A stretch of 64,000 nucleotides of DNA from Oscillospiraceae bacterium (GTDB lineage: Bacteria > Bacillota > Clostridia > Oscillospirales > Ruminococcaceae), in contig JAJQGT010000006.1 of assembly GCA_021201135.1 (NCBI GenBank), positions 685,548 through 749,547 of the forward strand, read 5' to 3'. How positions within the stretch are numbered: position 1 is the stretch's first letter; each line of letters starts with the position of its first letter. The notes below the pieces were generated by a model that did no database searches, was not told where the DNA came from, and was given only the letters and a program-made list of their open reading frames with translations. This document shows, in pieces, positions 1-64,000 of this stretch. The translations under genes were made by a program, and so were the position numbers.

Positions 1-72
1 TGCTGGCTAATAGTTTTGGAAAGTGAGACAGTAAGTAACATAATTACATTAAGAAAGGCTACAACAGTATGA
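1..72 (+). CDS. 3' end of an upstream gene (partial, unknown product)
   Basis: Frame 1 is open from the first base and ends in TGA at 70-72, leaving 23 C-terminal residues (ending RKATTV). The TGA overlaps the ATG of the next gene in an ATGA arrangement, the usual sign of translational coupling in a polysaccharide operon. The fragment is too short to identify. From context it may belong to another surface-polysaccharide enzyme, but nothing in the residues shows this. Confidence 0.5.
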   Translation, partial: CWLIVLESETVSNIITLRKATTV

Positions 73-1121
73 AAATAAGCATTGATGGACGATTTGTGAC
101 GAGGCGATTTGGCGGACAGGAACGTTTTGCATATGAGCTTTTATACGAGCTAGATAAACTGGTTCCCAAAAATAGTGTTGAATTGGTCGTCCCGCTTTCG
201 TCAGGTAATGTTCCGGAATATAAAAATATTGAGGTAGTGAGATTTGGAAAGCACAATGGATTAGTCTGGGAACAGTTCGATTATTGGAAATACCTGCGAA
301 AGAATGACAGAGTGTCAGTCTATCTTTGTAATACATGGCCGTTGTTCAGACCGGATATAGCCACGATTCACGATGTTGCAATGTTGGCTATGCCAAAAGC
401 CTATCACGGCAATTTATATGGCGTTTTATCACAACTGCTACACACTGCACTATTTAAATCTGCGGCTAAAAGAGCGAAAGTAATACTCACGATATCCGAT
501 TTTTCCAAGAAAGATATAATGAAAATCCTGCATATTCCTGCCGACAAAATCAGGCTTATCAGTTGTGGATGGCAACATTTTAGCAAGATTACGTCTGACG
601 ACAGTATATTTGACAGGCATAAAGAGTTGGTTCGCGGTCAGTATTTCTTATCTGCCAGTAGCATCACACCGCAGAAGAATTTTAAATGGGTGAAGGAATC
701 TGCAAAGAACAATACAGGTGAAGTTTATGCGATAGCTGGTAAGAGAGTGGGGTTGACATCAGAAAAGAACGCTGAGCTTGATAATCTGATTTACCTTGGG
801 GAAGTAACAGATGGTGAAATGAGAGCACTAATGGAGAATTGCAAAGCTTTTATTCATCCGGCTAAGTATGAAGGATTTGGTATGACTCCAATGGAGGCAA
901 TGTCAGTTGGTGCACCAATTATACTATCGAACGCAACTTGTTTGCCGGAAATCTATGGCGATGCTGCTCACTACATTAATCCTGATGATGCTAATATCGA
1001 TTTAAATGAATTGTTGAAGAATCCGGTTGAACCGGCTGAGAAAGTTTTAAGTAGATATAGTTGGGAAAAAGGTGCTCATGATCTTTTAGAGGCTTTTGCT
1101 ATGTATACGCACTCTAAGTGA
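69..1121 (+). CDS. Glycosyltransferase family 4 (GT-B), polysaccharide synthesis
   Basis: This 350-residue protein is a GT-B glycosyltransferase that probably transfers a sugar from a nucleotide donor to a lipid-linked glycan at the inner membrane face. The N-terminal half carries the Gly-rich acceptor region (RFGGQERFAYELL). The C-terminal half has the GT4 signature, HPAKYEGFGMTPMEAM, with the EX7E-type arrangement that binds the donor. Length is normal for the family. An upstream coding end overlaps the start by 4 bp, so it was part of a longer operon. The DNA is AT-rich compared with the rest of the window, as is common for transferred polysaccharide genes. Donor and acceptor cannot be told from sequence. 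Confidence 0.85.
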   Translation: MKISIDGRFVTRRFGGQERFAYELLYELDKLVPKNSVELVVPLSSGNVPEYKNIEVVRFGKHNGLVWEQFDYWKYLRKNDRVSVYLCNTWPLFRPDIATIHDVAMLAMPKAYHGNLYGVLSQLLHTALFKSAAKRAKVILTISDFSKKDIMKILHIPADKIRLISCGWQHFSKITSDDSIFDRHKELVRGQYFLSASSITPQKNFKWVKESAKNNTGEVYAIAGKRVGLTSEKNAELDNLIYLGEVTDGEMRALMENCKAFIHPAKYEGFGMTPMEAMSVGAPIILSNATCLPEIYGDAAHYINPDDANIDLNELLKNPVEPAEKVLSRYSWEKGAHDLLEAFAMYTHSK

Positions 1122-1309
1122 TTACTGTTAAAAAGTTATTGTAGAAATTGATAAGTTGTTTGTGACTTTATGAGATGTGCTCATCCATAGTGTTGGATTG
1201 TTCATATCGCATTCGAAAAATGAATGTTAAAAAGGAAAGATGGTTCTATAAGGATTCGCCGATATGGGATCTGAAAGCATTGCTTTCAAAAAACAAAGGA
1301 GGATTGAAT

Positions 1310-1510
1310 ATGTCTACAGCTTTATTTGTAGCAGGTTCTTATTTTCAATTAATTATGTGTGCTAATTTGAGGACAAGTGTCTACAAGGATTGGGATGCTG
1401 ACATTGTAATATATCATACTACTGTGCATGGTGCTGAACATGAAACTGAGATCATAGCTGAGCGTTTGAGGAAAGTTGTGCGGCAAAAACTCTTGAAAAT
1501 GCACTTTTAG
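1310..1510 (+). pseudogene. Truncated sialyltransferase/polysialyltransferase-like fragment
   Basis: The start chosen is ATG 1310, preceded by a strong AAAGGAGG at 1295-1302; the ORF-track start at 1175 lacks such a site. The 66-residue product begins with a hydrophobic strand and a Gln (ALFVAGSYFQLIMCANL), like the N-terminus of GT52/polysialyltransferase-type enzymes, which run to 300 residues or more. After about 55 residues the sequence degrades and stops against the convergent polymerase remnant at 1507. I infer a gene cut by a rearrangement. The family call rests on N-terminal resemblance only. Confidence 0.5.
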
Positions 1511-2308
1511 TCCAACGTTCTGAAACAACGCTTTCGGGAACCTTTCCTCATTAGCACACAATATGCAATTATAACGAATACAAGCGCAACTATACCGTAT
1601 AAAAAGAGACATCGAGCGTAGGCATTGTCAACTATGTTTGAAGCAGTACCATAACTATTAGCAGTCATAGTACTCATAAATTCAATATTTTGTCCGAATA
1701 GTGTTATGCGATAATTCTTAAAGAATTTTGACATATGATAAATACGACTGGTTAGTACAGAATTCAGTGCAATGGCGATAGCATTTCCCTTATTGTACAA
1801 GTAAACCGATGTAAAACTTGCCAACGCCATAATTGGTGTTATACAAGTAAACATCAACTTCACAAAACGCGTCTTAAATACTCTCGGAAAAGCAGTGGCA
1901 AAAATATATGCTAAACAAATTGCAACAAAAGTATAAACTGAAGAACGCCTGCAAAGACGATTATCCAGTCATATACTTTCATGTTTTTGAACTTGACACA
2001 TAAAACTCCATAATAACCGTAAGAACATAACAAGTAAAGGTGTTTGGATGTGTGAATCCCATCGACTGTTTATATGTCCCGTTTGCCACTGCAGAATAAT
2101 TATCAGTTATTCCCACAAGACACATTCCGACAATTGCAAAGAGCATGAACACTTTCAGCATAAGATCATACCTTATCAATTTATCAAAGTTCATGTGTTG
2201 TGCAAGGATGATAAACAGAACCATAATCATGAATGACAGCGAGTTATTTGGAAGCACAATCAAAAACGCAACACCAATAACTGTTGTCAATTCTTCTTTT
2301 TGTAGCAT
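1507..2308 (-). pseudogene. Broken Wzy-like polysaccharide polymerase
   Basis: Two membrane-protein pieces lie on the minus strand in different frames. The upstream piece (1979-2308) has hydrophobic helices and the motif MGFTHPNTF; the downstream piece (1507-1863) has LFGQNIEF and ends in a hydrophobic helix and basic tail. Both motifs are typical of Wzy/O-antigen polymerase-like proteins. The bridging DNA 1864-1978 still codes for plausible membrane segments (MKVYDWIIVFAGVLQF in one frame, AICLAYIFATAFPRVF in another), so at least two frame changes separate the halves. The beginning also seems missing, because the total is shorter than the usual 400 residues or so. An intact polymerase would join repeat units outside the membrane. 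Confidence 0.65.
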
Positions 2309-3164
2309 AAAGTAACTTTAACAAACCAAGCTTAGCCGCTATAAGTATAACTAAATCCCTTGCGCTCAATGTAAGGTCAAAAACCTCCTTACACGAATCA
2401 ACGCTGTTAACATTACTCGTTGTATCACTCCTAATCTTATGACGTAAGAGCGCGATTTTCAAATCCTTGTCTTTTTTATACCTATTTTCATACTTTTCAA
2501 TGAAATAATTAAACGTATCTTTGTCAACCTCATGGTCATCCCACCCTCTAACCGTGATAGAATCACTCTGTAAAAACTGGGTCACAAGAACATCAGGTAT
2601 GAAATAGAACGTATAAAGCTCACATGCCCGAATCCCCCATTCGTAATCCTGAAATTTTTTCACTTTCTCATCAAAGCATATATTTTTAAAAACCTCACTT
2701 TTTGCAAACAATAATTGAGTTGACAAGGTTCCTTTATAAAGTGTCTTTTTACTAATAAAGCCTTCATCCATCCCTTTATGAGAAAACATAGTCGCTCCTG
2801 TTTTCTCATTAATGACACGTTTCCTGCAGATGCAAACATCTGCATCAACCATATTCAATTTTTGTAATTGACATCTCAGCTTATCCGAGTCCCATTCATC
2901 ATCACTATCCTGAAAAGCTATATATTCACCGACAGCCAATTCAATGCCCTTATTTCTCGCAACACAGGCACCGGAATTATGATCTAATTTATAGTATCTC
3001 AATCTGTCATCATTAATTGATTGGACAATATCTGCTGTATTGTCAGTTGATCCATCATCGACAACAATACACTCCAAATCGCTGTATGTCTGATTCAATA
3101 CGCTTCGTATTGACCTCTTAATGGTTTCGACTCTATTGTAAGTAGGAATTATAACTGATATCAT
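2244..3164 (-). CDS. Glycosyltransferase family 2 (GT-A)
   Basis: GT-A glycosyltransferase of about 306 residues. It opens with the classic ISVIIPTYNR, followed by VVDDGSTDNT and the metal/nucleotide-binding FQDSDDEW, all visible in the first 100 residues. I place the start at ATG 3164 rather than the TTG at 3179: a GGGG stretch lies about 9 nt upstream and the ATG overlaps the stop of a small upstream ORF (ATGA). The C-terminal tail after KLGLLKLL reads like read-through into polymerase DNA in another frame, so the 3' end may have been reshaped by the deletion that damaged the polymerase. It probably adds a sugar to the same polysaccharide as the 69-1121 gene. Confidence 0.8.
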   Translation of the reverse strand: MISVIIPTYNRVETIKRSIRSVLNQTYSDLECIVVDDGSTDNTADIVQSINDDRLRYYKLDHNSGACVARNKGIELAVGEYIAFQDSDDEWDSDKLRCQLQKLNMVDADVCICRKRVINEKTGATMFSHKGMDEGFISKKTLYKGTLSTQLLFAKSEVFKNICFDEKVKKFQDYEWGIRACELYTFYFIPDVLVTQFLQSDSITVRGWDDHEVDKDTFNYFIEKYENRYKKDKDLKIALLRHKIRSDTTSNVNSVDSCKEVFDLTLSARDLVILIAAKLGLLKLLYATKRRIDNSYWCCVFDCASK

Positions 3165-3271
3165 GCGGCTACACCCCAATTTAGAGAGAGGTCGCTCATG
3201 ATTAAGACTTCATCCAAAGTGGGTAGTGCCCACCCACAACGACTCATTTTAGCGTTCTGTATTTCTTGCAT
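3161..3271 (-). CDS. Small ORF coupled to the GT2 gene (36 aa, unknown)
   Basis: An ATG at 3271 follows a good AGGAG site by 8 nt and opens 36 codons (beginning MQEIQNAKMSRCGWALP), ending in TGA that overlaps the GT2 ATG. Site and overlap suggest it is translated. It may be the stub of a deleted gene that now serves as a leader for the glycosyltransferase. I recognise no family. It is too short for the ORF track. Confidence 0.35.
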   Translation of the reverse strand: MQEIQNAKMSRCGWALPTLDEVLIMSDLSLNWGVAA

Positions 3272-3320
3272 GTTTTACGCTCCTATACTTCTACCGTTTT
3301 CCCTGTATAAAAAATTACGA

Positions 3321-3368
3321 TTTGTTCGCATAGCGCGACGTCAAGTGACGTCCGCGGGACAGAACAAA
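3321..3368. repeat. Imperfect inverted repeat in the polysaccharide/transport boundary
   Basis: Outer arms TTTGTTC and GAACAAA enclose a GC-rich inner hairpin, CGCGACGTCA and TGACGTCCGCG, with a two-base loop. It stands out from the AT-rich DNA around it. It lies between the polysaccharide genes and the ABC cluster. It could be a structured RNA, a small palindromic repeat or a remnant of an insertion; no choice is possible from the sequence. The rest of 3272-3425 shows nothing else convincing. Confidence 0.5.
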
Positions 3369-3425
3369 CTTTTTGTACATATCATAAGTCATAAGCATCT
3401 TTTCGAGCCAGGCTGAAAAATGGGC

Positions 3426-3455
3426 AAAAAAATAAGCCCTCCGAAGAGGGCTTAT
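3426..3455 (-). terminator. Intrinsic terminator after the BceAB-like operon
   Basis: A 10-bp perfect stem (ATAAGCCCTC and GAGGGCTTAT) with a CGAA/TTCG tetraloop is followed, reading on the minus strand, by a run of seven T. It is about 100 bp past the stop of the permease gene. Confidence 0.85.
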
Positions 3456-3554
3456 GAGGGCTTATACCATCAATATCTTAAATTGTTACTGAACATCAGA
3501 TGGATATTCACTTGCTATTTCATGTTGCGACTCGCTTTCAAACAAGCACATCAC

Positions 3555-5558
3555 CTACCTCCCGCTCACAATCCCATAATACGCCTCCGAGGTGATCTTA
3601 TACACGACAGTATACACCACGACCACGACCGCAAGGCACGCCGCAGTTACTCCGAGGAACAGCCATGTATTCATGAAGCCGCACATGCGGAGCATCTTCA
3701 CCATTATCGGCGAGGCGAAGGCGATGTGCACCGCCGCCATCACGACCGGCAGGAGGAAGACCGACAGCATCTGCGAATTGATGCTTTTTCTTATATCCGC
3801 CCTGGTCATGCCGACCTTCTGCATGATCTCAAATCTCGAAGCGTCCTCATACCCTTCTGAAATCTGCTTGTAGTAGATGATGAGCACCGCCGAGAGGACA
3901 AACATTAGGTTCAGGAAGATTCCGAGGAACAGCAGTCCGCCGAACAGACCGTAGTATTCTGAACGGTTCGCAGCAAGGCTGTCCCAGCTTATGTGATAAT
4001 TAATGCCCGTGTTGTACAGACCGAGTGTCTCTTTCAAAAGTGGAGTGCGATGTGTGCCATAGTAGTAGCTCTGCTCCGATTCGCTTAAACCGGGAACGTC
4101 GAAGCCGTACCACCACATCCGATAGATATAAATCTCGTTGCCTTTGTCGCCGAGCATCTCAAAAATCGTGTCGAATACGTCCAGATCGTCGACGACGATA
4201 ACGAGCATTCCGTAAATGGTGCGCTGAAGTGGGCAGAAGCTTGGGTAATCTATTTCGGATTTGACAGTGAACGTGCCGAGCTTGACGATATAAATTTCGG
4301 ACATGTTTCCACTTTCCGAATATAGAAGAACTTCGCCGCTTCCGAGAGTTTCACTTGAACCGTTCATGCGGTTATAGGTGTCGATATCGAAGACACAGAC
4401 TTCAACGTAATCATCATCCGTATATAGATAATCGAGCGCAAGGTTACCATCGGTAAAAATACCGTTTGTCATGATATACTCATATTCGAGAACGTTTTCT
4501 ATTTCCAGGTCGTCATCTATCGCAAGGCTCTTGACGACCTCTTTCTGTTCATCGGTAATTTCTTTGTGAGTTCCAAATTGGACGATTAAATCTCTCGGGT
4601 AGAAGTCTTCTAAGATGTCCTCAATTCCCATCATAATGCTCGAAGTAGACGACAGCATGACTAAAACTGCCGTCAAGAGAATACAGATTGAGGCAAGACC
4701 GGCGCCGTTGCGCTTCATGCGGTAGGTCATTGACGAGACGGAGACGAAGTGGTTCGGCTTGTAATAGTAGCGCTTCGACTTCTGCATTATTTTGCACATC
4801 AGGACGCTTCCCGACATGAATAGCATATACGTCCCGACCATGACGAGGACGGCGGCAAGGAGAAATCCCATCATCATCGCCATCGGGTTCTCAAGAGTCA
4901 GGGCAAGATAGTAGCCGAAGCCTAAGATGACGGCTCCAAGAAGTCCAAAGAACCAGTTTGCCTTCGGCGGCTTTTCGCCTATGCTTTCGCTTTTCAGAAG
5001 CTCAATCGGGTTCGTCAGACGCACTTTAAGCAGTGAGAAAACAAACAGGAGTAGAAATATAATCGCAAATAAAAGCGCCGTTTCGGGGATAGCCTGCCAT
5101 GCAAGCTCTATCGTGAATGTCACGTCTCCAGAGATGAGCTGAACCAGCACCAGCTCCGCAAGCTTGTAGAGGATGATTCCAAGGGCGATTCCGCCAAAGA
5201 TGGCGATTCCCGCCGTCAGTAGGCTTTCCCAGATGAGAATACGGGCGATGTTATGCTTGCTCATTCCCAATACATTATAAAGCCCGAATTCTTTCTGCCT
5301 GCGCTTCATCAGAAACGAGTTCGTGTAGAAAAGAAATATCGCTGCAAAGAGTGCTATGACGCCTTTTCCGAGCTCGAGGAGCAACTGAGCCGAATCTCCG
5401 CCGGACATCAGTCTTATTACATCCGATTCGGCAAGCGAGGTGATTATAAAATAGAGCATCACCATGCCGATGCAGGCTAAAATATGCGGGATATAGAGCT
5501 GTCGATTGCCCCTGATGCCGTTCATGGCAAGGCGACGGTACAGACCACGCTTTTTCAT
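3555..5558 (-). CDS. BceB-like ABC transporter permease (peptide antibiotic sensing/detoxification)
   Basis: Membrane subunit of 667 residues with the FtsX/MacB fold arranged as in BceB/VraG. It has an N-terminal helix, a block of helices, a long extracellular domain of roughly 200 residues (about 310-520) and a closing block of three helices. BceAB-type transporters free lipid II-cycle targets from bacitracin or lantibiotics and also signal to a partner histidine kinase. The ATPase gene overlaps by 4 bp upstream and the kinase and regulator lie just before it, the standard Bce arrangement. A terminator follows. Length matches the family. The specific peptide recognised cannot be predicted from the sequence. 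Confidence 0.88.
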   Translation of the reverse strand: MKKRGLYRRLAMNGIRGNRQLYIPHILACIGMVMLYFIITSLAESDVIRLMSGGDSAQLLLELGKGVIALFAAIFLFYTNSFLMKRRQKEFGLYNVLGMSKHNIARILIWESLLTAGIAIFGGIALGIILYKLAELVLVQLISGDVTFTIELAWQAIPETALLFAIIFLLLFVFSLLKVRLTNPIELLKSESIGEKPPKANWFFGLLGAVILGFGYYLALTLENPMAMMMGFLLAAVLVMVGTYMLFMSGSVLMCKIMQKSKRYYYKPNHFVSVSSMTYRMKRNGAGLASICILLTAVLVMLSSTSSIMMGIEDILEDFYPRDLIVQFGTHKEITDEQKEVVKSLAIDDDLEIENVLEYEYIMTNGIFTDGNLALDYLYTDDDYVEVCVFDIDTYNRMNGSSETLGSGEVLLYSESGNMSEIYIVKLGTFTVKSEIDYPSFCPLQRTIYGMLVIVVDDLDVFDTIFEMLGDKGNEIYIYRMWWYGFDVPGLSESEQSYYYGTHRTPLLKETLGLYNTGINYHISWDSLAANRSEYYGLFGGLLFLGIFLNLMFVLSAVLIIYYKQISEGYEDASRFEIMQKVGMTRADIRKSINSQMLSVFLLPVVMAAVHIAFASPIMVKMLRMCGFMNTWLFLGVTAACLAVVVVVYTVVYKITSEAYYGIVSGR

Positions 5559-6319
5559 TCGCCGGCACCTCCTCTACTCAGCATGGTGAGTGTGTCGGAA
5601 ATCTTCTGATAAAGAATCTCGTCACTCTGCCCGCCGCGGTAGACCTGATGAAAGACGACGCCGTCCTTGATGAACAGAACCCTGTTCGCATGGCTTGCCG
5701 CCTTGACCGAATGTGTCACCATAAGTATTGTCTGCCCATGGGAATTGATACTTGAAAACAAGCTGAGCAGTTCGTCGGTGACACGGCTATCGAGTGCGCC
5801 TGTCGGCTCGTCCGCCAAAATAATTCGGGGCTCTGTCACAAGTGCCCTTGCGACCGCCGCCCTCTGCTTCTGACCGCCGGAGACTTCGTAGGGATATTTC
5901 TTTAGGATATCCGAAATCCCAAGCAGTTCCGCAATAGGCTCGAGCCTGCGGTACATCTCCTTATAGGACATTCCCGACAGCACGAGCGGCAGATAGATGT
6001 TGTCCTCAAGGGTAAAGGTGTCGAGGAGGTTGAACTCCTGAAAGACGAAGCCCAAGTTATCCCTCCGGAAGGTCGCCATGTCCTGCTCGTGAACCTTAGA
6101 GATGTCTTTGGCATCTAAGATGACCTGTCCGCCGGTGGGCTTGTCGAGGGCGGCAAGGATATTGAGAAGTGTCGTCTTGCCCGACCCGCTTTCGCCCATG
6201 ATGGCGACATATTCGCCCTGCTCAACCGAGAAGTTGACGTTTTTGAGTGCCTCAACGCTCGCTCCTCCCATCCGGGAAGTGTAGACTTTTTGCAAATTTT
6301 TGACTTGTAGTAATGGCAT
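5555..6319 (-). CDS. BceA-like ABC transporter ATP-binding protein
   Basis: Cytoplasmic ATPase of 254 residues that powers the BceB-like permease. Walker A is GESGSGKTT at about residues 42-50, the signature is VSGGQKQR and Walker B is IILADEPTG, all intact, in the MacB/LolD-type subfamily. It overlaps the permease gene by 4 bp. Its own promoter region (6349-6414) carries a likely response-regulator site, so transporter synthesis is probably induced separately from the two-component genes. Confidence 0.93.
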   Translation of the reverse strand: MPLLQVKNLQKVYTSRMGGASVEALKNVNFSVEQGEYVAIMGESGSGKTTLLNILAALDKPTGGQVILDAKDISKVHEQDMATFRRDNLGFVFQEFNLLDTFTLEDNIYLPLVLSGMSYKEMYRRLEPIAELLGISDILKKYPYEVSGGQKQRAAVARALVTEPRIILADEPTGALDSRVTDELLSLFSSINSHGQTILMVTHSVKAASHANRVLFIKDGVVFHQVYRGGQSDEILYQKISDTLTMLSRGGAGE

Positions 6320-6348
6320 AAGATTTCTCCTTTACTTTTGTTACCCCG

Positions 6349-6414
6349 ATTATAGCAAAAGAGAAACCCATGAATCCATCGATTTCCCTTACAGTTTTCT
6401 TACGTTTTTGTAAG
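6349..6414 (-). promoter_or_regulatory. Likely response-regulator-activated promoter of the BceAB-like genes
   Basis: Minus-strand TATAAT (plus 6349-6354) has no good -35. Upstream lie three CTTAC/GTAAG elements: an inverted pair with a 6-nt spacer at 6399-6414 and a further copy at 6388-6392, spaced 11 nt. A weak -35 plus spaced repeats fits activation by the neighbouring BceR-like regulator. The repeats overlap nothing coding except the extreme end of the kinase region. Confidence 0.6.
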
Positions 6415-6417
6415 ATT

Positions 6418-7326
6418 TCAGTTTGCCACGACCTGCTTTTTGGAGAGGTCAAGCCGGATGGTCGTGCCCTTGCCGAGCTCAGATTCTGCCGAAATCTCAT
6501 AGCCCAAGTCGTCGCAGATTCTTTTGCAGAGATAAAGCCCGATGCCGCTTGCTTTCTTGTCCGTTCTGCCGTTATAGCCGGTGAAGCCTTGGTCGAATAT
6601 TCGTGGGAGATCGTCCCCGGCAATCCCGATTCCTGTGTCGCTTATTGCAAGAATCTGCCCGGGTTCCATGCAGATTGAAATGCTCCCCGAGGGCGTATAT
6701 TTAAGCGAATTTGAGAGAACCTGTTCGATGACAAACGAGAGCCATTTTTCGTCCGTGAGAACTGTCTCATGCACCGGCTCGTAGATAAGCTCAATCTTGC
6801 GGGCAATGAATTCCCCTGAGAATTTGCGAACGCAGGATTTTATGATGCTGTCCAGATTGCACTCGGCAAAAACATAGTCGGTGCTCTCGCTGTCGAGCCG
6901 AAGATAGGTCATAACCATGTCGGCATAGCTTTCGATTCGATTGAGTTCTGCGCCGAGCTTTCTGCTCAAAGCGCTATCCTCTCCCTGCAAGCTGAGACGC
7001 ATAGACGCAATCGGCGTCTTAATCTGGTGCGCCCAGACGCTGTAATAGTCCATTCTCTGGCGGGATTTCGACTTTTCCGAAGAGATCATCTCCGTCAGTC
7101 GGGAAATCTTATTCTCAAGCTCTGAGATTTTTGTAATCTTTCTCTTATACTTTCTGTAATCGAGTGCAAGATAAACAATTACTAACAGTAATCCAAGCCC
7201 CATTGGGTAAGCCACCGCCGCAATCGGGAGTCCATACAGTGCGAAGCTTACGGTTAGCATCACGAAAATCAAGGCGTAGAGTGCCAGAAACGCTATTTTT
7301 GATTTTATGTAATCCAAGAAATTCAT
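6418..7326 (-). CDS. BceS-like intramembrane-sensing histidine kinase
   Basis: Sensor kinase of 302 residues. Two N-terminal helices (about 10-55) are joined by almost no extracellular loop, so like BceS it cannot see a ligand directly and would take its signal from the partner transporter. The phosphoacceptor is His100 in VWAHQIKTP. The ATP-binding domain has the N box NSLKYTP and the G boxes SDTGIGIA and GIGLYLCKRI. The regulator gene ends 16 bp upstream. Everything needed for activity is visible. Confidence 0.9.
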   Translation of the reverse strand: MNFLDYIKSKIAFLALYALIFVMLTVSFALYGLPIAAVAYPMGLGLLLVIVYLALDYRKYKRKITKISELENKISRLTEMISSEKSKSRQRMDYYSVWAHQIKTPIASMRLSLQGEDSALSRKLGAELNRIESYADMVMTYLRLDSESTDYVFAECNLDSIIKSCVRKFSGEFIARKIELIYEPVHETVLTDEKWLSFVIEQVLSNSLKYTPSGSISICMEPGQILAISDTGIGIAGDDLPRIFDQGFTGYNGRTDKKASGIGLYLCKRICDDLGYEISAESELGKGTTIRLDLSKKQVVAN

Positions 7327-7342
7327 GTCAGCCTCCCGGATG

Positions 7343-8032
7343 TTACGGGCGGATGATATCCGCCCCTACAGAATACCCAACGCCGTGCTTTGTGGTGATA
7401 AAATCTTTGAGTCCAAGAGCGTCCAGTTTGCGGCGAAGACGATTGATGTTGACCGTCAGCGTGTTGTCGTCGACAAAGCTGTCCGTCTCCCAAAGCCTCT
7501 GCATCAGCTTCTCCCGTGAAACGGTTTTGCCCTTGCTTTCAAGAAGCGTGAAAAGAATCCGGTATTCGTTTTTGGTGAGGTCGATTTTATTCCCATCGAA
7601 AACTGCGGAGTTGTCGGTTGTCTTAAGGCTCAGTCCCCGATGAGTGAGCACCGGGCTTTCGGTGTAGTTGTAGCTCCGCCGAAGAAGTGCCTGAACCTTC
7701 GCCGTCAGCACGCCCATGTCGAACGGCTTTGCGATGAAGTCGTCGGCACCCATATTGACCGCCATGACGATATTGAGGTTGTCCGACGCTGACGAGATGA
7801 AGATAATCGGCACGTTCGAAATCTTGCGGATTTCCTCGCACCAGTGGTAGCCGTTGTAGAACGGCAGCATTATGTCGAGGAGTACGAGTTGGGGCTCATA
7901 TTCCTCAAATTCTCCGACAATATCCGAGAATCTCCTCGCCACCCGGCACTCAAATCCCCATTTTGTAAGCTCCGCCGCCACTTCCTCGGCAATGCTCCGG
8001 TCGTCCTCGGCTATATAGATTTTGTAGGTCAA
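7343..8032 (-). CDS. BceR-like OmpR-family response regulator
   Basis: Two-domain regulator of about 229 residues. The receiver has the acidic pair EDD near residue 10 and phospho-Asp53 in LLDIMLP; the C-terminal winged helix ends near GVGYSV. The ORF track starts at TTG 8047, but GGGGG at 8041-8045 lies inside that extension, so I prefer TTG 8032 with this as its ribosome site; a promoter at 8062-8091 agrees. The last residues, ADIIRP, are encoded by a palindromic repeat (7347-7365) that has replaced the normal end. It probably activates the BceAB-like genes through the repeats at 6388-6414. Confidence 0.88.
   Translation of the reverse strand: MTYKIYIAEDDRSIAEEVAAELTKWGFECRVARRFSDIVGEFEEYEPQLVLLDIMLPFYNGYHWCEEIRKISNVPIIFISSASDNLNIVMAVNMGADDFIAKPFDMGVLTAKVQALLRRSYNYTESPVLTHRGLSLKTTDNSAVFDGNKIDLTKNEYRILFTLLESKGKTVSREKLMQRLWETDSFVDDNTLTVNINRLRRKLDALGLKDFITTKHGVGYSVGADIIRP
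7347..7365. repeat. Palindromic repeat inside the end of the regulator gene
   Basis: GGGCGGATgatATCCGCCC, 8-bp arms with a 3-nt centre. The same 19 bp occurs at 47264-47282 and a related form at 47302-47349. Here it lies within the reading frame and codes for the last residues before the stop. Confidence 0.8.
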
Positions 8033-8061
8033 AGCATGCGCCCCCAAACTTCGTTTTGATT

Positions 8062-8091
8062 ATTATAGCACAGTAAGCGCAGAAAGTTCAA
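8062..8091 (-). promoter_or_regulatory. Promoter of the two-component genes
   Basis: Minus-strand TTGAAC (8086-8091) and TATAAT (8062-8067) with 18-bp spacing. It sits in the 78-bp gap between the ABC-2 permease gene and the regulator start, so the regulator and kinase can be expressed apart from the lipoprotein operon. Confidence 0.7.
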
Positions 8092-8110
8092 CTGGGGGAA
8101 GATTAAGATT

Positions 8111-10156
8111 TTATCCCCTCACCTCCCTATTCCCACTCACCGGCAGGCAGAGATACTTTGCCGCATCCGCACCGGCGAGGTAGATTACTATCGGCAGGCA
8201 GAAAAGGGCGAGGGTTACGACCATTGCCGTTGTCGGGCTCTGGCACTTCGACGAAATCCAGAGGAGGAGAAGCGAAAAGAGAATCAGCACCGCCGTTCTG
8301 TAAGTAAGGAGTATCACGAGGTAGCCCCAGATGGGGAGTTCTCCGAGGGCGAACATATCGTTTATGCAGTTCACGCCTGACGTGATGCCGTCTGTGCCGT
8401 ATGCCGAAAGAATCTGTGCGAAATATGGGATATTCACGCCGAGGCTCACGGTGACGGCAAGGATTATCGCCATAATACAGTTATGCCGGTAGTAGGTTTT
8501 TCTGCCGGCTTTTGTCGTGTAGAGGACATAGCCGATCCGACAGCGGTTGTCATAGGCGACAATCGGCGAAAGCATCAGGCAGAGCGCGGCGACGGCAATC
8601 AGTCCGAGAATGTAGTCCTGTCTGAGGGTGTCAAGCCCGAAAATGAGCCTATAGCCGGTCTGGTAGAACATATCCCCGGTTCCCTTGCCTATTGAGACGA
8701 GATACTCATACTGACCTTTCGCCTTTTCAAAGCCTCGTTCGGCATAATCGGAATCGAAATTTGCAGGTTCAGTAGCAAGAAATTCCACTGCTTCGTTGTC
8801 GGTCATCTCGGAAATTTGGGTGCAGTAATAGAGATAATAATTGTCGTCGGGGTTGTAGGGCTTTGAGTAGTTGAACGCCGTATAGAGCTGAATCGCGAGG
8901 ACTGCCGCTATTATCACTGCACCCTTGTGCATAACGAGAGCCTTATAGGTGGTATAGCTGAAAAGGCTTTTAGGGACACGCTTCGAGAAAGCCGAGACGG
9001 AGTTTCTTTTAATCTCCGAAATGCTGATTGAGGAATAAAGATGGCAAACTACGACTATTGCAACCACAAGACCAATTACTATGCAAATCATCGTGCAGGC
9101 GAACAGGTTCACAGGATAGCCGAAGAAGTTGATGTTTGTGTAGGTTTTGAAAAAGTTCCTCGGCTGAGTGAGTGCGACCAGGTTTATATATTTCAGCGGG
9201 GAAAAAATCGAGTTGCCGGAAATGAGAGCATAGAGAGCCGTCTCGACTGCGACAATCGCAATCGTCACGAGGTATGCCACGATGTTTGAAAGCCTTATGA
9301 ACAAGGCGGAGACTATCAGGGCGCAGAGAGTCAGGGCAAAGAGCTTGATTATGAAGTTGTAAACCAGCAAGTCTCCGACGGTTATGGCGAGATTACAGCC
9401 TAAGTAGCCTTCAAGGGACTGCACCGCACGGCTAAGGTCTCCCAGTCCGCAACGATATGCACCTATAGCCAGATCACTCAGATACATGATTCCGAAAGTT
9501 GTGAAACACACTGCGAAGACAACCGCCGACTTTGCGAGAGCAAGCCTTGTTCTACCGTGTTTCAGAGGCTTTATGAGAGCCACGACGCCCGACTCTCTGT
9601 CTTTATAGAAAACGGCTGTCACACAGGCGAGGAGCGAGAACATCACGAGTATGTCGGTAGCCACGTTGTCGGTCGCCAGAAGGACGCCGTCTGACGGGGC
9701 ATAGGTCGGTGTGACCTCTTGAACGGCTTCATATGCCGACGGAGTTTTTACTATATTCCGGTATGAAAAGCTGTCGGTGTCCGCAAAGATAGAAACCGAA
9801 GTCATTGTCTCGGCGGTAGTATTGATTTCGGCGAGATAATCCTGATAGCCTAAAATCTCTTCAAGCCGAGAGATTTCGTCACTCAGAATAGACATATCCT
9901 GCCAGTAGTATTCGCAATAGACCGGCTCGCCCGTCTGCCGGACGGTCTGATATAATTCTTTGCCATATCCGAGAGCTTCCTCGGCGGTCAAGCCCCTGAC
10001 GTCTTCAAGATAAGCTTTATACTCACTATCCGAGAAGTTGCCGAAGCTCTTTGTTGAGGCGATATAGACATTCAGAAGAATTGCCGCCGCAGTCACTAAG
10101 AGGAAAGCCTTGTTGTGAAAGAGCTTATACAGCTCGTTTTGAAATATTCTCATCAC
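8111..10156 (-). CDS. ABC-2-type permease with two internal ABC-2 halves
   Basis: Integral membrane protein of 681 residues. It begins like an ABC-2 exporter subunit (FQNELYKLFHNKAFLL), has a soluble outward segment at about 35-160, then six or so helices. At about residue 400 a second similar unit starts (SYTTYKALVMHKGAV), again with an outward loop of about 85 residues and six helices. This suggests duplication and fusion, giving both halves of a transporter pore in one chain, nearly twice the usual length. The 4-bp overlap with the ATPase gene marks the partner. Such proteins often export or provide immunity to peptides; the substrate is unknown here. Confidence 0.75.
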   Translation of the reverse strand: MMRIFQNELYKLFHNKAFLLVTAAAILLNVYIASTKSFGNFSDSEYKAYLEDVRGLTAEEALGYGKELYQTVRQTGEPVYCEYYWQDMSILSDEISRLEEILGYQDYLAEINTTAETMTSVSIFADTDSFSYRNIVKTPSAYEAVQEVTPTYAPSDGVLLATDNVATDILVMFSLLACVTAVFYKDRESGVVALIKPLKHGRTRLALAKSAVVFAVCFTTFGIMYLSDLAIGAYRCGLGDLSRAVQSLEGYLGCNLAITVGDLLVYNFIIKLFALTLCALIVSALFIRLSNIVAYLVTIAIVAVETALYALISGNSIFSPLKYINLVALTQPRNFFKTYTNINFFGYPVNLFACTMICIVIGLVVAIVVVCHLYSSISISEIKRNSVSAFSKRVPKSLFSYTTYKALVMHKGAVIIAAVLAIQLYTAFNYSKPYNPDDNYYLYYCTQISEMTDNEAVEFLATEPANFDSDYAERGFEKAKGQYEYLVSIGKGTGDMFYQTGYRLIFGLDTLRQDYILGLIAVAALCLMLSPIVAYDNRCRIGYVLYTTKAGRKTYYRHNCIMAIILAVTVSLGVNIPYFAQILSAYGTDGITSGVNCINDMFALGELPIWGYLVILLTYRTAVLILFSLLLLWISSKCQSPTTAMVVTLALFCLPIVIYLAGADAAKYLCLPVSGNREVRG

Positions 10157-10881
10157 ATATCACCGTACAACTGCATATACAGTCCCTCGAGAGTTTTCTC
10201 GCCGTCTGTGACCTGTGCCGTCAGCTCGTTCACCGTTCCGCTGTCGATGAGTTCCCCGGATTTGAGAAGCAGAATGCAGTCGGCAATGGTCTCAATGTCC
10301 GAAACTATGTGGGTCGAGATGATGACAATCATGTCTTTCGAGAGCGAGGAGATAAGATTTCTCGTTAAGACCCTCTGCTTCGGGTCGAGACCGGCGGTCG
10401 GCTCATCCAAAATAAGAAGATGCGGGCTTCCGAGAAGCGACTGGGCAATCAAGGCACGCTGTTTCATTCCGCCGGAAAAGCCGCCTATTTTCTTGTTTGC
10501 AACGTCCGAAAGCTCAACAAGTCGGAGAACCCTTGCGATTTCGCTGTCAATCTCAGACTTTTCGATTCCCTTGAGTGCGGCTATGTAGCCCATGAAGCGT
10601 TTCAGGGTAAACGATGGGTAAAGCTCCTGCTGTTGCGGCATGAAGCCGATTTCGGAGCGATATTTCGAGCCGAGGTCACGGATATTTTCGCCGTTCCAGA
10701 GAATTTCCGAGCCTTTGTCGGGCTCAAGATTCTGGGTCAGAATGTTCATAAGCGTTGACTTTCCCGCACCGTTCGGTCCGAGAAGACCATAGATGCCGTC
10801 GGAGAAGTCGAAAGAGAAGTCTTTCAGGGCGTGCTTGGTGCCGTAGTGCTTGTTGAGGGTTGAGATTTTTAAGGTGTTCAT
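10153..10881 (-). CDS. ABC transporter ATP-binding protein (ABC-2/bacteriocin-type exporter family)
   Basis: ATPase of 242 residues for the adjoining 681-residue permease. Walker A is GPNGAGKST at 35-43, the signature is FSGGMKQR and Walker B is LLILDEPTAGL, all intact. The sequence resembles CcmA/NatA/BcrA-type ATPases, not nutrient-uptake ones. It overlaps the last lipoprotein gene and the permease gene by 4 bp each, so its synthesis is tied to the lipoprotein array. This link between solute-binding-like lipoproteins and an exporter-type ATPase is unusual. Confidence 0.9.
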   Translation of the reverse strand: MNTLKISTLNKHYGTKHALKDFSFDFSDGIYGLLGPNGAGKSTLMNILTQNLEPDKGSEILWNGENIRDLGSKYRSEIGFMPQQQELYPSFTLKRFMGYIAALKGIEKSEIDSEIARVLRLVELSDVANKKIGGFSGGMKQRALIAQSLLGSPHLLILDEPTAGLDPKQRVLTRNLISSLSKDMIVIISTHIVSDIETIADCILLLKSGELIDSGTVNELTAQVTDGEKTLEGLYMQLYGDM

Positions 10882-13517
10882 CCTTGTGCTTCACTCCATT
10901 CTGCATATTGGCGGTTGGCTTCGGCAATTATGTCTTCTATGCCGGCTTCTTCGAGCGTTGCACGATACTCGTTCAGATATTCTTCAAAGGTAAGGTTGCT
11001 GTAATTAAACATATTCTTTCCGTAAACACATGTTACCGCACGAACTTCTATACATTGCTGGTAAACTTCGGAATCGTCAAATACAAAATCGAAATCTTCG
11101 CTGACATAGGCGTTTTCGAGCGATTCAAGATATGTCTCAGCAATATATGAGGACTCATCGTATGTTGGAATGCAAAGGAGCAGATTTGCAAACTGTTCAT
11201 AGGCGGTTTGGTAGTGTGTATCCGGCTCGCTTTTGCCATTATCGAGGATATAATCTTCATAATCTGCATAACACATTCGGTTGTTCAGTTTCTCGTCTGT
11301 GAGCATTGTCGCTATGAAATCAAACGCCATATCCTGATTTTTGCTTGTACTGCTTACACCAACAGCATTGCCGTTTCTTGTCAGCGAAACGCTGTCATCA
11401 TAAACGACATAAACGGGAATGTACGTCATATTGCCGTCTAAATTGTGTCCGAATGGGAAATCAAATATATCTCCGTTATCTTCTGGAAGATAGACCGCGT
11501 TCTCAAATGCGAAGAAAGAGGTGTATGAAAACTCTCCAACATACCCTTCGAGATTCAGGCTGTACATCATCTCAAGATAGCTGACAAATTCATCGTTATC
11601 CAGCCAGCTCTTTGCGGTCTTTTTTTCCTCATCCCAATAAATTCCCGTTGTTAGCACCTGAGAATCAATATATGCAGATGTCTGGTAATTCGAGTAGGTC
11701 ATGATAGGTGTTACACCTGATTCTTCCGAAGCTATTTGCTCAAGTATATCCATCTGCTCAGTGAGCGGTTTTTCAATGTCATAGCCGTACTTATCTACTA
11801 GTTCAGAATTCAAGTACAGGCATTTCTGATAGCTTAGTGAGCCGTTGCAGTTTATGCCGTAGACTGTTCCATTGTATCTGAGTGAAGTCCACAGATTCTC
11901 TGGCATCATCGAATAGAGAGTCTGCCCGACTTCTGTCGATTCAAGATAATCATCCAGTGGCAGAAGCAAATCATCACGAATACAGTAGTAGTATTTATCT
12001 GTACTGATAATATCAATCTGTTCCCCACTGTCAACCAGAGCTTTCAGACTGCTATAGTAATCGACCGAGCCATAGTTACTTGGATAGTAATCGCTGTAGA
12101 TAACGTTCAAGTCTATGGTTTCAAAGTACACAACATAGTCCTTGCCGATGCTATCTAGGTATTCGTTTACTGCATTTTGAATATTGACGCTATAAGAGTT
12201 CCCTATCATCGCCACGACAAGTATGGTCTTTTCGGGATACTCCGCCTGAAGGTCTTCTTTGGTCATGCCGTAGGACTGAGGATAAAAGGATATGTCTGTA
12301 TGGCGGTTTCCGTCTTCGTCAGTATATGTTTCCTGAACCTCGATGTCCCCGTCCTCATTTATCCACGAGGTGATATAATATTCATCTTCACTTTCGGGAA
12401 CGCTTGTGACGGCGGTAGTTGTGGCTACTATCGCAGTCTCCTCCCCTATGAGTTCATCCTCGGCAATCTTCACATAGCAATAGTCATCGTCAAGATACTT
12501 CAGAACAAAGCCGTCGTCGGCGTGATAAACAACCGAGTATGAGTAGTTGTCATCAAGATTAAGGCTATACTGCTTTCCTGTGGAGATTTCGATTGCAACC
12601 CCAGACCATGTGTCGAAGATATAGCCGCCGCAGACTTCATAGGAGCCGGAGCCGACTTCTATCTCTTCGCCGTTCGGAGTGAGGACGATTTTGCCGGTGT
12701 CGCCATTCAGAATAAGATAGCCGTTCGACCATTCGGAGATGTTTGTTATGTCGCTTTCGCTGAGCTCGCCAGTCTCGATGCTATACATATAGTAGTCGTA
12801 GTTATACCAGTCGGTATTCTTGTAGTCGTCCTGCATGATGTCCTCTATTGTCGGCTCGTCACCTTTCAGATAGCTGTACTGAAGATAAATTTTGCCGTTA
12901 TATTCGCCGTAGACCCAGTCACCGCCACCGTCATACGAGCCTATCTCCGCTATTTCGGTATACTCGCCGGAAGAAAGGGAGTAACTGCAGAAATATATCG
13001 TCCTCTGATTGGTGCTTGTGCCGTAGGCATCATAAACGCTTTCTTCGGAACAGAAATAGATTGTGTCGCCGGTCAGGACGATTCTTTCATAGACGTTTAC
13101 AGTCCTGTTGGAGACTGTTCTGAGCTTCACGCGTGAGGTTCCGTCAGTCTCTGCGCTGTAAATCGAGAAGTAATTTTCATAGCCGTCATCGTCCATAGCC
13201 ACACCGGTTACGAAATAATAGAGCTTACCATCATACAAGAACGGGTGATTGTACATTCCGAAAGATGGACAGGTGTCCGAATCGGTATGCGTGCAGTTCG
13301 GATATGGGCAGACGATAACCGACACCATGCTCTCAAAGTCCACAAAGTGAAGCCTTGACAAGGAGTCGACAAACAGCTCCCCGCCCTCGCCGACGTCTGT
13401 ATACTGGCTGATGACTCTTGAAGTAGATTCGGTTTCCTCTGTGCCACTGTCTCCGCAAGAAGTGAACAGGGATAGGCAAAGTGTTATTGCAAGAATTACT
13501 GATAATAGCTTTTTCAT
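10878..13517 (-). CDS. Fused lipoprotein: propeller-like domain plus solute-binding domain
   Basis: Lipoprotein of about 879 residues with lipobox Cys21 (LFTSC). I start at ATG 13517 because the track's upstream ATG lies in the ribosome site GGAGAG. Residues about 30-370 match the separate 360- and 373-residue proteins upstream, including CPYPNCTHTDSDTC and the closing ELIGEE. Residues about 410-879 match the separate solute-binding proteins, from EYYITSW through YPEKTILVV to the C-terminal RQYAEW. The joint falls exactly after ELIGEE, where the separate proteins end. It is a gene fusion that dropped one signal peptide. Both domains would sit on the outer face of the membrane. The propeller call (DUF5050-like) comes from repeated strand patterns and is less sure. 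Confidence 0.78.
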   Translation of the reverse strand: MKKLLSVILAITLCLSLFTSCGDSGTEETESTSRVISQYTDVGEGGELFVDSLSRLHFVDFESMVSVIVCPYPNCTHTDSDTCPSFGMYNHPFLYDGKLYYFVTGVAMDDDGYENYFSIYSAETDGTSRVKLRTVSNRTVNVYERIVLTGDTIYFCSEESVYDAYGTSTNQRTIYFCSYSLSSGEYTEIAEIGSYDGGGDWVYGEYNGKIYLQYSYLKGDEPTIEDIMQDDYKNTDWYNYDYYMYSIETGELSESDITNISEWSNGYLILNGDTGKIVLTPNGEEIEVGSGSYEVCGGYIFDTWSGVAIEISTGKQYSLNLDDNYSYSVVYHADDGFVLKYLDDDYCYVKIAEDELIGEETAIVATTTAVTSVPESEDEYYITSWINEDGDIEVQETYTDEDGNRHTDISFYPQSYGMTKEDLQAEYPEKTILVVAMIGNSYSVNIQNAVNEYLDSIGKDYVVYFETIDLNVIYSDYYPSNYGSVDYYSSLKALVDSGEQIDIISTDKYYYCIRDDLLLPLDDYLESTEVGQTLYSMMPENLWTSLRYNGTVYGINCNGSLSYQKCLYLNSELVDKYGYDIEKPLTEQMDILEQIASEESGVTPIMTYSNYQTSAYIDSQVLTTGIYWDEEKKTAKSWLDNDEFVSYLEMMYSLNLEGYVGEFSYTSFFAFENAVYLPEDNGDIFDFPFGHNLDGNMTYIPVYVVYDDSVSLTRNGNAVGVSSTSKNQDMAFDFIATMLTDEKLNNRMCYADYEDYILDNGKSEPDTHYQTAYEQFANLLLCIPTYDESSYIAETYLESLENAYVSEDFDFVFDDSEVYQQCIEVRAVTCVYGKNMFNYSNLTFEEYLNEYRATLEEAGIEDIIAEANRQYAEWSEAQG

Positions 13518-15082
13518 GATTGGCTCTCCTTCCATTCGGCATACTGCCTGTTTGCCTCGGCGATTATGTCTTCTATGCCAGCTTCTTCGAGTGTTGTGCG
13601 ATATTCTGACAGATATTCTTCAAAAGTCATGTCACTATAACCATACATATTGTCACCATATTGTATTGTTACAGCACCTACATCGATACATTGCTGATAT
13701 ACCGATGAATCATCAAACACAAAGTCAAAATCTTCACTTATGTAAGCACTCTCAAGAGAATTCAGATATGTTTCTCCGATATATAAAGTTTCATATTCTG
13801 TAGGAATACACAATAGCAGGTTTGCAAATTGAGCCTTGGCATAAAAATATAAATCCTTATTCATCTTATCGCTTTCAAGGATATTGTCTTCCCAGTAAGC
13901 ATAGCACATACGATTATTGAGTTCTTCATCGGTAAGCATAGTTGCTATGAAATCAAAAGCCATGTCCTGATATTCGCTCGTTTTACTGATTCCTAAAGCA
14001 TAGTCATTTCTGATAAGAGAAATACTTTCGTCATAAGAAGCATATACAGACACATATTCCCGTTCATAGGTAACAGGGTCATTACCATACGGGAGAGCAA
14101 ACGTGTCGCCTTCAACAGGCGGCAGATACACGGGTATTTCATATGCAAAGAAGCTTGAATCGGAGCGTGAACTTACCAATCCTTCCTGATTAAGCTTAAA
14201 CATGGTTTTAAGAAAAGTTATAAAATCATTGTTATCAAGCCAACTCTTTGCGGTCTTTTCTTCGTCATCCCAATAAACGCCTCTTGTCAACACCTGAGAA
14301 TCAAGGTAATACGAAGTATAGAAAGTCGAGCCGGAAACAATTGCCGACACCGACTCATCAGCATTTATTATCTCAAGTAAGTCGAGCTGTTCTGTCAGAT
14401 CCTTGTTTAAATCATACCCGTATTTATCAGCTAAATCCACATTTATGTAGAAACACTTCTGATAGTTGATTGAACTATTACAGTTAATGCCGTAGACAGT
14501 GCCATTATATCTGAGCGATTTCCACAGATTATCAGGCATCATCGAATATAAAGTTTGTCCGACTTCAGTGTTCTCAAGATAGTCGTCAAGTGACACGAGC
14601 AAATCGTCTCTTATGCAGTAATAATATTTATCGGTGCTTATTATGTCTACCTGTTCTCCGCTTTCAATCAGTGCCCAAAGCCCGCTATAGTAATCTACGC
14701 TTCCGGAATAACTGCAATAATCGCTATATATGACATTCATATCTATCAAGCGAAAATAAACAACATAATCTTTGCCAAGTTCAACCAGATACTCATTGAC
14801 CGCATCTGTTATGTCATTGTATCCATTGCTTCCTATGCATGCGATTACAAGTACAGTTTTATCAGGGTATTTATCCACAACATCAGCGTAGGAATATAAT
14901 GTTTGGGATTCGCTATTGACCACATATTGCGTAGTTTCAGATTCCGCAACATCAGTTTGCTCTCCATATTCTCCTTTTGCCAAACTTGTCGAAGTGCCTT
15001 CTGTATTTAAAGTGTTACCACAGGCAGTAAATGAGGTTACAAAAACAATAAAGGTAAGTACTAAAGAAAATAACTTTTTCAT
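13514..15082 (-). CDS. Solute-binding-like lipoprotein (subtype A)
   Basis: Lipoprotein of about 522 residues, lipobox Cys21 (SFTAC), start ATG 15082 just behind GGAGAG. The body resembles family 1 extracellular solute-binding proteins, with YPDKTVLVIACIG near the start, DDYLENTEVGQTLYSMMP in the middle and EEAGIEDIIAEANRQYAEW at the end. It is closely similar to its neighbours, including at DNA level near the gene junctions, so it arose by tandem duplication. It overlaps genes on both sides by 4 bp. No sugar-type ABC permease lies nearby, so transport of a nutrient is doubtful; capture of a peptide or cell-envelope ligand is an inference. Confidence 0.75.
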   Translation of the reverse strand: MKKLFSLVLTFIVFVTSFTACGNTLNTEGTSTSLAKGEYGEQTDVAESETTQYVVNSESQTLYSYADVVDKYPDKTVLVIACIGSNGYNDITDAVNEYLVELGKDYVVYFRLIDMNVIYSDYCSYSGSVDYYSGLWALIESGEQVDIISTDKYYYCIRDDLLVSLDDYLENTEVGQTLYSMMPDNLWKSLRYNGTVYGINCNSSINYQKCFYINVDLADKYGYDLNKDLTEQLDLLEIINADESVSAIVSGSTFYTSYYLDSQVLTRGVYWDDEEKTAKSWLDNNDFITFLKTMFKLNQEGLVSSRSDSSFFAYEIPVYLPPVEGDTFALPYGNDPVTYEREYVSVYASYDESISLIRNDYALGISKTSEYQDMAFDFIATMLTDEELNNRMCYAYWEDNILESDKMNKDLYFYAKAQFANLLLCIPTEYETLYIGETYLNSLESAYISEDFDFVFDDSSVYQQCIDVGAVTIQYGDNMYGYSDMTFEEYLSEYRTTLEEAGIEDIIAEANRQYAEWKESQS

Positions 15083-16719
15083 GATTGGCTCTCCTTCCAT
15101 TCGGCATACTGTCTGTTCGCTTCGGCGATTATGTCGTTTATACCGGCTTCTTCAAGAAGCGCACGGAAATCGGAGATATACTCGTCAAAATCGGTGTATT
15201 CCGTGAGGCGGTTGTATGTCATCTCACCCATCACGCCGAGGACATCCAAACACTGCTGATATACTTCGCTGTCGTCAAACACGAAGTCGAAGTCTTCGTT
15301 GACATATGCTTCTTCGAGGGATGTCTTGTATACTTCGGCGATATTTGATGGTTGCCGGGTTGTAGGAATGTTCAGCAAAAGATTTGCAAACTGTTCATAT
15401 GAGAAGTAGTATGCAGAACTGCTGATTCTCCCATCGCTGTACATTTCCGATTCATAATCGGCGTAACACATACGCTTATTTAGTTCCTCGTCTGTGAGCA
15501 TGGTTGCGATGAAATCAAATGCCATGTCCTGATTTTCACTGGTGTTGCTTACTCCGAGAGCATAGCAGAAGGTCATATCTCTTGTGAGGACCGGCTGTGA
15601 ATCGTCATACACCGCATATACCTGCTTATAAATCGGTTCACCGGTTTCGATGTCGGTATCCGCCCAGTGGTTGAAGAGCTCGCCACTTTCCGGCGGATAT
15701 TCTACTATACAATCAAGGGCAAAGTATGATGTGGTGTAGGCTGTCGTCAACAAGTCTTCACTATAGAGGGTAAACGCCGTCTTCAAAGTGGAGATATAAT
15801 CCTCGTCATCAAGCCAGCTTATAGCAGTTTTGCTTTCTGAGTCCCAATATACTCCCGAAGTCAGCTCGGTTTTGTCGTAACTGGTATCGACAAGCAGTGA
15901 CGAAAATGACGAGTAAACGGCTTTGCTCACGCTTTCGCTTTGGATAGTCTCAAGCAAGTCTGTCTGTTCGGTGAATGATTTTGAAAAGTCATAACCGTAT
16001 TCGTCAGCCAATGCGGCATCTATATAATATAGATGAGTGTACTTTATGGAGCCGTTGCAGTTGATTCCATAGATGGCGCCGTTATACCTGTATGCTCGCC
16101 AGAGATTTTCCGGCATCATCGAATAGAGAGTTTGCCCGACTTCGGTATTTTCGAGATAATCATCAAGCGGCAAAAGCAAATCGTCTCTTATGGCGTAATA
16201 ATAATTTGCGGTGCTGATGATGTCAATCTGTGTTCCGCTGTCTACTTTTGCCTTCAGATCGCTGTACCAGTCACTGAGCCCGACAGTCGAGCAATAATCG
16301 CTGTAGACCGCATTGGTTTCGGTGAACTCAAAGCATATGACATAATCCTTGCCAAGATCATTCAGATACTCGTTGACCGCTTCGGTTATATAGCAATATC
16401 TGTTGCTACCGATACACGCTATAACAAGCACGGTTTTGTCGGGATATGCCGCCTGAACCTCCTCATATGTCTGGATGTCCGGCGATTTTGAGTATTGCAT
16501 GGTGCTCCCGTCTTCAAATTCTTCGTAGTACTGTATATAACCGTCATCGTCCATCCATGAGGTGATGTAATACTCGTGAGTGGTGGCTTCGGTGGTGGTC
16601 GTAACGGCTGTAGTAGTAGCCGCCGTTGTGGTTTCGCTTTCCTGCAAGGTTTTGCTTCCGCAACCGCAGAGGGAAAATGCGAGGGATGTGGCTAAGATAA
16701 GGGATAGTAGTTTTTTCAT
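15079..16719 (-). CDS. Solute-binding-like lipoprotein (subtype A)
   Basis: Lipoprotein of 546 residues with lipid-anchor Cys20 (SLCGC). A Thr-rich spacer is followed by the EYYITSW segment and a family 1 solute-binding fold (AAYPDKTVLVIACIG, DDYLENTEVGQTLYSMMP). It ends in EEAGINDIIAEANRQYAEW, the same closing motif as the other members. The gene directly upstream encodes a separate propeller-like lipoprotein ending in ELIGEE, so this pair has the same order as the two domains fused in the 10878-13517 gene. Four-bp overlaps on both sides indicate coupled translation. Confidence 0.75.
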   Translation of the reverse strand: MKKLLSLILATSLAFSLCGCGSKTLQESETTTAATTTAVTTTTEATTHEYYITSWMDDDGYIQYYEEFEDGSTMQYSKSPDIQTYEEVQAAYPDKTVLVIACIGSNRYCYITEAVNEYLNDLGKDYVICFEFTETNAVYSDYCSTVGLSDWYSDLKAKVDSGTQIDIISTANYYYAIRDDLLLPLDDYLENTEVGQTLYSMMPENLWRAYRYNGAIYGINCNGSIKYTHLYYIDAALADEYGYDFSKSFTEQTDLLETIQSESVSKAVYSSFSSLLVDTSYDKTELTSGVYWDSESKTAISWLDDEDYISTLKTAFTLYSEDLLTTAYTTSYFALDCIVEYPPESGELFNHWADTDIETGEPIYKQVYAVYDDSQPVLTRDMTFCYALGVSNTSENQDMAFDFIATMLTDEELNKRMCYADYESEMYSDGRISSSAYYFSYEQFANLLLNIPTTRQPSNIAEVYKTSLEEAYVNEDFDFVFDDSEVYQQCLDVLGVMGEMTYNRLTEYTDFDEYISDFRALLEEAGINDIIAEANRQYAEWKESQS

Positions 16720-17798
16720 GATGTTGTCTCCTCTCCTATCAGTTCACTTGCTTCGAGCTTGATAAATTCATTGCTCAGTGAGTCTTTCAGGATATATGCC
16801 CCGTCAAGATAATACTCGACATTGTATCCGGTTTCAAGTGGGAGCTTTGACTCGTAGTGTGTGCCTGTTTCAAGGTCAATTATCAGTCCATAGTATAGGT
16901 GAAAAGCGTAGCCGTTGCATACCTGAAGTGCAACTTTGTTTCCGATGTCATACTCTTCCCCGTTCGGAGTTCTGATTATAGCTTCTGTCAGGTCGTCGTT
17001 ATAGACTATAAGATAGCCGTCCAACGCTTTCCAGACCGCTTCGTCATTTTCGGCAAGTTCTCCTGTGGACAAATCGAACTTGTAATATTCCGCAACTGAT
17101 TCAGGAAATATATAATCATTATACAGTGCGTCAAGTTCTTCATTGGTCAGTTCGTGGTCATAGTAAGAATAGCTTATATAGACGATGCCGTTTGCTTCGC
17201 CCTTGATGCTCGCACCGGCGTTATAGCCTTCGCCTATTTTTACTTTCTCGTTGAACTTGCCGGTATCAAAGTCATATGAAATCAAAGAAACACTCACATA
17301 ATCTTCAGTAGTGCCGTAATCGTTGAAGGTCGTCTGCTTTGCGGTCATATAGATTTTGTTTCCAACAACGAGAGCCGGATTATAGTCTGCGATTTCCCAG
17401 CCGGAAAAGGTTTCAAGGGCAATGCGGTTTGTGCCGTCAATGTCGCAACGATAGGCAGTAATTGTCTCGGCATAGGTGCCGTTTGTGTATTTTATATCAT
17501 CTGAGAAGTAGTACATCTTACCATCAAATACAGTCGGATAACAGGAGAGCCCATAGGACGAACAGGTGCTACTATCAGTATGAGTGCAGTTTGGATAAGG
17601 GCAGACGATGGCTGATTGCATTGTCGTGAAATCGCAGTAGTTCAGCCTCGTATAGGAATCATAGTAGAACTCGCCGTTGTTGTAGATGTTTGTTTCAAGG
17701 CTTACCATGTGGGAAGCGGGATATTCGTCGGCTGATGAACTTTTGCAACCGCAGAGCATAATTACAAACACCAGAACCAATACAAATAATCTCTTCAT
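16716..17798 (-). CDS. Propeller-like lipoprotein with Cys/His motif
   Basis: Lipoprotein of 360 residues, lipobox Cys18 (LCGC). It lacks the solute-binding domain. Repeated short strands with pattern GxxYYF/IYxxA suggest a beta-propeller like DUF5050 lipoproteins. Near residue 55-75 it carries CPYPNCTHTDSSTC, a Cys-X4-Cys-X-His-X4-Cys pattern shared with the 373-residue protein and the fusion, which could hold a metal or disulfides. It ends at ELIGEETTS, right where the fusion protein joins its second domain. It overlaps both neighbours by 4 bp. Function unknown; acting with the solute-binding lipoprotein is a strong guess from the fusion. Confidence 0.7.
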   Translation of the reverse strand: MKRLFVLVLVFVIMLCGCKSSSADEYPASHMVSLETNIYNNGEFYYDSYTRLNYCDFTTMQSAIVCPYPNCTHTDSSTCSSYGLSCYPTVFDGKMYYFSDDIKYTNGTYAETITAYRCDIDGTNRIALETFSGWEIADYNPALVVGNKIYMTAKQTTFNDYGTTEDYVSVSLISYDFDTGKFNEKVKIGEGYNAGASIKGEANGIVYISYSYYDHELTNEELDALYNDYIFPESVAEYYKFDLSTGELAENDEAVWKALDGYLIVYNDDLTEAIIRTPNGEEYDIGNKVALQVCNGYAFHLYYGLIIDLETGTHYESKLPLETGYNVEYYLDGAYILKDSLSNEFIKLEASELIGEETTS

Positions 17799-18916
17799 GC
17801 TATCTCCTCTCCTATAAGTTCACTTTCCTCAACTTTCATATACCCATCATCCTGCCTGATGATATAGCTACCGTCAAGATACCAGACGACCCAGCCGTCA
17901 TAGTCGCTGACGCTGTATCTCTTGCCGGTCTTGAGGTTGATGCACTCACGGTCAGTGCCGCCGGAGAAAAGCATGTCGTTCACCACGCTATAGGTTGACA
18001 TTCCAAGCGGGGTGAAGTTTTCGTAAATGCTCTCGTTGCCCTTGGAGTCGAAAACAGTCACGGCGGTGCCGGAAATAGTGATGAAGTAGTCGCTGTCAAC
18101 AACGAAGTTGTCATAGCTGTCGTCGGAGCCGGGCATATCCCAGTTTACAAAGCTTTCTGAGGCGATGTCATAGCAACAGTAATGATTCTCATAAAGAGCC
18201 GTGAACTCGTCCCAGTGCTCCGTCATATAGTCGAAGTCCTCCCACTTCTCATCCCAAGGCTCATCAAGGGCGTTTTCTGTCAGGTAGATTTTGCCGTTAT
18301 ATTCGCCGTAAATTGTCACCCCGCCGTCATAGCCGGAGTCGAGCTCTCCCAAGCAATAAAAGCTCTCGGTGGAATAGTCAAGCCGATAGAGATAGAAAGT
18401 CTCGTTGCCAGTGGCGATAAAGTTGACTGCATCAAACTCCGATTCCGTGCCGACAAAATATAGCGAATTTCCGACCAGAAGTGCCTTTTCCGAATGGTAA
18501 AGCTCGATATTCTCAGCGGTCGTGACCTTGCGGCGGTTGGAGCCGTCTATGGAAGCCGAATAGGCAACAAGATTATTTTGCGGCAAGCCGTCGCTGTTCG
18601 TGATTGTCTCCTGCACGAAGTAGTAAAGCCCGCCGTTCACTGCCACAGGGTGGTTGACAATGCCATAGGCTGTGCATTCGTCCGGGTCATTATGAAGGCA
18701 GTTCGGCTTTGAGCAGATATATGTGTAAGCCATGGTAGTGAAGTCGATATACATAAGCTTCTCGCCGTCCTCGTAAAACTCGCCGTTGTTATATAGGTTC
18801 GAGAAGACATAAACCGCCGACGACTCCTCATATCCGTCAAGAGTCTCCGTTGTAACCCTGCTCCCGCAGGAAGTAAGCATCAGCACCGCCAATAATACCG
18901 CTAAAATTTTAATCAT
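17795..18916 (-). CDS. Propeller-like lipoprotein with Cys/His motif
   Basis: Lipoprotein of 373 residues, lipobox Cys17 (LTSC). It is a paralogue of the 360-residue neighbour: the same NNGEFY start of the mature part, CSKPNCLHNDPDEC in place of the Cys/His motif and the same ELIGEE end. The protein is acidic and rich in Tyr, with repeated strand segments, consistent with an extracytoplasmic propeller. The gene overlaps the upstream solute-binding gene by 8 bp and the downstream gene by 4 bp. Two propeller genes in a row between two groups of solute-binding genes point to block duplication. Confidence 0.7.
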   Translation of the reverse strand: MIKILAVLLAVLMLTSCGSRVTTETLDGYEESSAVYVFSNLYNNGEFYEDGEKLMYIDFTTMAYTYICSKPNCLHNDPDECTAYGIVNHPVAVNGGLYYFVQETITNSDGLPQNNLVAYSASIDGSNRRKVTTAENIELYHSEKALLVGNSLYFVGTESEFDAVNFIATGNETFYLYRLDYSTESFYCLGELDSGYDGGVTIYGEYNGKIYLTENALDEPWDEKWEDFDYMTEHWDEFTALYENHYCCYDIASESFVNWDMPGSDDSYDNFVVDSDYFITISGTAVTVFDSKGNESIYENFTPLGMSTYSVVNDMLFSGGTDRECINLKTGKRYSVSDYDGWVVWYLDGSYIIRQDDGYMKVEESELIGEEIA

Positions 18917-20504
18917 AGTTGTTTGCCCTCCATTCCGAATATTGCCTGTTTATCTCTTCTAAAAGCTCATCAATCCCCGCTTCTTCAAGCTCGGATTTCA
19001 GGGCGGCGAGGTCTGCTTCGAATGTAGAATAGCCCAGATACGAGTGATTTTGAACTGCAAGTTTGACTGCCTGATACAATTCTTCATATCCTCGAACGTC
19101 AAAGGCGAAGCCGACGGCTTCACTTGCATCTGCCGGTTGGGCGTTTTCCAGAATTTCTGCAAATAATTCGTTCATATTTTCAGGCATATCGCCGTGGGAA
19201 TCGGTTATCAGCGGATTGGCGAAGCGGTAATTTATCAGATATGGCTCATCTTCACTGTCACCAAATGAGAGAAGATTGTTGAGGGTGCTGTCGGTCTGAC
19301 TGAGGAGGATAAAGTCAAAAGCTTCAGATTTGTGCTCCGAGCCGGAATAGATGCTCACGCCGCCGGAGGAGGATGAGGTGTAGGTAAAGCTTGTATTATC
19401 GGCAACGGTGGTGAAATCGGAACAGGTGTCGTCGCCGGTTTCAAACTGGGTCTGTCCGCCTGTGAAGGACTTTCCCAAGTTGAGGGAATAGGTGCTTGTC
19501 GATGTGCCATAGCTTGCGAGATACATTCCGCTGTAATTCTCCGCATCGTCAAATATTAGCCCTCTATCTTTGAGTTCATACCAGAGCTCAAGGCTTTCAG
19601 AGAAGCTATCGCTGTCAGCGAGACTGACAATTCCGTCATCGTAGGAAGCACCAATTATTCCCGCAAAAACAAACTCCTTGTAAAGGCTCGAATAATTGAC
19701 CTTGACTCCACGGCAGTTTTCTTCGGTCATAATGGTCTCTATGAGATCAAGCTGTTCAAACATCGATTTGTCGTAGTCCCAGTCGTACTTGTCGGCAAGC
19801 TCGGTGTTGATGAGATAGTAGTTCGCGGCGGTTCTTCTCGCTCCGAGACTGAAGCCGCCAAAGCTGTAGAGAGTGCCGTTCACCTTGAAGGATTCCCAAT
19901 ATTCTTCCGGAAGCGAGCTGTAATACTCTGTCGCCTCGTCAGAACTTTCAAAGTAGCTTTCAAGCGGCTCATAGATTCCGTTCAAAGCATTGTAATAATA
20001 AGCTGTGATAATCGGCTCATCGGAGCTTGCTACCATAACCGTCAGAACGTCCGCTTGCCCGCCGGAATCTATATATTCCGTGAAGCAGTCGAGCATCGAG
20101 TCATAGTCTCCATTATCATACTTAATTGTTGCCGCAGTCATGTTTAAGGGATAGTAGCAGAGGGCATATTCCTTGCCGATGGAGTCAAGATACTCGTTGA
20201 TTTCATCTATAGGAATCTCAATTTCGAGACTGCTGTCAGCCGTCAGAGCAAATCCGACCCATACGAGAACTGTTTTATCGGGATATTCGGCTTGAACTTC
20301 TTCGGCGGTCTTGTAGGAATAGAGGGTGAACGCAGAATAGAGAGCATCGTTGTCAATCTCGCTGGTTTCGCCGGTGGTCTGTTCGGTTGTGGAAGCTATT
20401 GTAGCCACCGTTGTGGTTTTGCTTTCCTGCAAAGTTTCGCTTCCGCAACCGCAAAAAGAAAACGCAAGCGATGCGGCTAAGATAAGAGACAGTAATTTTT
20501 TCAT
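18909..20504 (-). CDS. Solute-binding-like lipoprotein (subtype B)
   Basis: Lipoprotein of about 531 residues, lipid-anchor Cys20 (SFCGC), start ATG 20504 behind a GGAGAG site. It belongs to a second subtype together with the 555-residue neighbour: AEYPDKTVLVWVGFAL, IDEINEYLDSIGKEY and YYSSLPEEYWESF replace the subtype A equivalents, and the end is EEAGIDELLEEINRQYSEW. The solute-binding fold call is from overall similarity to family 1 proteins. Ligand unknown. It overlaps its upstream gene by 4 bp. Different subtypes side by side suggest that the array binds more than one ligand or ligand variant. Confidence 0.73.
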   Translation of the reverse strand: MKKLLSLILAASLAFSFCGCGSETLQESKTTTVATIASTTEQTTGETSEIDNDALYSAFTLYSYKTAEEVQAEYPDKTVLVWVGFALTADSSLEIEIPIDEINEYLDSIGKEYALCYYPLNMTAATIKYDNGDYDSMLDCFTEYIDSGGQADVLTVMVASSDEPIITAYYYNALNGIYEPLESYFESSDEATEYYSSLPEEYWESFKVNGTLYSFGGFSLGARRTAANYYLINTELADKYDWDYDKSMFEQLDLIETIMTEENCRGVKVNYSSLYKEFVFAGIIGASYDDGIVSLADSDSFSESLELWYELKDRGLIFDDAENYSGMYLASYGTSTSTYSLNLGKSFTGGQTQFETGDDTCSDFTTVADNTSFTYTSSSSGGVSIYSGSEHKSEAFDFILLSQTDSTLNNLLSFGDSEDEPYLINYRFANPLITDSHGDMPENMNELFAEILENAQPADASEAVGFAFDVRGYEELYQAVKLAVQNHSYLGYSTFEADLAALKSELEEAGIDELLEEINRQYSEWRANNYD

Positions 20505-22168
20505 GAGTAGCTCTCCCTCCATTCCGAATACTGTCTGTTTATCTCCTCCAGAAGCTCATCAATCCCTGCTTCCTCAAGCTCGGATTTCAGGGCGGCGAGG
20601 TCTTCTTCGACCGATGAATAGCCTACATATGAGTGGTTCCAGGCGGCTCTTTCCACAGCCGCATTGAGCTCTTCATAGCCTCTGACATCAAATGCAAAGC
20701 CTATTGCTTCGCTCTCATCGGCGGGTGAAGCTGTTTCAAGAATTTCCTTGCAAAGCTCGTTCATATCCTCTGGCATATCTCCCGAGCTGTCGGAGTATGG
20801 CAGGCTTATAAGCGGGTTATAGAACCTGAACATGTTGAGCACCGGGCGAGCATCCGACACGACACCATCGACGATATTATAGTCCTCGCCCTCTATACCA
20901 TAGGTCAGAAGATTATTTAAGTATGAATCCGTCTGGCTGAGAAGTATAAAATCGAACGCCTCGGATTTGTATTCAGAGCCGGAATATATCCCGATTCCGT
21001 CCAAAGCCTGAGTATAGTGGTAATCGGACATCGGCACAACTGTGTAATCAGCGGTGTTGTCTTTTGAATCGACTATCTTCTGAATATGAGACCTTATTTC
21101 AAACCTCAGCGGATTAATATAAATGAAGCAATCGTCAAGCCCAACGATGTCGTAATTTTCGAGGACACCTGCGTTTTTCAACTCATACATCATTTCGAGA
21201 TACGCTTCCAATTTTTCGCTGTATGCAAGGCTTACCGCAACTCCGTTTTCACTGTCGAAGGAAATGCCGTCCATATAAATGAAACGGTCGATACAGTATG
21301 CCGAAGAATAGCCGGCTGAAACTCCCGCACAGCCTTCCGTCTGCATTACCTCTTTAATAATATCAAGCTGTTCGGTTATAGTCTTGTCAAAATCCCAACC
21401 GTATTTTTCGGCAAGCTCGGTATTGATATAGTAGTAGCAATCTGCTCTTACGCCGACTTCATATCCGCCGAAATTGTAAAGAACACCGTTCACCCGGAAT
21501 GAATCCCAATATTCTTCCGGCAGCGAGTTATAATACGCCATAGCTTCCTCTGAGCTTTCAAAATAGCTGTCAAGGGGTTCATAGATTCCGTCATAGATGT
21601 TGCTGAAGTAAGCGTTGATAAGCCCGTTTTCCGAAGTGCATGTACAGCGTGCGAGTATATCAACCTGTTCACTCGATTCAAGCTGTTCTATATACGCATC
21701 TCTTGCATCGTCATAGTAGAGCGTGGCGTTATAAAAGTCAACCGGCGAAAAGCAGATGACGTAATCCTTACCGAAAGAAACAAGATAGTCGTTGATAGTA
21801 TCGATGGGTATGAGCCTTGTATCTTCTGCGGGATAATCATAACCCTGCCAGACCAGAACCGTCTTGTCGGGATACTTCGCCTGAATTTCGTCTGCCGATT
21901 CATAGTAATTAGGGTAGTATTTATGTCTGTAGATATTTGTGCTGTGTCCGTTTACATAGGTCTCCTCTACTATCAATACGCCGTTTTCCTCTGTCCACGA
22001 AGTGACGTAATATTCTTCTTCGCTTTCGGGAACGGTCGTGACGGCAGAAGTCGTAGCCGCCGTTGTGGTTTCGCTTTCCTGCGGGAGGTCTTCGGACTGC
22101 CTTCCGCAGGAAGTGAAAACCGTCAGGCAGAGTGTGATTGTGAGAATTATGGATAGTAATCTCTTCAT
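20501..22168 (-). CDS. Solute-binding-like lipoprotein (subtype B), first gene of the array
   Basis: Lipoprotein of 555 residues, lipobox Cys21 (VFTSC), with the Thr-rich spacer and EYYVTSW segment seen in subtype A and in the fusion, then the subtype B body (YYNSLPEEYWDSF) and the end ELEEAGIDELLEEINRQY. It is the first gene of the nine-gene chain of overlapping genes running to 8111. The recombinase terminator lies upstream at 22230-22268, so a promoter is expected in 22169-22229. I see only a TATTAT-like -10 there with no clear -35, which suggests a weak or activated promoter. Confidence 0.73.
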   Translation of the reverse strand: MKRLLSIILTITLCLTVFTSCGRQSEDLPQESETTTAATTSAVTTVPESEEEYYVTSWTEENGVLIVEETYVNGHSTNIYRHKYYPNYYESADEIQAKYPDKTVLVWQGYDYPAEDTRLIPIDTINDYLVSFGKDYVICFSPVDFYNATLYYDDARDAYIEQLESSEQVDILARCTCTSENGLINAYFSNIYDGIYEPLDSYFESSEEAMAYYNSLPEEYWDSFRVNGVLYNFGGYEVGVRADCYYYINTELAEKYGWDFDKTITEQLDIIKEVMQTEGCAGVSAGYSSAYCIDRFIYMDGISFDSENGVAVSLAYSEKLEAYLEMMYELKNAGVLENYDIVGLDDCFIYINPLRFEIRSHIQKIVDSKDNTADYTVVPMSDYHYTQALDGIGIYSGSEYKSEAFDFILLSQTDSYLNNLLTYGIEGEDYNIVDGVVSDARPVLNMFRFYNPLISLPYSDSSGDMPEDMNELCKEILETASPADESEAIGFAFDVRGYEELNAAVERAAWNHSYVGYSSVEEDLAALKSELEEAGIDELLEEINRQYSEWRESYS

Positions 22169-22229
22169 GGTGAACCGCCTTTCTTTGTGCTTTCATAATA
22201 ACAGACACCGATTTCGGGCGGTTGGGTGC

Positions 22230-22268
22230 AAAATCGGTGGGGAGAAGCAAAAATTGTCTCCCCACCGA
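22230..22268 (-). terminator. Intrinsic terminator after the recombinase genes
   Basis: A perfect 12-bp stem, TCGGTGGGGAGA and TCTCCCCACCGA, followed on the minus strand by TTTT. It separates recombinase transcription from the lipoprotein operon. Confidence 0.8.
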
Positions 22269-22281
22269 CTTTAGCGTTTTC

Positions 22282-23865
22282 TCATTCCGCCGATATCTCC
22301 GTCAGCTCCTCCCCTTTCCACTCGATATCGACCTGCCATTTGTCGTAGATTATGACCTTCTCAACGAAAGTTTCCGCCATTTTGCAGGTGAGCCGGGTTT
22401 CGTTCCCGAAGAGCCTGACGTTTTCCATCAGGACATCGAGCTCGGGCTTACGGCGGTTGCGAAGGGCTCGGGTCCGGGACTCTCTTTCGTGAACAGCGGC
22501 GAGTGCCGACCTGATCGAGTCCGACTCTTCGGACAGCTTTTTCTTTTCCAATGCAAGACCTTCGCGAGAGATTTCGCCCGAGGCATACGACTCATAGAGG
22601 GCAAGCTTCTGCGATTCGATATTGCCAAGCTCAGCTTGGAGCTCTGCGGCTTCCTCTCCGAGAAGCTCAAGGCACTCAATGCGGTTTCGCTCGGCTTCTT
22701 CGGCTTTGCCGCAGGCGACCTCAAGAAGCTTCATCCACTGCCTCAGGCGGCGGAAAACCAGCTCGTTCAGGAGCTCCTCGGAGAATCGGTCATCGGGACA
22801 GCCGGAGCTCAAGCCGGTTTGCCCGGAATGGGAGCACCGGAAGAAGCACTCGTCATAGACGTTTTCTTTATACGCCATCGCATAGCCGCAGTTGCCGCAG
22901 AAAACCTTGGATTTGAGCTGATAGCGGCGGCTTTCGGGCGACTTCTTTCTTCTCCCCGTGAAGATTTTCTGAGCCTCGGCGAAGGTCCCGGCGCTGACAA
23001 TCGCAGGGTGATTATCGGGGATTTTCTTTGGACTGTCGATGGCAACGCTCTTCTTTGAGCCGGCGACCACGCACCTTCTCTTCTGCAGGATATAGGTGCC
23101 GGTGTAGACCTCGTTTTTGAGAATCTGCATCACCTTCGTGCCCGTCCAGGCGGCAAAATCGCTCTTTTCGGAGGAGCACGCTTTGCCCTTTATGCGGTGT
23201 TCACGGTTATAGGTCGCAACCGTCGGGACGTTCTCGCGGTTGAGGATTTTCGCAATCTCACCAGTCGTCCGGTCTTCACATGCAAGCGTGAAGATAAGCC
23301 GGACCGTCGCCGCGGCTTCATCATCAATAAGAACCTTCCCGGGGTGCTCCTCGTCCTTCAGATAGCCGAACGGCACGCCGAAGAAGAACTCGCCGTTTTC
23401 ACGCTTGACATCGAAGGCCGAAACGACCTTGAGGGACAAATCCCGGGAATAATAGGAATTGACGATGTTTTTCATCGCGAAGTCGATTCCGCAGTCGTCC
23501 TGCCGACCGCTGTCGTAACTGTCCGTAACGGAGATGAATCGCGTCCCGAGGAAGGGGAAAAGCTTCTCGATATAGTCGGCGCACTCGACATAGTTCCGTC
23601 CGAAACGGGAGAAGTCCTTGACGATAACCGTATCAACCGTCCGCTTTTTGATTAGCCCGAGCATCCGCTGAAATGCAGGTCTTTCGAAGTTGGTGCCGCT
23701 GTAGCCGTCGTCGATGAACTCCTCGACGTCCTCGTTCCTGAGATCGGGCATTTCCGAGAGATAGTCGGACAAAAGCCTACGCTGATTTTCGACGCTGTTG
23801 CTGAGCTGTTTCCGTTCGTCCAGATCGTCGTCAAGGCGGGAAAGTCGGATATAAAACGCAATCAT
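22282..23865 (-). CDS. Large serine recombinase 1
   Basis: Site-specific recombinase of 527 residues. The N-terminal resolvase domain has the catalytic Ser in YIRLSRLD and the Arg motif KDFSRFGRNY; a recombinase domain follows. A zinc ribbon begins FCGNCGYAM at about 320, with the usual coiled-coil insertion after it (about 370-440). Such enzymes integrate and excise transposons or phages by a Ser-linked double-strand break. It starts inside the stop of the next recombinase gene (4-bp overlap). It is the last gene of a four-gene unit ended by a terminator. Confidence 0.93.
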   Translation of the reverse strand: MIAFYIRLSRLDDDLDERKQLSNSVENQRRLLSDYLSEMPDLRNEDVEEFIDDGYSGTNFERPAFQRMLGLIKKRTVDTVIVKDFSRFGRNYVECADYIEKLFPFLGTRFISVTDSYDSGRQDDCGIDFAMKNIVNSYYSRDLSLKVVSAFDVKRENGEFFFGVPFGYLKDEEHPGKVLIDDEAAATVRLIFTLACEDRTTGEIAKILNRENVPTVATYNREHRIKGKACSSEKSDFAAWTGTKVMQILKNEVYTGTYILQKRRCVVAGSKKSVAIDSPKKIPDNHPAIVSAGTFAEAQKIFTGRRKKSPESRRYQLKSKVFCGNCGYAMAYKENVYDECFFRCSHSGQTGLSSGCPDDRFSEELLNELVFRRLRQWMKLLEVACGKAEEAERNRIECLELLGEEAAELQAELGNIESQKLALYESYASGEISREGLALEKKKLSEESDSIRSALAAVHERESRTRALRNRRKPELDVLMENVRLFGNETRLTCKMAETFVEKVIIYDKWQVDIEWKGEELTEISAE

Positions 23866-25295
23866 CGCTCTTCCTCCCTGAACTTAATCGCAAAGGTTCC
23901 GTCGACACTATAGCTGACCTTTTCGACAAATTCCGACAAAAGCTCCTTCGTCAAGCCCTTCCTGAGGAGCCTTTCAATCGCATTTGTCTCGTCAGTTTCG
24001 AGAATTTCGACGCTCGAGGTATCGCTCAGACGGATAATCCCGACCGTTTCGGCGGGGATTTTCTCAATATGAACATTGCCTTTGGAAAGATGCCTTCTCA
24101 GTTCGTTCAGAACGTACTTATAAACCCTCTGCTCGGGGATGCTCGAAACCTTCACGGCGCAGGGCGGAGCGGCAGGGTCTGTCTTGCGATAGTCATTGTA
24201 GCCGCCGCAACGGTAGCGGAAATTGCGAATTGCCGGGGTGTTGCCTGCTCTGTCATATTGCATCGCGCGACCGCAGTTTCCGCAGAAGAAGATGCCGCCG
24301 AGGACATTCGGGAACCTTTCCGAGCGGATTGCGCCCTTTCGGAGGGCTTCAGCCTTCTGCCTGCTCCTCTCCCTCATTTCCCGGGAAATCTCCTCGAAAA
24401 CATCCGCATCAACAAGCGGCTCGTGGGTGTTCGGGATGACGGCATAGTCGCCCTTGCCGGTTGTGTTGTAGACGGTTGCGCCGGTGAAGGTGCGGTTTTC
24501 GAGGAGCTTCTGGACGCTGATGTGGTCCCACTTGTCGGAGCATTTTACATTCAGGTACTTGCCCCGGGATTTGCGGTATTCAAGCGGCGTCGGCGCACCG
24601 ATTTCGTTGAGACGGTCGGCGATTGCCGTCAAACCTAAGCCTTCGGCTTTCAGCCTGAATATAAGCCTGACATAATCCGAGGTGTTTGGGTCGGGAAGAA
24701 GGTGATAGTTGCACCCGGGGTCGACCATATAGCCGTATGGCACCGACCAGAACGGGCGCTCTCCCGCTTTTTCCTTCGCTCTGAAAACAGCAAGAATCTT
24801 ACGCTGTGTTTCCCGGGCGTACATTTCGTTAATCATGTTCTTAAGCGGCAGAATAAGGCTGTCCGAGTCGTCCTCGTTCAGGCTGTCAAAGCCGTCGTTC
24901 ACGGAAATAAAGCGTATGCCGAGCTCGGGAAAAATCGTCTCGAGGTAATAGCCCGCCTCGATGTGATTTCTGCCGAACCTCGACAGGTCCTTGACAAGAA
25001 CACAGTTGATTCTGCCGTCACGAATGTCCTCCATCATCCGTCTGAACTGGGCACGGTCGAAGCTCAGACCGCTCCTGCCGTTGTCTGAGTAAATATTCAC
25101 AAGGCTGAGGTCCGGGTGAACCGATATGTACGATTCGAGATACTTTATCTGGTTTGTGATTGAACGGTCGTCCTCGAAGCCATTGTTTTCGTCTGAAAGT
25201 CGGGCATAGATTGCCGTGTTCCAGATGCGTTTTTTCTTCCGTTCAAGATATTTCTCGGTCGATTTCGGGATCCTGTTTCGTCTGCTCATCTTCAT
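23862..25295 (-). CDS. Large serine recombinase 2
   Basis: Site-specific recombinase of 477 residues with the catalytic Ser in AIYARLSDEN and the Arg motif KDLSRFGRNH, a recombinase domain and a zinc ribbon beginning FCGNCGRAM. The coiled-coil region after the ribbon is short, making it the smallest of the three. It has a basic N-terminal extension (SRRNRIPKS) before the catalytic domain. It overlaps its neighbours by 4 bp on both sides. The three recombinases are clearly different from each other, so this is an old set, not a fresh duplication, and the members may act together. Confidence 0.92.
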   Translation of the reverse strand: MKMSRRNRIPKSTEKYLERKKKRIWNTAIYARLSDENNGFEDDRSITNQIKYLESYISVHPDLSLVNIYSDNGRSGLSFDRAQFRRMMEDIRDGRINCVLVKDLSRFGRNHIEAGYYLETIFPELGIRFISVNDGFDSLNEDDSDSLILPLKNMINEMYARETQRKILAVFRAKEKAGERPFWSVPYGYMVDPGCNYHLLPDPNTSDYVRLIFRLKAEGLGLTAIADRLNEIGAPTPLEYRKSRGKYLNVKCSDKWDHISVQKLLENRTFTGATVYNTTGKGDYAVIPNTHEPLVDADVFEEISREMRERSRQKAEALRKGAIRSERFPNVLGGIFFCGNCGRAMQYDRAGNTPAIRNFRYRCGGYNDYRKTDPAAPPCAVKVSSIPEQRVYKYVLNELRRHLSKGNVHIEKIPAETVGIIRLSDTSSVEILETDETNAIERLLRKGLTKELLSEFVEKVSYSVDGTFAIKFREEER

Positions 25296-25765
25296 GCCTT
25301 CTTTCCATATAAAGTACTTCTGTATTCGCGGGTTCTGGCTTTCAGATAAGCATCTACGTCGCCGACACCGGTGTCGAAATCCGCCTCAACATCAATAAAG
25401 CCTATCCCGCAGGGGATGAAATACTCGCGAATCAGGGTTGCGAGCCCCGAAATGCTCGGGGCGACGGTGCGTGTGGCATAGATTACAATAGTTTCTATCG
25501 CTGAGGTTTCGGTGTCCCTAAGAAGCCTTTGCCATGCGTCGTTGCCGGTGGCGCTCAGGGGCGTGCGCCTGCCGTTGTGCTCGGGGACTCTGACAACTCT
25601 GACATCATCGTCCCGGTAAATCCGCATGAGCTTCAGCTCTTCCCGCCTATTGAGATATTTCCTACATTCCGCAAGAGCCCGCTCGGTGTCAATCGCTTCG
25701 CCGTAAGCGGCGGGAGCAAGATAGATCGCGGCTTTATATTGCGGCTTCAAGTCCAGATTCTTCAT
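25292..25765 (-). CDS. Degenerate resolvase-domain protein (catalytically dead)
   Basis: Protein of 157 residues that lines up along its length with the N-terminal domain of recombinase 3: KAAIYLAPAAYG for the catalytic strand, then RKYLNRREEL, AWQRLLRDTE, ETIVIYATRTVAPS and GIGFIDVEADFDT for the later elements. The catalytic Ser (RLS) is replaced by LAP/AA and the Arg cluster SRFGRN by TRTVAPS, so it cannot cut DNA. It has no DNA-binding domain. A good AAGGAGG site precedes ATG 25765, inside the end of recombinase 3 (32-bp overlap). A role as dimer partner or directionality factor is my inference. Confidence 0.75.
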   Translation of the reverse strand: MKNLDLKPQYKAAIYLAPAAYGEAIDTERALAECRKYLNRREELKLMRIYRDDDVRVVRVPEHNGRRTPLSATGNDAWQRLLRDTETSAIETIVIYATRTVAPSISGLATLIREYFIPCGIGFIDVEADFDTGVGDVDAYLKARTREYRSTLYGKKA

Positions 25766-27374
25766 ACTTCGCCGCCTCCTTTCTTGCCCTGATTGCGCTG
25801 TCGTGGCGGAACCTGATGTCCATATGCCCGCCTATTCCGACATAGACCTTGTCGACAAGCTCGCACATGACTTTTCTTTGGAGCGTGTCAATATCCCTGT
25901 ACTTTTTGAAGCTCTCAAGCCAACTTGCATCGGCAATTTCCGAAACAAGGCGGCTTCGCTTTTTGGAGACGGCTCTACTGTCCTGCTTCGCCCGCTCGAT
26001 TTTGTCCGTATAAAGCTTCGAATAATCCATATACTCGCTTCGGGTCAGGACTCCTGCGGAATAGTCGCCGAAAAGATGGTCTTTGAGCCGCCCGCACCTG
26101 TCCATCTCCTCCTCAAGGGACAAGAGCTCCCTGTCAAGGCTTTTCACCTCTTCCGAGTCCTCAGGCAAAAAGTCGAGATGCTCGATATCGTAAGCCGAAA
26201 GCGCCATCTGGCGGATTACCCGCAATAGCCCGGCGGTTGCCTTCTTCTCGCTGATTCGAACGGAGCTCCTTCCCGCCCTTTCGCAGTCCTTGCATTTATA
26301 ATAGCGATAGATTTTGTCGCCGCGATAAGTGGATTTGATGGTCATCTGTCTGCCACATACGTCACAGAATAAAAAGCCGGAGAGCGTTGCCGCACACTCT
26401 CCGCCGGTCGTCTTGATTTCTCTTTGCATTATCTCCTGCACCTGCTCGAACAGGTTCGGCTCAACTATCGCCTCGTGGGTTCCCGCGACTCTCGTCCACT
26501 CGTCCTTCGGGAGAAGCACCCTCTCGTCCGAGCGATAACTGAGCTTGCGGTACTTCCCCTGCACCAGCGTGCCGGTGTAGCACTCGTTGTGGAGGATGTT
26601 ATAGACGCTCCCCGCGCCCCAGAGCGCCTTGGGGTTCCGCTTGAAGTTGCCGCTGACATGCACGCCTCGCTCCGTCTGATATTCATAAGGCGAAAGTATG
26701 CCGCTTTCGTTGAGGCGGTCGGCAATGGTGCGGTTGCCATAGCCCTCAAGCTTCCAGTCGAAAATCTGCCGAACCGTCGGGGCGGCGCTCTCATCCACAA
26801 TCAGCCTTGAACGGTCTTGGGGGCTTTTCTTGTAGCCGTACGGGACAAAGGACATCACGCACTCTCCCCGCTTTCGCATTGCGGAAAGCTGTGTCGTGAT
26901 TTTTCGGGAGATTTCACGGCAGTAGTAGTCGTTGATAAGGTTCTTCATCGGAACCGTCAGAAGGTCCGCACTGCGCTTTTCCTCCGCCGTATCGAAGCCG
27001 TCGTTGATTGCTACGAGGCGCACTCCCATCGCCGGAAAAGTCATCTCGAGGTATCTGCCCACTTCGATATAGTTCCTTCCGAAACGGGATAAATCCTTAA
27101 CGAGAATGCAGTTGACAAGCCCACTCTCCAGGTCCCGATAAAGCCGTTTCCAAGACGGTCGGTCGAAGTTGGAGCCCGAGTAGCCGTCGTCTACATACTC
27201 GCCGACATACTTAAACTCGCCCCTGTCACGGATGTAGTCCTCGAGCAGCTTCCGCTGATTTGCGATAGAATCGCTCTCGCGTTTGTCGCCGTCCTCCTGC
27301 GACAGCCGGAGATACAGAGCCGTCCTATAAACGACCTTGGGGCTTTCATCTCCATAGTTGAATTTTTGTGCCAT
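25734..27374 (-). CDS. Large serine recombinase 3
   Basis: Site-specific recombinase of about 546 residues, first gene of the recombinase unit. I start at ATG 27374 (MAQKFNYGDE), 7 nt behind GAGGAG. The catalytic Ser is in ALYLRLSQED and the Arg motif is KDLSRFGRNY; the recombinase domain and a zinc ribbon (FCDVCGRQM) follow, then a coiled coil (about 400-470). All parts needed for strand exchange are present. The promoter at 27429-27457 gives a leader of about 50 nt. The attachment sites and extent of any mobile element are not evident in this window. Confidence 0.93.
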   Translation of the reverse strand: MAQKFNYGDESPKVVYRTALYLRLSQEDGDKRESDSIANQRKLLEDYIRDRGEFKYVGEYVDDGYSGSNFDRPSWKRLYRDLESGLVNCILVKDLSRFGRNYIEVGRYLEMTFPAMGVRLVAINDGFDTAEEKRSADLLTVPMKNLINDYYCREISRKITTQLSAMRKRGECVMSFVPYGYKKSPQDRSRLIVDESAAPTVRQIFDWKLEGYGNRTIADRLNESGILSPYEYQTERGVHVSGNFKRNPKALWGAGSVYNILHNECYTGTLVQGKYRKLSYRSDERVLLPKDEWTRVAGTHEAIVEPNLFEQVQEIMQREIKTTGGECAATLSGFLFCDVCGRQMTIKSTYRGDKIYRYYKCKDCERAGRSSVRISEKKATAGLLRVIRQMALSAYDIEHLDFLPEDSEEVKSLDRELLSLEEEMDRCGRLKDHLFGDYSAGVLTRSEYMDYSKLYTDKIERAKQDSRAVSKKRSRLVSEIADASWLESFKKYRDIDTLQRKVMCELVDKVYVGIGGHMDIRFRHDSAIRARKEAAKYEESGLEAAI

Positions 27375-27428
27375 TTTAATACTCCTCTCAGATAACAAGC
27401 TAATAATGTTCGCTTGCTTAATGCTTGG

Positions 27429-27457
27429 ATTTTAGCATAGGTGAGAGAGGTTTGCAA
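27429..27457 (-). promoter_or_regulatory. Promoter of the recombinase operon
   Basis: Minus-strand TTGCAA (27452-27457) and TAAAAT (27429-27434), spacing 17 bp, about 55 bp before the recombinase 3 start. Confidence 0.75.
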
Positions 27458-27474
27458 CTTTTGGTTTTTGGGCG

Positions 27475-27517
27475 AAAAAAAGCCCGGCGGTGATTTGTAA
27501 AAAAGCACCTGCCGGGG
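27475..27517 (-). terminator. Intrinsic terminator after the DUF3990 module
   Basis: On the minus strand, CCCGGCaGGTG pairs with CACCGCCGGG (one bulge) and is followed by a run of seven T. It ends the three-gene module before the recombinase promoter. Confidence 0.75.
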
Positions 27518-27529
27518 ATATTTTATATA

Positions 27530-27739
27530 TTACTGTTTCTTGGATTTTTCCTGACAGAACAGCCCGAAGATGAATAACGCTGACTGTCCGTATAAGCCCG
27601 TATCGGAATCGGACAAGGATTCCGCTGTTCCGGAAGTATAGAACTCATCCATCGCCTCTTCTTCCGAAATGTTGTATTTCTCCGAAATCATCCGGATAAT
27701 TTCCGGAATAAGCGTTGCCCTTATTGTAGCATGTGCCAT
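27530..27739 (-). CDS. DUF3791-like small protein
   Basis: Protein of 69 residues. I start at ATG 27739 (MAHATIRATL), since the track's upstream extension overlaps the preceding gene. It contains PEIIRMISEKYNISEEEAMDEF and a short DSDTGLYGQS segment, like small DUF3791-type proteins of gut Clostridia. These are often found beside DUF3990 genes. It is the last gene of the module, 4 nt behind the DUF3990 gene. A role as antitoxin or partner of the DUF3990 protein is inferred from context only. Confidence 0.6.
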   Translation of the reverse strand: MAHATIRATLIPEIIRMISEKYNISEEEAMDEFYTSGTAESLSDSDTGLYGQSALFIFGLFCQEKSKKQ

Positions 27740-27743
27740 AGTT

Positions 27744-28238
27744 CTACACCTCCACAATGTAGCTTTCCACAAACGTTAATTCAGCCAGAGATGCCTCTGT
27801 GCAGAATGCTATCTGGTTGTTGATTTTTTCGAATTTCAGACGCTCAACCGCATCCTCTTTTCTCATAATTCCCTGGACGACATAGGACACGGTCTCGCCG
27901 ACATTATCGTTTGCAATCTTTCCGATAACAATGTCGTATCCATGCGTATAATTCACATTGCTCCTACATTGCACAACTATATCCAGCCAATCCAATGAAG
28001 CTTCATTGAAAATCTTTTCTTTCAAAGTATTGCTTTCGCTCCACTCGTATATATTTACGACAGCCTGTTCTCTTTTGCCGCTATTGCGCGACAGAATTTT
28101 TGCACGCCTGATTGCCCATCGTTCAGCTTGTTCCTTTATATCAGTGGTGTAAAATGCAAATCCAAAATCTCTGCCGATTTCACTTGTGACAATTTTCGGT
28201 TGCTGTATTTCCAAAGTTGTCCCGTGATACACTAACAT
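27744..28238 (-). CDS. DUF3990 protein (ADP-ribosyltransferase-like fold)
   Basis: Protein of 164 residues beginning MLVYHGTTLEIQQPKI, followed by GRDFGFAFYTTDIKEQAERWA. These are the hallmarks of DUF3990, which belongs to the ADP-ribosyltransferase-like superfamily (H/YHGT near the start, the FYTT strand next). The later part (EASLDWLDIVV, YDIVIGKIANDNV) is also typical. It sits between two small DUF3791-like genes, overlapping the upstream one by 7 bp. I infer a toxin-like or protein/nucleic-acid-modifying enzyme guarded by small partners. No activity has been shown for this copy. Confidence 0.8.
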   Translation of the reverse strand: MLVYHGTTLEIQQPKIVTSEIGRDFGFAFYTTDIKEQAERWAIRRAKILSRNSGKREQAVVNIYEWSESNTLKEKIFNEASLDWLDIVVQCRSNVNYTHGYDIVIGKIANDNVGETVSYVVQGIMRKEDAVERLKFEKINNQIAFCTEASLAELTFVESYIVEV

Positions 28239-28435
28239 TTGCGATTGCCTCCCAGATACTGATCGATAAGCTGCATCATATACTCCATGCTCATGCCATG
28301 AAGGTCGTCATAATCGTCGCGAAGCATGTCGAGAACCTTTTCTTTCTTGAATAACTCATACACTTTTTCACTCGGCTGATTTGTATGCTCTGCGTAATAC
28401 TCAACACAGAATGACACAAACGACAATTTGCTCAT
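28232..28435 (-). CDS. DUF3791 small protein
   Basis: Protein of 67 residues matching the DUF3791 pattern: FVSFCVEYYAEHTNQPSEKV, then a DDYDDLHGMS segment and MQLIDQYLGG. It is helical and without membrane segments. First gene of the module; its stop overlaps the start of the DUF3990 gene, so the two are made together. The promoter is not clear; an AT-rich stretch at 28440-28500 may hold it. Antitoxin-like role is inferred. Confidence 0.75.
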   Translation of the reverse strand: MSKLSFVSFCVEYYAEHTNQPSEKVYELFKKEKVLDMLRDDYDDLHGMSMEYMMQLIDQYLGGNRKC

Positions 28436-28554
28436 TCGATCACCTCCAAGATAACATCATACTATTCTTATAGCTTACCACAAAACCACGCATAAATCAA
28501 GCTTTCTTTCGGCTTTCAGCTTTTTGGTTTGCAACTTTCCCGCCAAATTGTCCC

Positions 28555-28583
28555 TTGACGATTCGGGAAAATACTACTATAAT
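28555..28583 (+). promoter_or_regulatory. Promoter of the thioesterase gene
   Basis: TTGACG (28555-28560) and TATAAT (28578-28583), spacing 17 bp, about 30 bp before the start codon. Confidence 0.85.
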
Positions 28584-28613
28584 AAGATAAACAACTATTT
28601 TGGAGGGGTTATT

Positions 28614-29336
28614 ATGTACCGGATGAAGGGTGAAATCAGATTCAGTGAGACGGACGAGCAGGGGCGGCTCAAGCTTGGGAGCCTTATGAACTATATGCAG
28701 GACTGCGTTATGCTTCACTGCGAATCGTTGGGAGTCGGGCTCGAATATCTGCACGCCAACCACAGGCTCTGGCTTCTTTCGAGCTGGCAGGTGGTGCTTT
28801 TAGACTGTCCGAAGCTCTATGACGAAATCACCGTCGAGACGAGACCCTATGAGTTCTCGAACTGCTATGGGCACCGCAACTTTATCGTTTCCGACAAGAG
28901 TGGCAAAACGCTTGTCAAGGCAAATTCAATCTGGGTTTATGTCAACACCGAAACCGGCAGACCGGCGAGACCTCCGGAGGAGGAGAAAGCCGCCTACAGT
29001 CTGGACGAGAGAATTGAGATGGACTATGCCCCGAGAAAGCTGAGCTTGCCGGACGACATGACTCCGGTTGTTCCGATTCCCGTAAGAGCGGATGATATCG
29101 ACCTCAATCACCACGTCAACAACGCCCGTTATATCGAGATTGCCCTTGGACTCATGCCGGACATTTCCGACATCCACGAGCTCAGGGTCGAATACAAGCG
29201 TCAGGCGCACCTCGGCGACACTATCTATCCGAAGATTGCGACTGTTGATGGCAGTTGCTATGTGGATTTAGCTGACGCGGACGGGAAGACTTATACTTCC
29301 GTGCAGGTTATAGGAAACCCCTCCACCACCGGCTAA
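28614..29336 (+). CDS. Acyl-ACP thioesterase
   Basis: Thioesterase of 240 residues that releases fatty acids from acyl carrier protein. Start ATG 28614 follows GGAGGGG by 6 nt. It has the double hotdog fold of the FatA/FatB-type bacterial family: IRFSETDEQGRLKLGSLMNY in the first half, and ADDIDLNHHVNNARYIE in the second with the catalytic Asn/His region. Length is typical. The last seven residues (NPSTTG and the preceding Gly) and the stop codon come from an inserted repeat element (29313-29461), so the original C-terminus has been replaced. It is a single-gene unit with its own promoter. Confidence 0.9.
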   Translation: MYRMKGEIRFSETDEQGRLKLGSLMNYMQDCVMLHCESLGVGLEYLHANHRLWLLSSWQVVLLDCPKLYDEITVETRPYEFSNCYGHRNFIVSDKSGKTLVKANSIWVYVNTETGRPARPPEEEKAAYSLDERIEMDYAPRKLSLPDDMTPVVPIPVRADDIDLNHHVNNARYIEIALGLMPDISDIHELRVEYKRQAHLGDTIYPKIATVDGSCYVDLADADGKTYTSVQVIGNPSTTG

Positions 29337-29461
29337 CGCCGGCGGTCCCCCTCCCCTTTCAGGGGAGGCTTTTTGTATCCTCTCACAGTCTCTTGCAAAG
29401 AGGCAGTCATAGGCTCCCCTGAAAGGGGAGCTGGCGCCCGAAGGGCGACTGAGGGGTTTCC
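29313..29461. repeat. MITE-like repeat, copy A (full length)
   Basis: A 149-bp element with inverted ends GGAAACCCCTC and GAGGGGTTTCC. Internal palindromes include CCCCTCCCCTTTCAGGGGAGG and GCTCCCCTGAAAGGGGAGC. Related copies are at 38499, 39916, 40977 and 62367. It supplies the last codons and the stop of the thioesterase gene. Confidence 0.85.
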
Positions 29462-29463
29462 GC

Positions 29464-29500
29464 AAAAAAGAGCCCCCACACGGCGTGGGAGCTCTTTTTT
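29464..29500. terminator. Bidirectional terminator between thioesterase and ferredoxin genes
   Basis: GAGCcCCCAC and GTGGGaGCTC form a stem flanked by A6 on the left and T6 on the right, so it can work on both strands for the two convergent genes. Confidence 0.85.
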
Positions 29501-29509
29501 AAGTACTGA

Positions 29510-29680
29510 TTATTCCTCTACGGGTGCGCCTACGGGGCATACTGCCTGGCAGTTGCCGCAGGAGATGCAGGTATCGGGATCGATAACATAGGTCTCGTCG
29601 CCCTCGGTGATAGCCTCAACGGGGCACTCTGCTGCGCAAGCACCGCACTTAACACACTCTTCAGTGATTCTGTAAGCCAT
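29510..29680 (-). CDS. 2[4Fe-4S] ferredoxin
   Basis: Clostridial-type ferredoxin of 56 residues that carries low-potential electrons in the cytoplasm. Two cluster motifs are complete: CVKCGACAAEC followed by Pro, and CISCGNCQAVC followed by Pro. I start at ATG 29680 (MAYRITEEC) behind AAGGAGG; the track's longer start adds residues foreign to the family. Single-gene unit with terminator at 29464-29500 and an upstream TATGAT -10. It could feed the split glutamate synthase or the FTR-like protein encoded elsewhere in the window. Confidence 0.95.
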   Translation of the reverse strand: MAYRITEECVKCGACAAECPVEAITEGDETYVIDPDTCISCGNCQAVCPVGAPVEE

Positions 29681-29832
29681 TGTAGTTTCCTCCTTGATAA
29701 TTTTTTGGAAGTGACCGAGTGCCGACATAGGCACCGCCCATAGGCACCGTCCATCGACACCGCTCATACATATATCATAGCACATTTTCAGAAAAATACA
29801 AGATTAAATTTTGTCAGTTTGGCGATTTCGAG

Positions 29833-29861
29833 TTGAAAATATGAATTTTATATGCTACAAT
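29833..29861 (+). promoter_or_regulatory. Promoter of the rodA-galK-trmB genes
   Basis: TTGAAA (29833-29838) and TACAAT (29856-29861), spacing 17 bp, about 33 bp before the RodA/FtsW start codon. Confidence 0.75.
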
Positions 29862-29893
29862 AAGCACAGCTAAGATTGAAAGAAGGAGGTTAT

Positions 29894-31057
29894 ATGCTCA
29901 AAAATGCTCTTTCTGCAGTGTTAAGATATCTGCGGAGGCTCGACAAGCTGTTACTTCTGTTGGTTCTTGCATGCTGTTCGCTCGGGATACTTCTTCTTTA
30001 CTCGCTCATGGTGAACAGCGAAACCCAGACAATCACCAACGCCACCATCAGCTCGTCGACCGTAAAAACTCAATTTTTCGCCGCATTGCTCGGCATAATC
30101 ATATCTCTGTTTATAGCGGCACTCGACTACAGAAAATTCTCGAAGCTCTGGTTTATATATCTGCCCATAACAATCGGGCTGACGCTTCTTACTTTTACAA
30201 GCCTCGGCACCTCGGGACTTGAGGGCTCGGACGACCAGGCGTGGATAATGATAGGCTCATTCAGCCTGCAGCCGTCGGAATTCTTAAAAATCGCATTCAT
30301 ACTCTCGCTGTCCTATCACTGCTATAAGACAAAGGACTTCTTCAATAATCCATTAAATATTCTTGCCCTCTGCGCTCATGCCGCAATACCGATTGCTTTA
30401 ATCATGCTACAGGGCGACGACGGCACGGCTATCGTTTTCGTCGTGATATTTTTGGCGATTGTATTCGCCGCCGGAATTTCGTGGAAATATATCCTGGGAG
30501 CGTGTGTTGCCACGCCGATTGTCTTCTATTTACTCTGGAACTTCTATCTGCAACCGGTACATAAGAACCGAATACTTGCAATCATCAATCCGGCGGAATA
30601 CGCGACCGAGGACTCGCTCTATCAGGTCAACAAGTCGCTCATCGCCATCGGCTCGGGGCAGTTGACGGGAAAGGGGCTCTTCGGCGGGGATTATTCCTAC
30701 GTTCCCGTCTGCCACAGCGACTTTATCTTCTCCTATGCCGGACAGACGCTCGGCTATATCGGGTGCCTCACGATAGTGATTCTTCTGGGGCTCGTGTGCT
30801 TCAGGATTCTTGGGAACAGCCTGAGGGCTTCCGATACTCTCGGCAGGTGCATCTGCATGGGAGTCTTTGCCTATCTGTTCGTACACTGCGTTCTCAATAT
30901 CGGCATGTGCGTCGGGGTTACGCCCGTCATTGGGATTCCCCTGCCCTTCTTCTCTGCGGGAGGCTCGTCGATGCTCTCAATCACCGTCGCGATGGGGCTC
31001 GTGATGAGCGTACACTTCCACAGCGCCAAATATGATACCCTATTTAAAAAGAAATAA
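29894..31057 (+). CDS. RodA/FtsW/SpoVE-family peptidoglycan glycosyltransferase
   Basis: SEDS-family membrane protein of 387 residues that polymerises lipid II into glycan strands with a partner penicillin-binding protein. Start ATG 29894 is behind AGAAGGAGG. About ten helices are seen. Family motifs include QPSEFLKIAFIL, GKGLFGG and the C-terminal GIPLPFFSAGGSSML. The segment DFIFSYAGQTLGYIG corresponds to the DFIFAV region with the key Asp. Rod-elongation or division role cannot be separated by sequence, though the length and lack of FtsW neighbours favour RodA. The next gene, galK, is 17 bp on. Confidence 0.85.
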   Translation: MLKNALSAVLRYLRRLDKLLLLLVLACCSLGILLLYSLMVNSETQTITNATISSSTVKTQFFAALLGIIISLFIAALDYRKFSKLWFIYLPITIGLTLLTFTSLGTSGLEGSDDQAWIMIGSFSLQPSEFLKIAFILSLSYHCYKTKDFFNNPLNILALCAHAAIPIALIMLQGDDGTAIVFVVIFLAIVFAAGISWKYILGACVATPIVFYLLWNFYLQPVHKNRILAIINPAEYATEDSLYQVNKSLIAIGSGQLTGKGLFGGDYSYVPVCHSDFIFSYAGQTLGYIGCLTIVILLGLVCFRILGNSLRASDTLGRCICMGVFAYLFVHCVLNIGMCVGVTPVIGIPLPFFSAGGSSMLSITVAMGLVMSVHFHSAKYDTLFKKK

Positions 31058-31074
31058 GAAACGAGGAAACAAAC

Positions 31075-32304
31075 ATGAGTAAAACTTCTTTTGAACAGCT
31101 CTACCCAACAGACGCAAAGTCACGCTTCGAACACGTCGAGAGCGAATTCGAAGCACTCTTCAAGTATCCGGCGACCCGATTCTTCTCGGCTCCCGGACGT
31201 ACGGAGATTTGCGGAAACCACACCGATCACAACCGTGGACGTGTCGTTGCGGCGGCAGTAAACCTTGACGTCATGGCGGCTGTAAAGCCTCAGACCGACG
31301 GGGTTATCACAATCAAGTCGGAGGGCTTTCCGATTGACACGGTGGATACAAGAAATCTCGATGTCCACGAAAGTGAAAAGAACACTTCGGCTTCGCTTAT
31401 CCGCGGCGTCTGCATGGGTCTTAAGAACCGAGGCTACAAAATCGGCGGCTTCACTGCCTATACCCAGTCGAACGTTCTAAAGGGCTCGGGGCTTTCTTCG
31501 TCGGCGGCTTTTGAGGTTCTTATCGTCACTATTCTCAGTCACCTCTATAACGACGGCTCAGTTTCCGACATCGAGGCGGCGCAGATTGCGCAGTATGCCG
31601 AGAACGTCTACTTCGGCAAGCCCTCGGGACTCATGGATCAGATGGCGTCTTCCGTCGGCGGGGTTGTAGGAATCGACTTTGAGGATCTCGAGAATCCCGT
31701 TGTCAAGGCGCTTTCACTCGACCTTAGCAAGTACGGCTACAGCATCTGCATAGTCGACACCAAGGGCAACCATGCTCACATGACCCCCGAATATGCCGCT
31801 GTTCCGGCTGAGATGAAGGCTGTTGCGGGAATGCTCGGCAAGGAAGTTTTAAGAGAGCTCACAAGAGACGACGTTATAAACAATCTCCCGAAGCTCAGAG
31901 AGATTCTGGGCGACAGGGCGGTGCTCCGTTCGCTTCACTTCTTCGACGAAAACGAGAGAGTGGACGAGCTCGTCAAGGCTCTTGAAGAAGGCGACTTTGA
32001 CAAATTCTTGAGTGTTATCAAGGCTTCCGGAAACAGCTCCTATAAGTATCTGCAGAATGTATATGCTTCCTCAGTTCCGACCGAGCAGGGCGTTTCTTTG
32101 GGGCTTTACATGAGCGAAAGGCTTCTTTCCGGCAAGGGTGCCACCCGAGTTCACGGCGGAGGCTTTGCCGGAACGATTCAGGCGTTTGTGCCGGACGACA
32201 TGCTCGAAAACTACAAGACCGGCATGGAGAAGATTTTCGGCGAAGGAAGCTGTTATGCTCTTAAAATCCGTCCCGTCGGCGGAACAGAGGTATTGCTTAG
32301 ATGA
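31075..32304 (+). CDS. galK: Galactokinase
   Basis: GHMP-family kinase of 409 residues making galactose 1-phosphate from galactose and ATP, first step of the Leloir pathway. The signature GRTEICGNHTDHNRG binds galactose. The ATP loop is KGSGLSSSAAFE, and the third GHMP motif is HGGGFAGTIQAF. Length is typical. It overlaps trmB by 4 bp and follows rodA by 17 bp, so all three are probably one transcript, an odd grouping for metabolism. No galT or galE is next to it. The GH53 galactanase at 45.2 kb could provide galactose-containing oligosaccharides. Confidence 0.93.
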   Translation: MSKTSFEQLYPTDAKSRFEHVESEFEALFKYPATRFFSAPGRTEICGNHTDHNRGRVVAAAVNLDVMAAVKPQTDGVITIKSEGFPIDTVDTRNLDVHESEKNTSASLIRGVCMGLKNRGYKIGGFTAYTQSNVLKGSGLSSSAAFEVLIVTILSHLYNDGSVSDIEAAQIAQYAENVYFGKPSGLMDQMASSVGGVVGIDFEDLENPVVKALSLDLSKYGYSICIVDTKGNHAHMTPEYAAVPAEMKAVAGMLGKEVLRELTRDDVINNLPKLREILGDRAVLRSLHFFDENERVDELVKALEEGDFDKFLSVIKASGNSSYKYLQNVYASSVPTEQGVSLGLYMSERLLSGKGATRVHGGGFAGTIQAFVPDDMLENYKTGMEKIFGEGSCYALKIRPVGGTEVLLR

Positions 32305-32990
32305 GAATGAGAAAAAAAGCACATCTTGAGGAAAGGCTCGAGAAGTGCATTGAAACCGGCAAGCTCATCATCCTTAACTGCGAGGACAGGAACTTTGTAA
32401 CCTCTGTTGAAAAGAAAGAGTATCTCGATCTCCCCGCCCTTTTCGGAAACGACAACCCTATCATCATGGAAATCGGTTGCGGCAAGGGGCAGTTTGCAAG
32501 GGAGCTCGCCAAGCGTGAGCCGGGGCTCAATATCCTCGCGATAGAGAAGACCTCGAACGTCATCGTCGAAGCGGCTGAGAAGGCTATTGCGGAAGAGATT
32601 CCGAACCTGATTCTCCTTCGGGCTGATGCGAACTATCTCGAGAAGTTCATCCCTGATAATTCGATTTCGGGGCTATATCTCAATTTCAGCTGTCCGTATC
32701 CCAAGAAGAGCTATGCCGTTCACAGATTGACCCACCGCAACTTTCTTAAAATCTATGACAAGCTCTTAAAGCCGGATGCGGGAATATTCCAGAAAACCGA
32801 CAATCGGGAATTCTTCGAGTTTTCGATTCAGGAATTCTCGGAATACGGGTTTATACTCAGGAACGTGAGCCTCGATTTACATCACAGCGACTTCGAGGGG
32901 AACATCGTAACCGAGTATGAGCAGAGATTCTCGGAGATGGGGCTTCCCATCTATCGGCTCGAGGCTTGGAAGCGTCAGGGTCTTGTATAA
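32301..32990 (+). CDS. trmB: tRNA (guanine-N7-)-methyltransferase
   Basis: SAM-dependent enzyme of 229 residues that methylates G46 in the variable loop of tRNAs. It has the TrmB layout: IIMEIGCGKGQF for SAM binding, the NILAIEKTSNVIVEA strand, and LNFSCPYPKKSYAVHRLTH in place of the usual NFPDPWPKKRHxKRRL. The replacement of Asp-Pro-Trp by Ser-Cys-Pro-Tyr is a variation. Ends with the expected ETEYE-like TEYEQRFSEMGLPIYRL. Overlaps galK by 4 bp. Confidence 0.9.
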   Translation: MRMRKKAHLEERLEKCIETGKLIILNCEDRNFVTSVEKKEYLDLPALFGNDNPIIMEIGCGKGQFARELAKREPGLNILAIEKTSNVIVEAAEKAIAEEIPNLILLRADANYLEKFIPDNSISGLYLNFSCPYPKKSYAVHRLTHRNFLKIYDKLLKPDAGIFQKTDNREFFEFSIQEFSEYGFILRNVSLDLHHSDFEGNIVTEYEQRFSEMGLPIYRLEAWKRQGLV

Positions 32991-32997
32991 ATTTTCC

Positions 32998-33026
32998 TTG
33001 ACAAGTTCCCCGCGACAGTGTATATT
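32998..33026 (+). promoter_or_regulatory. Promoter of the tctCBA genes
   Basis: TTGACA (32998-33003) and TATATT (33021-33026), spacing 17 bp, about 77 bp before the TctC start. The -35 lies just behind the trmB stop. Confidence 0.75.
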
Positions 33027-33102
33027 TATATGTAGAAATATTGTCCATGATATGGGCATATTGTAATTTCAAAAACAAAAAAATCACCATGGAGGAAAGA
33101 CA

Positions 33103-34056
33103 ATGAAGAAATTTATCTCACTGCTCTTAGCGGCAGTAATGCTCCTTAGCCTCGTCGGCTGTGGAAGCACATCGACAGGTGAGTATCCCGACGGGGATAT
33201 CGAAATCATCATCCCCTATAAAGTCGGCGGAACAACCGATTTGGCAGTAAGAGGCGTTCTTGACGCTATCCCCGATGATGTTCTCAGCGTTGACATCACC
33301 GTCACCAACACAGTCGGCGGCTCGGGTCTTATCGGGACCGAGGAGTTCATGCAGGCTGACGCTGACGGCTACACCCTGGGACTTCTTAACTGTGACCTCG
33401 TTCTCAACTACGTCACCGGCGCCACCGAAATCAACCCGATGGAAGACATGATTGCCCTCGGATGCGTTGAGCAGGACCCCTATTTCCTCCTTGCCGCTCA
33501 GAATGACAAGTTCTCTACATTTGCCGAGTTCATCTCATATGCCGAGGCTAATCCCGGCGAGCTTGTTGTAGGCGTTACCGGCGTCGGAACCATTCCGAAC
33601 CTTCTCGGAACTATCCTTACAACCGCAGGTCTTGACGTTCTCGTAGTTCCCTATGATTCCGCTCCCGACGCTATCGCCGCAGTTCTGGCGGGAGAGTCAG
33701 ACATCTGCATCTCGGCTATGGCATCAGCCGCAGGTAACCTCGAGTCGGGCGACCTCATTGCTATCGCCGCCACCTCTTCGGCACGCTCCGAGACCTTGCC
33801 CGACGTCCCCACAATGGCAGAGGTTGACGACAGATTCGCGGACGTAAACCTCCTGAGCTGGATTATGATCGCCGTTCCTGCGGGAACCGACGACGAAATC
33901 GTCGATTTCTGGAAGTCGGCTATTGCGGACGCTGTCGCTTCTGACGACTACGCTGAAACAAGAGAGAGCTTCTATTTCGAGTCGATTACTCTTACTGCCA
34001 ATGACCTCGACGACTTTGTAAACGAACAGGCTGATTACTACAAGACACTGACCTGA
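33103..34056 (+). CDS. tctC: Tripartite tricarboxylate transporter substrate-binding lipoprotein
   Basis: TctC-family binding protein of 317 residues, lipobox Cys20 (LVGC). It captures a carboxylate outside the cell and hands it to TctAB. The mature part opens with DIEIIIPYKVGGTTD and has GSGLIGTEEFMQADADGY, as in the family. Being a lipoprotein fits a Gram-positive cell. TctB starts 2 bp after the stop. Citrate is the known substrate of the founding member, but the family binds many carboxylates, so specificity is open. A citrate role would suit the acn-icd genes at 47-50 kb. Confidence 0.9.
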   Translation: MKKFISLLLAAVMLLSLVGCGSTSTGEYPDGDIEIIIPYKVGGTTDLAVRGVLDAIPDDVLSVDITVTNTVGGSGLIGTEEFMQADADGYTLGLLNCDLVLNYVTGATEINPMEDMIALGCVEQDPYFLLAAQNDKFSTFAEFISYAEANPGELVVGVTGVGTIPNLLGTILTTAGLDVLVVPYDSAPDAIAAVLAGESDICISAMASAAGNLESGDLIAIAATSSARSETLPDVPTMAEVDDRFADVNLLSWIMIAVPAGTDDEIVDFWKSAIADAVASDDYAETRESFYFESITLTANDLDDFVNEQADYYKTLT

Positions 34057-34057
34057 T

Positions 34058-34576
34058 ATGAAAAAGTATGATATCGGTGTCTCGATAGTTCTGATTTTAA
34101 TTTCGATATATATGATGGTGACCGCCTCGGGCTATAACGAGGCGGTCAGCGGCACAGCTATGGGTCCGGGAGTCTGGGTTATCATCCTTTGCGTTATCAT
34201 GATAATCCTTTCGGTGATTCTTCTTTTGAGAGCTCTTTTCGGGGACAAGCTGAAAAGCATGATGCAAAAGAAGTCCGAGACTGCCGACACTTCGGAAGCG
34301 ACGGCAGAAGCCGTTCCCGAAAAAATCTTCGACTTCAAGTCCCCCGGCATGAAGAGGCTTTACATAACCTTCGGAGTGCTGGCAGTATTTATCCTGCTTC
34401 TTGAGCTCTTCGGGTTCTATATTGCGGTGGCGTTCTTACTGCCGGCGATAATGGCTATCTTCGGCGAACGAAGATGGTGGATGATGCTCGCAGTCACCGC
34501 AGGAGCCCTCGTATTCATATATGTCGTGTTCGTATTGTTCTTAAGCATCCGCCTGCCGCAAGGCATCATCTTCTGA
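34058..34576 (+). CDS. tctB: Tripartite tricarboxylate transporter small membrane subunit
   Basis: Membrane protein of 172 residues with four helices: two near the N-terminus, a charged cytoplasmic linker rich in Ala/Glu (about 70-95), then two more. Size and pattern fit TctB, which supports the large channel subunit TctA in sodium-driven carboxylate uptake. Position between tctC and tctA is the canonical order. Start is ATG 34058, 2 bp after tctC. Confidence 0.88.
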   Translation: MKKYDIGVSIVLILISIYMMVTASGYNEAVSGTAMGPGVWVIILCVIMIILSVILLLRALFGDKLKSMMQKKSETADTSEATAEAVPEKIFDFKSPGMKRLYITFGVLAVFILLLELFGFYIAVAFLLPAIMAIFGERRWWMMLAVTAGALVFIYVVFVLFLSIRLPQGIIF

Positions 34577-34593
34577 GCGCGTGAGGTAACATA

Positions 34594-36099
34594 ATGCTTT
34601 CATCTTTACTAACAGCAATTTCAACCGTCTTCACGCCATTCAATCTCCTGCTCACGTTTGTCGGGGCGTTTTTCGGAGTGTTTATAGGTGCGATGCCCGG
34701 GCTCACCTCGATTATGGGTCTGAGCCTTCTTTTGCCGCTTACCCTCACGTTTGAGGGCAACAGCGGAATCCTGATGCTACTCGGAGTCTTCTGCGGCTCC
34801 ATCTACGGCGGTTCGATAACCGCCATTCTCATTAAAACTCCCGGAACGGCGAACTCAGCCGCAACCGTCCTCGACGGCTATCCATTGGCTCAGAAGGGCG
34901 AGGCGGCAAAGGCGCTCGGAGTTTCGACGTTCGCCTCGACCTTCGGTGGCATATTCAGCGCGATTATGCTCCTCTGGACGGCTCCGCTTCTCTCAAAGGT
35001 TGCGCTGTCGTTCACGTCTCCCGAATACTTTGCTCTGGCGGTTTTCGGAATCAGCATGGTCACCTCCCTTTCTTCGAAAAATATCCTGAAAGGGCTCATA
35101 AGTGCGGTTATAGGGCTCATGCTTGCGACCGTCGGAATGGACAGCCTGACCGGTGCAAAGAGGTTCACGTTTGATTCTACATATCTCCTCGGCGGAATTG
35201 CGATGGTTCCGGTCCTGATCGGGCTTTACGCTTTCTCGCAGGGGCTTTCGAATATCGTTGAGGGGAACAAGGTGCCCGTCAAGTCGAAGGAGAAAATCAA
35301 GCACACCTTCCCTACCCCGAAGATTATCAAGAAGATTATGCCGACGGTTCTTCGGTCGAGCATTATCGGCACCGTAATCGGCGCAATTCCCGGCACCGGC
35401 GGCGACATCGCCTGCTGGACAGCTTATAACGAAACGAAGCGTTGGGACAAGCACCCGGAGGAGTTCGGCACCGGCAGAGTCGAGGGCGTTGCGGCTCCCG
35501 AAGCGGCAAACAACGCCATCTCGGGCGGCGCTCTGATTCCCCTTCTGACGCTCGGCATTCCCGGAGACGCCGGAACAGCGATTATGCTCGGAGCACTCAT
35601 GATGCAGGGAATCGTCCCCGGACCGCTTCTCTTCACATCTGAGCAGGAGAAGGTCTATATCATCATCGTCGGGCTCTTCGTCGCGAACATCTTCATGGGC
35701 ATCATCGGCTTCAGCGGAATCCGGCTTTTTGCAAAGATTTCCGCCGTCAGCACACGATTCTTAACCCCGATTGTCTTCGTCTTCTGCATTGTCGGAACCT
35801 ATGCCCTCAATTCAAACGTAAACGATATTTTCCTGATGTTCATCGTGGGAATACTTGCATACTTCCTGCAGAAGCTTGACTTCCCGATGCCGCCGATTGT
35901 CCTTGGGCTCATTCTCGGCAGTACGCTCGAGAAGAACCTCCAGAGAACGCTTATCTTAAGCGACGGAGACTTCTCGATCTTCCTTCAGAGACCGATTGCG
36001 CTGTGCCTCCTCATCGCCGCCTTTGCGTCGATATTTGTCCCGCCGGTTATAAGCTTCGTCAAGAAGAAAAGAGCGAAGAATGTGGCTGTGGCGGAGTAA
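34594..36099 (+). CDS. tctA: Tripartite tricarboxylate transporter large membrane subunit
   Basis: Main transport channel of 501 residues and about twelve helices. TctA signatures are clear: GAMPGLTSIMGLSLLLPLT near residue 30, IYGGSITAILIKTPGT, and GIPGDAGTAIMLGALMMQG in the second half, the duplicated glycine-rich motif of the family. It completes the tctCBA operon, 17 bp behind tctB, and a terminator follows at 36140. Length is normal and no damage is seen. Confidence 0.95.
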   Translation: MLSSLLTAISTVFTPFNLLLTFVGAFFGVFIGAMPGLTSIMGLSLLLPLTLTFEGNSGILMLLGVFCGSIYGGSITAILIKTPGTANSAATVLDGYPLAQKGEAAKALGVSTFASTFGGIFSAIMLLWTAPLLSKVALSFTSPEYFALAVFGISMVTSLSSKNILKGLISAVIGLMLATVGMDSLTGAKRFTFDSTYLLGGIAMVPVLIGLYAFSQGLSNIVEGNKVPVKSKEKIKHTFPTPKIIKKIMPTVLRSSIIGTVIGAIPGTGGDIACWTAYNETKRWDKHPEEFGTGRVEGVAAPEAANNAISGGALIPLLTLGIPGDAGTAIMLGALMMQGIVPGPLLFTSEQEKVYIIIVGLFVANIFMGIIGFSGIRLFAKISAVSTRFLTPIVFVFCIVGTYALNSNVNDIFLMFIVGILAYFLQKLDFPMPPIVLGLILGSTLEKNLQRTLILSDGDFSIFLQRPIALCLLIAAFASIFVPPVISFVKKKRAKNVAVAE

Positions 36100-36139
36100 A
36101 GCCGAATATAAATATATAAATGTAAACATAAAGGAGAAC

Positions 36140-36172
36140 GCCGACCGGTTTTTAGAAACTGGTCGGCTTTTG
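36140..36172 (+). terminator. Intrinsic terminator after tctCBA
   Basis: GCCGACC and GGTCGGC form a stem extended by GGTTT/AAACT, followed by TTTTG. It lies 40 bp past the tctA stop. Confidence 0.8.
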
Positions 36173-36210
36173 TGAAATGTGTATAAAAGTGGAGTGGCAA
36201 TCGGTATGGC

Positions 36211-36321
36211 TTACACCGTGCGGCTCTTCGCAAGAGCTCCCCGGCAGAGCCGTTTTACTGAGCTTGTTGCAAGCAGAATTGCAGTAGAAATCACTGCGGC
36301 GGACAGAATGGTTATAATCAT
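36211..36321 (-). CDS. Small membrane peptide (36 aa)
   Basis: ATG 36321 is preceded by AAAGGAGAG, and 36 codons follow to TAA. Residues 2-20 form one helix (IITILSAAVISTAILLATS), then a basic tail KRLCRGALAKSR. It is too short for the ORF track but has a strong promoter and a striking operator region (36339-36439). I recognise no family for certain; the shape recalls small FeoB-associated or manganese-linked membrane peptides. Regulation by a metal-dependent repressor is inferred from the palindromes, not shown. Confidence 0.6.
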   Translation of the reverse strand: MIITILSAAVISTAILLATSSVKRLCRGALAKSRTV

Positions 36322-36338
36322 TTTCGGCTCTCCTTTCG

Positions 36339-36439
36339 GTTAGCTTTGGCTAACTTGATGATTTTATAGTAGCAGAGGCTGATTTGCGTTAGCCTCTGCT
36401 AACTGTATATAGTATACACCATGCTTGGAGGTTTGTCAA
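36339..36439 (-). promoter_or_regulatory. Promoter with three GTTAGC-N4-GCTAAC operator-like palindromes
   Basis: Minus-strand TTGACA (36434-36439) and TATACT (36411-36416) have 17-bp spacing. Right behind the -10 is GTTAGC-N4-GCTAAC (36388-36403), a second exact copy of the form lies at 36339-36354, and a degenerate third (GTAGCagagGCTGA) at about 36369-36381. Sites placed over the transcription start suit repression. The half-site resembles DtxR/MntR-type metal regulator boxes, an inference. Confidence 0.7.
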
Positions 36440-36468
36440 GGGGTATTTTGCGGGATTTTGAAAAAAAC

Positions 36469-37776
36469 TCAGAAATCTATTGCCTGCTCATCCAAAAGGA
36501 AGTCTTCTATTCCCTCATACAATATTCCCTGCTCATCGTGCCACGGGACAATACTATCCTTAACAAGCACAATCTTTTTGAATGAATCATCAATCCTGAC
36601 AAGCGAGCTTCTTTCCTGCTGTTCCTTTTTCTCATCGGATATTGTCAATGCAGATTGAATATAATATCTCCTGCTTCCTTTATTAGCAACAAAGTCTATT
36701 TCAAGCTGTGAACGTACACTGCTGCCATTCATATCCTTGTGGTTATACTCAACAACACCGACATCAATATCGAACTCACGGGCAAAAAGCTCGTTATAGA
36801 TTACATTTTCCATTATGTGACTTTCCTCTTGCTGGCGGAAGTTAAGTCGAGCGTTGCGAAGTCCTATATCGGTAAAATAATATTTCAGAGGCGTTTCGAT
36901 ATATTTCTTACCCTTGATATCGTAGCGATATGCCTTATTCAAAATAAATGCATCAACAAAAAAGTCAAGGTATCTTGCAATAGTTGACGACTTTATACTG
37001 ACGTTTTTGGCACTTTGAAAAGTTCGTGCAAGCTTGCTTGGGTTGGTCAGAGAGCCTATCGACGAGGAAACAATATTGAGCAAATCTTCGAGCACGAATT
37101 GATCATTAGAAATGCTGTTATGCTCCAAAACGTCCGACATATAAGTTCTCGAGAACAAATCACGAAGGTATTTGCTCTTGTCCTCATGGGTTTTCATTGA
37201 CATAACAAGCGGCATTCCGCCATAGGTGAAATATCCGCTCAAAGCATATCTCTTGTCATCCTGATAGGCAGAATAGAATTCTTTGTAGGTAAGAGGATTA
37301 ACCCTGATTTCGTCACCTCTGCCGCGAAATTCTGTCAGAATATCCGAAGAGAGCATTTTTGAATTACTGCCGGTGACGTACAAATCAACATTTTTAAGTT
37401 TCATCAATCCCAGAAGCACATCGACAAAGCCTATTTTTGCATTCTTGTCATCAATATATGGATTCTGAACATCAGAAACTTTCTGTATCTCATCTATGAA
37501 CAGGTAGCACATTTCCGAATCGCCAACTTCATTAATGCGAGCTCTGAGATATCTGTCCAATTCAATCGGATTCCGATACTTTGCGTTAGCGATTTCATCA
37601 AGAGCAAGCTCTATTATATGCGATTCTGGAACCCCTGACGAGATAAGCCAATTCCTATATATTTCAAACAGCAGATATGATTTCCCACATCGCCGGATAC
37701 CGGTTATAACCTTAATCAGACCGTTTTCTTTTTTGGATATAAGTTTATTCAAATACCGTTCTCTCCCAATAACCAT
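36469..37776 (-). CDS. ATPase with C-terminal DUF4143 domain
   Basis: AAA-type ATPase of 435 residues. Walker A is GIRRCGKSYLL near residue 26-36 and Walker B is MCYLFIDEIQKV near 95; the sensor region VTGSNSKMLSSD follows. The C-terminal half is DUF4143 (about 190-400), with PLKYYFTDIGLRNARLNF and LEIDFVANKG, resembling a nuclease-like fold. Such ATPases are widespread in gut bacteria and archaea and have no proven function; links to mobile DNA have been proposed. The gene is more AT-rich than its neighbours. Single-gene unit with promoter and a long inverted repeat in its 5' leader. Confidence 0.85.
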   Translation of the reverse strand: MVIGRERYLNKLISKKENGLIKVITGIRRCGKSYLLFEIYRNWLISSGVPESHIIELALDEIANAKYRNPIELDRYLRARINEVGDSEMCYLFIDEIQKVSDVQNPYIDDKNAKIGFVDVLLGLMKLKNVDLYVTGSNSKMLSSDILTEFRGRGDEIRVNPLTYKEFYSAYQDDKRYALSGYFTYGGMPLVMSMKTHEDKSKYLRDLFSRTYMSDVLEHNSISNDQFVLEDLLNIVSSSIGSLTNPSKLARTFQSAKNVSIKSSTIARYLDFFVDAFILNKAYRYDIKGKKYIETPLKYYFTDIGLRNARLNFRQQEESHIMENVIYNELFAREFDIDVGVVEYNHKDMNGSSVRSQLEIDFVANKGSRRYYIQSALTISDEKKEQQERSSLVRIDDSFKKIVLVKDSIVPWHDEQGILYEGIEDFLLDEQAIDF

Positions 37777-37803
37777 AGCGTTTCTCCTTTTGTACTATAT
37801 TTA

Positions 37804-37874
37804 TCGGGATAAAATTGCGTCTATACGCATTTTTATCCCGTTGATATTATAACACCAATATGCGATATTGTCAA
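37804..37874 (-). promoter_or_regulatory. Promoter and leader inverted repeat of the DUF4143 ATPase gene
   Basis: Minus-strand TTGACA (37869-37874) and TATAAT (37846-37851), spacing 17 bp. The leader right after the -10 contains CGGGATAAAA...TTTTATCCCG with further pairing TTGCGTC/ACGCAT (37804-37840), a long near-perfect hairpin that could be an operator or a structured 5' end. Confidence 0.75.
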
Positions 37875-37913
37875 GTAAAAAGAGCGACTTTTGCAGTCGC
37901 TCTATAGTGTTTG

Positions 37914-38477
37914 TCATAACGTCTTAACCATCGAAATCTCGTCAAGAAGTGTGCCGTCGGCTAATTTGACGGCGTTCGGCTTGTGGGCGACTTCTTTGAA
38001 GCCCATTTTTGTGTAGAGACCGAGCGCCCGGGTGTTGCCCTCGATATAGTCGAGCTCAATCTGCATGATGCCGCCACGCTCATAGGCATTCTTGATAAGC
38101 TCGTTGAACATCGCGGTTCCGATGCCGAGTCCCCAGTACTTTTTGATAAGACCGACGCCGACAGTGGCACGATGGGCAGTTTTGAGGCGGGTGTTGTAGC
38201 TGATAGAGCAGTTCCCGGCAAGCTCGCCGTCGACGAAGCAACAAATCATCAGCTTGTCGGGACTCGAGATATTGTCCCCGATAATCTCTTGCTCCCGCCG
38301 TAAGCCCTCCTCGCCTTCCCATCTTCCCGATTCCCTCGGGTCAGACATGAGAAAATCGGTCTCGGTGGCGGTGGTGAGGAGATAGTCAATCAAAGCCGGG
38401 CAATCGGAGAGCTCGGGACTGCGGAAAACGGCTTCGCGACCGTCTTTAAGGGTTATTGTTTTGGGTGGGAATGTCAT
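37914..38477 (-). CDS. GNAT-family N-acetyltransferase
   Basis: Acetyltransferase of 187 residues. The acetyl-CoA-binding motif A is YWGLGIGTAMFNELI, followed by IELDYIEGNTRALGLYTKMGFKE, the usual motif B. The first strand and helix (ELSDCPALIDYLL) also fit. Substrate unknown. It lies downstream of araD on the same strand with a repeat element between them; no clear promoter of its own is seen, so it may depend on transcription through or from the element. Confidence 0.88.
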   Translation of the reverse strand: MTFPPKTITLKDGREAVFRSPELSDCPALIDYLLTTATETDFLMSDPRESGRWEGEEGLRREQEIIGDNISSPDKLMICCFVDGELAGNCSISYNTRLKTAHRATVGVGLIKKYWGLGIGTAMFNELIKNAYERGGIMQIELDYIEGNTRALGLYTKMGFKEVAHKPNAVKLADGTLLDEISMVKTL

Positions 38478-38498
38478 AATAATCTTGTCCTTTCTTGC

Positions 38499-38663
38499 GG
38501 AAACCCCTCCACCACCGACTTCGTCGGCGGTCCCCCTCCCCTTTCAGGGGAGGCTTTTACTACTTCTCTCAGAAGCTTTTGGCAGAGCAGCTATAGGCTC
38601 CCTCTGAAATGAAGTTCGCAAGCGAACTTCCGGAGCTGTCGCCGCAGGCGACTGAGGGGTTTC
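38499..38663. repeat. MITE-like repeat, copy B (full length)
   Basis: A 165-bp copy from GGAAACCCCTCC to GAGGGGTTTC. It carries the extra mini-hairpin AAGTTCGC/GCGAACTT at 38612-38629. Its right end overlaps the first two bases of the araD stop codon (minus strand TGAAACCCC). Confidence 0.85.
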
Positions 38664-39354
38664 ACCTCTTCTGCCCGTAATACGCATTCGCTCCATGCTT
38701 TCTTAAGTAATGCCTGTCGAGGAGCTCCTGTTGCATGGGCTGAAGGTCGGGATTTAGGGCGTAGGCACGGATTGCCATCTTGGCACATTCCTCTAAGATC
38801 ACGGCGTGGTGAACCGAGTCGACGGCATTCTTGCCCCAAGTGAACGGTCCGTGAGAATGGACGAGGACGGCGGGGATGGCGTCGGGGTCTTTGTCCTTGA
38901 AGGTTTCGATGATGACAAGACCGGTGTTCTTTTCGTATTCGCCGGCGATTTCCTCGGGGGTCATCTTCCTTGTGCAGGGGATTTCGCCATAGAAATAGTC
39001 GCCGTGGGTGGTTCCGAGTGCAGGGATTCCCCTTCCCGCCTGTGCAAACGAGGTCGCATAGGACGAGTGGGTGTGGGTGACGCCGCCGATGTTCGGGAAA
39101 GCCTTGTAGAATTCGACGTGGGTCGGAGTGTCGGACGAAGGATTGAGGTCTCCCTCGACGACTTTGCCATTGAGATCTACAACGACCATGTCTTCCGGCT
39201 TCATCACGTCATACTTAACTCCCGAGGGCTTGATGACGACGAGCCCGCTCTCACGGTCGATTCCCGAGACGTTGCCCCAGGTGAAGGTGACGAGTCCGTA
39301 CTTCGGGAGGAGCATATTAGCCTCCCAGACCTCTTTTTTCAGTTGTTCCAGCAT
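38662..39354 (-). CDS. araD: L-ribulose-5-phosphate 4-epimerase
   Basis: Class II aldolase-fold enzyme of 230 residues that converts L-ribulose 5-phosphate to D-xylulose 5-phosphate in arabinose use. Start ATG 39354 ([10 protein letters not shown]) is behind GAAAGGAAG. The zinc ligands are in VTHTHSSYA and [19 protein letters not shown] and KPSGVKYD are also family motifs. Length is standard. No araA or araB is beside it, so the rest of the pathway must be elsewhere. A repeat element abuts the stop codon. Confidence 0.92.
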
Positions 39355-39415
39355 AACTAATCTTCCTTTCAATGGTTTTTATAAGTCAACATTTTGCTTT
39401 GATTCTCATATACTG

Positions 39416-39901
39416 TCAATAGTCAACCGTTGCGACGAGTATGCCCTTTTCGTTCGGGAAAATGTCGATGGTGGCATAGGATGCCGGAAAACCGTCCTTC
39501 GGGAGAGCAAGGCTTCCCGGATTGACATAGTAGATGCCGTTGATGTAGTCGCAAGCCCGGCAATGTGTGTGACCATAGACGACGACATCGGCACGGTTCT
39601 GGTATGCAAGCTCCTGCAGGCTTTCGAGCCCGTACTTGACGTGGTGGAGGTGACCGTGTGTGAGAATGATCTTCTTCCCGGCGGCTTCGACCACCTGAAT
39701 CGGGACGTCATAGCAAGTATAGTCACAGTTACCGGGAACGGTGACGAGCTTGACATCCGGGAACATCTCGGAAATATTGCGGACATCTTTCAGAACATCT
39801 CCCGCGAAGAGATAGATGTCGGTTGTGTCCTTGGTTCTATTTATCAGATCCTCGACCCGGGCATGGAGACCATGGGAGTCGGAGAAGGCAATTATTCGCA
39901 T
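39416..39901 (-). CDS. YfcE/MJ0936-type metallophosphoesterase
   Basis: Phosphodiesterase of 161 residues. Start ATG 39901 (MRIIAFSDSHG) follows AGAGGTG; the ORF-track start at 40006 reads through a repeat and is wrong. Metal-binding motifs are all present in order: FSDSHG, FAGDVLKD, VPGNCDY, THGHLH and YGHTH. Family members hydrolyse model phosphodiesters; the physiological substrate is unknown. Partial repeat C sits 15 bp upstream of the start, in the place where the promoter should be. Confidence 0.9.
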   Translation of the reverse strand: MRIIAFSDSHGLHARVEDLINRTKDTTDIYLFAGDVLKDVRNISEMFPDVKLVTVPGNCDYTCYDVPIQVVEAAGKKIILTHGHLHHVKYGLESLQELAYQNRADVVVYGHTHCRACDYINGIYYVNPGSLALPKDGFPASYATIDIFPNEKGILVATVDY

Positions 39902-39915
39902 TACAACACCTCTGG

Positions 39916-39973
39916 GGAAACCCCTCCACCACCGGCTTTGCCGGCGGTCCCCCTCCCCTTTCAGGGGAGGCTT
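39916..39973. repeat. MITE-like repeat, copy C (left half only)
   Basis: 58 bp from GGAAACCCCTCCACCACCGG to CAGGGGAGGCTT. Only the left half of the family is present. It is directly upstream of the ribosome site of the phosphoesterase gene. Confidence 0.8.
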
Positions 39974-40051
39974 AATTTCACGATTACACACTTTATAATA
40001 GCACAATATGAGGTTTTGTGCAACCTAAATTTTAGCACTTGGAGGTGCGAT

Positions 40052-40297
40052 ATGAATCTTAGTGACAGGCAGATTGAATATCTTATCAAGAACGCTTCGG
40101 CAAAATTGGGCGTGAGTGAGGAACAGCTTCGGACCGAGCTTAAAAACGGGACGTTTGACAGGCTCTTGGGCTCTCTTCCGAAAAACGAGGCGCAAAGACT
40201 GACGGCGGCGCTTTCGAACCCGGCGACGGCGCAGGCGGTGCTCTCGAGCCCGCAGGCGAAGGAGCTTATGAAAAAGCTCTTCCCCGACAACAAATAG
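40052..40297 (+). CDS. Small conserved-looking protein, unknown function (81 aa)
   Basis: Start ATG 40052 follows GGAGGTG by 7 nt; the 389-residue track ORF is a chance extension through the phosphoesterase antisense strand. The protein is helical and charged, starts MNLSDRQIEYLIKNASAKLG and ends LMKKLFPDNK. There is no signal peptide or membrane segment. It is the first of three small genes in a row that share a theme of short helices (the second has ISQVLSDEESMKQIGELA). I know no function. The run of small proteins suggests an assembly of parts. Confidence 0.65.
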   Translation: MNLSDRQIEYLIKNASAKLGVSEEQLRTELKNGTFDRLLGSLPKNEAQRLTAALSNPATAQAVLSSPQAKELMKKLFPDNK

Positions 40298-40327
40298 CAC
40301 TCAGAATAAGCCAAAGGAGGTGGCGGC

Positions 40328-40681
40328 GTGGACGACTTTGCAGAGAAAATAAGTCAGGTGCTTTCGGACGAAGAGAGCATGAAGCAGATTGGCGAGCTTG
40401 CCGCCATGCTCGGGCTGTCTCCCGATGGGAGTCCTCAGCCGGAAGCTCCGAAGACTCCCGATAATCTTGATATGAGCGCAATTTCGGGGCTGATGCAGAA
40501 GATGAAGGGCTTTCAGCCGGACGACGACAACACAAGGTTCCTTCTGGCGCTCCGTCCGCTTCTGGGCGAGGAAAAGCAGAATAAAATCGACCGTGCGGTG
40601 AAGGTTCTGAGGCTCTTGAATCTCCTGCCGCTCATCAGCGAAAGCGGTCTATTGGGAGGCGATTTCTTTGCCGGACTCTGA
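40328..40681 (+). CDS. Small protein, unknown function (117 aa)
   Basis: GTG start at 40328 behind AAAGGAGG. Helical, acidic in its first half (DDFAEKISQVLSDEESM) with a proline-containing linker (about 36-50), then a helix-rich part LLALRPLLGEEKQNKIDRA and a hydrophobic Gly/Leu tail. The C-terminal pattern of basic and leucine residues resembles proteins that sit against a membrane, but no clear transmembrane helix is seen. It is coupled to the third gene by a 14-bp overlap. No family recognised. Confidence 0.65.
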   Translation: MDDFAEKISQVLSDEESMKQIGELAAMLGLSPDGSPQPEAPKTPDNLDMSAISGLMQKMKGFQPDDDNTRFLLALRPLLGEEKQNKIDRAVKVLRLLNLLPLISESGLLGGDFFAGL

Positions 40682-40979
40682 GTTTTCGAGAATGCAACAG
40701 GAAGCCTTAGAGCGCATGCGGGAGATGCAACGCCGCTCAAGGACGGTAGTGAATCCACCGCCGGAGCCGGCTCCCGAGCCTCCACCGCCCCCTCCGCCCG
40801 CTCCTCCCCGATCAGCTTTTCAGCCAAACTTAAACGTCAACAACCTGTTTCAGAACATCTTAGGCGACGGCTTGAAGCTCGATTCGGAGAAGGCGCTTAT
40901 ACTTATGATGCTGTTTGTGCTGTATAAAAATAAGGCGGATATAAAGTTGCTTATTGCGCTTGGGTATTTGCTGCTGTAA
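40668..40979 (+). CDS. Proline-rich small protein, unknown function (103 aa)
   Basis: TTG start at 40668, 7 nt behind GGGAGG. A short charged helix (about 5-25) is followed by a run of Pro and Pro-Glu (about 29-46), then FQPNLNVNNLFQNILGDGLK and a hydrophobic C-terminus (ALILMMLFVLYKN and LLIALGYLLL). That layout suggests an extended linker and membrane-associated end. The stop TAA is shared with the edge of repeat copy D. With the two preceding genes it forms a three-gene unit of unknown job. Confidence 0.6.
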   Translation: MPDSEFSRMQQEALERMREMQRRSRTVVNPPPEPAPEPPPPPPPAPPRSAFQPNLNVNNLFQNILGDGLKLDSEKALILMMLFVLYKNKADIKLLIALGYLLL

Positions 40980-41139
40980 ACCCCTCCACCACCGCCTTCG
41001 GCGGCGGTCCCGGTTTGCGAAGCAAACTGTCTCCCCATTTCAGGTGAGGCTTTGACTGCCTCTTTCAAAGGCTTTTGAGAGAAGGAAAATAGGCTCCCCT
41101 GAAAGGGGAGCTGGCGCCGAAGGCGACTGAGGGGTTTCC
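40977..41139. repeat. MITE-like repeat, copy D (full length)
   Basis: 163 bp from TAAACCCCTCC to GAGGGGTTTCC with the mini-hairpin GTTTGCgaaGCAAAC at about 41013-41027. The first bases TAA serve as the stop codon of the proline-rich gene. The right end touches the -35 of the next promoter. Confidence 0.85.
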
Positions 41140-41141
41140 CC

Positions 41142-41170
41142 TTGACAAACTCTCCGATTGCATGTACAAT
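41142..41170 (+). promoter_or_regulatory. Promoter of the FTR-like/thioredoxin genes
   Basis: TTGACA (41142-41147) and TACAAT (41165-41170), spacing 17 bp, beginning 2 bp after repeat copy D. Confidence 0.85.
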
Positions 41171-41216
41171 ATCCTTAAGGGCAAACTAAGATTATTCGCC
41201 CGAAAGGATGTCGAAA

Positions 41217-41414
41217 ATGAAGCTGTACTACAACAAGGACGAGAAGATTGTCGAGGCTATCAGGAAGGGGCTTCTCAAAAAAGAGGGTCATTGCCCCTGC
41301 AAGTTAGAGATGAGCGAGGACACCATGTGCATGTGCAAAGAGTTTCGCGAGCAGGTCGCCGACCCTGAATTTGAGGGCTACTGCCACTGCAGGCTCTATT
41401 ATAAGGAAAAGTAA
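41217..41414 (+). CDS. Ferredoxin-thioredoxin reductase catalytic-subunit-like protein
   Basis: Protein of 65 residues (start ATG 41217, 8 nt behind GAAAGG, in place of the track's ATG that is too close to it). Three Cys pairs, CPC, CMC and CHC, are spaced X9 and X15, and CMCKEFREQ and GYCHC are typical of FTR beta-like proteins of Clostridia. In plant FTR the same residues hold a [4Fe-4S] cluster and a redox disulfide that reduces thioredoxin. The thioredoxin gene follows by 18 bp, which supports this. No variable FTR subunit is seen. Confidence 0.85.
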   Translation: MKLYYNKDEKIVEAIRKGLLKKEGHCPCKLEMSEDTMCMCKEFREQVADPEFEGYCHCRLYYKEK

Positions 41415-41432
41415 AAGAAAGGATGATTCAAA

Positions 41433-41741
41433 ATGCTGACTGTTCTTACTAATGAAAATTTTGATGCTGAGGTTATGAGTTCCGAGAAGCCGGTTATTAT
41501 CGACTTCTGGGCTGAATGGTGCGGACCGTGCAGAATGATGTCCCCCATCGTCGACGAAATCGCCGAGGAGCACGAGGAGTATAAAGTCTGCAAGTGCAAC
41601 GTCGACGAAGCCGGCGAGCTTGCGAACAGGTTCAAAGTCACCGCCATTCCGACCATCGTCATGATTAAAAACGGCGAACTTGCCGCAACCTCGGTTGGGT
41701 ATATGGAAAAAGAGGAGCTTCTCCAACAGCTCACCAAGTAA
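41433..41741 (+). CDS. trxA: Thioredoxin
   Basis: Thioredoxin of 102 residues, a disulfide reductant in the cytoplasm. Active site WAEWCGPCRMM with the conserved cis-Pro in TAIPTIVMIKNGE. Size is standard. It lies behind the FTR-like gene and shares its promoter. I infer ferredoxin-based reduction in this anaerobe instead of NADPH-thioredoxin reductase, which is not seen here. A terminator follows at once. Confidence 0.95.
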   Translation: MLTVLTNENFDAEVMSSEKPVIIDFWAEWCGPCRMMSPIVDEIAEEHEEYKVCKCNVDEAGELANRFKVTAIPTIVMIKNGELAATSVGYMEKEELLQQLTK

Positions 41742-41751
41742 AACCGCATTA

Positions 41752-41789
41752 AAAAAGCCGTCCCGATTGATTTCGGAACGGCTTTTATT
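41752..41789. terminator. Bidirectional terminator between trxA and the EF-G-like gene
   Basis: GCCGTcCCGA and TCGGaACGGC stem with A6 before and T4 after, between convergent genes. Confidence 0.85.
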
Positions 41790-41800
41790 ATTACTGAGAA

Positions 41801-43870
41801 TTACTCTTCATCCGTCTTAAACTCTGCAATAACTGCATCAACGAGGTTCGAGGGGAGCTGGTCATAGCGGAGCTTTTCGAGGGTGAATTCGCCCATGCCT
41901 CTGGTCATCTGGCGGACGACCATGGCGAAGTCGTGGGTTTCAGACTCGGGAATCTCGGCGGTGATGGTCGTTAAACCCTTCTTGCCGGCGGGGTTCATGC
42001 CGAGGACTCTGCCTCTTCTCTTATTGAGCTCTCCCATCATGTCGCCGGTGTTCTCATCGGGAACTGTTACCTCGAGGCTGTCAATCGGTTCGAGGAGAAC
42101 GGGGTTCGCCTGCTTCATGCCTTCCTTGAAGGCGATGGAAGCCGCCATCTTGAAGGACATTTCGGAGGAGTCAACCGGGTGATAGGAGCCGTCGACCAAA
42201 GTCGCCTTGACGCCGACAACCGGGAATCCTGCAAGGACGCCCTTCTTCATGCAGTCCTGAAGACCCTTCTCGACTGCCGGGAAGAAGTTACGCGGAACTG
42301 CGCCGCCGAAGACGTTCTCTTCGAAGACAAGCTCGTCGCTGTCGCAGGGCTCGAACTCAATCCAGACGTCGCCGTACTGACCGTGACCGCCGGACTGCTT
42401 CTTGTGTCTGCCCTGAACCTTGCACTTCTTGCGGATGGTTTCCTTATAGGAGACCTTCGGAACGGAGGTGATGACATCGACGCCGAAGCCGGTCTTGAGC
42501 TTCGAGAGGGTCGAATCTATATGCTGTTCTCCGAGACCGGAGAGAATCTGCTCGAAGGTGGTGTCGTCCTGCTTGTAGGTGAGGGAGAGGTCTTCCTCAA
42601 GGAGCCTCTGCATAGCGCCGGAAATCTTCGACTCGTCACCCTGGGTCTTTGCCTTGACGCAGACGGAATAGCAGGGCTTCGGGAAGGAAATCTTCGGGAA
42701 GGAAACAACACGGGAAGCGTCGCAGATGGTGTCGTTTGTGTTTATCGACATCTTGGTTGCGACGACGATATCGCCCGCAGTTGCGAACTGGACTTCAACC
42801 TGCTTCTTGCCGACGAGATTGAGGAGCTTGCCGACCTTTTCGGTTCCGCCGGTGGTGGCGTTGACAATTTCCTTGCCGCTTTCAAGCTTGCCGGATATAA
42901 CCTTGATGAAGGACATCTTTCCGACGAACGGGTCGGCAACGGTCTTGAAGACGAATGCGGAAAGGGGTGCGTCGTTGTCGTGGGCAATGCTTACTTCGTT
43001 GCCGTCGGCATCGGTAGCCTTGACGTCGCCCAATTCATGAGGAGACGGGAGAAGCTTTGCGATATAGTCTATAAGGATATCCACGCCTGCGAGGTCAAGA
43101 GACGAAACGCAGGTAACAGGGGTGATCATGCCGCTTGCAATGCCGTTGTGAATGCCGTCGACGAGCTCTTCGTGGGTGAACTTCTCACCGTCGAGGAACT
43201 TCATCATCAGCTCCTCATCGGTCTCGGCGACTGCCTCGCTCATAGCCTCGATAAGACCGTCGATACGGTATGTAGGCTCGGGCTCGCCGGCATCCATAAG
43301 CTCGCCCTTGGGACCGTACTTATAGTTCTTCATTGCAAGCAAATCATAGTAGGAAACAATCTTGTTGTCCTTGATGAGCGGAACGACAATCGGACAGACG
43401 GTCGAGCCGAATTCTGTCTTCAGGTTTGTAAGGACGTTCGAGAAGTTTGCATTCTCGTCGTCAATCTTTGTTACAACGAACATGTGCGGGGTCTTATGAG
43501 CCATTGCGTTGTCATAAGCCTTCTTTGTTCCGACATGAATACCGGACTTGGCGGATACCGTTATGAGCATACAATCAGCGGCATATGCGCCCTCAACAAC
43601 TCCTCCGGCATAGTCGAAAAGACCGGGGGTATCAAGGATATTTACCTTCACGCCATCCTTCTCATAGTAGGAAAGCGAAGTATAGATTGAGCACTTCTTG
43701 GAAATCTCTATCGGAGTATAGTCGGAGACGGTGTTGCCGTCCGCAACCTTTCCCAAACGGTCGGTTACGCCTGCTTTGTAGAGAATTGCCTCGCAAAGTG
43801 CGGTCTTGCCCGAGCCGGAATGTCCTGCCAAGGTGATATTTTTGATATGTGCGCTGTCGTAGGTTTTCAA
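41801..43870 (-). CDS. Elongation factor G paralogue (EF-G2-like)
   Basis: Translational GTPase of 689 residues. G1 is GHSGSGKT where true EF-G has GHIDAGKT, G3 is DTPG and G4 is TKID in place of NKxD, so it belongs to the divergent EF-G2 branch, not the main fusA. Domain order is otherwise complete: G domain (1-270), domain II, III, IV (SGGHGQYGDVWIEFEP) and V (EIPESETHDFAMVVRQMT). Role unclear; paralogues are often linked to ribosome recycling or stress. Single-gene unit with a good promoter. Confidence 0.88.
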   Translation of the reverse strand: MKTYDSAHIKNITLAGHSGSGKTALCEAILYKAGVTDRLGKVADGNTVSDYTPIEISKKCSIYTSLSYYEKDGVKVNILDTPGLFDYAGGVVEGAYAADCMLITVSAKSGIHVGTKKAYDNAMAHKTPHMFVVTKIDDENANFSNVLTNLKTEFGSTVCPIVVPLIKDNKIVSYYDLLAMKNYKYGPKGELMDAGEPEPTYRIDGLIEAMSEAVAETDEELMMKFLDGEKFTHEELVDGIHNGIASGMITPVTCVSSLDLAGVDILIDYIAKLLPSPHELGDVKATDADGNEVSIAHDNDAPLSAFVFKTVADPFVGKMSFIKVISGKLESGKEIVNATTGGTEKVGKLLNLVGKKQVEVQFATAGDIVVATKMSINTNDTICDASRVVSFPKISFPKPCYSVCVKAKTQGDESKISGAMQRLLEEDLSLTYKQDDTTFEQILSGLGEQHIDSTLSKLKTGFGVDVITSVPKVSYKETIRKKCKVQGRHKKQSGGHGQYGDVWIEFEPCDSDELVFEENVFGGAVPRNFFPAVEKGLQDCMKKGVLAGFPVVGVKATLVDGSYHPVDSSEMSFKMAASIAFKEGMKQANPVLLEPIDSLEVTVPDENTGDMMGELNKRRGRVLGMNPAGKKGLTTITAEIPESETHDFAMVVRQMTRGMGEFTLEKLRYDQLPSNLVDAVIAEFKTDEE

Positions 43871-43958
43871 GTTAATCTCTCCATTCTGTTATACTGTCGG
43901 CTGCACAATGTTCGCATCGGTTAGTTCGAATTGAACAATAAAAACACGCTTCCCAACT

Positions 43959-43987
43959 ATTATATAACATTTTCGCACAAATAGCAA
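43959..43987 (-). promoter_or_regulatory. Promoter of the EF-G-like gene
   Basis: Minus-strand TTGCTA (43982-43987) and TATAAT (43959-43964), spacing 17 bp, about 90 bp before the start. DNA between here and the next gene also has TGCACAA/TTGTGCA inverted repeats at 44020-44045. Confidence 0.75.
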
Positions 43988-44052
43988 TACCAAATTTCAG
44001 ATTTGTTTTTTGTGCAACTTGCACAAGTGTGCAACTGCACAACTTTACAAAC

Positions 44053-44109
44053 AAGTTCGCCGATGGCGAACTTCGGGAGATTTGCTTCGCAAACTCCCAC
44101 TGGGGTTTA
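44053..44109. repeat. Double-hairpin repeat at the end of the SGNH gene
   Basis: Two palindromes, AAGTTCGCCgatGGCGAACTT (44053-44073) and GGGAGaTTTGCttcGCAAAcTCCC (44075-44098), then ACTGGGGTTTAC. On the minus strand TAAACCCC contains the stop of the SGNH gene, as in copies D and E. Its inner hairpins also occur in copies B and D. It may also end transcription. Confidence 0.75.
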
Positions 44110-45123
44110 CCTTCGCTTGTTTACAGTGATTATTGTAGCCGCTATTGCCATCGGCAGGAGCGCAATAGCGACGCCGGTTGTCGGGTTTTCGGCGGCTTTA
44201 GCGTCTTCAGCGGTCGACGTTTCGGTTTCGGTCTCTGCTTCGGACGGGGCGGCGACGGTTTCATAGGCGGACAGCATCGCCTCCGCAATGGTGGCGTGCC
44301 CGGTGGCGTTCGGGTGGAAGTCGAAGTTCATGGTGAGAAGATTGACATTCGTAGCAACTCCGGCGGAGTATACGTCCACAACAACGACATTGTCGCTCAT
44401 AGCGTCAACCTGAGTGAGGAGCGCATTGAATGCGGTCACGGCGGTGTCAAACAGGGTGCTCATCGCCGCATAATCCTCTAAGACAGCAAGAGACGCATAC
44501 GGGTTATACTGGTTTGCGAGAAGAATAATCGCGTCGCTGTTCACCGAGAGAATGTGGGTGATAATCGACTGGATATCCGCAATAGCGGTTGTTCCCGCTC
44601 CGGACACTGCGGCTACCGCCTCGGCGATTCCCTCGTCGGATGTCAGAAGCGACAAAACCGTCGAAATCTCTTCCTGATAGGAAGTGCCGTCGGTGAACCA
44701 TGTCTGGACATCGGTGACGGTCAAATCCGTTCCGAAGGTGGCGTTATAGAGGTCCAAAAGATACTGATAGAAAGCGTGCAACAGATCGTTGCCGCCGATG
44801 GTGATGGTCACGACGTCGACCATCGAAAGATACGAGTCATACTCCCCGGTCTCAAGGGTTTCCGCAAGGGTCGCGGCAGTCAAGCCGGAGACGCCGTAGT
44901 TGATGGTGGTCGCGCCGATTTCCTCACCGAAAAGCGAGACAAAGCTCTCGGTGTCCGGGTCGGAAAGCCCGAAGCCCGCCGTGATACTGTCGCCGAGGGC
45001 GAGATATGTGGTCGTGTTCCGCGAGCTGATGAGCATATTCGACGCAAAAACTGTATTCGTCAGCATGCACCCGGCAAAGACCATCGCCAACGCTATGCTG
45101 AATATTCTTCTGATTGTTTTCAT
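44107..45123 (-). CDS. Secreted SGNH/GDSL hydrolase with a sorting-signal-like C-terminus
   Basis: Hydrolase of 338 residues (start ATG 45123 behind AAAGGAGG) with an N-terminal signal peptide ending near TVFAS. Catalytic Ser46 is in LALGDSITAG (block I); IGGNDLL is block III with the Asn, and FHPNATGH is block V with the Asp/His. Substrate would be an ester such as an acetylated glycan. The C-terminus is ENPTTG, then a hydrophobic segment and KRR, like a cell-wall sorting signal with NPTTG in place of LPXTG. It is next to the GH53 gene on the same strand with 78 bp between. Confidence 0.8.
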   Translation of the reverse strand: MKTIRRIFSIALAMVFAGCMLTNTVFASNMLISSRNTTTYLALGDSITAGFGLSDPDTESFVSLFGEEIGATTINYGVSGLTAATLAETLETGEYDSYLSMVDVVTITIGGNDLLHAFYQYLLDLYNATFGTDLTVTDVQTWFTDGTSYQEEISTVLSLLTSDEGIAEAVAAVSGAGTTAIADIQSIITHILSVNSDAIILLANQYNPYASLAVLEDYAAMSTLFDTAVTAFNALLTQVDAMSDNVVVVDVYSAGVATNVNLLTMNFDFHPNATGHATIAEAMLSAYETVAAPSEAETETETSTAEDAKAAENPTTGVAIALLPMAIAATIITVNKRR

Positions 45124-45201
45124 TGAAGGTACCTCCTTTTTATACGGGAGACAAAAAACAGAAAATCTCCCCACGTTTGTTTATCGGTCCGAACGCAGGC
45201 A

Positions 45202-47145
45202 CTACTCACCGTCTGTCCATATCTGATTGAATACTTCTTCGGTTATCGCTTTGTATGGGTTGCCGTCTGCATCAAACAGTGCTTCGTTGTAGCAAGCGCT
45301 TCCCTGTGCCTCCGATACGGTTGAATTTGCAAGGTCATATTCTGCGGCAGGGGTATTAATCCAGCCGGAGCCTTCGCTTGCCCATGTGTCAGACGACGTC
45401 AGTATCCATGCAGGCTCCCAATAGAAGGTTCCGATGCAGTAGTCAATCTGCGCCGCAGCTTCGTTCAAGACAGTTATCGCCTGAACCTGACCGTCCTCGC
45501 TCGGCGTGCCGAACACATCCTCAACTTCATCACCATAGGCACCGCTTGTGCCGTAGGAATACTCTGCAATCATTGTGAGCTTTCCGAAAGCCTGAGCCAC
45601 GCCGTTCAAAGATTCGGTCAGATTTTCAAGCGTTCCGTGCCAGAAAGGATAGTAGGAAGACGAGAAGATATCATAATCCGCACCTGCCGCTGCAAGCATA
45701 TTTGCGTATCCGTAGTAGGTTGTCGGGTCGGGGCTTGTGAAACGCACAGCGATTAAAATGCTGTCGTCAAACTCCCTTACAGCCTCACAGCCTGCCGCAA
45801 TAAGCTGAGCAATATTTTCCATTCCGCTTTCACCGGCAAGGTAACTGTTGGTCTCGTTTCCAACCGAAACGATGCCGATATCAACACCGGTTGCGGCGAT
45901 TTGCTCGAGTGCTTCCGTTGTGTATTCGGCAATAGCGGCTTGCTTTTCTTCAAGTGAATAATCCGCCCACGCCTTGGGAGCATAGGAGCGGCTCGGGTCG
46001 CTCCAGAAATCGGAATAATGGAAATCAACATACAGAGTCAAGCCGAGCTCAGCGCATCTTTCGGCAATCTCGCATGTGTATGCAAGGTCACACACTCCGC
46101 CGCCGTAGCTGTTTTCGGGAGTCTTTTCTTCGCCTTCGGCATATGGGTCGTTCCACACTCTGACACGGACATAGTTTACCCCCGCATCCTTCAGAATGGC
46201 GAGCAAATCTTCTTCCTCACCGTCTGCGTTATAGTAAACAACTCCGCTCTTTTCAAGGGAAATAAGCGATGAGACGTCGACACCCTTAATCCAATCTCCG
46301 TCATTTATAACGGTTCCGTTGTATGTGATGCCGCTGAAGTCTATTGAGCCAGAACCCGTTGCGCCAACCTCCTGAATATCCCAGTTTGCTTCTTCAGGTG
46401 AAACGCCGTAATCCTCCGAAGCTCCACCCAATGGGTCATCACTTGAAGAATCTGAGGCACTTGCTTCGCCGCTCACACCGGCATTGCTTGCTTCAATCGA
46501 ATCCTTTTCGCTTGCGGCTACAAATACCACATTATCAATGTCTCCCCAGTCATTGGCTCCGAGTTCACCGGAAATCCGAATCGTGACAACATCGCCCGCT
46601 TCAACAACGATTTCATCGGTAATCGCCGTCGTCCAAACGTCCCAGTCGAGAGTCGGCGTGATATCCAGAACGGCGACTTCTACATCATTGACGAGTACAT
46701 AAAACGTCAGTGTTCCCTCAAAAGTGCTCGATCCTTCATAGTAAATTCCACCTACATATGTACCCGCTTCTTCAACAAGTATATACTGCGACAGCGTAAA
46801 CGAGCCTCCGGCATAGGAATACATCTTGGCGAAATACGAAGTGTTTACGGTCGCCCAATCATCTGTCTGAACGTTCACAACGCCGCTCGACGATTCCTCG
46901 ACCGTCCAGCCTTCAAAATCCTGTGTTTCGAAGTCGCCGTTTACCAGTTCTGAATGGTATTCGATTGTTTCAGCAATCGTTTCCGCAGACGCATCCGTGT
47001 CAGTGTCGGCAACTGCTTCAACAGTTGTTTCCTCCGTTGTAATCGCATCATCATTGCTTTGTGAGCCACAACCTGTCATCGTAAAAACAAGTACGAGCGA
47101 TAGCATGAGAGCGATGATTCTATTAAGATTATTTCGTTTTTTCAT
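45202..47145 (-). CDS. GH53 endo-beta-1,4-galactanase lipoprotein with N-terminal binding domain
   Basis: Lipoprotein of 647 residues (lipobox Cys26, MTGC). Residues about 65-210 form a beta-sandwich, LVNGDFETQDFEGWTVEES through GDIDNVVFV, like CBM61-type galactan-binding domains. The catalytic domain (about 285-640) is GH53: acid/base Glu431 in VGNETNSY and nucleophile Glu528 in MIAEYSYG, plus VRVRVWNDPY. It cuts beta-1,4-galactan, as in pectin side chains, at the cell surface. A Ser/Asp-rich linker joins the parts. Galactose from it could enter GalK. It is expressed from its own promoter. Confidence 0.93.
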   Translation of the reverse strand: MKKRNNLNRIIALMLSLVLVFTMTGCGSQSNDDAITTEETTVEAVADTDTDASAETIAETIEYHSELVNGDFETQDFEGWTVEESSSGVVNVQTDDWATVNTSYFAKMYSYAGGSFTLSQYILVEEAGTYVGGIYYEGSSTFEGTLTFYVLVNDVEVAVLDITPTLDWDVWTTAITDEIVVEAGDVVTIRISGELGANDWGDIDNVVFVAASEKDSIEASNAGVSGEASASDSSSDDPLGGASEDYGVSPEEANWDIQEVGATGSGSIDFSGITYNGTVINDGDWIKGVDVSSLISLEKSGVVYYNADGEEEDLLAILKDAGVNYVRVRVWNDPYAEGEEKTPENSYGGGVCDLAYTCEIAERCAELGLTLYVDFHYSDFWSDPSRSYAPKAWADYSLEEKQAAIAEYTTEALEQIAATGVDIGIVSVGNETNSYLAGESGMENIAQLIAAGCEAVREFDDSILIAVRFTSPDPTTYYGYANMLAAAGADYDIFSSSYYPFWHGTLENLTESLNGVAQAFGKLTMIAEYSYGTSGAYGDEVEDVFGTPSEDGQVQAITVLNEAAAQIDYCIGTFYWEPAWILTSSDTWASEGSGWINTPAAEYDLANSTVSEAQGSACYNEALFDADGNPYKAITEEVFNQIWTDGE

Positions 47146-47180
47146 GTCAGTCTCCTCAACTTTATTTTTGAATAATTTTT

Positions 47181-47209
47181 ATTATAGCAAGAATTTGTGG
47201 AGAAGTCAA
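47181..47209 (-). promoter_or_regulatory. Promoter of the GH53 gene
   Basis: Minus-strand TTGACT (47204-47209) and TATAAT (47181-47186), spacing 17 bp, 36 bp before the start codon. Confidence 0.85.
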
Positions 47210-47263
47210 CAATCTTTTATGCTGATATTGTGGATTTATAGAAAATTTTGCACAAAAAAGTAC

Positions 47264-47349
47264 GGGCGGATGATATCCGCCCGAAAAAGCATGTAAGAAA
47301 AGTAGGGGCGGATAAGTTCGCATAGCGAACTTGTATATCCAGCCCCTAC
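47264..47349. repeat. Two palindromic GGGCGGAT-type repeats after icd
   Basis: First part (47264-47282) is identical to the repeat in the response-regulator gene. Second part (47302-47349) has outer arms GTAGGGGCGGATA and TATCCaGCCCCTAC with the mini-hairpin AAGTTCGC/GCGAACTT inserted in its centre. The second ends 3 bp from the icd stop codon and may act as a terminator. Confidence 0.8.
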
Positions 47350-47352
47350 AAT

Positions 47353-48567
47353 TTACGCCATAAGTTTGCTGAGATTCTCCGCTATCGTCCCAATGAACTC
47401 CTCGGTCGAGACCGACTGCTTGTTCTCGAGGGTCGAGAGTGCCGCCATGTCGCCGGTCATGATGCCGCTTTCGATGGTCGAGATGGTCGCTTTCTCAAGC
47501 TTGTCGGCATAGTCGCAAAGCTCGGGGATTTCGTCGAGCTCGCCGCGCTTGCGGAAGGCGCCGGACCATGCGAAGATGGTCGCAACGGGGTTGGTCGAGG
47601 TGCGCTCGCCCTTGAGATACTTGTAGTAGTGCCTCTGGACTGTGCCGTGGGCGGCTTCGTACTCGTAAACTCCGTCGGGAGAGACGAGCACCGAGGTCAT
47701 AAGACCAAGGCTTCCATAGGCTGTGGCAACCATGTCGCTCATGACGTCGCCGTCGTAGTTCTTGCAAGCCCAGATTACGCCGCCGTTTGAACGGACGATT
47801 CTGGCGACAACGTCGTCGATGAGGGTGTAGAAGTACTCGATGTCGGCGGCTTCGAACTTCTCTTTATACTCTGCTTCGTAAATCTCCGCAAAGATGTCCT
47901 TGAAATGGTGGTCGTAGGTCTTCGAAATAGTGTCCTTCGCCGCAAACCAGACGTCCTGATGGGTGTCGAGGGCGTAGGAAAGGCAGGAACGGGCAAAGCT
48001 CGCAATAGACTTGTCGAGGTTGTGGACGCCCTGAATGATTCCGGCGCTCGACTTAAAATCATGAATAAGAGCCCTTGTCTCGTTGCCGTTCTCGTCGGTC
48101 ACGACAAGCTCGGCTTTCGAGCCCTGCGGAACGGCGAGCTCGGTGTTCTTGTAGATGTCGCCATAGGCGTGACGGGCAATCGTAATGGGCTTCGTCCATG
48201 TCGGGATGAAGGGCGTGATGCCCTTGACGATAATCGGGGTTCTGAAGACGGTGCCGTCGAGGATGGCACGGATGGTGCCGTTCGGGGACTTCCACATCTC
48301 CTTGAGGTGGTACTCCTCAACTCTGGCGGCGTTCGGAGTGATGGTGGCACACTTGACTGCGACGCCATACTTCTTCGTCGCCTCGGCACTGTCGATGGTG
48401 ACCTGGTCGTCGGTTTCGTTTCTGTGAACGAGTCCCAGGTCGTAATATTCGGATTTCAGGTCGACGAACGGGGCGATGAGCTCGTCCTTGATCATCTGCC
48501 AGACAACCCTTGTCATCTCGTCGCCGTCCATTTCGACAAGCGGCGTTTTCATTTGAATTTTTGCCAT
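47353..48567 (-). CDS. icd: NADP-dependent isocitrate dehydrogenase
   Basis: Oxidative decarboxylase of 404 residues that makes 2-oxoglutarate. The protein is the eukaryotic-like type (begins [20 protein letters not shown]), with substrate-binding [16 protein letters not shown] and the metal/NADP region [20 protein letters not shown]. Length is typical for this subfamily. It lies 24 bp behind the aconitase gene and is part of that unit. 2-oxoglutarate is the acceptor for the glutamate synthase encoded 5 kb to the right. No citrate synthase gene is in the window. Confidence 0.95.
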
Positions 48568-48591
48568 TTTCTTTGACCTCCCAATGTTGTA

Positions 48592-50523
48592 TCAGAGTTT
48601 CGATTTCGTGTAATCGAGAAGACCGCCTGCGAGGATGATTTCCCTGTCACGGGCGGAAAGCTCTATCTTAAGAGTGACCGATTCGCCGGTGGTGAGATTC
48701 TTGAGTTCGACGGTGTCGCCGGTTGCGACGGCATCCTTGAGACCGGTGAGGCTGAGCTTGTCGCCCTGAGAAATCTTTTCATAGTCGGATTCAGTCTCGA
48801 ACGTAAGAGGCAGGATTCCGGCGTTGATGAGATTAGCCTTGTGGATTCGGGCGAACGACTGGACGACTACAGCCTTGATGCCTAAGTAGAGAGGAGCCAG
48901 AGCGGCATGCTCTCTTGAGGAGCCCTGACCATAGTTCGAGCCGCCGACGATAATGCTTGTGCCGAGGCTCAGTGCTCTCGCCGGGAACTCTGTGTCGACA
49001 ACCTCAAAGCAGTGCTTCGAGATTTCGGGGATGTTGGAGCGTAAGGGAAGAATCTTCGAACCTGCTGGCATGATGTGGTCTGTCGTGATGTTGTCACCGA
49101 CCTTGAGGGAGCATTCTGCTTCGATTGAATCGGGAAGCGGAGAAGTCTTCGGGTAGCCCTTGATGTTCGGTCCCCTCTTGATTTCGACAGCCGGAGCTTC
49201 TTCGGGAGTTGCCGGAAGCTCGACCATGTTGTCATTGATTACGAACTCCTCGGGCATCTTGAACTCGGGCATGTCGCCGAGGGTTCTCGGGTCGGTTAGA
49301 ACGCCCGTCAAAGCTGAAGCGGCGGCTGTTTCGGGAGAGATAAGATAAACCTGTGCGTCCTTGGTGCCGCTTCTGCCAAGGAAGTTACGGTTGAATGTTC
49401 TGAGCGAAACGCCCGCAGAGTTGGGCGACTGACCCATGCCGATGCAGGGACCGCATGCGGACTCGAGAATTCTCGCGCCGCAGTCAATCATATCCGAAAG
49501 ATACTCGCCCTTCGAGAGCATGTTGAGAACCTGCTTCGAGCCGGGAGCGATTGAAAGTGAAACGTCGGGGTGAACGGTCTTGCCCTTCAAAATATAGGCG
49601 ACCTTCATCATGTCGACAAACGAGGAGTTGGTGCAGGAGCCGATGCAGACCTGATTAATCTTCATCCCTGCAAGCTCGCTGACGGGCTTGACGTTGTCGG
49701 GAGAGTGAGGGCAAGCCGCCAGAGGCTCGAGGGCGCTGAGGTCGATTACGAGCTCCTCGTCATAGACGGCGTCGGGGTCGGCTTTGAGCTCAACCCAATC
49801 GGCTTCTCTGTGCTGTGCCTTCATGAATTCATATGTCTTCTCGTCCGACGGGAAAATGCTGGTGGTTGCGCCGAGCTCTGCGCCCATGTTGGTGATGGTA
49901 GCGCGTTCAGGAACGCTGAGGGTCTTGACACCCTCGCCGGTGTATTCGATAATCTTGCCGACACCGCCCTTGACGGTGAGGCGTCTCAATACTTCGAGAA
50001 TTACGTCTTTTGCCGAAACCCAAGGGCTGAGCTTGCCGGTGAGCTCGAATTTTACCATTTTCGGGTAAGTAATATAGAGCGGACCGCCGCCCATTGCGAC
50101 TGCGACGTCGAGACCTCCCGCACCGATTGCGAGCATTCCCAAGCCGCCACATGTGGGAGTATGGGAGTCGGAGCCGATGAGGGTCTTGCCGGGAATGCCG
50201 AAGCGTTCGAGGTGAACCTGATGGCAGATGCCGTTGCCCGGACGGGAGAACGAAATTCCCCTCTTCTTGGCGACCGAACCGATAAACAGGTGATCGTCGG
50301 CGTTTTCAAAGCCGGACTGGAGAGTGTTGTGGTCAACATATGCGACGCTCTTCTCGGTCTTGACGGAAGGAATTTCCATCGCCTCAAGCTCGATATACGC
50401 CATCGTGCCGGTGGCGTCCTGAGTCAGAGTCTGGTCAATCTTAATTCCGATTTCGGAACCCTTTTTGAACTCACCGTCAACGAGGTGAGCCTTTAAAATT
50501 TTTTCAGCTACGGTATAGCCCAT
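48592..50523 (-). CDS. acnA: Aconitate hydratase
   Basis: Aconitase of 643 residues converting citrate to isocitrate via a [4Fe-4S] cluster. The cluster Cys ligands are in GSCTNSSF and ESACGPCIGMG; SDSHTPTCGGLGMLAIG and the C-terminal swivel segment GSNYGQGSSREHAALAP are intact. It is the shorter monomeric form related to the LeuC/D family, not the 890-residue AcnA, so the symbol is functional only. It opens a two-gene unit with icd, behind a good promoter. Confidence 0.93.
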   Translation of the reverse strand: MGYTVAEKILKAHLVDGEFKKGSEIGIKIDQTLTQDATGTMAYIELEAMEIPSVKTEKSVAYVDHNTLQSGFENADDHLFIGSVAKKRGISFSRPGNGICHQVHLERFGIPGKTLIGSDSHTPTCGGLGMLAIGAGGLDVAVAMGGGPLYITYPKMVKFELTGKLSPWVSAKDVILEVLRRLTVKGGVGKIIEYTGEGVKTLSVPERATITNMGAELGATTSIFPSDEKTYEFMKAQHREADWVELKADPDAVYDEELVIDLSALEPLAACPHSPDNVKPVSELAGMKINQVCIGSCTNSSFVDMMKVAYILKGKTVHPDVSLSIAPGSKQVLNMLSKGEYLSDMIDCGARILESACGPCIGMGQSPNSAGVSLRTFNRNFLGRSGTKDAQVYLISPETAAASALTGVLTDPRTLGDMPEFKMPEEFVINDNMVELPATPEEAPAVEIKRGPNIKGYPKTSPLPDSIEAECSLKVGDNITTDHIMPAGSKILPLRSNIPEISKHCFEVVDTEFPARALSLGTSIIVGGSNYGQGSSREHAALAPLYLGIKAVVVQSFARIHKANLINAGILPLTFETESDYEKISQGDKLSLTGLKDAVATGDTVELKNLTTGESVTLKIELSARDREIILAGGLLDYTKSKL

Positions 50524-50553
50524 GCTATCGCCCCTTTATTTAGTGTTAGGTTT

Positions 50554-50582
50554 ATTTTAATACAGTAACGAGCCGATGTCAA
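50554..50582 (-). promoter_or_regulatory. Promoter of acn-icd
   Basis: Minus-strand TTGACA (50577-50582) and TAAAAT (50554-50559), spacing 17 bp, about 31 bp before the start codon. Confidence 0.8.
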
Positions 50583-50634
50583 TAGCACTCTCTCATCTTT
50601 GGATATTTTGCCGAATCGGACATCAAATATTTGC

Positions 50635-50661
50635 AAAAAAGGCGACATAAAGCCGCCTTTG
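50635..50661 (-). terminator. Intrinsic terminator after the toxin-antitoxin pair
   Basis: On the minus strand AAAGGCG pairs with CGCCTTT across an 8-9 nt loop and T6 follows. It lies 35 bp past the PIN gene. Confidence 0.75.
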
Positions 50662-50695
50662 ATTTGAAAAATGAATTTTTTGGGGTGGGAATCCG

Positions 50696-51091
50696 TCATG
50701 TTGCGAAATACGAGTTATAGAAATCAGCCACCGTAGATATGCACTTGTCCTCGGGATAATGCTTGATATTGCCGGTGACAAGAGTTGCATTGCAGAATTT
50801 TGCGACTTCGTAAAACTTGCGGTCGCTTTCATCTGTGAACCTGACATCCGGCAACGGATTCGCTATAACCGAGATGCCTGACAACGTCAGCTCCTCCAGA
50901 AGCCAGTCCACCTGCCATTTATCAAACTTAAACTTTGGTCTTGACAGAACCGAACGATATTCTTCGAGAAGCCGATAATCATAGCACAGTTTGAAGCGCC
51001 CCGCCAGGGTTGCGGAAACTATTGCCGACGGCTTGCTCCCCTGCGACCAGAGAGCGGAGACGAGTACGTTAGTATCCAGAACGATAAACAC
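50696..51091 (-). CDS. PIN-domain toxin (VapC-like)
   Basis: Putative ribonuclease toxin of 131 residues. It has the PIN fold opening MFIVLDTNVLVSAL with the first catalytic Asp, a middle acidic cluster (LPDVRFTDESDRKFYE), and NATLVTGNIKHYP with the last Asp region. It resembles the PIN_3 group. The antitoxin gene is 4 nt upstream, in the usual antitoxin-first order. Target RNA unknown. The arrangement with tandem operators supports a working TA pair. Confidence 0.9.
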   Translation of the reverse strand: MFIVLDTNVLVSALWSQGSKPSAIVSATLAGRFKLCYDYRLLEEYRSVLSRPKFKFDKWQVDWLLEELTLSGISVIANPLPDVRFTDESDRKFYEVAKFCNATLVTGNIKHYPEDKCISTVADFYNSYFAT

Positions 51092-51095
51092 TTCC

Positions 51096-51371
51096 CTATT
51101 CTCCTCTTCTTGCCGCCTGAATTTCAGCCTCTATTTCTTCATCAGACATATAACCTTCGGAAGCCGCCCGGGAACGCATGCTGTTGAAGGCAATCATGGC
51201 TTTAGCCTGTCTGACTGCCAGAAGCATCAAATCAAGGTTGTCACCGGAAACATCCATCATCAGTGCGGCGGGCTTGCCGTTGTTTGTGATGACAACCTCA
51301 TTACCTTTGGCAAGATTGTCCCACATGCTCTTCGATTCGGTTCTCAGATCTCTTACTGAATAGAAATTCAT
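51096..51371 (-). CDS. Phd/YefM-type antitoxin
   Basis: Antitoxin of 91 residues. The N-terminal domain has the Phd/YefM pattern MNFYSVRDLRTESKSMWDNL, then EVVITNNGKPAALMMD; the acidic helical C-terminus (DEEIEAEIQAARRGE) should bind and cover the PIN toxin. The N-terminal half binds DNA, so the three 12-bp repeats in the promoter (51403-51440) are its likely operator. Start is preceded by GGAGGTG. Confidence 0.92.
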   Translation of the reverse strand: MNFYSVRDLRTESKSMWDNLAKGNEVVITNNGKPAALMMDVSGDNLDLMLLAVRQAKAMIAFNSMRSRAASEGYMSDEEIEAEIQAARRGE

Positions 51372-51402
51372 TTACAGCACCTCCTTGGTGTTCTTTCAAT
51401 AT

Positions 51403-51458
51403 TTGTGTACACTATTAGTGCACACTATTAGTATACACTATCGTGTCCGTTTTGTCAA
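51403..51458 (-). promoter_or_regulatory. Toxin-antitoxin promoter with three operator repeats
   Basis: Minus-strand TTGACA (51453-51458) and TATACT (51430-51435), spacing 17 bp. Three 12-bp near-palindromes, TTGTGTACACTA, TAGTGCACACTA and TAGTATACACTA, follow one another every 13 bp (51403-51440) and cover the -10 and start, fitting autoregulation by the antitoxin complex. Confidence 0.8.
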
Positions 51459-51473
51459 CACATTTATGTTCAC

Positions 51474-51507
51474 AAAAAGAAAAGCCGAGCAAACCCGCTC
51501 AGCTTTT
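51474..51507 (-). terminator. Intrinsic terminator after the YitT-like gene
   Basis: AAAGCcGAGC and GCTCaGCTTT stem; on the minus strand TTTTCTTTTT follows, just past the YitT stop at 51514. Confidence 0.7.
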
Positions 51508-51513
51508 AATTCA

Positions 51514-52419
51514 TTATTCATCCACCGCTTCCGGGACTTTTCTCCTGCTCTTGAAGTACCCTACCGTACTTGAGACTGTGGAGATGGTGGCGAAGGTGCC
51601 GGGGTACTTTTCGAGGATGTCCTTGAGGTTCACCATCTGGTCTTTATTTACGACGCAGATGAGGACGCTTCTGTCTTCGTGGGTATAGCCGCCCTTGCCC
51701 TCGACGATTGTCGCCGAGTGTCCGAGCTTGGTGATTATTTCCTCTGAGATTTCCTTCGGGGAGTTGGTGATAATCTCGAACTTCACCGCCTCGCGGTTGC
51801 CCTTGAGGATTCTGTCGCTCAGGGTGCTTGAGAAGTAGCTGTAGACGATGCAGAGGAGCACCGGCTCGATCTTATAATCATAGACGAAGTAGGACGATAT
51901 CGCAACAACGGTGTTCAATGCGAACATGACCCACGCAAGGTTATACGCCGGGTGCTTCTTGTGGATGATGACGGCGATAAGGTCGGTTCCTCCGGAGCAG
52001 CAATTCGACATCATCGCATAGCCGAGGATTCCGCCGTTCAGAATTCCCGAGACGACCGGTCCCAGAATGGTACTTGTGCCGGTGTCGGTCTGATAGATGA
52101 ATCTCGAAAGGTCGACATATGACGACTGCAAAACGATGAGCATCACCGAGAAAGTAGATATGTAGACGAGAGTCCGGACGGCGAACTGCTTGTCGACATA
52201 GAAAAATACTATTATTATAAGTGGGATGTTGATGAGGAGTGAAAGATATCCTACGTTGATGCCGAGTACATACTGAATCATTGTTGCGATGCCGTTGACT
52301 CCCGACGGTGCGAAGCTGTTCGGGAAGATGAACAGGACATACACGAGGGCGCAGGCGCTCGCCAATAAGGCTATAAAGACGTAGCTCCAGATTTTTCTCA
52401 ATACTGTGACGAATGACAT
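51514..52419 (-). CDS. YitT-family membrane protein (DUF161/DUF2179)
   Basis: Membrane protein of 301 residues. Five to six helices occupy residues 10-185, including FPNSFAPSGVNGIATMIQY and SNCCSGGTDLIAVIIHKK, both typical of the YitT family. The cytoplasmic C-terminal domain, EIITNSPKEISEEI to DLKDILEKYPGTF region, is DUF2179. Function is unknown; a transport or signalling role has been suggested for the family. It is 16 bp downstream of the PlsC-like gene, likely co-transcribed. Confidence 0.9.
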   Translation of the reverse strand: MSFVTVLRKIWSYVFIALLASACALVYVLFIFPNSFAPSGVNGIATMIQYVLGINVGYLSLLINIPLIIIVFFYVDKQFAVRTLVYISTFSVMLIVLQSSYVDLSRFIYQTDTGTSTILGPVVSGILNGGILGYAMMSNCCSGGTDLIAVIIHKKHPAYNLAWVMFALNTVVAISSYFVYDYKIEPVLLCIVYSYFSSTLSDRILKGNREAVKFEIITNSPKEISEEIITKLGHSATIVEGKGGYTHEDRSVLICVVNKDQMVNLKDILEKYPGTFATISTVSSTVGYFKSRRKVPEAVDE

Positions 52420-52435
52420 TTTTTATCTGCCTTTC

Positions 52436-53608
52436 TTATTTGCTTGCCGCATCTATAATATTGACATATTTCACGATTCTTCGCTTGTCAGGCGGAACGA
52501 GATAAAAGAGCCTCTTCTCGTAGTAGAGGTTGAACCAGCCGTTCGGCGTGTATGGTGCGCCGCCGATGTCCCGGGTCTTTTTGTGGAGCTCGACTGGCTC
52601 ACCGTAAACAGAACCGACAAGGTCGAAGCTCTCCATGTCCACCCGCAAATGCGCTTCACCAGCTTCCATGTCCATGTGCCCGTGCTTATTCACGGCACCG
52701 ATTTTTATGTCGTCCTCCATGACGGTGTCCAAGGGAAGCAGTCCCCGTTGGAGATAATACCAAGCGTTTACGGAGCGGACATACTCGTTATCGAAGCGAT
52801 AGTCATCCGAGAGCGTCGTCTTGAATCCGCACGCCTCGCAACGGACTTCATTGCCTTCGGCTTTGATTTGGAACTCTTCGCCGCACTTGGGGCACTTATA
52901 TAGAATAGTGTCGAGACCCTCAGCGGTCTTGCTTGTCTTATAGTGACAGCCTTTCATTTCCCACTCGTCGTCATGATAAATAGCTTTGTCGATTACTTCG
53001 GAAATCTCATCGACAGATAGCTTTGCAATCTCATTTGCTGAGAATAGCTGTGCGGTTTTGACTTTAATGTCACCCTTGCGGTACCTCTTGCCCCACTTCG
53101 GGAAGACGAGCGCCGAGCCGTTGCCGGTTATCGTATAGACCGGGAGCCCCAGCTTCTTCACGAGCTCGGGAGTGCCCTTTGTCACCTTCTGAGAATGTGC
53201 CACAGCGTTGAGCCTGCCCTCGGGGAAGAGGACGATTATGTTGCCCTCGTTCTTGGCTCTTAAGATTCCCCGGATGGTGCCGGTGTCGGGGCAGAACATC
53301 TTCTTTGTGACGGCGTGCCCGAATCTTCTTATGAACCAGCCTATCACCGGGCTATACATGAAGTGCTCGCTCAGAACAAAGGTCGGTCGGTACGGAAGAA
53401 GCGTCAGCCCGACTATTATGTGGTCCTTAAGGGAGATGTGCGGCGCTAAGATGAGCGACGGCTCTTTGATGCCATCCAATCCCGTGCGGTCGATGGTGAG
53501 GTGCACGCCTTTGATTTTGAAAATGAGAGCGGAGATCCATAGATAGAGATGATAAATCCCCCACGTCGGCTTGCCAAGCTTCTTCGATTTATTATTTTCA
53601 GATGCCAT
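52436..53608 (-). CDS. PlsC-like acyltransferase with C-terminal zinc-ribbon-like domain
   Basis: Protein of 390 residues. The PlsC part (about 30-230) has the HX4D motif in APHISLKDH and the substrate motif FPEGRLN, as in 1-acylglycerol-phosphate acyltransferases of the inner membrane. It goes on with KCPKCGEEFQIKAEGNEVRCEACG (two CXXC pairs, about 260-290), which looks like a zinc ribbon, then a C-terminal part with YYLQRGLLP. That makes it about 150 residues longer than a plain PlsC. The added domain may control or place the enzyme. Own promoter at 53681-53709. Confidence 0.85.
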   Translation of the reverse strand: MASENNKSKKLGKPTWGIYHLYLWISALIFKIKGVHLTIDRTGLDGIKEPSLILAPHISLKDHIIVGLTLLPYRPTFVLSEHFMYSPVIGWFIRRFGHAVTKKMFCPDTGTIRGILRAKNEGNIIVLFPEGRLNAVAHSQKVTKGTPELVKKLGLPVYTITGNGSALVFPKWGKRYRKGDIKVKTAQLFSANEIAKLSVDEISEVIDKAIYHDDEWEMKGCHYKTSKTAEGLDTILYKCPKCGEEFQIKAEGNEVRCEACGFKTTLSDDYRFDNEYVRSVNAWYYLQRGLLPLDTVMEDDIKIGAVNKHGHMDMEAGEAHLRVDMESFDLVGSVYGEPVELHKKTRDIGGAPYTPNGWFNLYYEKRLFYLVPPDKRRIVKYVNIIDAASK

Positions 53609-53680
53609 TTTATATTTTCACCGCCAACAGTTGTCTTTCAGTGGAGGGCACTTATATATTAAATGTCCTTCCGGTAAACT

Positions 53681-53709
53681 ATTGTAGCATATAATAATCA
53701 AAATAGCAA
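53681..53709 (-). promoter_or_regulatory. Promoter of the plsC-like/yitT genes
   Basis: Minus-strand TTGCTA (53704-53709) and TACAAT (53681-53686), spacing 17 bp. It is divergent to the nitrogen operon promoter. Confidence 0.7.
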
Positions 53710-53754
53710 CAGGATTTTGCGCGCATTTTGGTAAAATTTAAACTGCATCAAAAC

Positions 53755-53783
53755 TTGACACTTTGACTTTAACATGATATAAT
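53755..53783 (+). promoter_or_regulatory. Promoter of the nitrogen operon
   Basis: TTGACA (53755-53760) and TATAAT (53778-53783), spacing 17 bp. Transcription would start near 53790, just before the leader RNA. Confidence 0.88.
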
Positions 53784-53791
53784 TTTTCGTA

Positions 53792-53855
53792 ATGAGCAAA
53801 GGCGTTCATATAGGGGATAGTCTACCCTTTTGAAGGAAACGTCTTTGCTTTTTTT
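53792..53855 (+). ncRNA. ANTAR-type antiterminator leader RNA with intrinsic terminator
   Basis: Two exclusive folds are visible. Fold 1: hairpin AUGAGC/GUUCAU (6 bp, loop AAAGGC, 53792-53809) and, two nt on, hairpin AGGGG/U(A)CCCU with loop AUAGUC (53812-53828). Both loops are six bases with A at position 1 and G at 4, the ANTAR-binding rule. Fold 2: AGCAAAGGCGUU (53795-53806) with AACGUCUUUGCU (53838-53849), 12 bp with one G-U pair, then T7: an intrinsic terminator. The first hairpin ties up the 5' arm of the terminator. An ANTAR protein is encoded later in the same operon, so bound regulator should let transcription go on. Confidence 0.85.
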
Positions 53856-53878
53856 CTTAAACGAAAGGAAGAGAAGTC

Positions 53879-54970
53879 ATGAAGTTGGAAGGTCAGGTAC
53901 GCATACCTTCGGGCTGTGCAATATCCGCCGTAATTTCAAAGGACGGCAGAAAGATGAGCGGAGACGCCATTATCAAGAGCATGGTACCTATGCACGACCG
54001 CTCAAACGGTCTGGGAGGCGGATTTGCCGCATACGGTATTTATCCGGAATATAAGGAATTCTTCGCCCTGCATATTTTCTACAACGACAATAACGTCAGG
54101 ATGGAATGCGAGAATTTACTCAAGGATGGATTCGAGATTATCAAATCCGAGAGCATCCCGATAAGAAAGACTCCGAAAATCTCGGACGTTCCGCTTATCT
54201 GGAGATACTTCGTTGCTCCGATGTCGTCGGTGCTGTCAAGATTGCATGTCGACGAAAAAGAATATGTTGCGGAAACGGTCATGAAGATTAACTCCCAGAT
54301 TAACGGCGCATATGTCTTCTCATCCGGAAAGAATATGGGCGTATTCAAGGCTGTCGGCTACCCCGAGGATGTCGGCTATTTCTACAGGCTCGACGAATAC
54401 GAGGGCTACTGCTGGACGGCTCACGGAAGATATCCGACGAACACCCCCGGCTGGTGGGGCGGCGCTCACCCGTTTGCGCTCCTTGATTACACAATCGTCC
54501 ACAACGGCGAGATTTCTTCATACGACGCCAACCGCCGCTATATAGAAATGTACGGCTACAAGTGCACACTGCAGACCGATACCGAGGTTATCACATATAT
54601 TGCCGATTATCTTCTCAGAAAACAGGGCTTGACCCTTGAGGAGACCGCCTCGGTTATCGCGGCTCCCTTCTGGTCGACCATTGAGTCGAAATCGGAAGAG
54701 GAAAAGAAGAAGCTGAGCTACCTAAGAACCGTTTACTCGAGCTTACTCGTCACGGGACCTTTCTCGATAGTTTTGGGGTTCGAAGGCGGACTGATGGCTC
54801 TTAATGACAGACTGAAGCTTCGGTCGATGGTAACGGCAGAGAAGGACGATCTCGTGTTCGTAGCAAGCGAGGAATCGGCGATAAGGGTTATGTGCCCCGA
54901 TGCGGAGAATGTTTATGCTCTGTCGGGCGGCGAGCCGATTATCGTCAGAGTTGAGGAGGGGAAATACTGA
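53879..54970 (+). CDS. Glutamate synthase, glutaminase subunit (class II amidotransferase domain)
   Basis: Protein of 363 residues that hydrolyses glutamine to ammonia for the FMN subunit. It matches archaeal-type split GltB domain 1. The catalytic Cys is Cys13 after a short propeptide (RIPSGCAIS), to be exposed by cleavage. HGRYPTNTPGWWGGAHPF and DYTIVHNGEISSYDANRRY are the class II amidotransferase motifs. Start ATG 53879 follows AAAGGAAGAG. The next subunit overlaps by 1 base. Confidence 0.88.
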   Translation: MKLEGQVRIPSGCAISAVISKDGRKMSGDAIIKSMVPMHDRSNGLGGGFAAYGIYPEYKEFFALHIFYNDNNVRMECENLLKDGFEIIKSESIPIRKTPKISDVPLIWRYFVAPMSSVLSRLHVDEKEYVAETVMKINSQINGAYVFSSGKNMGVFKAVGYPEDVGYFYRLDEYEGYCWTAHGRYPTNTPGWWGGAHPFALLDYTIVHNGEISSYDANRRYIEMYGYKCTLQTDTEVITYIADYLLRKQGLTLEETASVIAAPFWSTIESKSEEEKKKLSYLRTVYSSLLVTGPFSIVLGFEGGLMALNDRLKLRSMVTAEKDDLVFVASEESAIRVMCPDAENVYALSGGEPIIVRVEEGKY

Positions 54971-56475
54971 TGGCTATAAATTATGTAAACCCCGAATTTG
55001 AGGTAGTAAGGAATCCCAACCGCTGTATAGCGTGCAGGGTCTGCGAGCGTCAGTGCTCAAACGGCGTTCACAGCTTCGACCCCGAAACGGGTACAATGAT
55101 GTCGGACGAGACAAAGTGCGTCGACTGCCAGAGATGCGTGGCACTTTGCCCGACAAGAGCTTTAAAAATTGTCAAGAACGAGTGCCAGCTCCGTGAAAAC
55201 GCCAACTGGCAACAGGACACTATCTATGAAATTTACAAGCAGGCGGGAAGCGGAGGAGTTCTTCTTTCGTCTATGGGCAACCCGAAGCCGCTCCCTGTTT
55301 ACTGGGACAAAATTCTTATAAACGCTTCGCAGGTTACGAATCCCCCTATCGACCCGTTAAGAGAGCCGATGGAGACAAAGGTATTCCTCGGCAAGAAGCC
55401 GACAATGCCCGAAAGAAACCCCGACGGAAGCCTCAAGACCGATCTGGCTCCTCAGCTCGAGCTTTCGATGCCGGTCATGTTCTCGGCGATGAGCTACGGC
55501 TCCATCAGCTACAACGCACACGAGAGCCTTGCAAGAGCCGCAGAAAATCTTGGCATCTACTACAACACCGGTGAGGGCGGACTTCACGAGGACTTCTATA
55601 AGTACGGCGCCAACACCATTGTCCAGGTTGCATCCGGTCGTTTCGGCGTTCATGAGGATTACCTCAGTGCGGGTGCCGCAATCGAGATTAAGATGGGTCA
55701 GGGTGCAAAGCCGGGCATTGGCGGACATCTTCCCGGAAAGAAGATCGTCGGCGACGTCTCGAGAACAAGAATGATTCCCGAGGGCTCGGACGCTATCTCC
55801 CCCGCCCCGCACCACGATATCTACTCTATCGAGGACCTGAGACAGCTTGTCTACTCTCTGAAAGAAGCGACTCAGTACACAAAGCCGGTTATTGTAAAAG
55901 TAGCGGCTGTACATAACATCGCCGCAATCGCAAGCGGTATCGCAAGAAGCGGTGCCGACATCATCGCAATCGACGGCTTCAGAGGCGGAACCGGTGCGGC
56001 TCCGACAAGAATCAGAGACAACGTCGGTATCCCGATTGAACTGGCTCTTGCTTCCGTTGACCAGAGGCTCCGTGACGAGGGAATCAGAAACAACGTATCA
56101 TTGGTTGTCGGCGGAAGTATCCGCTCGGCTTCGGACGTTGTAAAGGCTGTAGCCCTCGGCGCTGACGCCTGCTATGTTGCAACCGCCGCACTTCTGGCTC
56201 TCGGATGCCACCTCTGCAGAACATGTCACACCGGCAACTGCAACTGGGGCATTGCAACCCAGAAGCCGGAGCTCGTCAAGAGACTTAACCCGGATATCGG
56301 CTCACAGAGGCTTATCAATCTCATGACCGCATGGCAGCACGAGATCAAAGAGCTCATGGGCGGTATGGGTATAAACTCGATTGAGGCTCTGAGAGGAAAC
56401 AGACTGATGCTCAGAGGAGTAAACCTCAACGAGAAAGAACTCGAGATACTCGGTATCTCGCATGCGGGAGAGTGA
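54970..56475 (+). CDS. Glutamate synthase, FMN-binding subunit with ferredoxin domain
   Basis: Central subunit of 501 residues that makes glutamate from ammonia and 2-oxoglutarate. The N-terminus has two [4Fe-4S] motifs (CIACRVCERQC and CVDCQRCVALC). The FMN barrel carries GGTGAAPTRIRDNVGIPIEL and the [3Fe-4S] segment CHLCRTCHTGNCNWGIATQ, typical for glutamate synthases. Length is as in methanogens and Thermotoga. In this layout electrons come from the FeS and FAD proteins encoded next in place of GltD. Confidence 0.95.
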   Translation: MAINYVNPEFEVVRNPNRCIACRVCERQCSNGVHSFDPETGTMMSDETKCVDCQRCVALCPTRALKIVKNECQLRENANWQQDTIYEIYKQAGSGGVLLSSMGNPKPLPVYWDKILINASQVTNPPIDPLREPMETKVFLGKKPTMPERNPDGSLKTDLAPQLELSMPVMFSAMSYGSISYNAHESLARAAENLGIYYNTGEGGLHEDFYKYGANTIVQVASGRFGVHEDYLSAGAAIEIKMGQGAKPGIGGHLPGKKIVGDVSRTRMIPEGSDAISPAPHHDIYSIEDLRQLVYSLKEATQYTKPVIVKVAAVHNIAAIASGIARSGADIIAIDGFRGGTGAAPTRIRDNVGIPIELALASVDQRLRDEGIRNNVSLVVGGSIRSASDVVKAVALGADACYVATAALLALGCHLCRTCHTGNCNWGIATQKPELVKRLNPDIGSQRLINLMTAWQHEIKELMGGMGINSIEALRGNRLMLRGVNLNEKELEILGISHAGE

Positions 56476-56480
56476 CGGAT

Positions 56481-56909
56481 ATGAAAAGAGTTTATGTAAA
56501 CGAAAAATGGTGCCTTGGATGTCATCTCTGCGAGTATAACTGCGCTTTTGCAAACTCGGGACTCAAGGATATGGCAAAGCTCAAGGGCAAGGAAATCTAC
56601 CCGAGAATCAGGGTTGAGGGCGACGACAAGATTACTTTCGCAATCTCCTGCCGCCACTGCGAGGACCCGATATGCATAAAGAGCTGTATTTCGGGCGCAC
56701 TCTCGAAGACTCCCGACGGAATGGTCGAAATCGACAAGTCAAGATGCGTCGGTTGCCTCACATGCGTCCTCGTCTGCCCCTATGGCGCCGTTATTCAGGA
56801 CGGCGACGGAGCGGTTCAGAAGTGCGAGCTCTGCCTTAAGAACTCATCGGGTGCTCCGGCATGCGTTGCCGGTTGCCCGAATAACGCGATTGTTTACGAA
56901 GAGAGGTGA
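56481..56909 (+). CDS. Four-cluster [4Fe-4S] electron-transfer protein (HycB/DmsB-like)
   Basis: Protein of 142 residues with four Cys groups: CLGCHLCEYNC, CRHCEDPICIKSC, CVGCLTCVLVC and CELCLKNSSGAPACVAGC, enough for four cubane clusters as in HycB/DmsB. Start ATG 56481 is 9 nt behind GGAGAG. It lies between the FMN subunit and the FAD oxidoreductase of the split glutamate synthase and probably carries electrons between them. No membrane anchor. Stop TGA is in the ribosome site of the next gene. Confidence 0.9.
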   Translation: MKRVYVNEKWCLGCHLCEYNCAFANSGLKDMAKLKGKEIYPRIRVEGDDKITFAISCRHCEDPICIKSCISGALSKTPDGMVEIDKSRCVGCLTCVLVCPYGAVIQDGDGAVQKCELCLKNSSGAPACVAGCPNNAIVYEER

Positions 56910-56914
56910 GCGAA

Positions 56915-58150
56915 ATGGCAAAGAAGTATGTTATCATCGGCAACGGAACCGCCGCTGTCGGCTGTATAGAGGGCATCAGGGCTAACGACAAAGAAGGCTC
57001 TATCACCGTTATTTCGGCTGAGAAGCACCCCGCTTATTGCCGTCCGCTTATCTCCTATTATCTTGAGGGCAAGGCTGTTCCCGAAAGAATGAGCTATCGC
57101 CCCGACGATTTCTATGACAAGAACGGCGTCAAGGTCATCTATGGTGAGACCGCCGAGAAGATTGACTCTGACAAGAAGCAGGTAGTTCTCGGAAACGGAG
57201 AAAAAGTGGCTTATGACAGCGTATGCGTTGCCGCAGGCTCGAGACCGCTCGTGCCGCCTTTTGAAGGGCTCGACACTGTTCCAAAGAAGTTCCCCTTCAT
57301 GACGCTTGACGACGCACAGAACCTCGAGAGTGCAATCTCCGAAGACAGCGATGTCTTCATCGTCGGTGCGGGACTTATCGGGCTTAAGTGCGCCGAGGGT
57401 CTTTACGGCAGGGTTAAATCCATCACCGTATGCGATCTGGCGGACAGGGTTATGCCGAGTATTCTCGATGCCGAAACCGCCGAAATGATGAAAAAGCGCC
57501 TCGAAGACAACGGCTTGAAGCTGATGCTTTCCGACACCGCCACCAAGTTCGACGGCAACACCGCCTATATGAAGAGCGGGGCGGAGGTCAAGTTTGACGT
57601 TCTCGTTCTTGCTGTAGGCGTAAGAGCCAACATCTCTCTTGTAAAAGATGCGGGCGGCGACTGCGGAAGAGGCATAACGGTTGACAACCACATGGCAACG
57701 TCACTCCCCGACATCTATGCCGCAGGAGACTGCACGGAATCAATGGACTACTCCAGCGGAACTGTAAAAGTAATGGCAATCATGCCGAACGCCTATATGC
57801 AGGGTCACTGTGCCGGCGAGAATATGGTGGGTAAAGATGTCACATTCGACAACGGCATTCCGATGAATGCAATCGGGTTCTTCGGATTCCACGTTATGAG
57901 CGCCGGCACTCCCGACGGAGAACTCTATGAGGAGAAAACCGAATCGACCTCGAAGAAGCTCTTCACGAAGGACGACCGACTTGTAGGGTTCATTCTGGCG
58001 GGTGACACGACCCGTGCCGGAATTTATACAAATTTGATAAGAAACGGTATTTCTCTTAGCTCTATTGACTTTGATACCATAAAAACAGCTCCAAATATCT
58101 TTTCTTTTGGTCAAGAATACTGTAGAAATTCTCTCGGAGGTGTGGTATAA
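56915..58150 (+). CDS. FAD/NAD(P)H oxidoreductase of the glutamate synthase complex
   Basis: Flavoprotein of 411 residues of the NirB/NADH-dependent pyridine-nucleotide disulfide oxidoreductase superfamily. FAD-binding motif YVIIGNGTAAVGC at the N-terminus, NAD(P)H-binding motif VFIVGAGLIGLKCAEGL near the middle, and PDIYAAGDCTE later. Start ATG 56915 behind GAGAGG. In this place it would give electrons from NAD(P)H to the FeS proteins, the task of GltD in the usual enzyme. The redox Cys pair of disulfide reductases is absent, as in the NirB-like group. Confidence 0.88.
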   Translation: MAKKYVIIGNGTAAVGCIEGIRANDKEGSITVISAEKHPAYCRPLISYYLEGKAVPERMSYRPDDFYDKNGVKVIYGETAEKIDSDKKQVVLGNGEKVAYDSVCVAAGSRPLVPPFEGLDTVPKKFPFMTLDDAQNLESAISEDSDVFIVGAGLIGLKCAEGLYGRVKSITVCDLADRVMPSILDAETAEMMKKRLEDNGLKLMLSDTATKFDGNTAYMKSGAEVKFDVLVLAVGVRANISLVKDAGGDCGRGITVDNHMATSLPDIYAAGDCTESMDYSSGTVKVMAIMPNAYMQGHCAGENMVGKDVTFDNGIPMNAIGFFGFHVMSAGTPDGELYEEKTESTSKKLFTKDDRLVGFILAGDTTRAGIYTNLIRNGISLSSIDFDTIKTAPNIFSFGQEYCRNSLGGVV

Positions 58151-58151
58151 T

Positions 58152-58868
58152 ATGTTGATAGATGTTTCAGGCTTGGGATTCAGCGAAATAAATTCCCTGA
58201 TAAGAGCTCAAGGCGAGAGCTGTCACCTCACCGGATGCCTCAGCCAGAGGTTCATCGGTGCCGGTATGTCATACCGCGAAATCACGATTGACGGCACTCC
58301 CGGAAATGCGCTCGGCGCTTACCTCAACGGTGGCGAAATCACCGTCAACGGCAACGCCCAGGACGCAGTCGGCGACACAATGAACGACGGCAAGATTATA
58401 ATCAACGGTCACGTCGGCGACGCTGTCGGCTATGCTATGCGTGGCGGCGAGATCTACGTCAGGGACAGTGCGGGCTACCGTGCGGGAATCCACATGAAGC
58501 AATACAAGAAAAAGAGACCGGTTATGGTCATCGGCGGAAGAACCGGAAGCTTCCTCGGCGAATATCAGGCAGGCGGCTTGATAATCGTTCTGGGACTTCA
58601 CAAGGACGGCAAGCCCATCGTTGGCAACTTCCCGGGCACGGGAATGCACGGAGGCAAGCTGTTCTTAAGAAACGCAGAGGGTCTTTCGTTCCCGGCGCAG
58701 GTCAATGTGAACGATGCAACTGACGAAGACATGGCGGAAATTACGCCGTATGTCGAGAACTACTGCAAGTACTTCGGTGCGGACATCTCGGAGATAATGA
58801 GTTCCCCGTTCACGGTTGTAACTCCTAACTCGAAGAACCCATACAAGCAGCTTTACGTTAATAACTGA
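58152..58868 (+). CDS. Glutamate synthase, GXGXG (GltB C-terminal domain) subunit
   Basis: Protein of 238 residues with the right-handed beta-helix of GltB domain 3: repeated GNALGAYLNGGEITVNGNA, GDAVGYAMRGGEIYV and GRTGSFLGEYQAGG turns. Start ATG 58152 behind GGAGGTG; the track's earlier start overlaps the oxidoreductase gene. The domain is structural in the complete enzyme. It ends the glutamate synthase block and the glutamine synthetase gene follows by 26 bp. Confidence 0.92.
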   Translation: MLIDVSGLGFSEINSLIRAQGESCHLTGCLSQRFIGAGMSYREITIDGTPGNALGAYLNGGEITVNGNAQDAVGDTMNDGKIIINGHVGDAVGYAMRGGEIYVRDSAGYRAGIHMKQYKKKRPVMVIGGRTGSFLGEYQAGGLIIVLGLHKDGKPIVGNFPGTGMHGGKLFLRNAEGLSFPAQVNVNDATDEDMAEITPYVENYCKYFGADISEIMSSPFTVVTPNSKNPYKQLYVNN

Positions 58869-58894
58869 TTGGCATAGATAAAGGACGGTGCAAA

Positions 58895-60103
58895 ATGAGC
58901 TATACTCCCGACGAAATTCTCCAGTATATCGAGGAAGAGGATGTTAAGTTCATCCGCTTGGCGTTCTGCGATGTTTTCGGAACACCGAAAAACATTTCCA
59001 TCATGCCGAACGAGATGAGGCGTGCCTTCGAGCAGGGTATCTCGATAGATTCCTCCGCAATCGCCGGCTTCGGCGACGAAAGCCGCTCGGACATGCTCCT
59101 TATCCCCGACCCTTCGGAGATATCCATTCTCCCCTGGAGACCGGAGCACGGAAGAGTCGTAAGAATGTTTTGCACCGTTTGCAACCCCGACAAAACGGTC
59201 TTTGAAGCGGACGCAAGAAGCTTGCTCAAGAAGACTGCGGAAGAGCTCAAAGCCGAAGGGTTCGAGTTCAATTTCGGTCCCGAGACGGAGTTTTATCTCT
59301 TCAAGCGTGACGAAAACGGCGAGCCCACGAAGATTCCCTATGACCATGCGGGCTATATGGACATAGCGCCCGAGGACAAGGGCGAAAACGTCCGCCGTGA
59401 AATCTGCTTAACACTTGAGCAGATGGGCATCGTGCCGGAGTCTTCCCACCACGAGGAGGGTCCGAGCCAAAATAAAATCAGCTTCAGATATTCCGACGCC
59501 CTCAAAGCCGCAGACCATGCGATTACATTCCGCTCTGTTGTAAAGACCATCGCCGCAAGGAACGGGCTTGTTGCGGACTTCTCACCGAAGCCGCTTGACG
59601 GTCTTCCCGGCAACGGAATGCACATAAATATCTCCGCCGTATATAACGGCGAGGATGTCCTTCCTTACGCAACAGCGGGAATACTCAAACATATTTCCGA
59701 AATAACGCTGTTTTTAAATTCCCATCCCGATTCATACAAAAGATTCGGTGCAAACAAGGCACCCCTCTATATATCCTGGTCGGAGCAGAACCGCTCCCAG
59801 CTCATAAGAATTCCCGCAACAAAGCGTGAATACAAGAGAGCGGAGCTAAGGTCTCCCGACCCGATGTGCAACCCTTATCTCGCACTTTTACTTCTCATGA
59901 AGGCTATGGCAGACGGAATCAGGAACAAGCTTCCCCTCTGCCCGCCGACAGACATAAATCTCTTCAAGGCATCGCCCAAGGAGCTTTCGGGCTTCGAAAT
60001 GCTCCCAAGAAGCCTCAGCGAAGCCGTTACTGCGGCTCAGGACTCCGATTTCGTCAGAGCCTCGGTTCCGCAGTCGATAATCGACAACTACTCTTCAAGG
60101 TAA
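58895..60103 (+). CDS. glnA: Glutamine synthetase (short type I form)
   Basis: Enzyme of 402 residues making glutamine from glutamate, ammonia and ATP. Visible motifs: FNFGPETEFYLF (metal-binding), HHEEGPSQNKISFRY in place of HHEVAPGQHEI, and NGMHINIS and NRSQLIRIPATKREYKRAELRSPDP, ending in CNPYLALLLLMKA. It is some 40-60 residues shorter than common GSI enzymes. Substitutions around the ammonia site make a paralogue with other amine substrates possible, but sitting between glutamate synthase and the ANTAR gene argues for true GS. Confidence 0.87.
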   Translation: MSYTPDEILQYIEEEDVKFIRLAFCDVFGTPKNISIMPNEMRRAFEQGISIDSSAIAGFGDESRSDMLLIPDPSEISILPWRPEHGRVVRMFCTVCNPDKTVFEADARSLLKKTAEELKAEGFEFNFGPETEFYLFKRDENGEPTKIPYDHAGYMDIAPEDKGENVRREICLTLEQMGIVPESSHHEEGPSQNKISFRYSDALKAADHAITFRSVVKTIAARNGLVADFSPKPLDGLPGNGMHINISAVYNGEDVLPYATAGILKHISEITLFLNSHPDSYKRFGANKAPLYISWSEQNRSQLIRIPATKREYKRAELRSPDPMCNPYLALLLLMKAMADGIRNKLPLCPPTDINLFKASPKELSGFEMLPRSLSEAVTAAQDSDFVRASVPQSIIDNYSSR

Positions 60104-60151
60104 ACCAGTCCATATAATTTGTAACGCCATATTAAACCGGGGGTCGTGAAA

Positions 60152-62416
<2,265 letters not shown>

Positions 62417-62463
62417 TATAAGTGACCAAATGAAACTTTGTATATTCAAAGGGATTGATTAGA

Positions 62464-63921
62464 ATGAATGAAATTCACGAGGAGTGCGGGATTTTCGGGG
62501 TTTATGCTCCGGATACAAGACGACTCTCGGATATGGTTTACTATGGGTTGTATGCTCTTCAGCACCGTGGGCAGGAAAGCTGCGGCATGGTCGTTTGCGA
62601 CGACGGGCTTTTCTATTCCCATAAGGATTTGGGACTCGTGGGCGAAGTGTTTACAAAAGAGGCTATCGCTTCGCTTCCCACGGGACAGATGGCTGTCGGG
62701 CACGTCCGCTACGGCACCACCGGCGGCACAAGCAGAGCTAATTGTCAGCCTATCGAAGTAAACCACTGCAAGGGCAGACTTGCTCTTGCACATAGCGGAA
62801 ATTTAACGAACGCCTATGAGCTTCGGGCTCGTCTCGAGCTCTCAGGCGCCATATTCCACACCACCAGCGACACCGAAACCATAGCTTATATTGTCACGCA
62901 GGAGCGATTGACCGCACCCTCGATTGAGGAAGCGGTGAACCGCGCCGCTTGGCGTTTGGAGGGTGCTTATTCCCTCGTATTCATGTCGGCTACGAAGCTG
63001 ATTGCCATGCGAGACGCGCACGGCTTCCGCCCCCTTTGCTACGGCAAAACGCCCGACGGATGCTATGTCGTCACGTCGGAAAGCTGTGCCTTGGCGGCTG
63101 TGGGAGCTGAATTCATAAGAGACATTCTCCCCGGCGAAATCGTCGTCTTCGACGAGAACGGGGTCTACTCAATCACCGACCACTGCGGCAAGAAGCCGGA
63201 AAGGCTCTGCGTTTTCGAGTATATCTACTTCGCGCGCTCCGATTCCGTAATCAACGGTGTTTCGGTTCATGCGGCAAGAAGAAAAGCGGGCGAGCTTCTC
63301 GCCAAAAGCCACCCGGTCGAGGCTGACGTCGTCATCGGTGTGCCCGATTCGGGGCTCGATGCGGCACTCGGCTATTCGATGGCTTCGGGGATTCCGTATG
63401 AATTAGGATTTATCAAGAATAAATACGTCGGCAGGACATTTATCTCGCCGACACAGAGCGACAGGCTCGACCAGGTCCGAATCAAGCTTAGCCCAATCAG
63501 CGAGGCGGTCACGGGAAAGCGCGTTATAATGATTGACGACTCAATCGTCAGAGGCACGGCCAGTGCACAGATAGTAAAGCTTCTCCGCAACGCCGGTGCT
63601 ACCGAGGTTCACGTCAGGATTTCGTCGCCGCCGTTCCTTAATCCCTGCTACTACGGCACGGACATCGATTCCGAAAACGGGCTCATCGCATGCAGTCACA
63701 CGGTCGAGGAAATCGCCGAAATCATCGGTGCGGACAGTCTCGGGTATCTTCCCACAGAGGACTTAAAAATTCTCGCTGAGAGCGAAAACATCTGCACATC
63801 CTGCTTCACCGGCGATTATCCTACAGGTATTCCCGTCCACACAGACAAGGGTCGCTTCGAGGGAAAGCTCTCCGAAGCGAAGCCGCAAAAATCTCGTTTA
63901 TACAAGTCAAAATCTAAATAA
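62464..63921 (+). CDS. purF: Amidophosphoribosyltransferase
   Basis: Enzyme of 485 residues for the first step of purine synthesis (PRPP plus glutamine to phosphoribosylamine). Start ATG 62464 (MNEIHEECGIF) lies 9 nt behind AAAGGGA; the catalytic Cys8 follows a 7-residue propeptide. Class II amidotransferase motifs LQHRGQESCG and GHVRYGTTG are followed by the PRPP site RVIMIDDSIVRGT and Cys ligands for an FeS cluster (PCYYG and CTSCFTG), as in B. subtilis PurF. purC follows by 28 bp. No own promoter is obvious, so it may be read from the nitrogen operon through repeat E. Confidence 0.95.
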   Translation: MNEIHEECGIFGVYAPDTRRLSDMVYYGLYALQHRGQESCGMVVCDDGLFYSHKDLGLVGEVFTKEAIASLPTGQMAVGHVRYGTTGGTSRANCQPIEVNHCKGRLALAHSGNLTNAYELRARLELSGAIFHTTSDTETIAYIVTQERLTAPSIEEAVNRAAWRLEGAYSLVFMSATKLIAMRDAHGFRPLCYGKTPDGCYVVTSESCALAAVGAEFIRDILPGEIVVFDENGVYSITDHCGKKPERLCVFEYIYFARSDSVINGVSVHAARRKAGELLAKSHPVEADVVIGVPDSGLDAALGYSMASGIPYELGFIKNKYVGRTFISPTQSDRLDQVRIKLSPISEAVTGKRVIMIDDSIVRGTASAQIVKLLRNAGATEVHVRISSPPFLNPCYYGTDIDSENGLIACSHTVEEIAEIIGADSLGYLPTEDLKILAESENICTSCFTGDYPTGIPVHTDKGRFEGKLSEAKPQKSRLYKSKSK

Positions 63922-63949
63922 ATTCAAACACTTTTAGGAGGACATTATC

Positions 63950-64000
63950 ATGAACAAGCTTTATGAAGGAAAGTCGAAAATCGTTTACGAGGGCACAGAC
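63950..64000 (+). CDS. purC: SAICAR synthetase, 5' end (partial)
   Basis: ATG 63950 behind TAGGAGGA opens MNKLYEGKSKIVYEGTD and runs off the window. KLYEGKSKI(V/L)Y is the N-terminus of phosphoribosylaminoimidazole-succinocarboxamide synthase. Order purF-purC supports this. Confidence 0.9.
   Translation, partial: MNKLYEGKSKIVYEGTD

Follow-up and report, generated by a model that had tools for sequence, protein, structure and literature searches.

Introduction

The locus described here raises the question of why a gene for a catalytically dead serine-recombinase homologue should be kept inside an operon of three recombinases that look intact and active. We know of no settled answer as to why three large serine recombinases (LSRs) should occur together on some mobile islands, or as to how such sets are controlled, and the gene, here termed fam, would offer a concrete, small and testable control component inside an LSR-triplet operon. 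The window, meaning the whole stretch of DNA that was analysed, comprises 64,000 nucleotides of contig JAJQGT010000006.1 from an Oscillospiraceae bacterium.

An operon of three recombinases and fam

Four genes on the minus strand, in the order rec3-fam-rec2-rec1, make up the operon. The first, rec3 (25734..27398), is listed with a TTG start, but an ATG at 27374 is likelier; rec2 (23862..25295) follows fam, and rec1 (22282..23865) comes last. Each of the three encodes an LSR with Resolvase, Recombinase and zinc-ribbon domains (Pfam), and each has kept its catalytic residues, including the Arg and Ser residues of rec3, where R31, S33, R80, R105 and R108 mark catalytic positions that are invariant among rec1-3 and seven further recombinases. 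Judged by these residues, rec1-3 appear to be active, intact LSRs. They also match the models for CcrA, CcrB and CcrC, far below cut-off.

The fam gene itself (25292..25765, minus strand) starts with ATG and encodes a protein of 157 residues that corresponds to the N-terminal domain only. An AAGGAGG ribosome-binding site (25775..25781, minus strand) lies 9 nt 5′ of this ATG, and the arrangement AAGGAGG-N9-ATG occurs a single time in the whole window, at fam. The gene shares 4 bp (25292-25295) with rec2 and 32 bp (25734-25765) with rec3, and, given these overlaps, fam is presumably co-translated with the neighbouring recombinases. An earlier note on this DNA had described an intact gene with a good ribosome site and 4-bp and 32-bp overlaps, and the open reading frame, the AAGGAGG and both overlaps were all confirmed. 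The absence of a DNA-binding part, which it had also remarked on, holds as well: the 157-aa chain stops inside helix E and leaves no room for a DNA-binding domain, and the recombinase domain, zinc ribbon and coiled coil of LSRs are all missing.

Fold and descent of fam

Family libraries do not recognise the protein. None of 13 fam members had a Pfam match above cut-off, Resolvase (PF00239) included, and searches of Pfam, NCBIfam and PHROGs returned nothing significant. The family profile is more informative. A single fam sequence matches the TP901-1 integrase with an E of 0.0016, and with the profile this integrase becomes the sole match among PDB sequences (E 1.1e-5); across many genomes the profile also picks up full-length LSRs (E 1e-6 to 1e-4), and its alignment to an LSR profile (hhalign) has a probability of 95 and an E of 4e-8. 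The AlphaFold (AF2) model of the window's fam has a pLDDT of 82.7, and that of a second, 57% identical member has a pLDDT of 80.9 and the same order of elements. When the window model was compared with the PDB by Foldseek, all 13 best matches were serine-recombinase chains, headed by the TP901-1 catalytic domain; matches among TP901-1/phiC31-type structures were 3bvp (E 1e-6), 9rah and 4bqq, and poxvirus OPG061 (F16 homologues) was also found among the fold matches.

These profiles and models place fam, by predicted fold and by descent, in the serine recombinase superfamily, with a resolvase-type N-terminal alpha/beta fold. The earlier claim that the product follows the resolvase fold is borne out by the agreement between profile searches and AlphaFold models, although pairwise BLASTP against rec3 scores a weak 27.7 bits, and structure prediction, set beforehand as a test, gave the fold of a serine-recombinase N-terminal domain. 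In a tree of catalytic domains, the fam copies form one clade (support 1.0) whose branch is very long, at 3.0 substitutions per site. Its placement beside rec3 has a support of 0.26, and descent from one particular recombinase was therefore dropped as a reading of the tree.

A lost active site with a conserved rim

Catalytic positions were scored at five sites in 15 fam members, using resolvase numbering. The equivalents of resolvase R8, R45, R68 and R71 are A17, N75, T100 and P103 in all 15, the equivalence of R45 and N75 being dependent on a gapped region of the alignment. At the position of Ser10, seven members have Ala, as does the window copy, and eight have Ser. The loss of both the catalytic Ser and the Arg cluster had been proposed from the window alone; the loss of Arg extends to every member, while the loss of Ser is true of the window copy and not of the eight members that keep it. 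As aligned, the family is therefore marked by a universal loss of Arg and a loss of Ser that is not universal, and fam would not be expected to act as a serine recombinase, for which a catalytic Ser and the Arg cluster are both required.

The best-conserved part of fam is the rim of the old active site, with the motifs YxAPxAYG, GNDAW, ARTVAPS and E-x-x-FD. Residues Y15, A17, G22, N75, Y96, T100, A102, P103 and D131 are invariant in all 15 members. A new invariant motif at this place would also suit a protein exapted outside recombination, perhaps with DNA ends, a nucleotide or a host protein as its ligand, and held in the operon by linkage, and there is a precedent in poxvirus F16, an inactivated serine recombinase whose role is described as unclear (PMC4304020). 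We regard such an exaptation as very improbable, in that fam was never found apart from the LSR triplet in the genomes searched, and was lost along with the triplet in the one genome (G006) described below.

The other end of the protein bears on how fam might meet a partner. Known serine recombinases dimerise via their final helix, and in LSRs this helix E joins the subunits and bears the DNA-binding domains. The final helix of fam, at the place of the long helix E, is about 16-17 residues long and polar, so that ordinary helix-E pairing is not obviously available to it. This has consequences for one conceivable role, that of a built-in inhibitor, or dominant-negative decoy, which would occupy the catalytic-domain interface of a recombinase, so that synapsis would depend on a sufficient amount of recombinase or on a signal, and the islands would remain stably integrated. 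A catalytic-domain fold without an active site or DNA-binding part, produced together with the recombinases from overlapping genes, is what such a decoy would look like. The helix that forms the dimer and tetramer interface is nonetheless shortened and polar in fam, and the conserved signature lies at the old active site and not at the interface helix. With the usual interface helix so reduced, we favour an inhibitor less and consider it unlikely.

Spread and selection

A profile search for similar open reading frames in other recombinase operons, as had been suggested, recovered 17 further copies of fam, in the window's own genus and in a small number of other lineages. Thirteen are from the genus, across nine other genomes, and the gene is present in 10 of the 31 genomes of the genus. 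The other four are L034 (= G320), L035, L036 and G1003, the last from another family of the same order. Outside the genus, profile searches of 398 family, 394 order and 391 class genomes gave isolated matches only, and no relatives were found in plasmids, phages or viral contigs.

All but one of the 17 further copies are intact as separate open reading frames, as are the fam genes at all ten primary-site loci and at nearly all other loci, and the order rec3-fam-rec2-rec1 is seen in every readable copy, wherever neighbours are present. Random frameshifts in the homologues, looked for as a preset test, were not the pattern found. Among three close loci, fam has pairwise dN/dS values of 0.16-0.26, against 0.08-0.16 for the recombinases; when every pair with dS < 2 is counted, the respective medians are 0.16 and about 0.13. 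Across 13 loci, 35 of about 157 positions are invariant. By these estimates, fam is under purifying selection close to the level of the recombinases.

Loss of the DNA-binding part and of catalytic residues, together with the lack of recognition by Pfam, might be expected of a functionless, decaying remnant of a fourth recombinase. The idea is scarcely credible, given ten intact loci out of ten at the primary site, the dN/dS values and the invariant positions. A decaying pseudogene was ruled out by intact frames and dN/dS, and simple decay can be taken as excluded on these selection and conservation data, taken from sequence comparison. The earlier view that the gene is not simply decaying has gained 17 further copies, selective constraint and an invariant rim signature of its own.

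Evolutionary distances of fam correlate with those of rec2 (r 0.91), rec1 (0.83) and rec3 (0.67), with 0.93 for rec2 against rec1 as a comparison; the weaker correlation with rec3 is attributed to an exchange of its C-terminal half between relatives. One locus, L027, has a natural in-frame rec3-fam fusion of 642 aa that is short of about 30 N-terminal fam residues, the first strand included, and it may be a decaying or degenerate allele. At another, L025 (G002:C11, 8503-11454), fam and rec1 are intact and rec3 and rec2 are broken. The window's own genome also holds a decayed second module, L131 (G000:C20, 7468-10393), with rec1 intact, rec2 truncated and no fam detected.

Variation among the recombinases

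The triplet varies around fam. A coiled-coil segment of about 95 residues has been lost from rec2 at loci adjoining a thioesterase gene, as was shown for the window, L017 and L020, and it is kept in L024, L026, L034, L036 and L082, so that rec2 of the window is without a segment that rec2 has at other fam loci; fam is present with both types of rec2. The C-terminal half of rec3 (residues about 300-554) also comes in two types, one in L019, L021 and L023 and the other in the rest, and fam, rec2 and rec1 are alike across loci that differ in this respect, a pattern that suggests domain exchange in rec3. Directly upstream of rec3, the second group of fam operons encodes a DUF6870 protein (L024 11896-12252 and L082 6444-6734, both on the minus strand), possibly a further accessory component of the module.

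In the tree of catalytic domains, rec3, rec2 and rec1 cluster with genes 1, 2 and 3, respectively, of sister LSR triplets from the same genus (L132, L133 and L134). In these sisters only 0-1 bp separates the first and second recombinase genes, which means that there is no fourth gene at that place, and since the sister triplets persist without fam, it is not universally required. A partner for fam was also sought in segment-wise conservation of rec1-3, and this approach was dropped: it singled out no surface, and in rec2 the pattern resembles that of sister triplets lacking fam.

This variation bears on a further possibility, namely that fam serves the triplet as its recombination directionality factor (RDF), permitting attL x attR excision and suppressing integration. 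Directionality factors are usually under separate regulation, and co-translation of fam with the recombinases offers no obvious switch, with no separate expression of fam visible. The RDFs of LSRs are very diverse and difficult to recognise (PMC5814800), and fam is suitably small, has no DNA-binding domain and is encoded alongside the recombinases. Against this, the proposed sites of action of known RDFs are the zinc domain and the coiled coil, with binding at the former or at the base of the latter (PMC5814800), and these are the most variable parts of rec1-3; in clade A the coiled coil of rec2 has been lost and the C-terminal half of rec3 exchanged, and the fam type is unchanged. Moreover, the sister triplets need no such factor at the place of fam. 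Because the proposed targets of known RDFs are variable recombinase parts and no separate expression is visible, the RDF role is less favoured, and we hold it to be about as improbable as that of an inhibitor.

Islands and att-like repeats

In ten genomes the operon lies beside one and the same chromosomal gene, for acyl-ACP thioesterase, at one end of variable islands of 19-54 kb. In the window the thioesterase gene (28614..29336, plus strand, with the promoter TTGACG-17-TATAAT at 28555-28583) is the first chromosomal gene past the island, and the synteny break falls just upstream of its promoter. Chromosomal synteny with nine other genomes ends at the outer copy (28526..28536, minus strand) of an att-like direct repeat, AGTTGCAAACC. 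The copy by rec3 (27449..27459, minus strand) overlaps the -35 box of the putative operon promoter, TTGCAA-17-TAAAAT (27429..27457, minus strand). Between the two repeats is a DUF3791/DUF3990 cassette of about 1.08 kb (27460..28525, minus strand); in G030 (L015) the cassette is absent and a single AGTTGCAAACC repeat is present, which suggests precise site-specific gain or loss of the cassette. Another sequence, CGTCAAGGGACA, was considered as an att core and ruled out, being the -35 region of the thioesterase promoter.

Past the operon, the cargo differs for each genome or small group, and includes glycosyltransferases, UDP-glucose dehydrogenase, tandem solute-binding proteins and AbiH. In the window, tandem genes resembling those for extracellular solute-binding proteins (8115-22168, minus strand), one with DUF3502, make up cargo whose copy number varies among relatives. 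The far end was mapped in G009, G027 and G006, where the islands measure about 54, 40 and 19 kb, respectively, and in all three shared sequence resumes exactly at CTTGCAAC. This far-end motif doubles as a promoter -35 box, which could alone account for its conservation. A second insertion hotspot was seen about 20 kb past the far end (G009, oriented, 80343-80369; G027, 67477-70701; G000, 78174), and in G000 the variable region extends to it, with the chromosomal stretch between missing. Together, the repeats and junctions look like site-specific recombination at TTGCAA-centred sites beside the operon, for which rec1-3 would be the performers, and these recombinases probably move gene islands in gut-type bacteria.

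G006 has the same island and flanks and is without the whole operon, fam included, deleted from window position 22353 to 27361 (compared with 15061-18846 of L127, the G006 locus). At the junction the tail of rec1 is joined to the start of rec3 with 2-3 bp of homology. An empty pre-insertion site was ruled out for this genome, as the rec3 start and rec1 tail remain and thus indicate an internal deletion.

A probable accessory subunit

The conservation of fam amid three intact recombinase genes means that it probably serves rec1-3, as a helper or control subunit. To the fuller reading, in which fam is a pseudo-recombinase and a selected fourth member of a three-LSR integration/excision module, likeliest as a non-catalytic accessory subunit, we give about an even chance. 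Its direct basis consists of the fold, the catalytic loss, the lack of a DNA-binding domain, the conservation, the purifying selection, the operon position and the association with islands. The same rim whose catalytic positions were lost is the best-conserved part of the protein, and gene order is strict across several lineages, among them a second family of the order. The close tracking of rec2 distances, the natural rec3-fam fusion and the loss of fam with all three recombinases in one deletion (G006) also speak for an accessory subunit. On the other hand, physical linkage alone predicts co-inheritance, there are sister triplets without fam, and at one locus (L025) fam is intact beside a broken rec3 and rec2. 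Likewise, the fusion is without the first fam strand and possibly decaying, and conservation of rec1-3 segments points to no partner surface. Of the earlier note's reading, the intact, selected and catalytically dead domain kept between two recombinases is thus borne out, whereas its pairing with active recombinases, and any setting of direction or block of synapsis, would be putative.

As an accessory subunit, fam would have arisen when the N-terminal, catalytic-fold domain of an LSR became a free-standing protein, with active site and DNA-binding part lost, and was then retained by selection in the three-LSR integration/excision module. Translated along with the recombinases from overlapping genes, it would attach to the catalytic domain of one recombinase, with the conserved rim of the old active site a likelier contact than helix E. 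At the att-like TTGCAA sites beside the operon, it could then influence how a mixed complex of recombinases assembles or is activated. That fam binds, which recombinase it binds and which way it acts are what we infer here. A stronger version, with a stable four-subunit machine in which the remodelled active-site cleft of the pseudo-recombinase binds, licenses or gates three active LSRs, is conceivable and somewhat less probable. Were gating to prove true, it would amount to pseudoenzyme-controlled serine recombination, with fam the first accessory factor to be identified for LSR triplets. As LSRs are in wide use for genome engineering, a natural LSR-gating protein would also be of practical interest.

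Comparison with known systems

LSR triplets are already known; no conserved dead fourth member of an LSR operon turned up in the open-licence literature or the family libraries searched. Dead serine recombinases in recombinase operons were likewise not found in that literature, in which only poxvirus F16 came up. The CcrA/B/C recombinases of SCCmec resemble the present system in that several LSR genes adjoin one fixed chromosomal site and the cargo varies, and differ from rec1-3 in family members, target and host; we know of no dead N-terminal-domain partner for them. With the large serine integrases of TP901-1 and phiC31, fam shares the catalytic-domain fold, but it does not have their catalytic Arg residues, long helix E or recombinase, zinc and coiled-coil domains. 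The RDFs of LSRs, such as phiC31 gp3 and A118 gp44, are similarly small, non-catalytic proteins of LSR-bearing elements and, to our knowledge, do not have the resolvase fold.

The closest arrangement is that of the serine integrase triplets of streptococcal integrative and conjugative elements (ICEs) (Ambroset et al. 2016, PMC4701971). There, as here, three adjacent LSR genes in the same orientation lie at one end of the island, the genes cluster by their position in the triplet, and there are very short direct repeats at the ends; rec1-3 are likewise three tandem LSRs that cluster by position. The streptococcal triplets differ in host, target site and cargo. They are also described as three genes, all with the catalytic Ser, and with no mention of a dead fourth gene (PMC4701971), whereas the intact operons of the present clade have one. 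Finally, poxvirus F16 (OPG061), reported to be an inactivated serine recombinase (Senkevich et al. 2011, via PMC4304020), is a dead serine-recombinase homologue retained in evolution, much like fam, albeit as a protein of a eukaryotic virus with no active recombinases associated. To this, fam would add a bacterial case, that of a likely pseudoenzyme partnering its active relatives.
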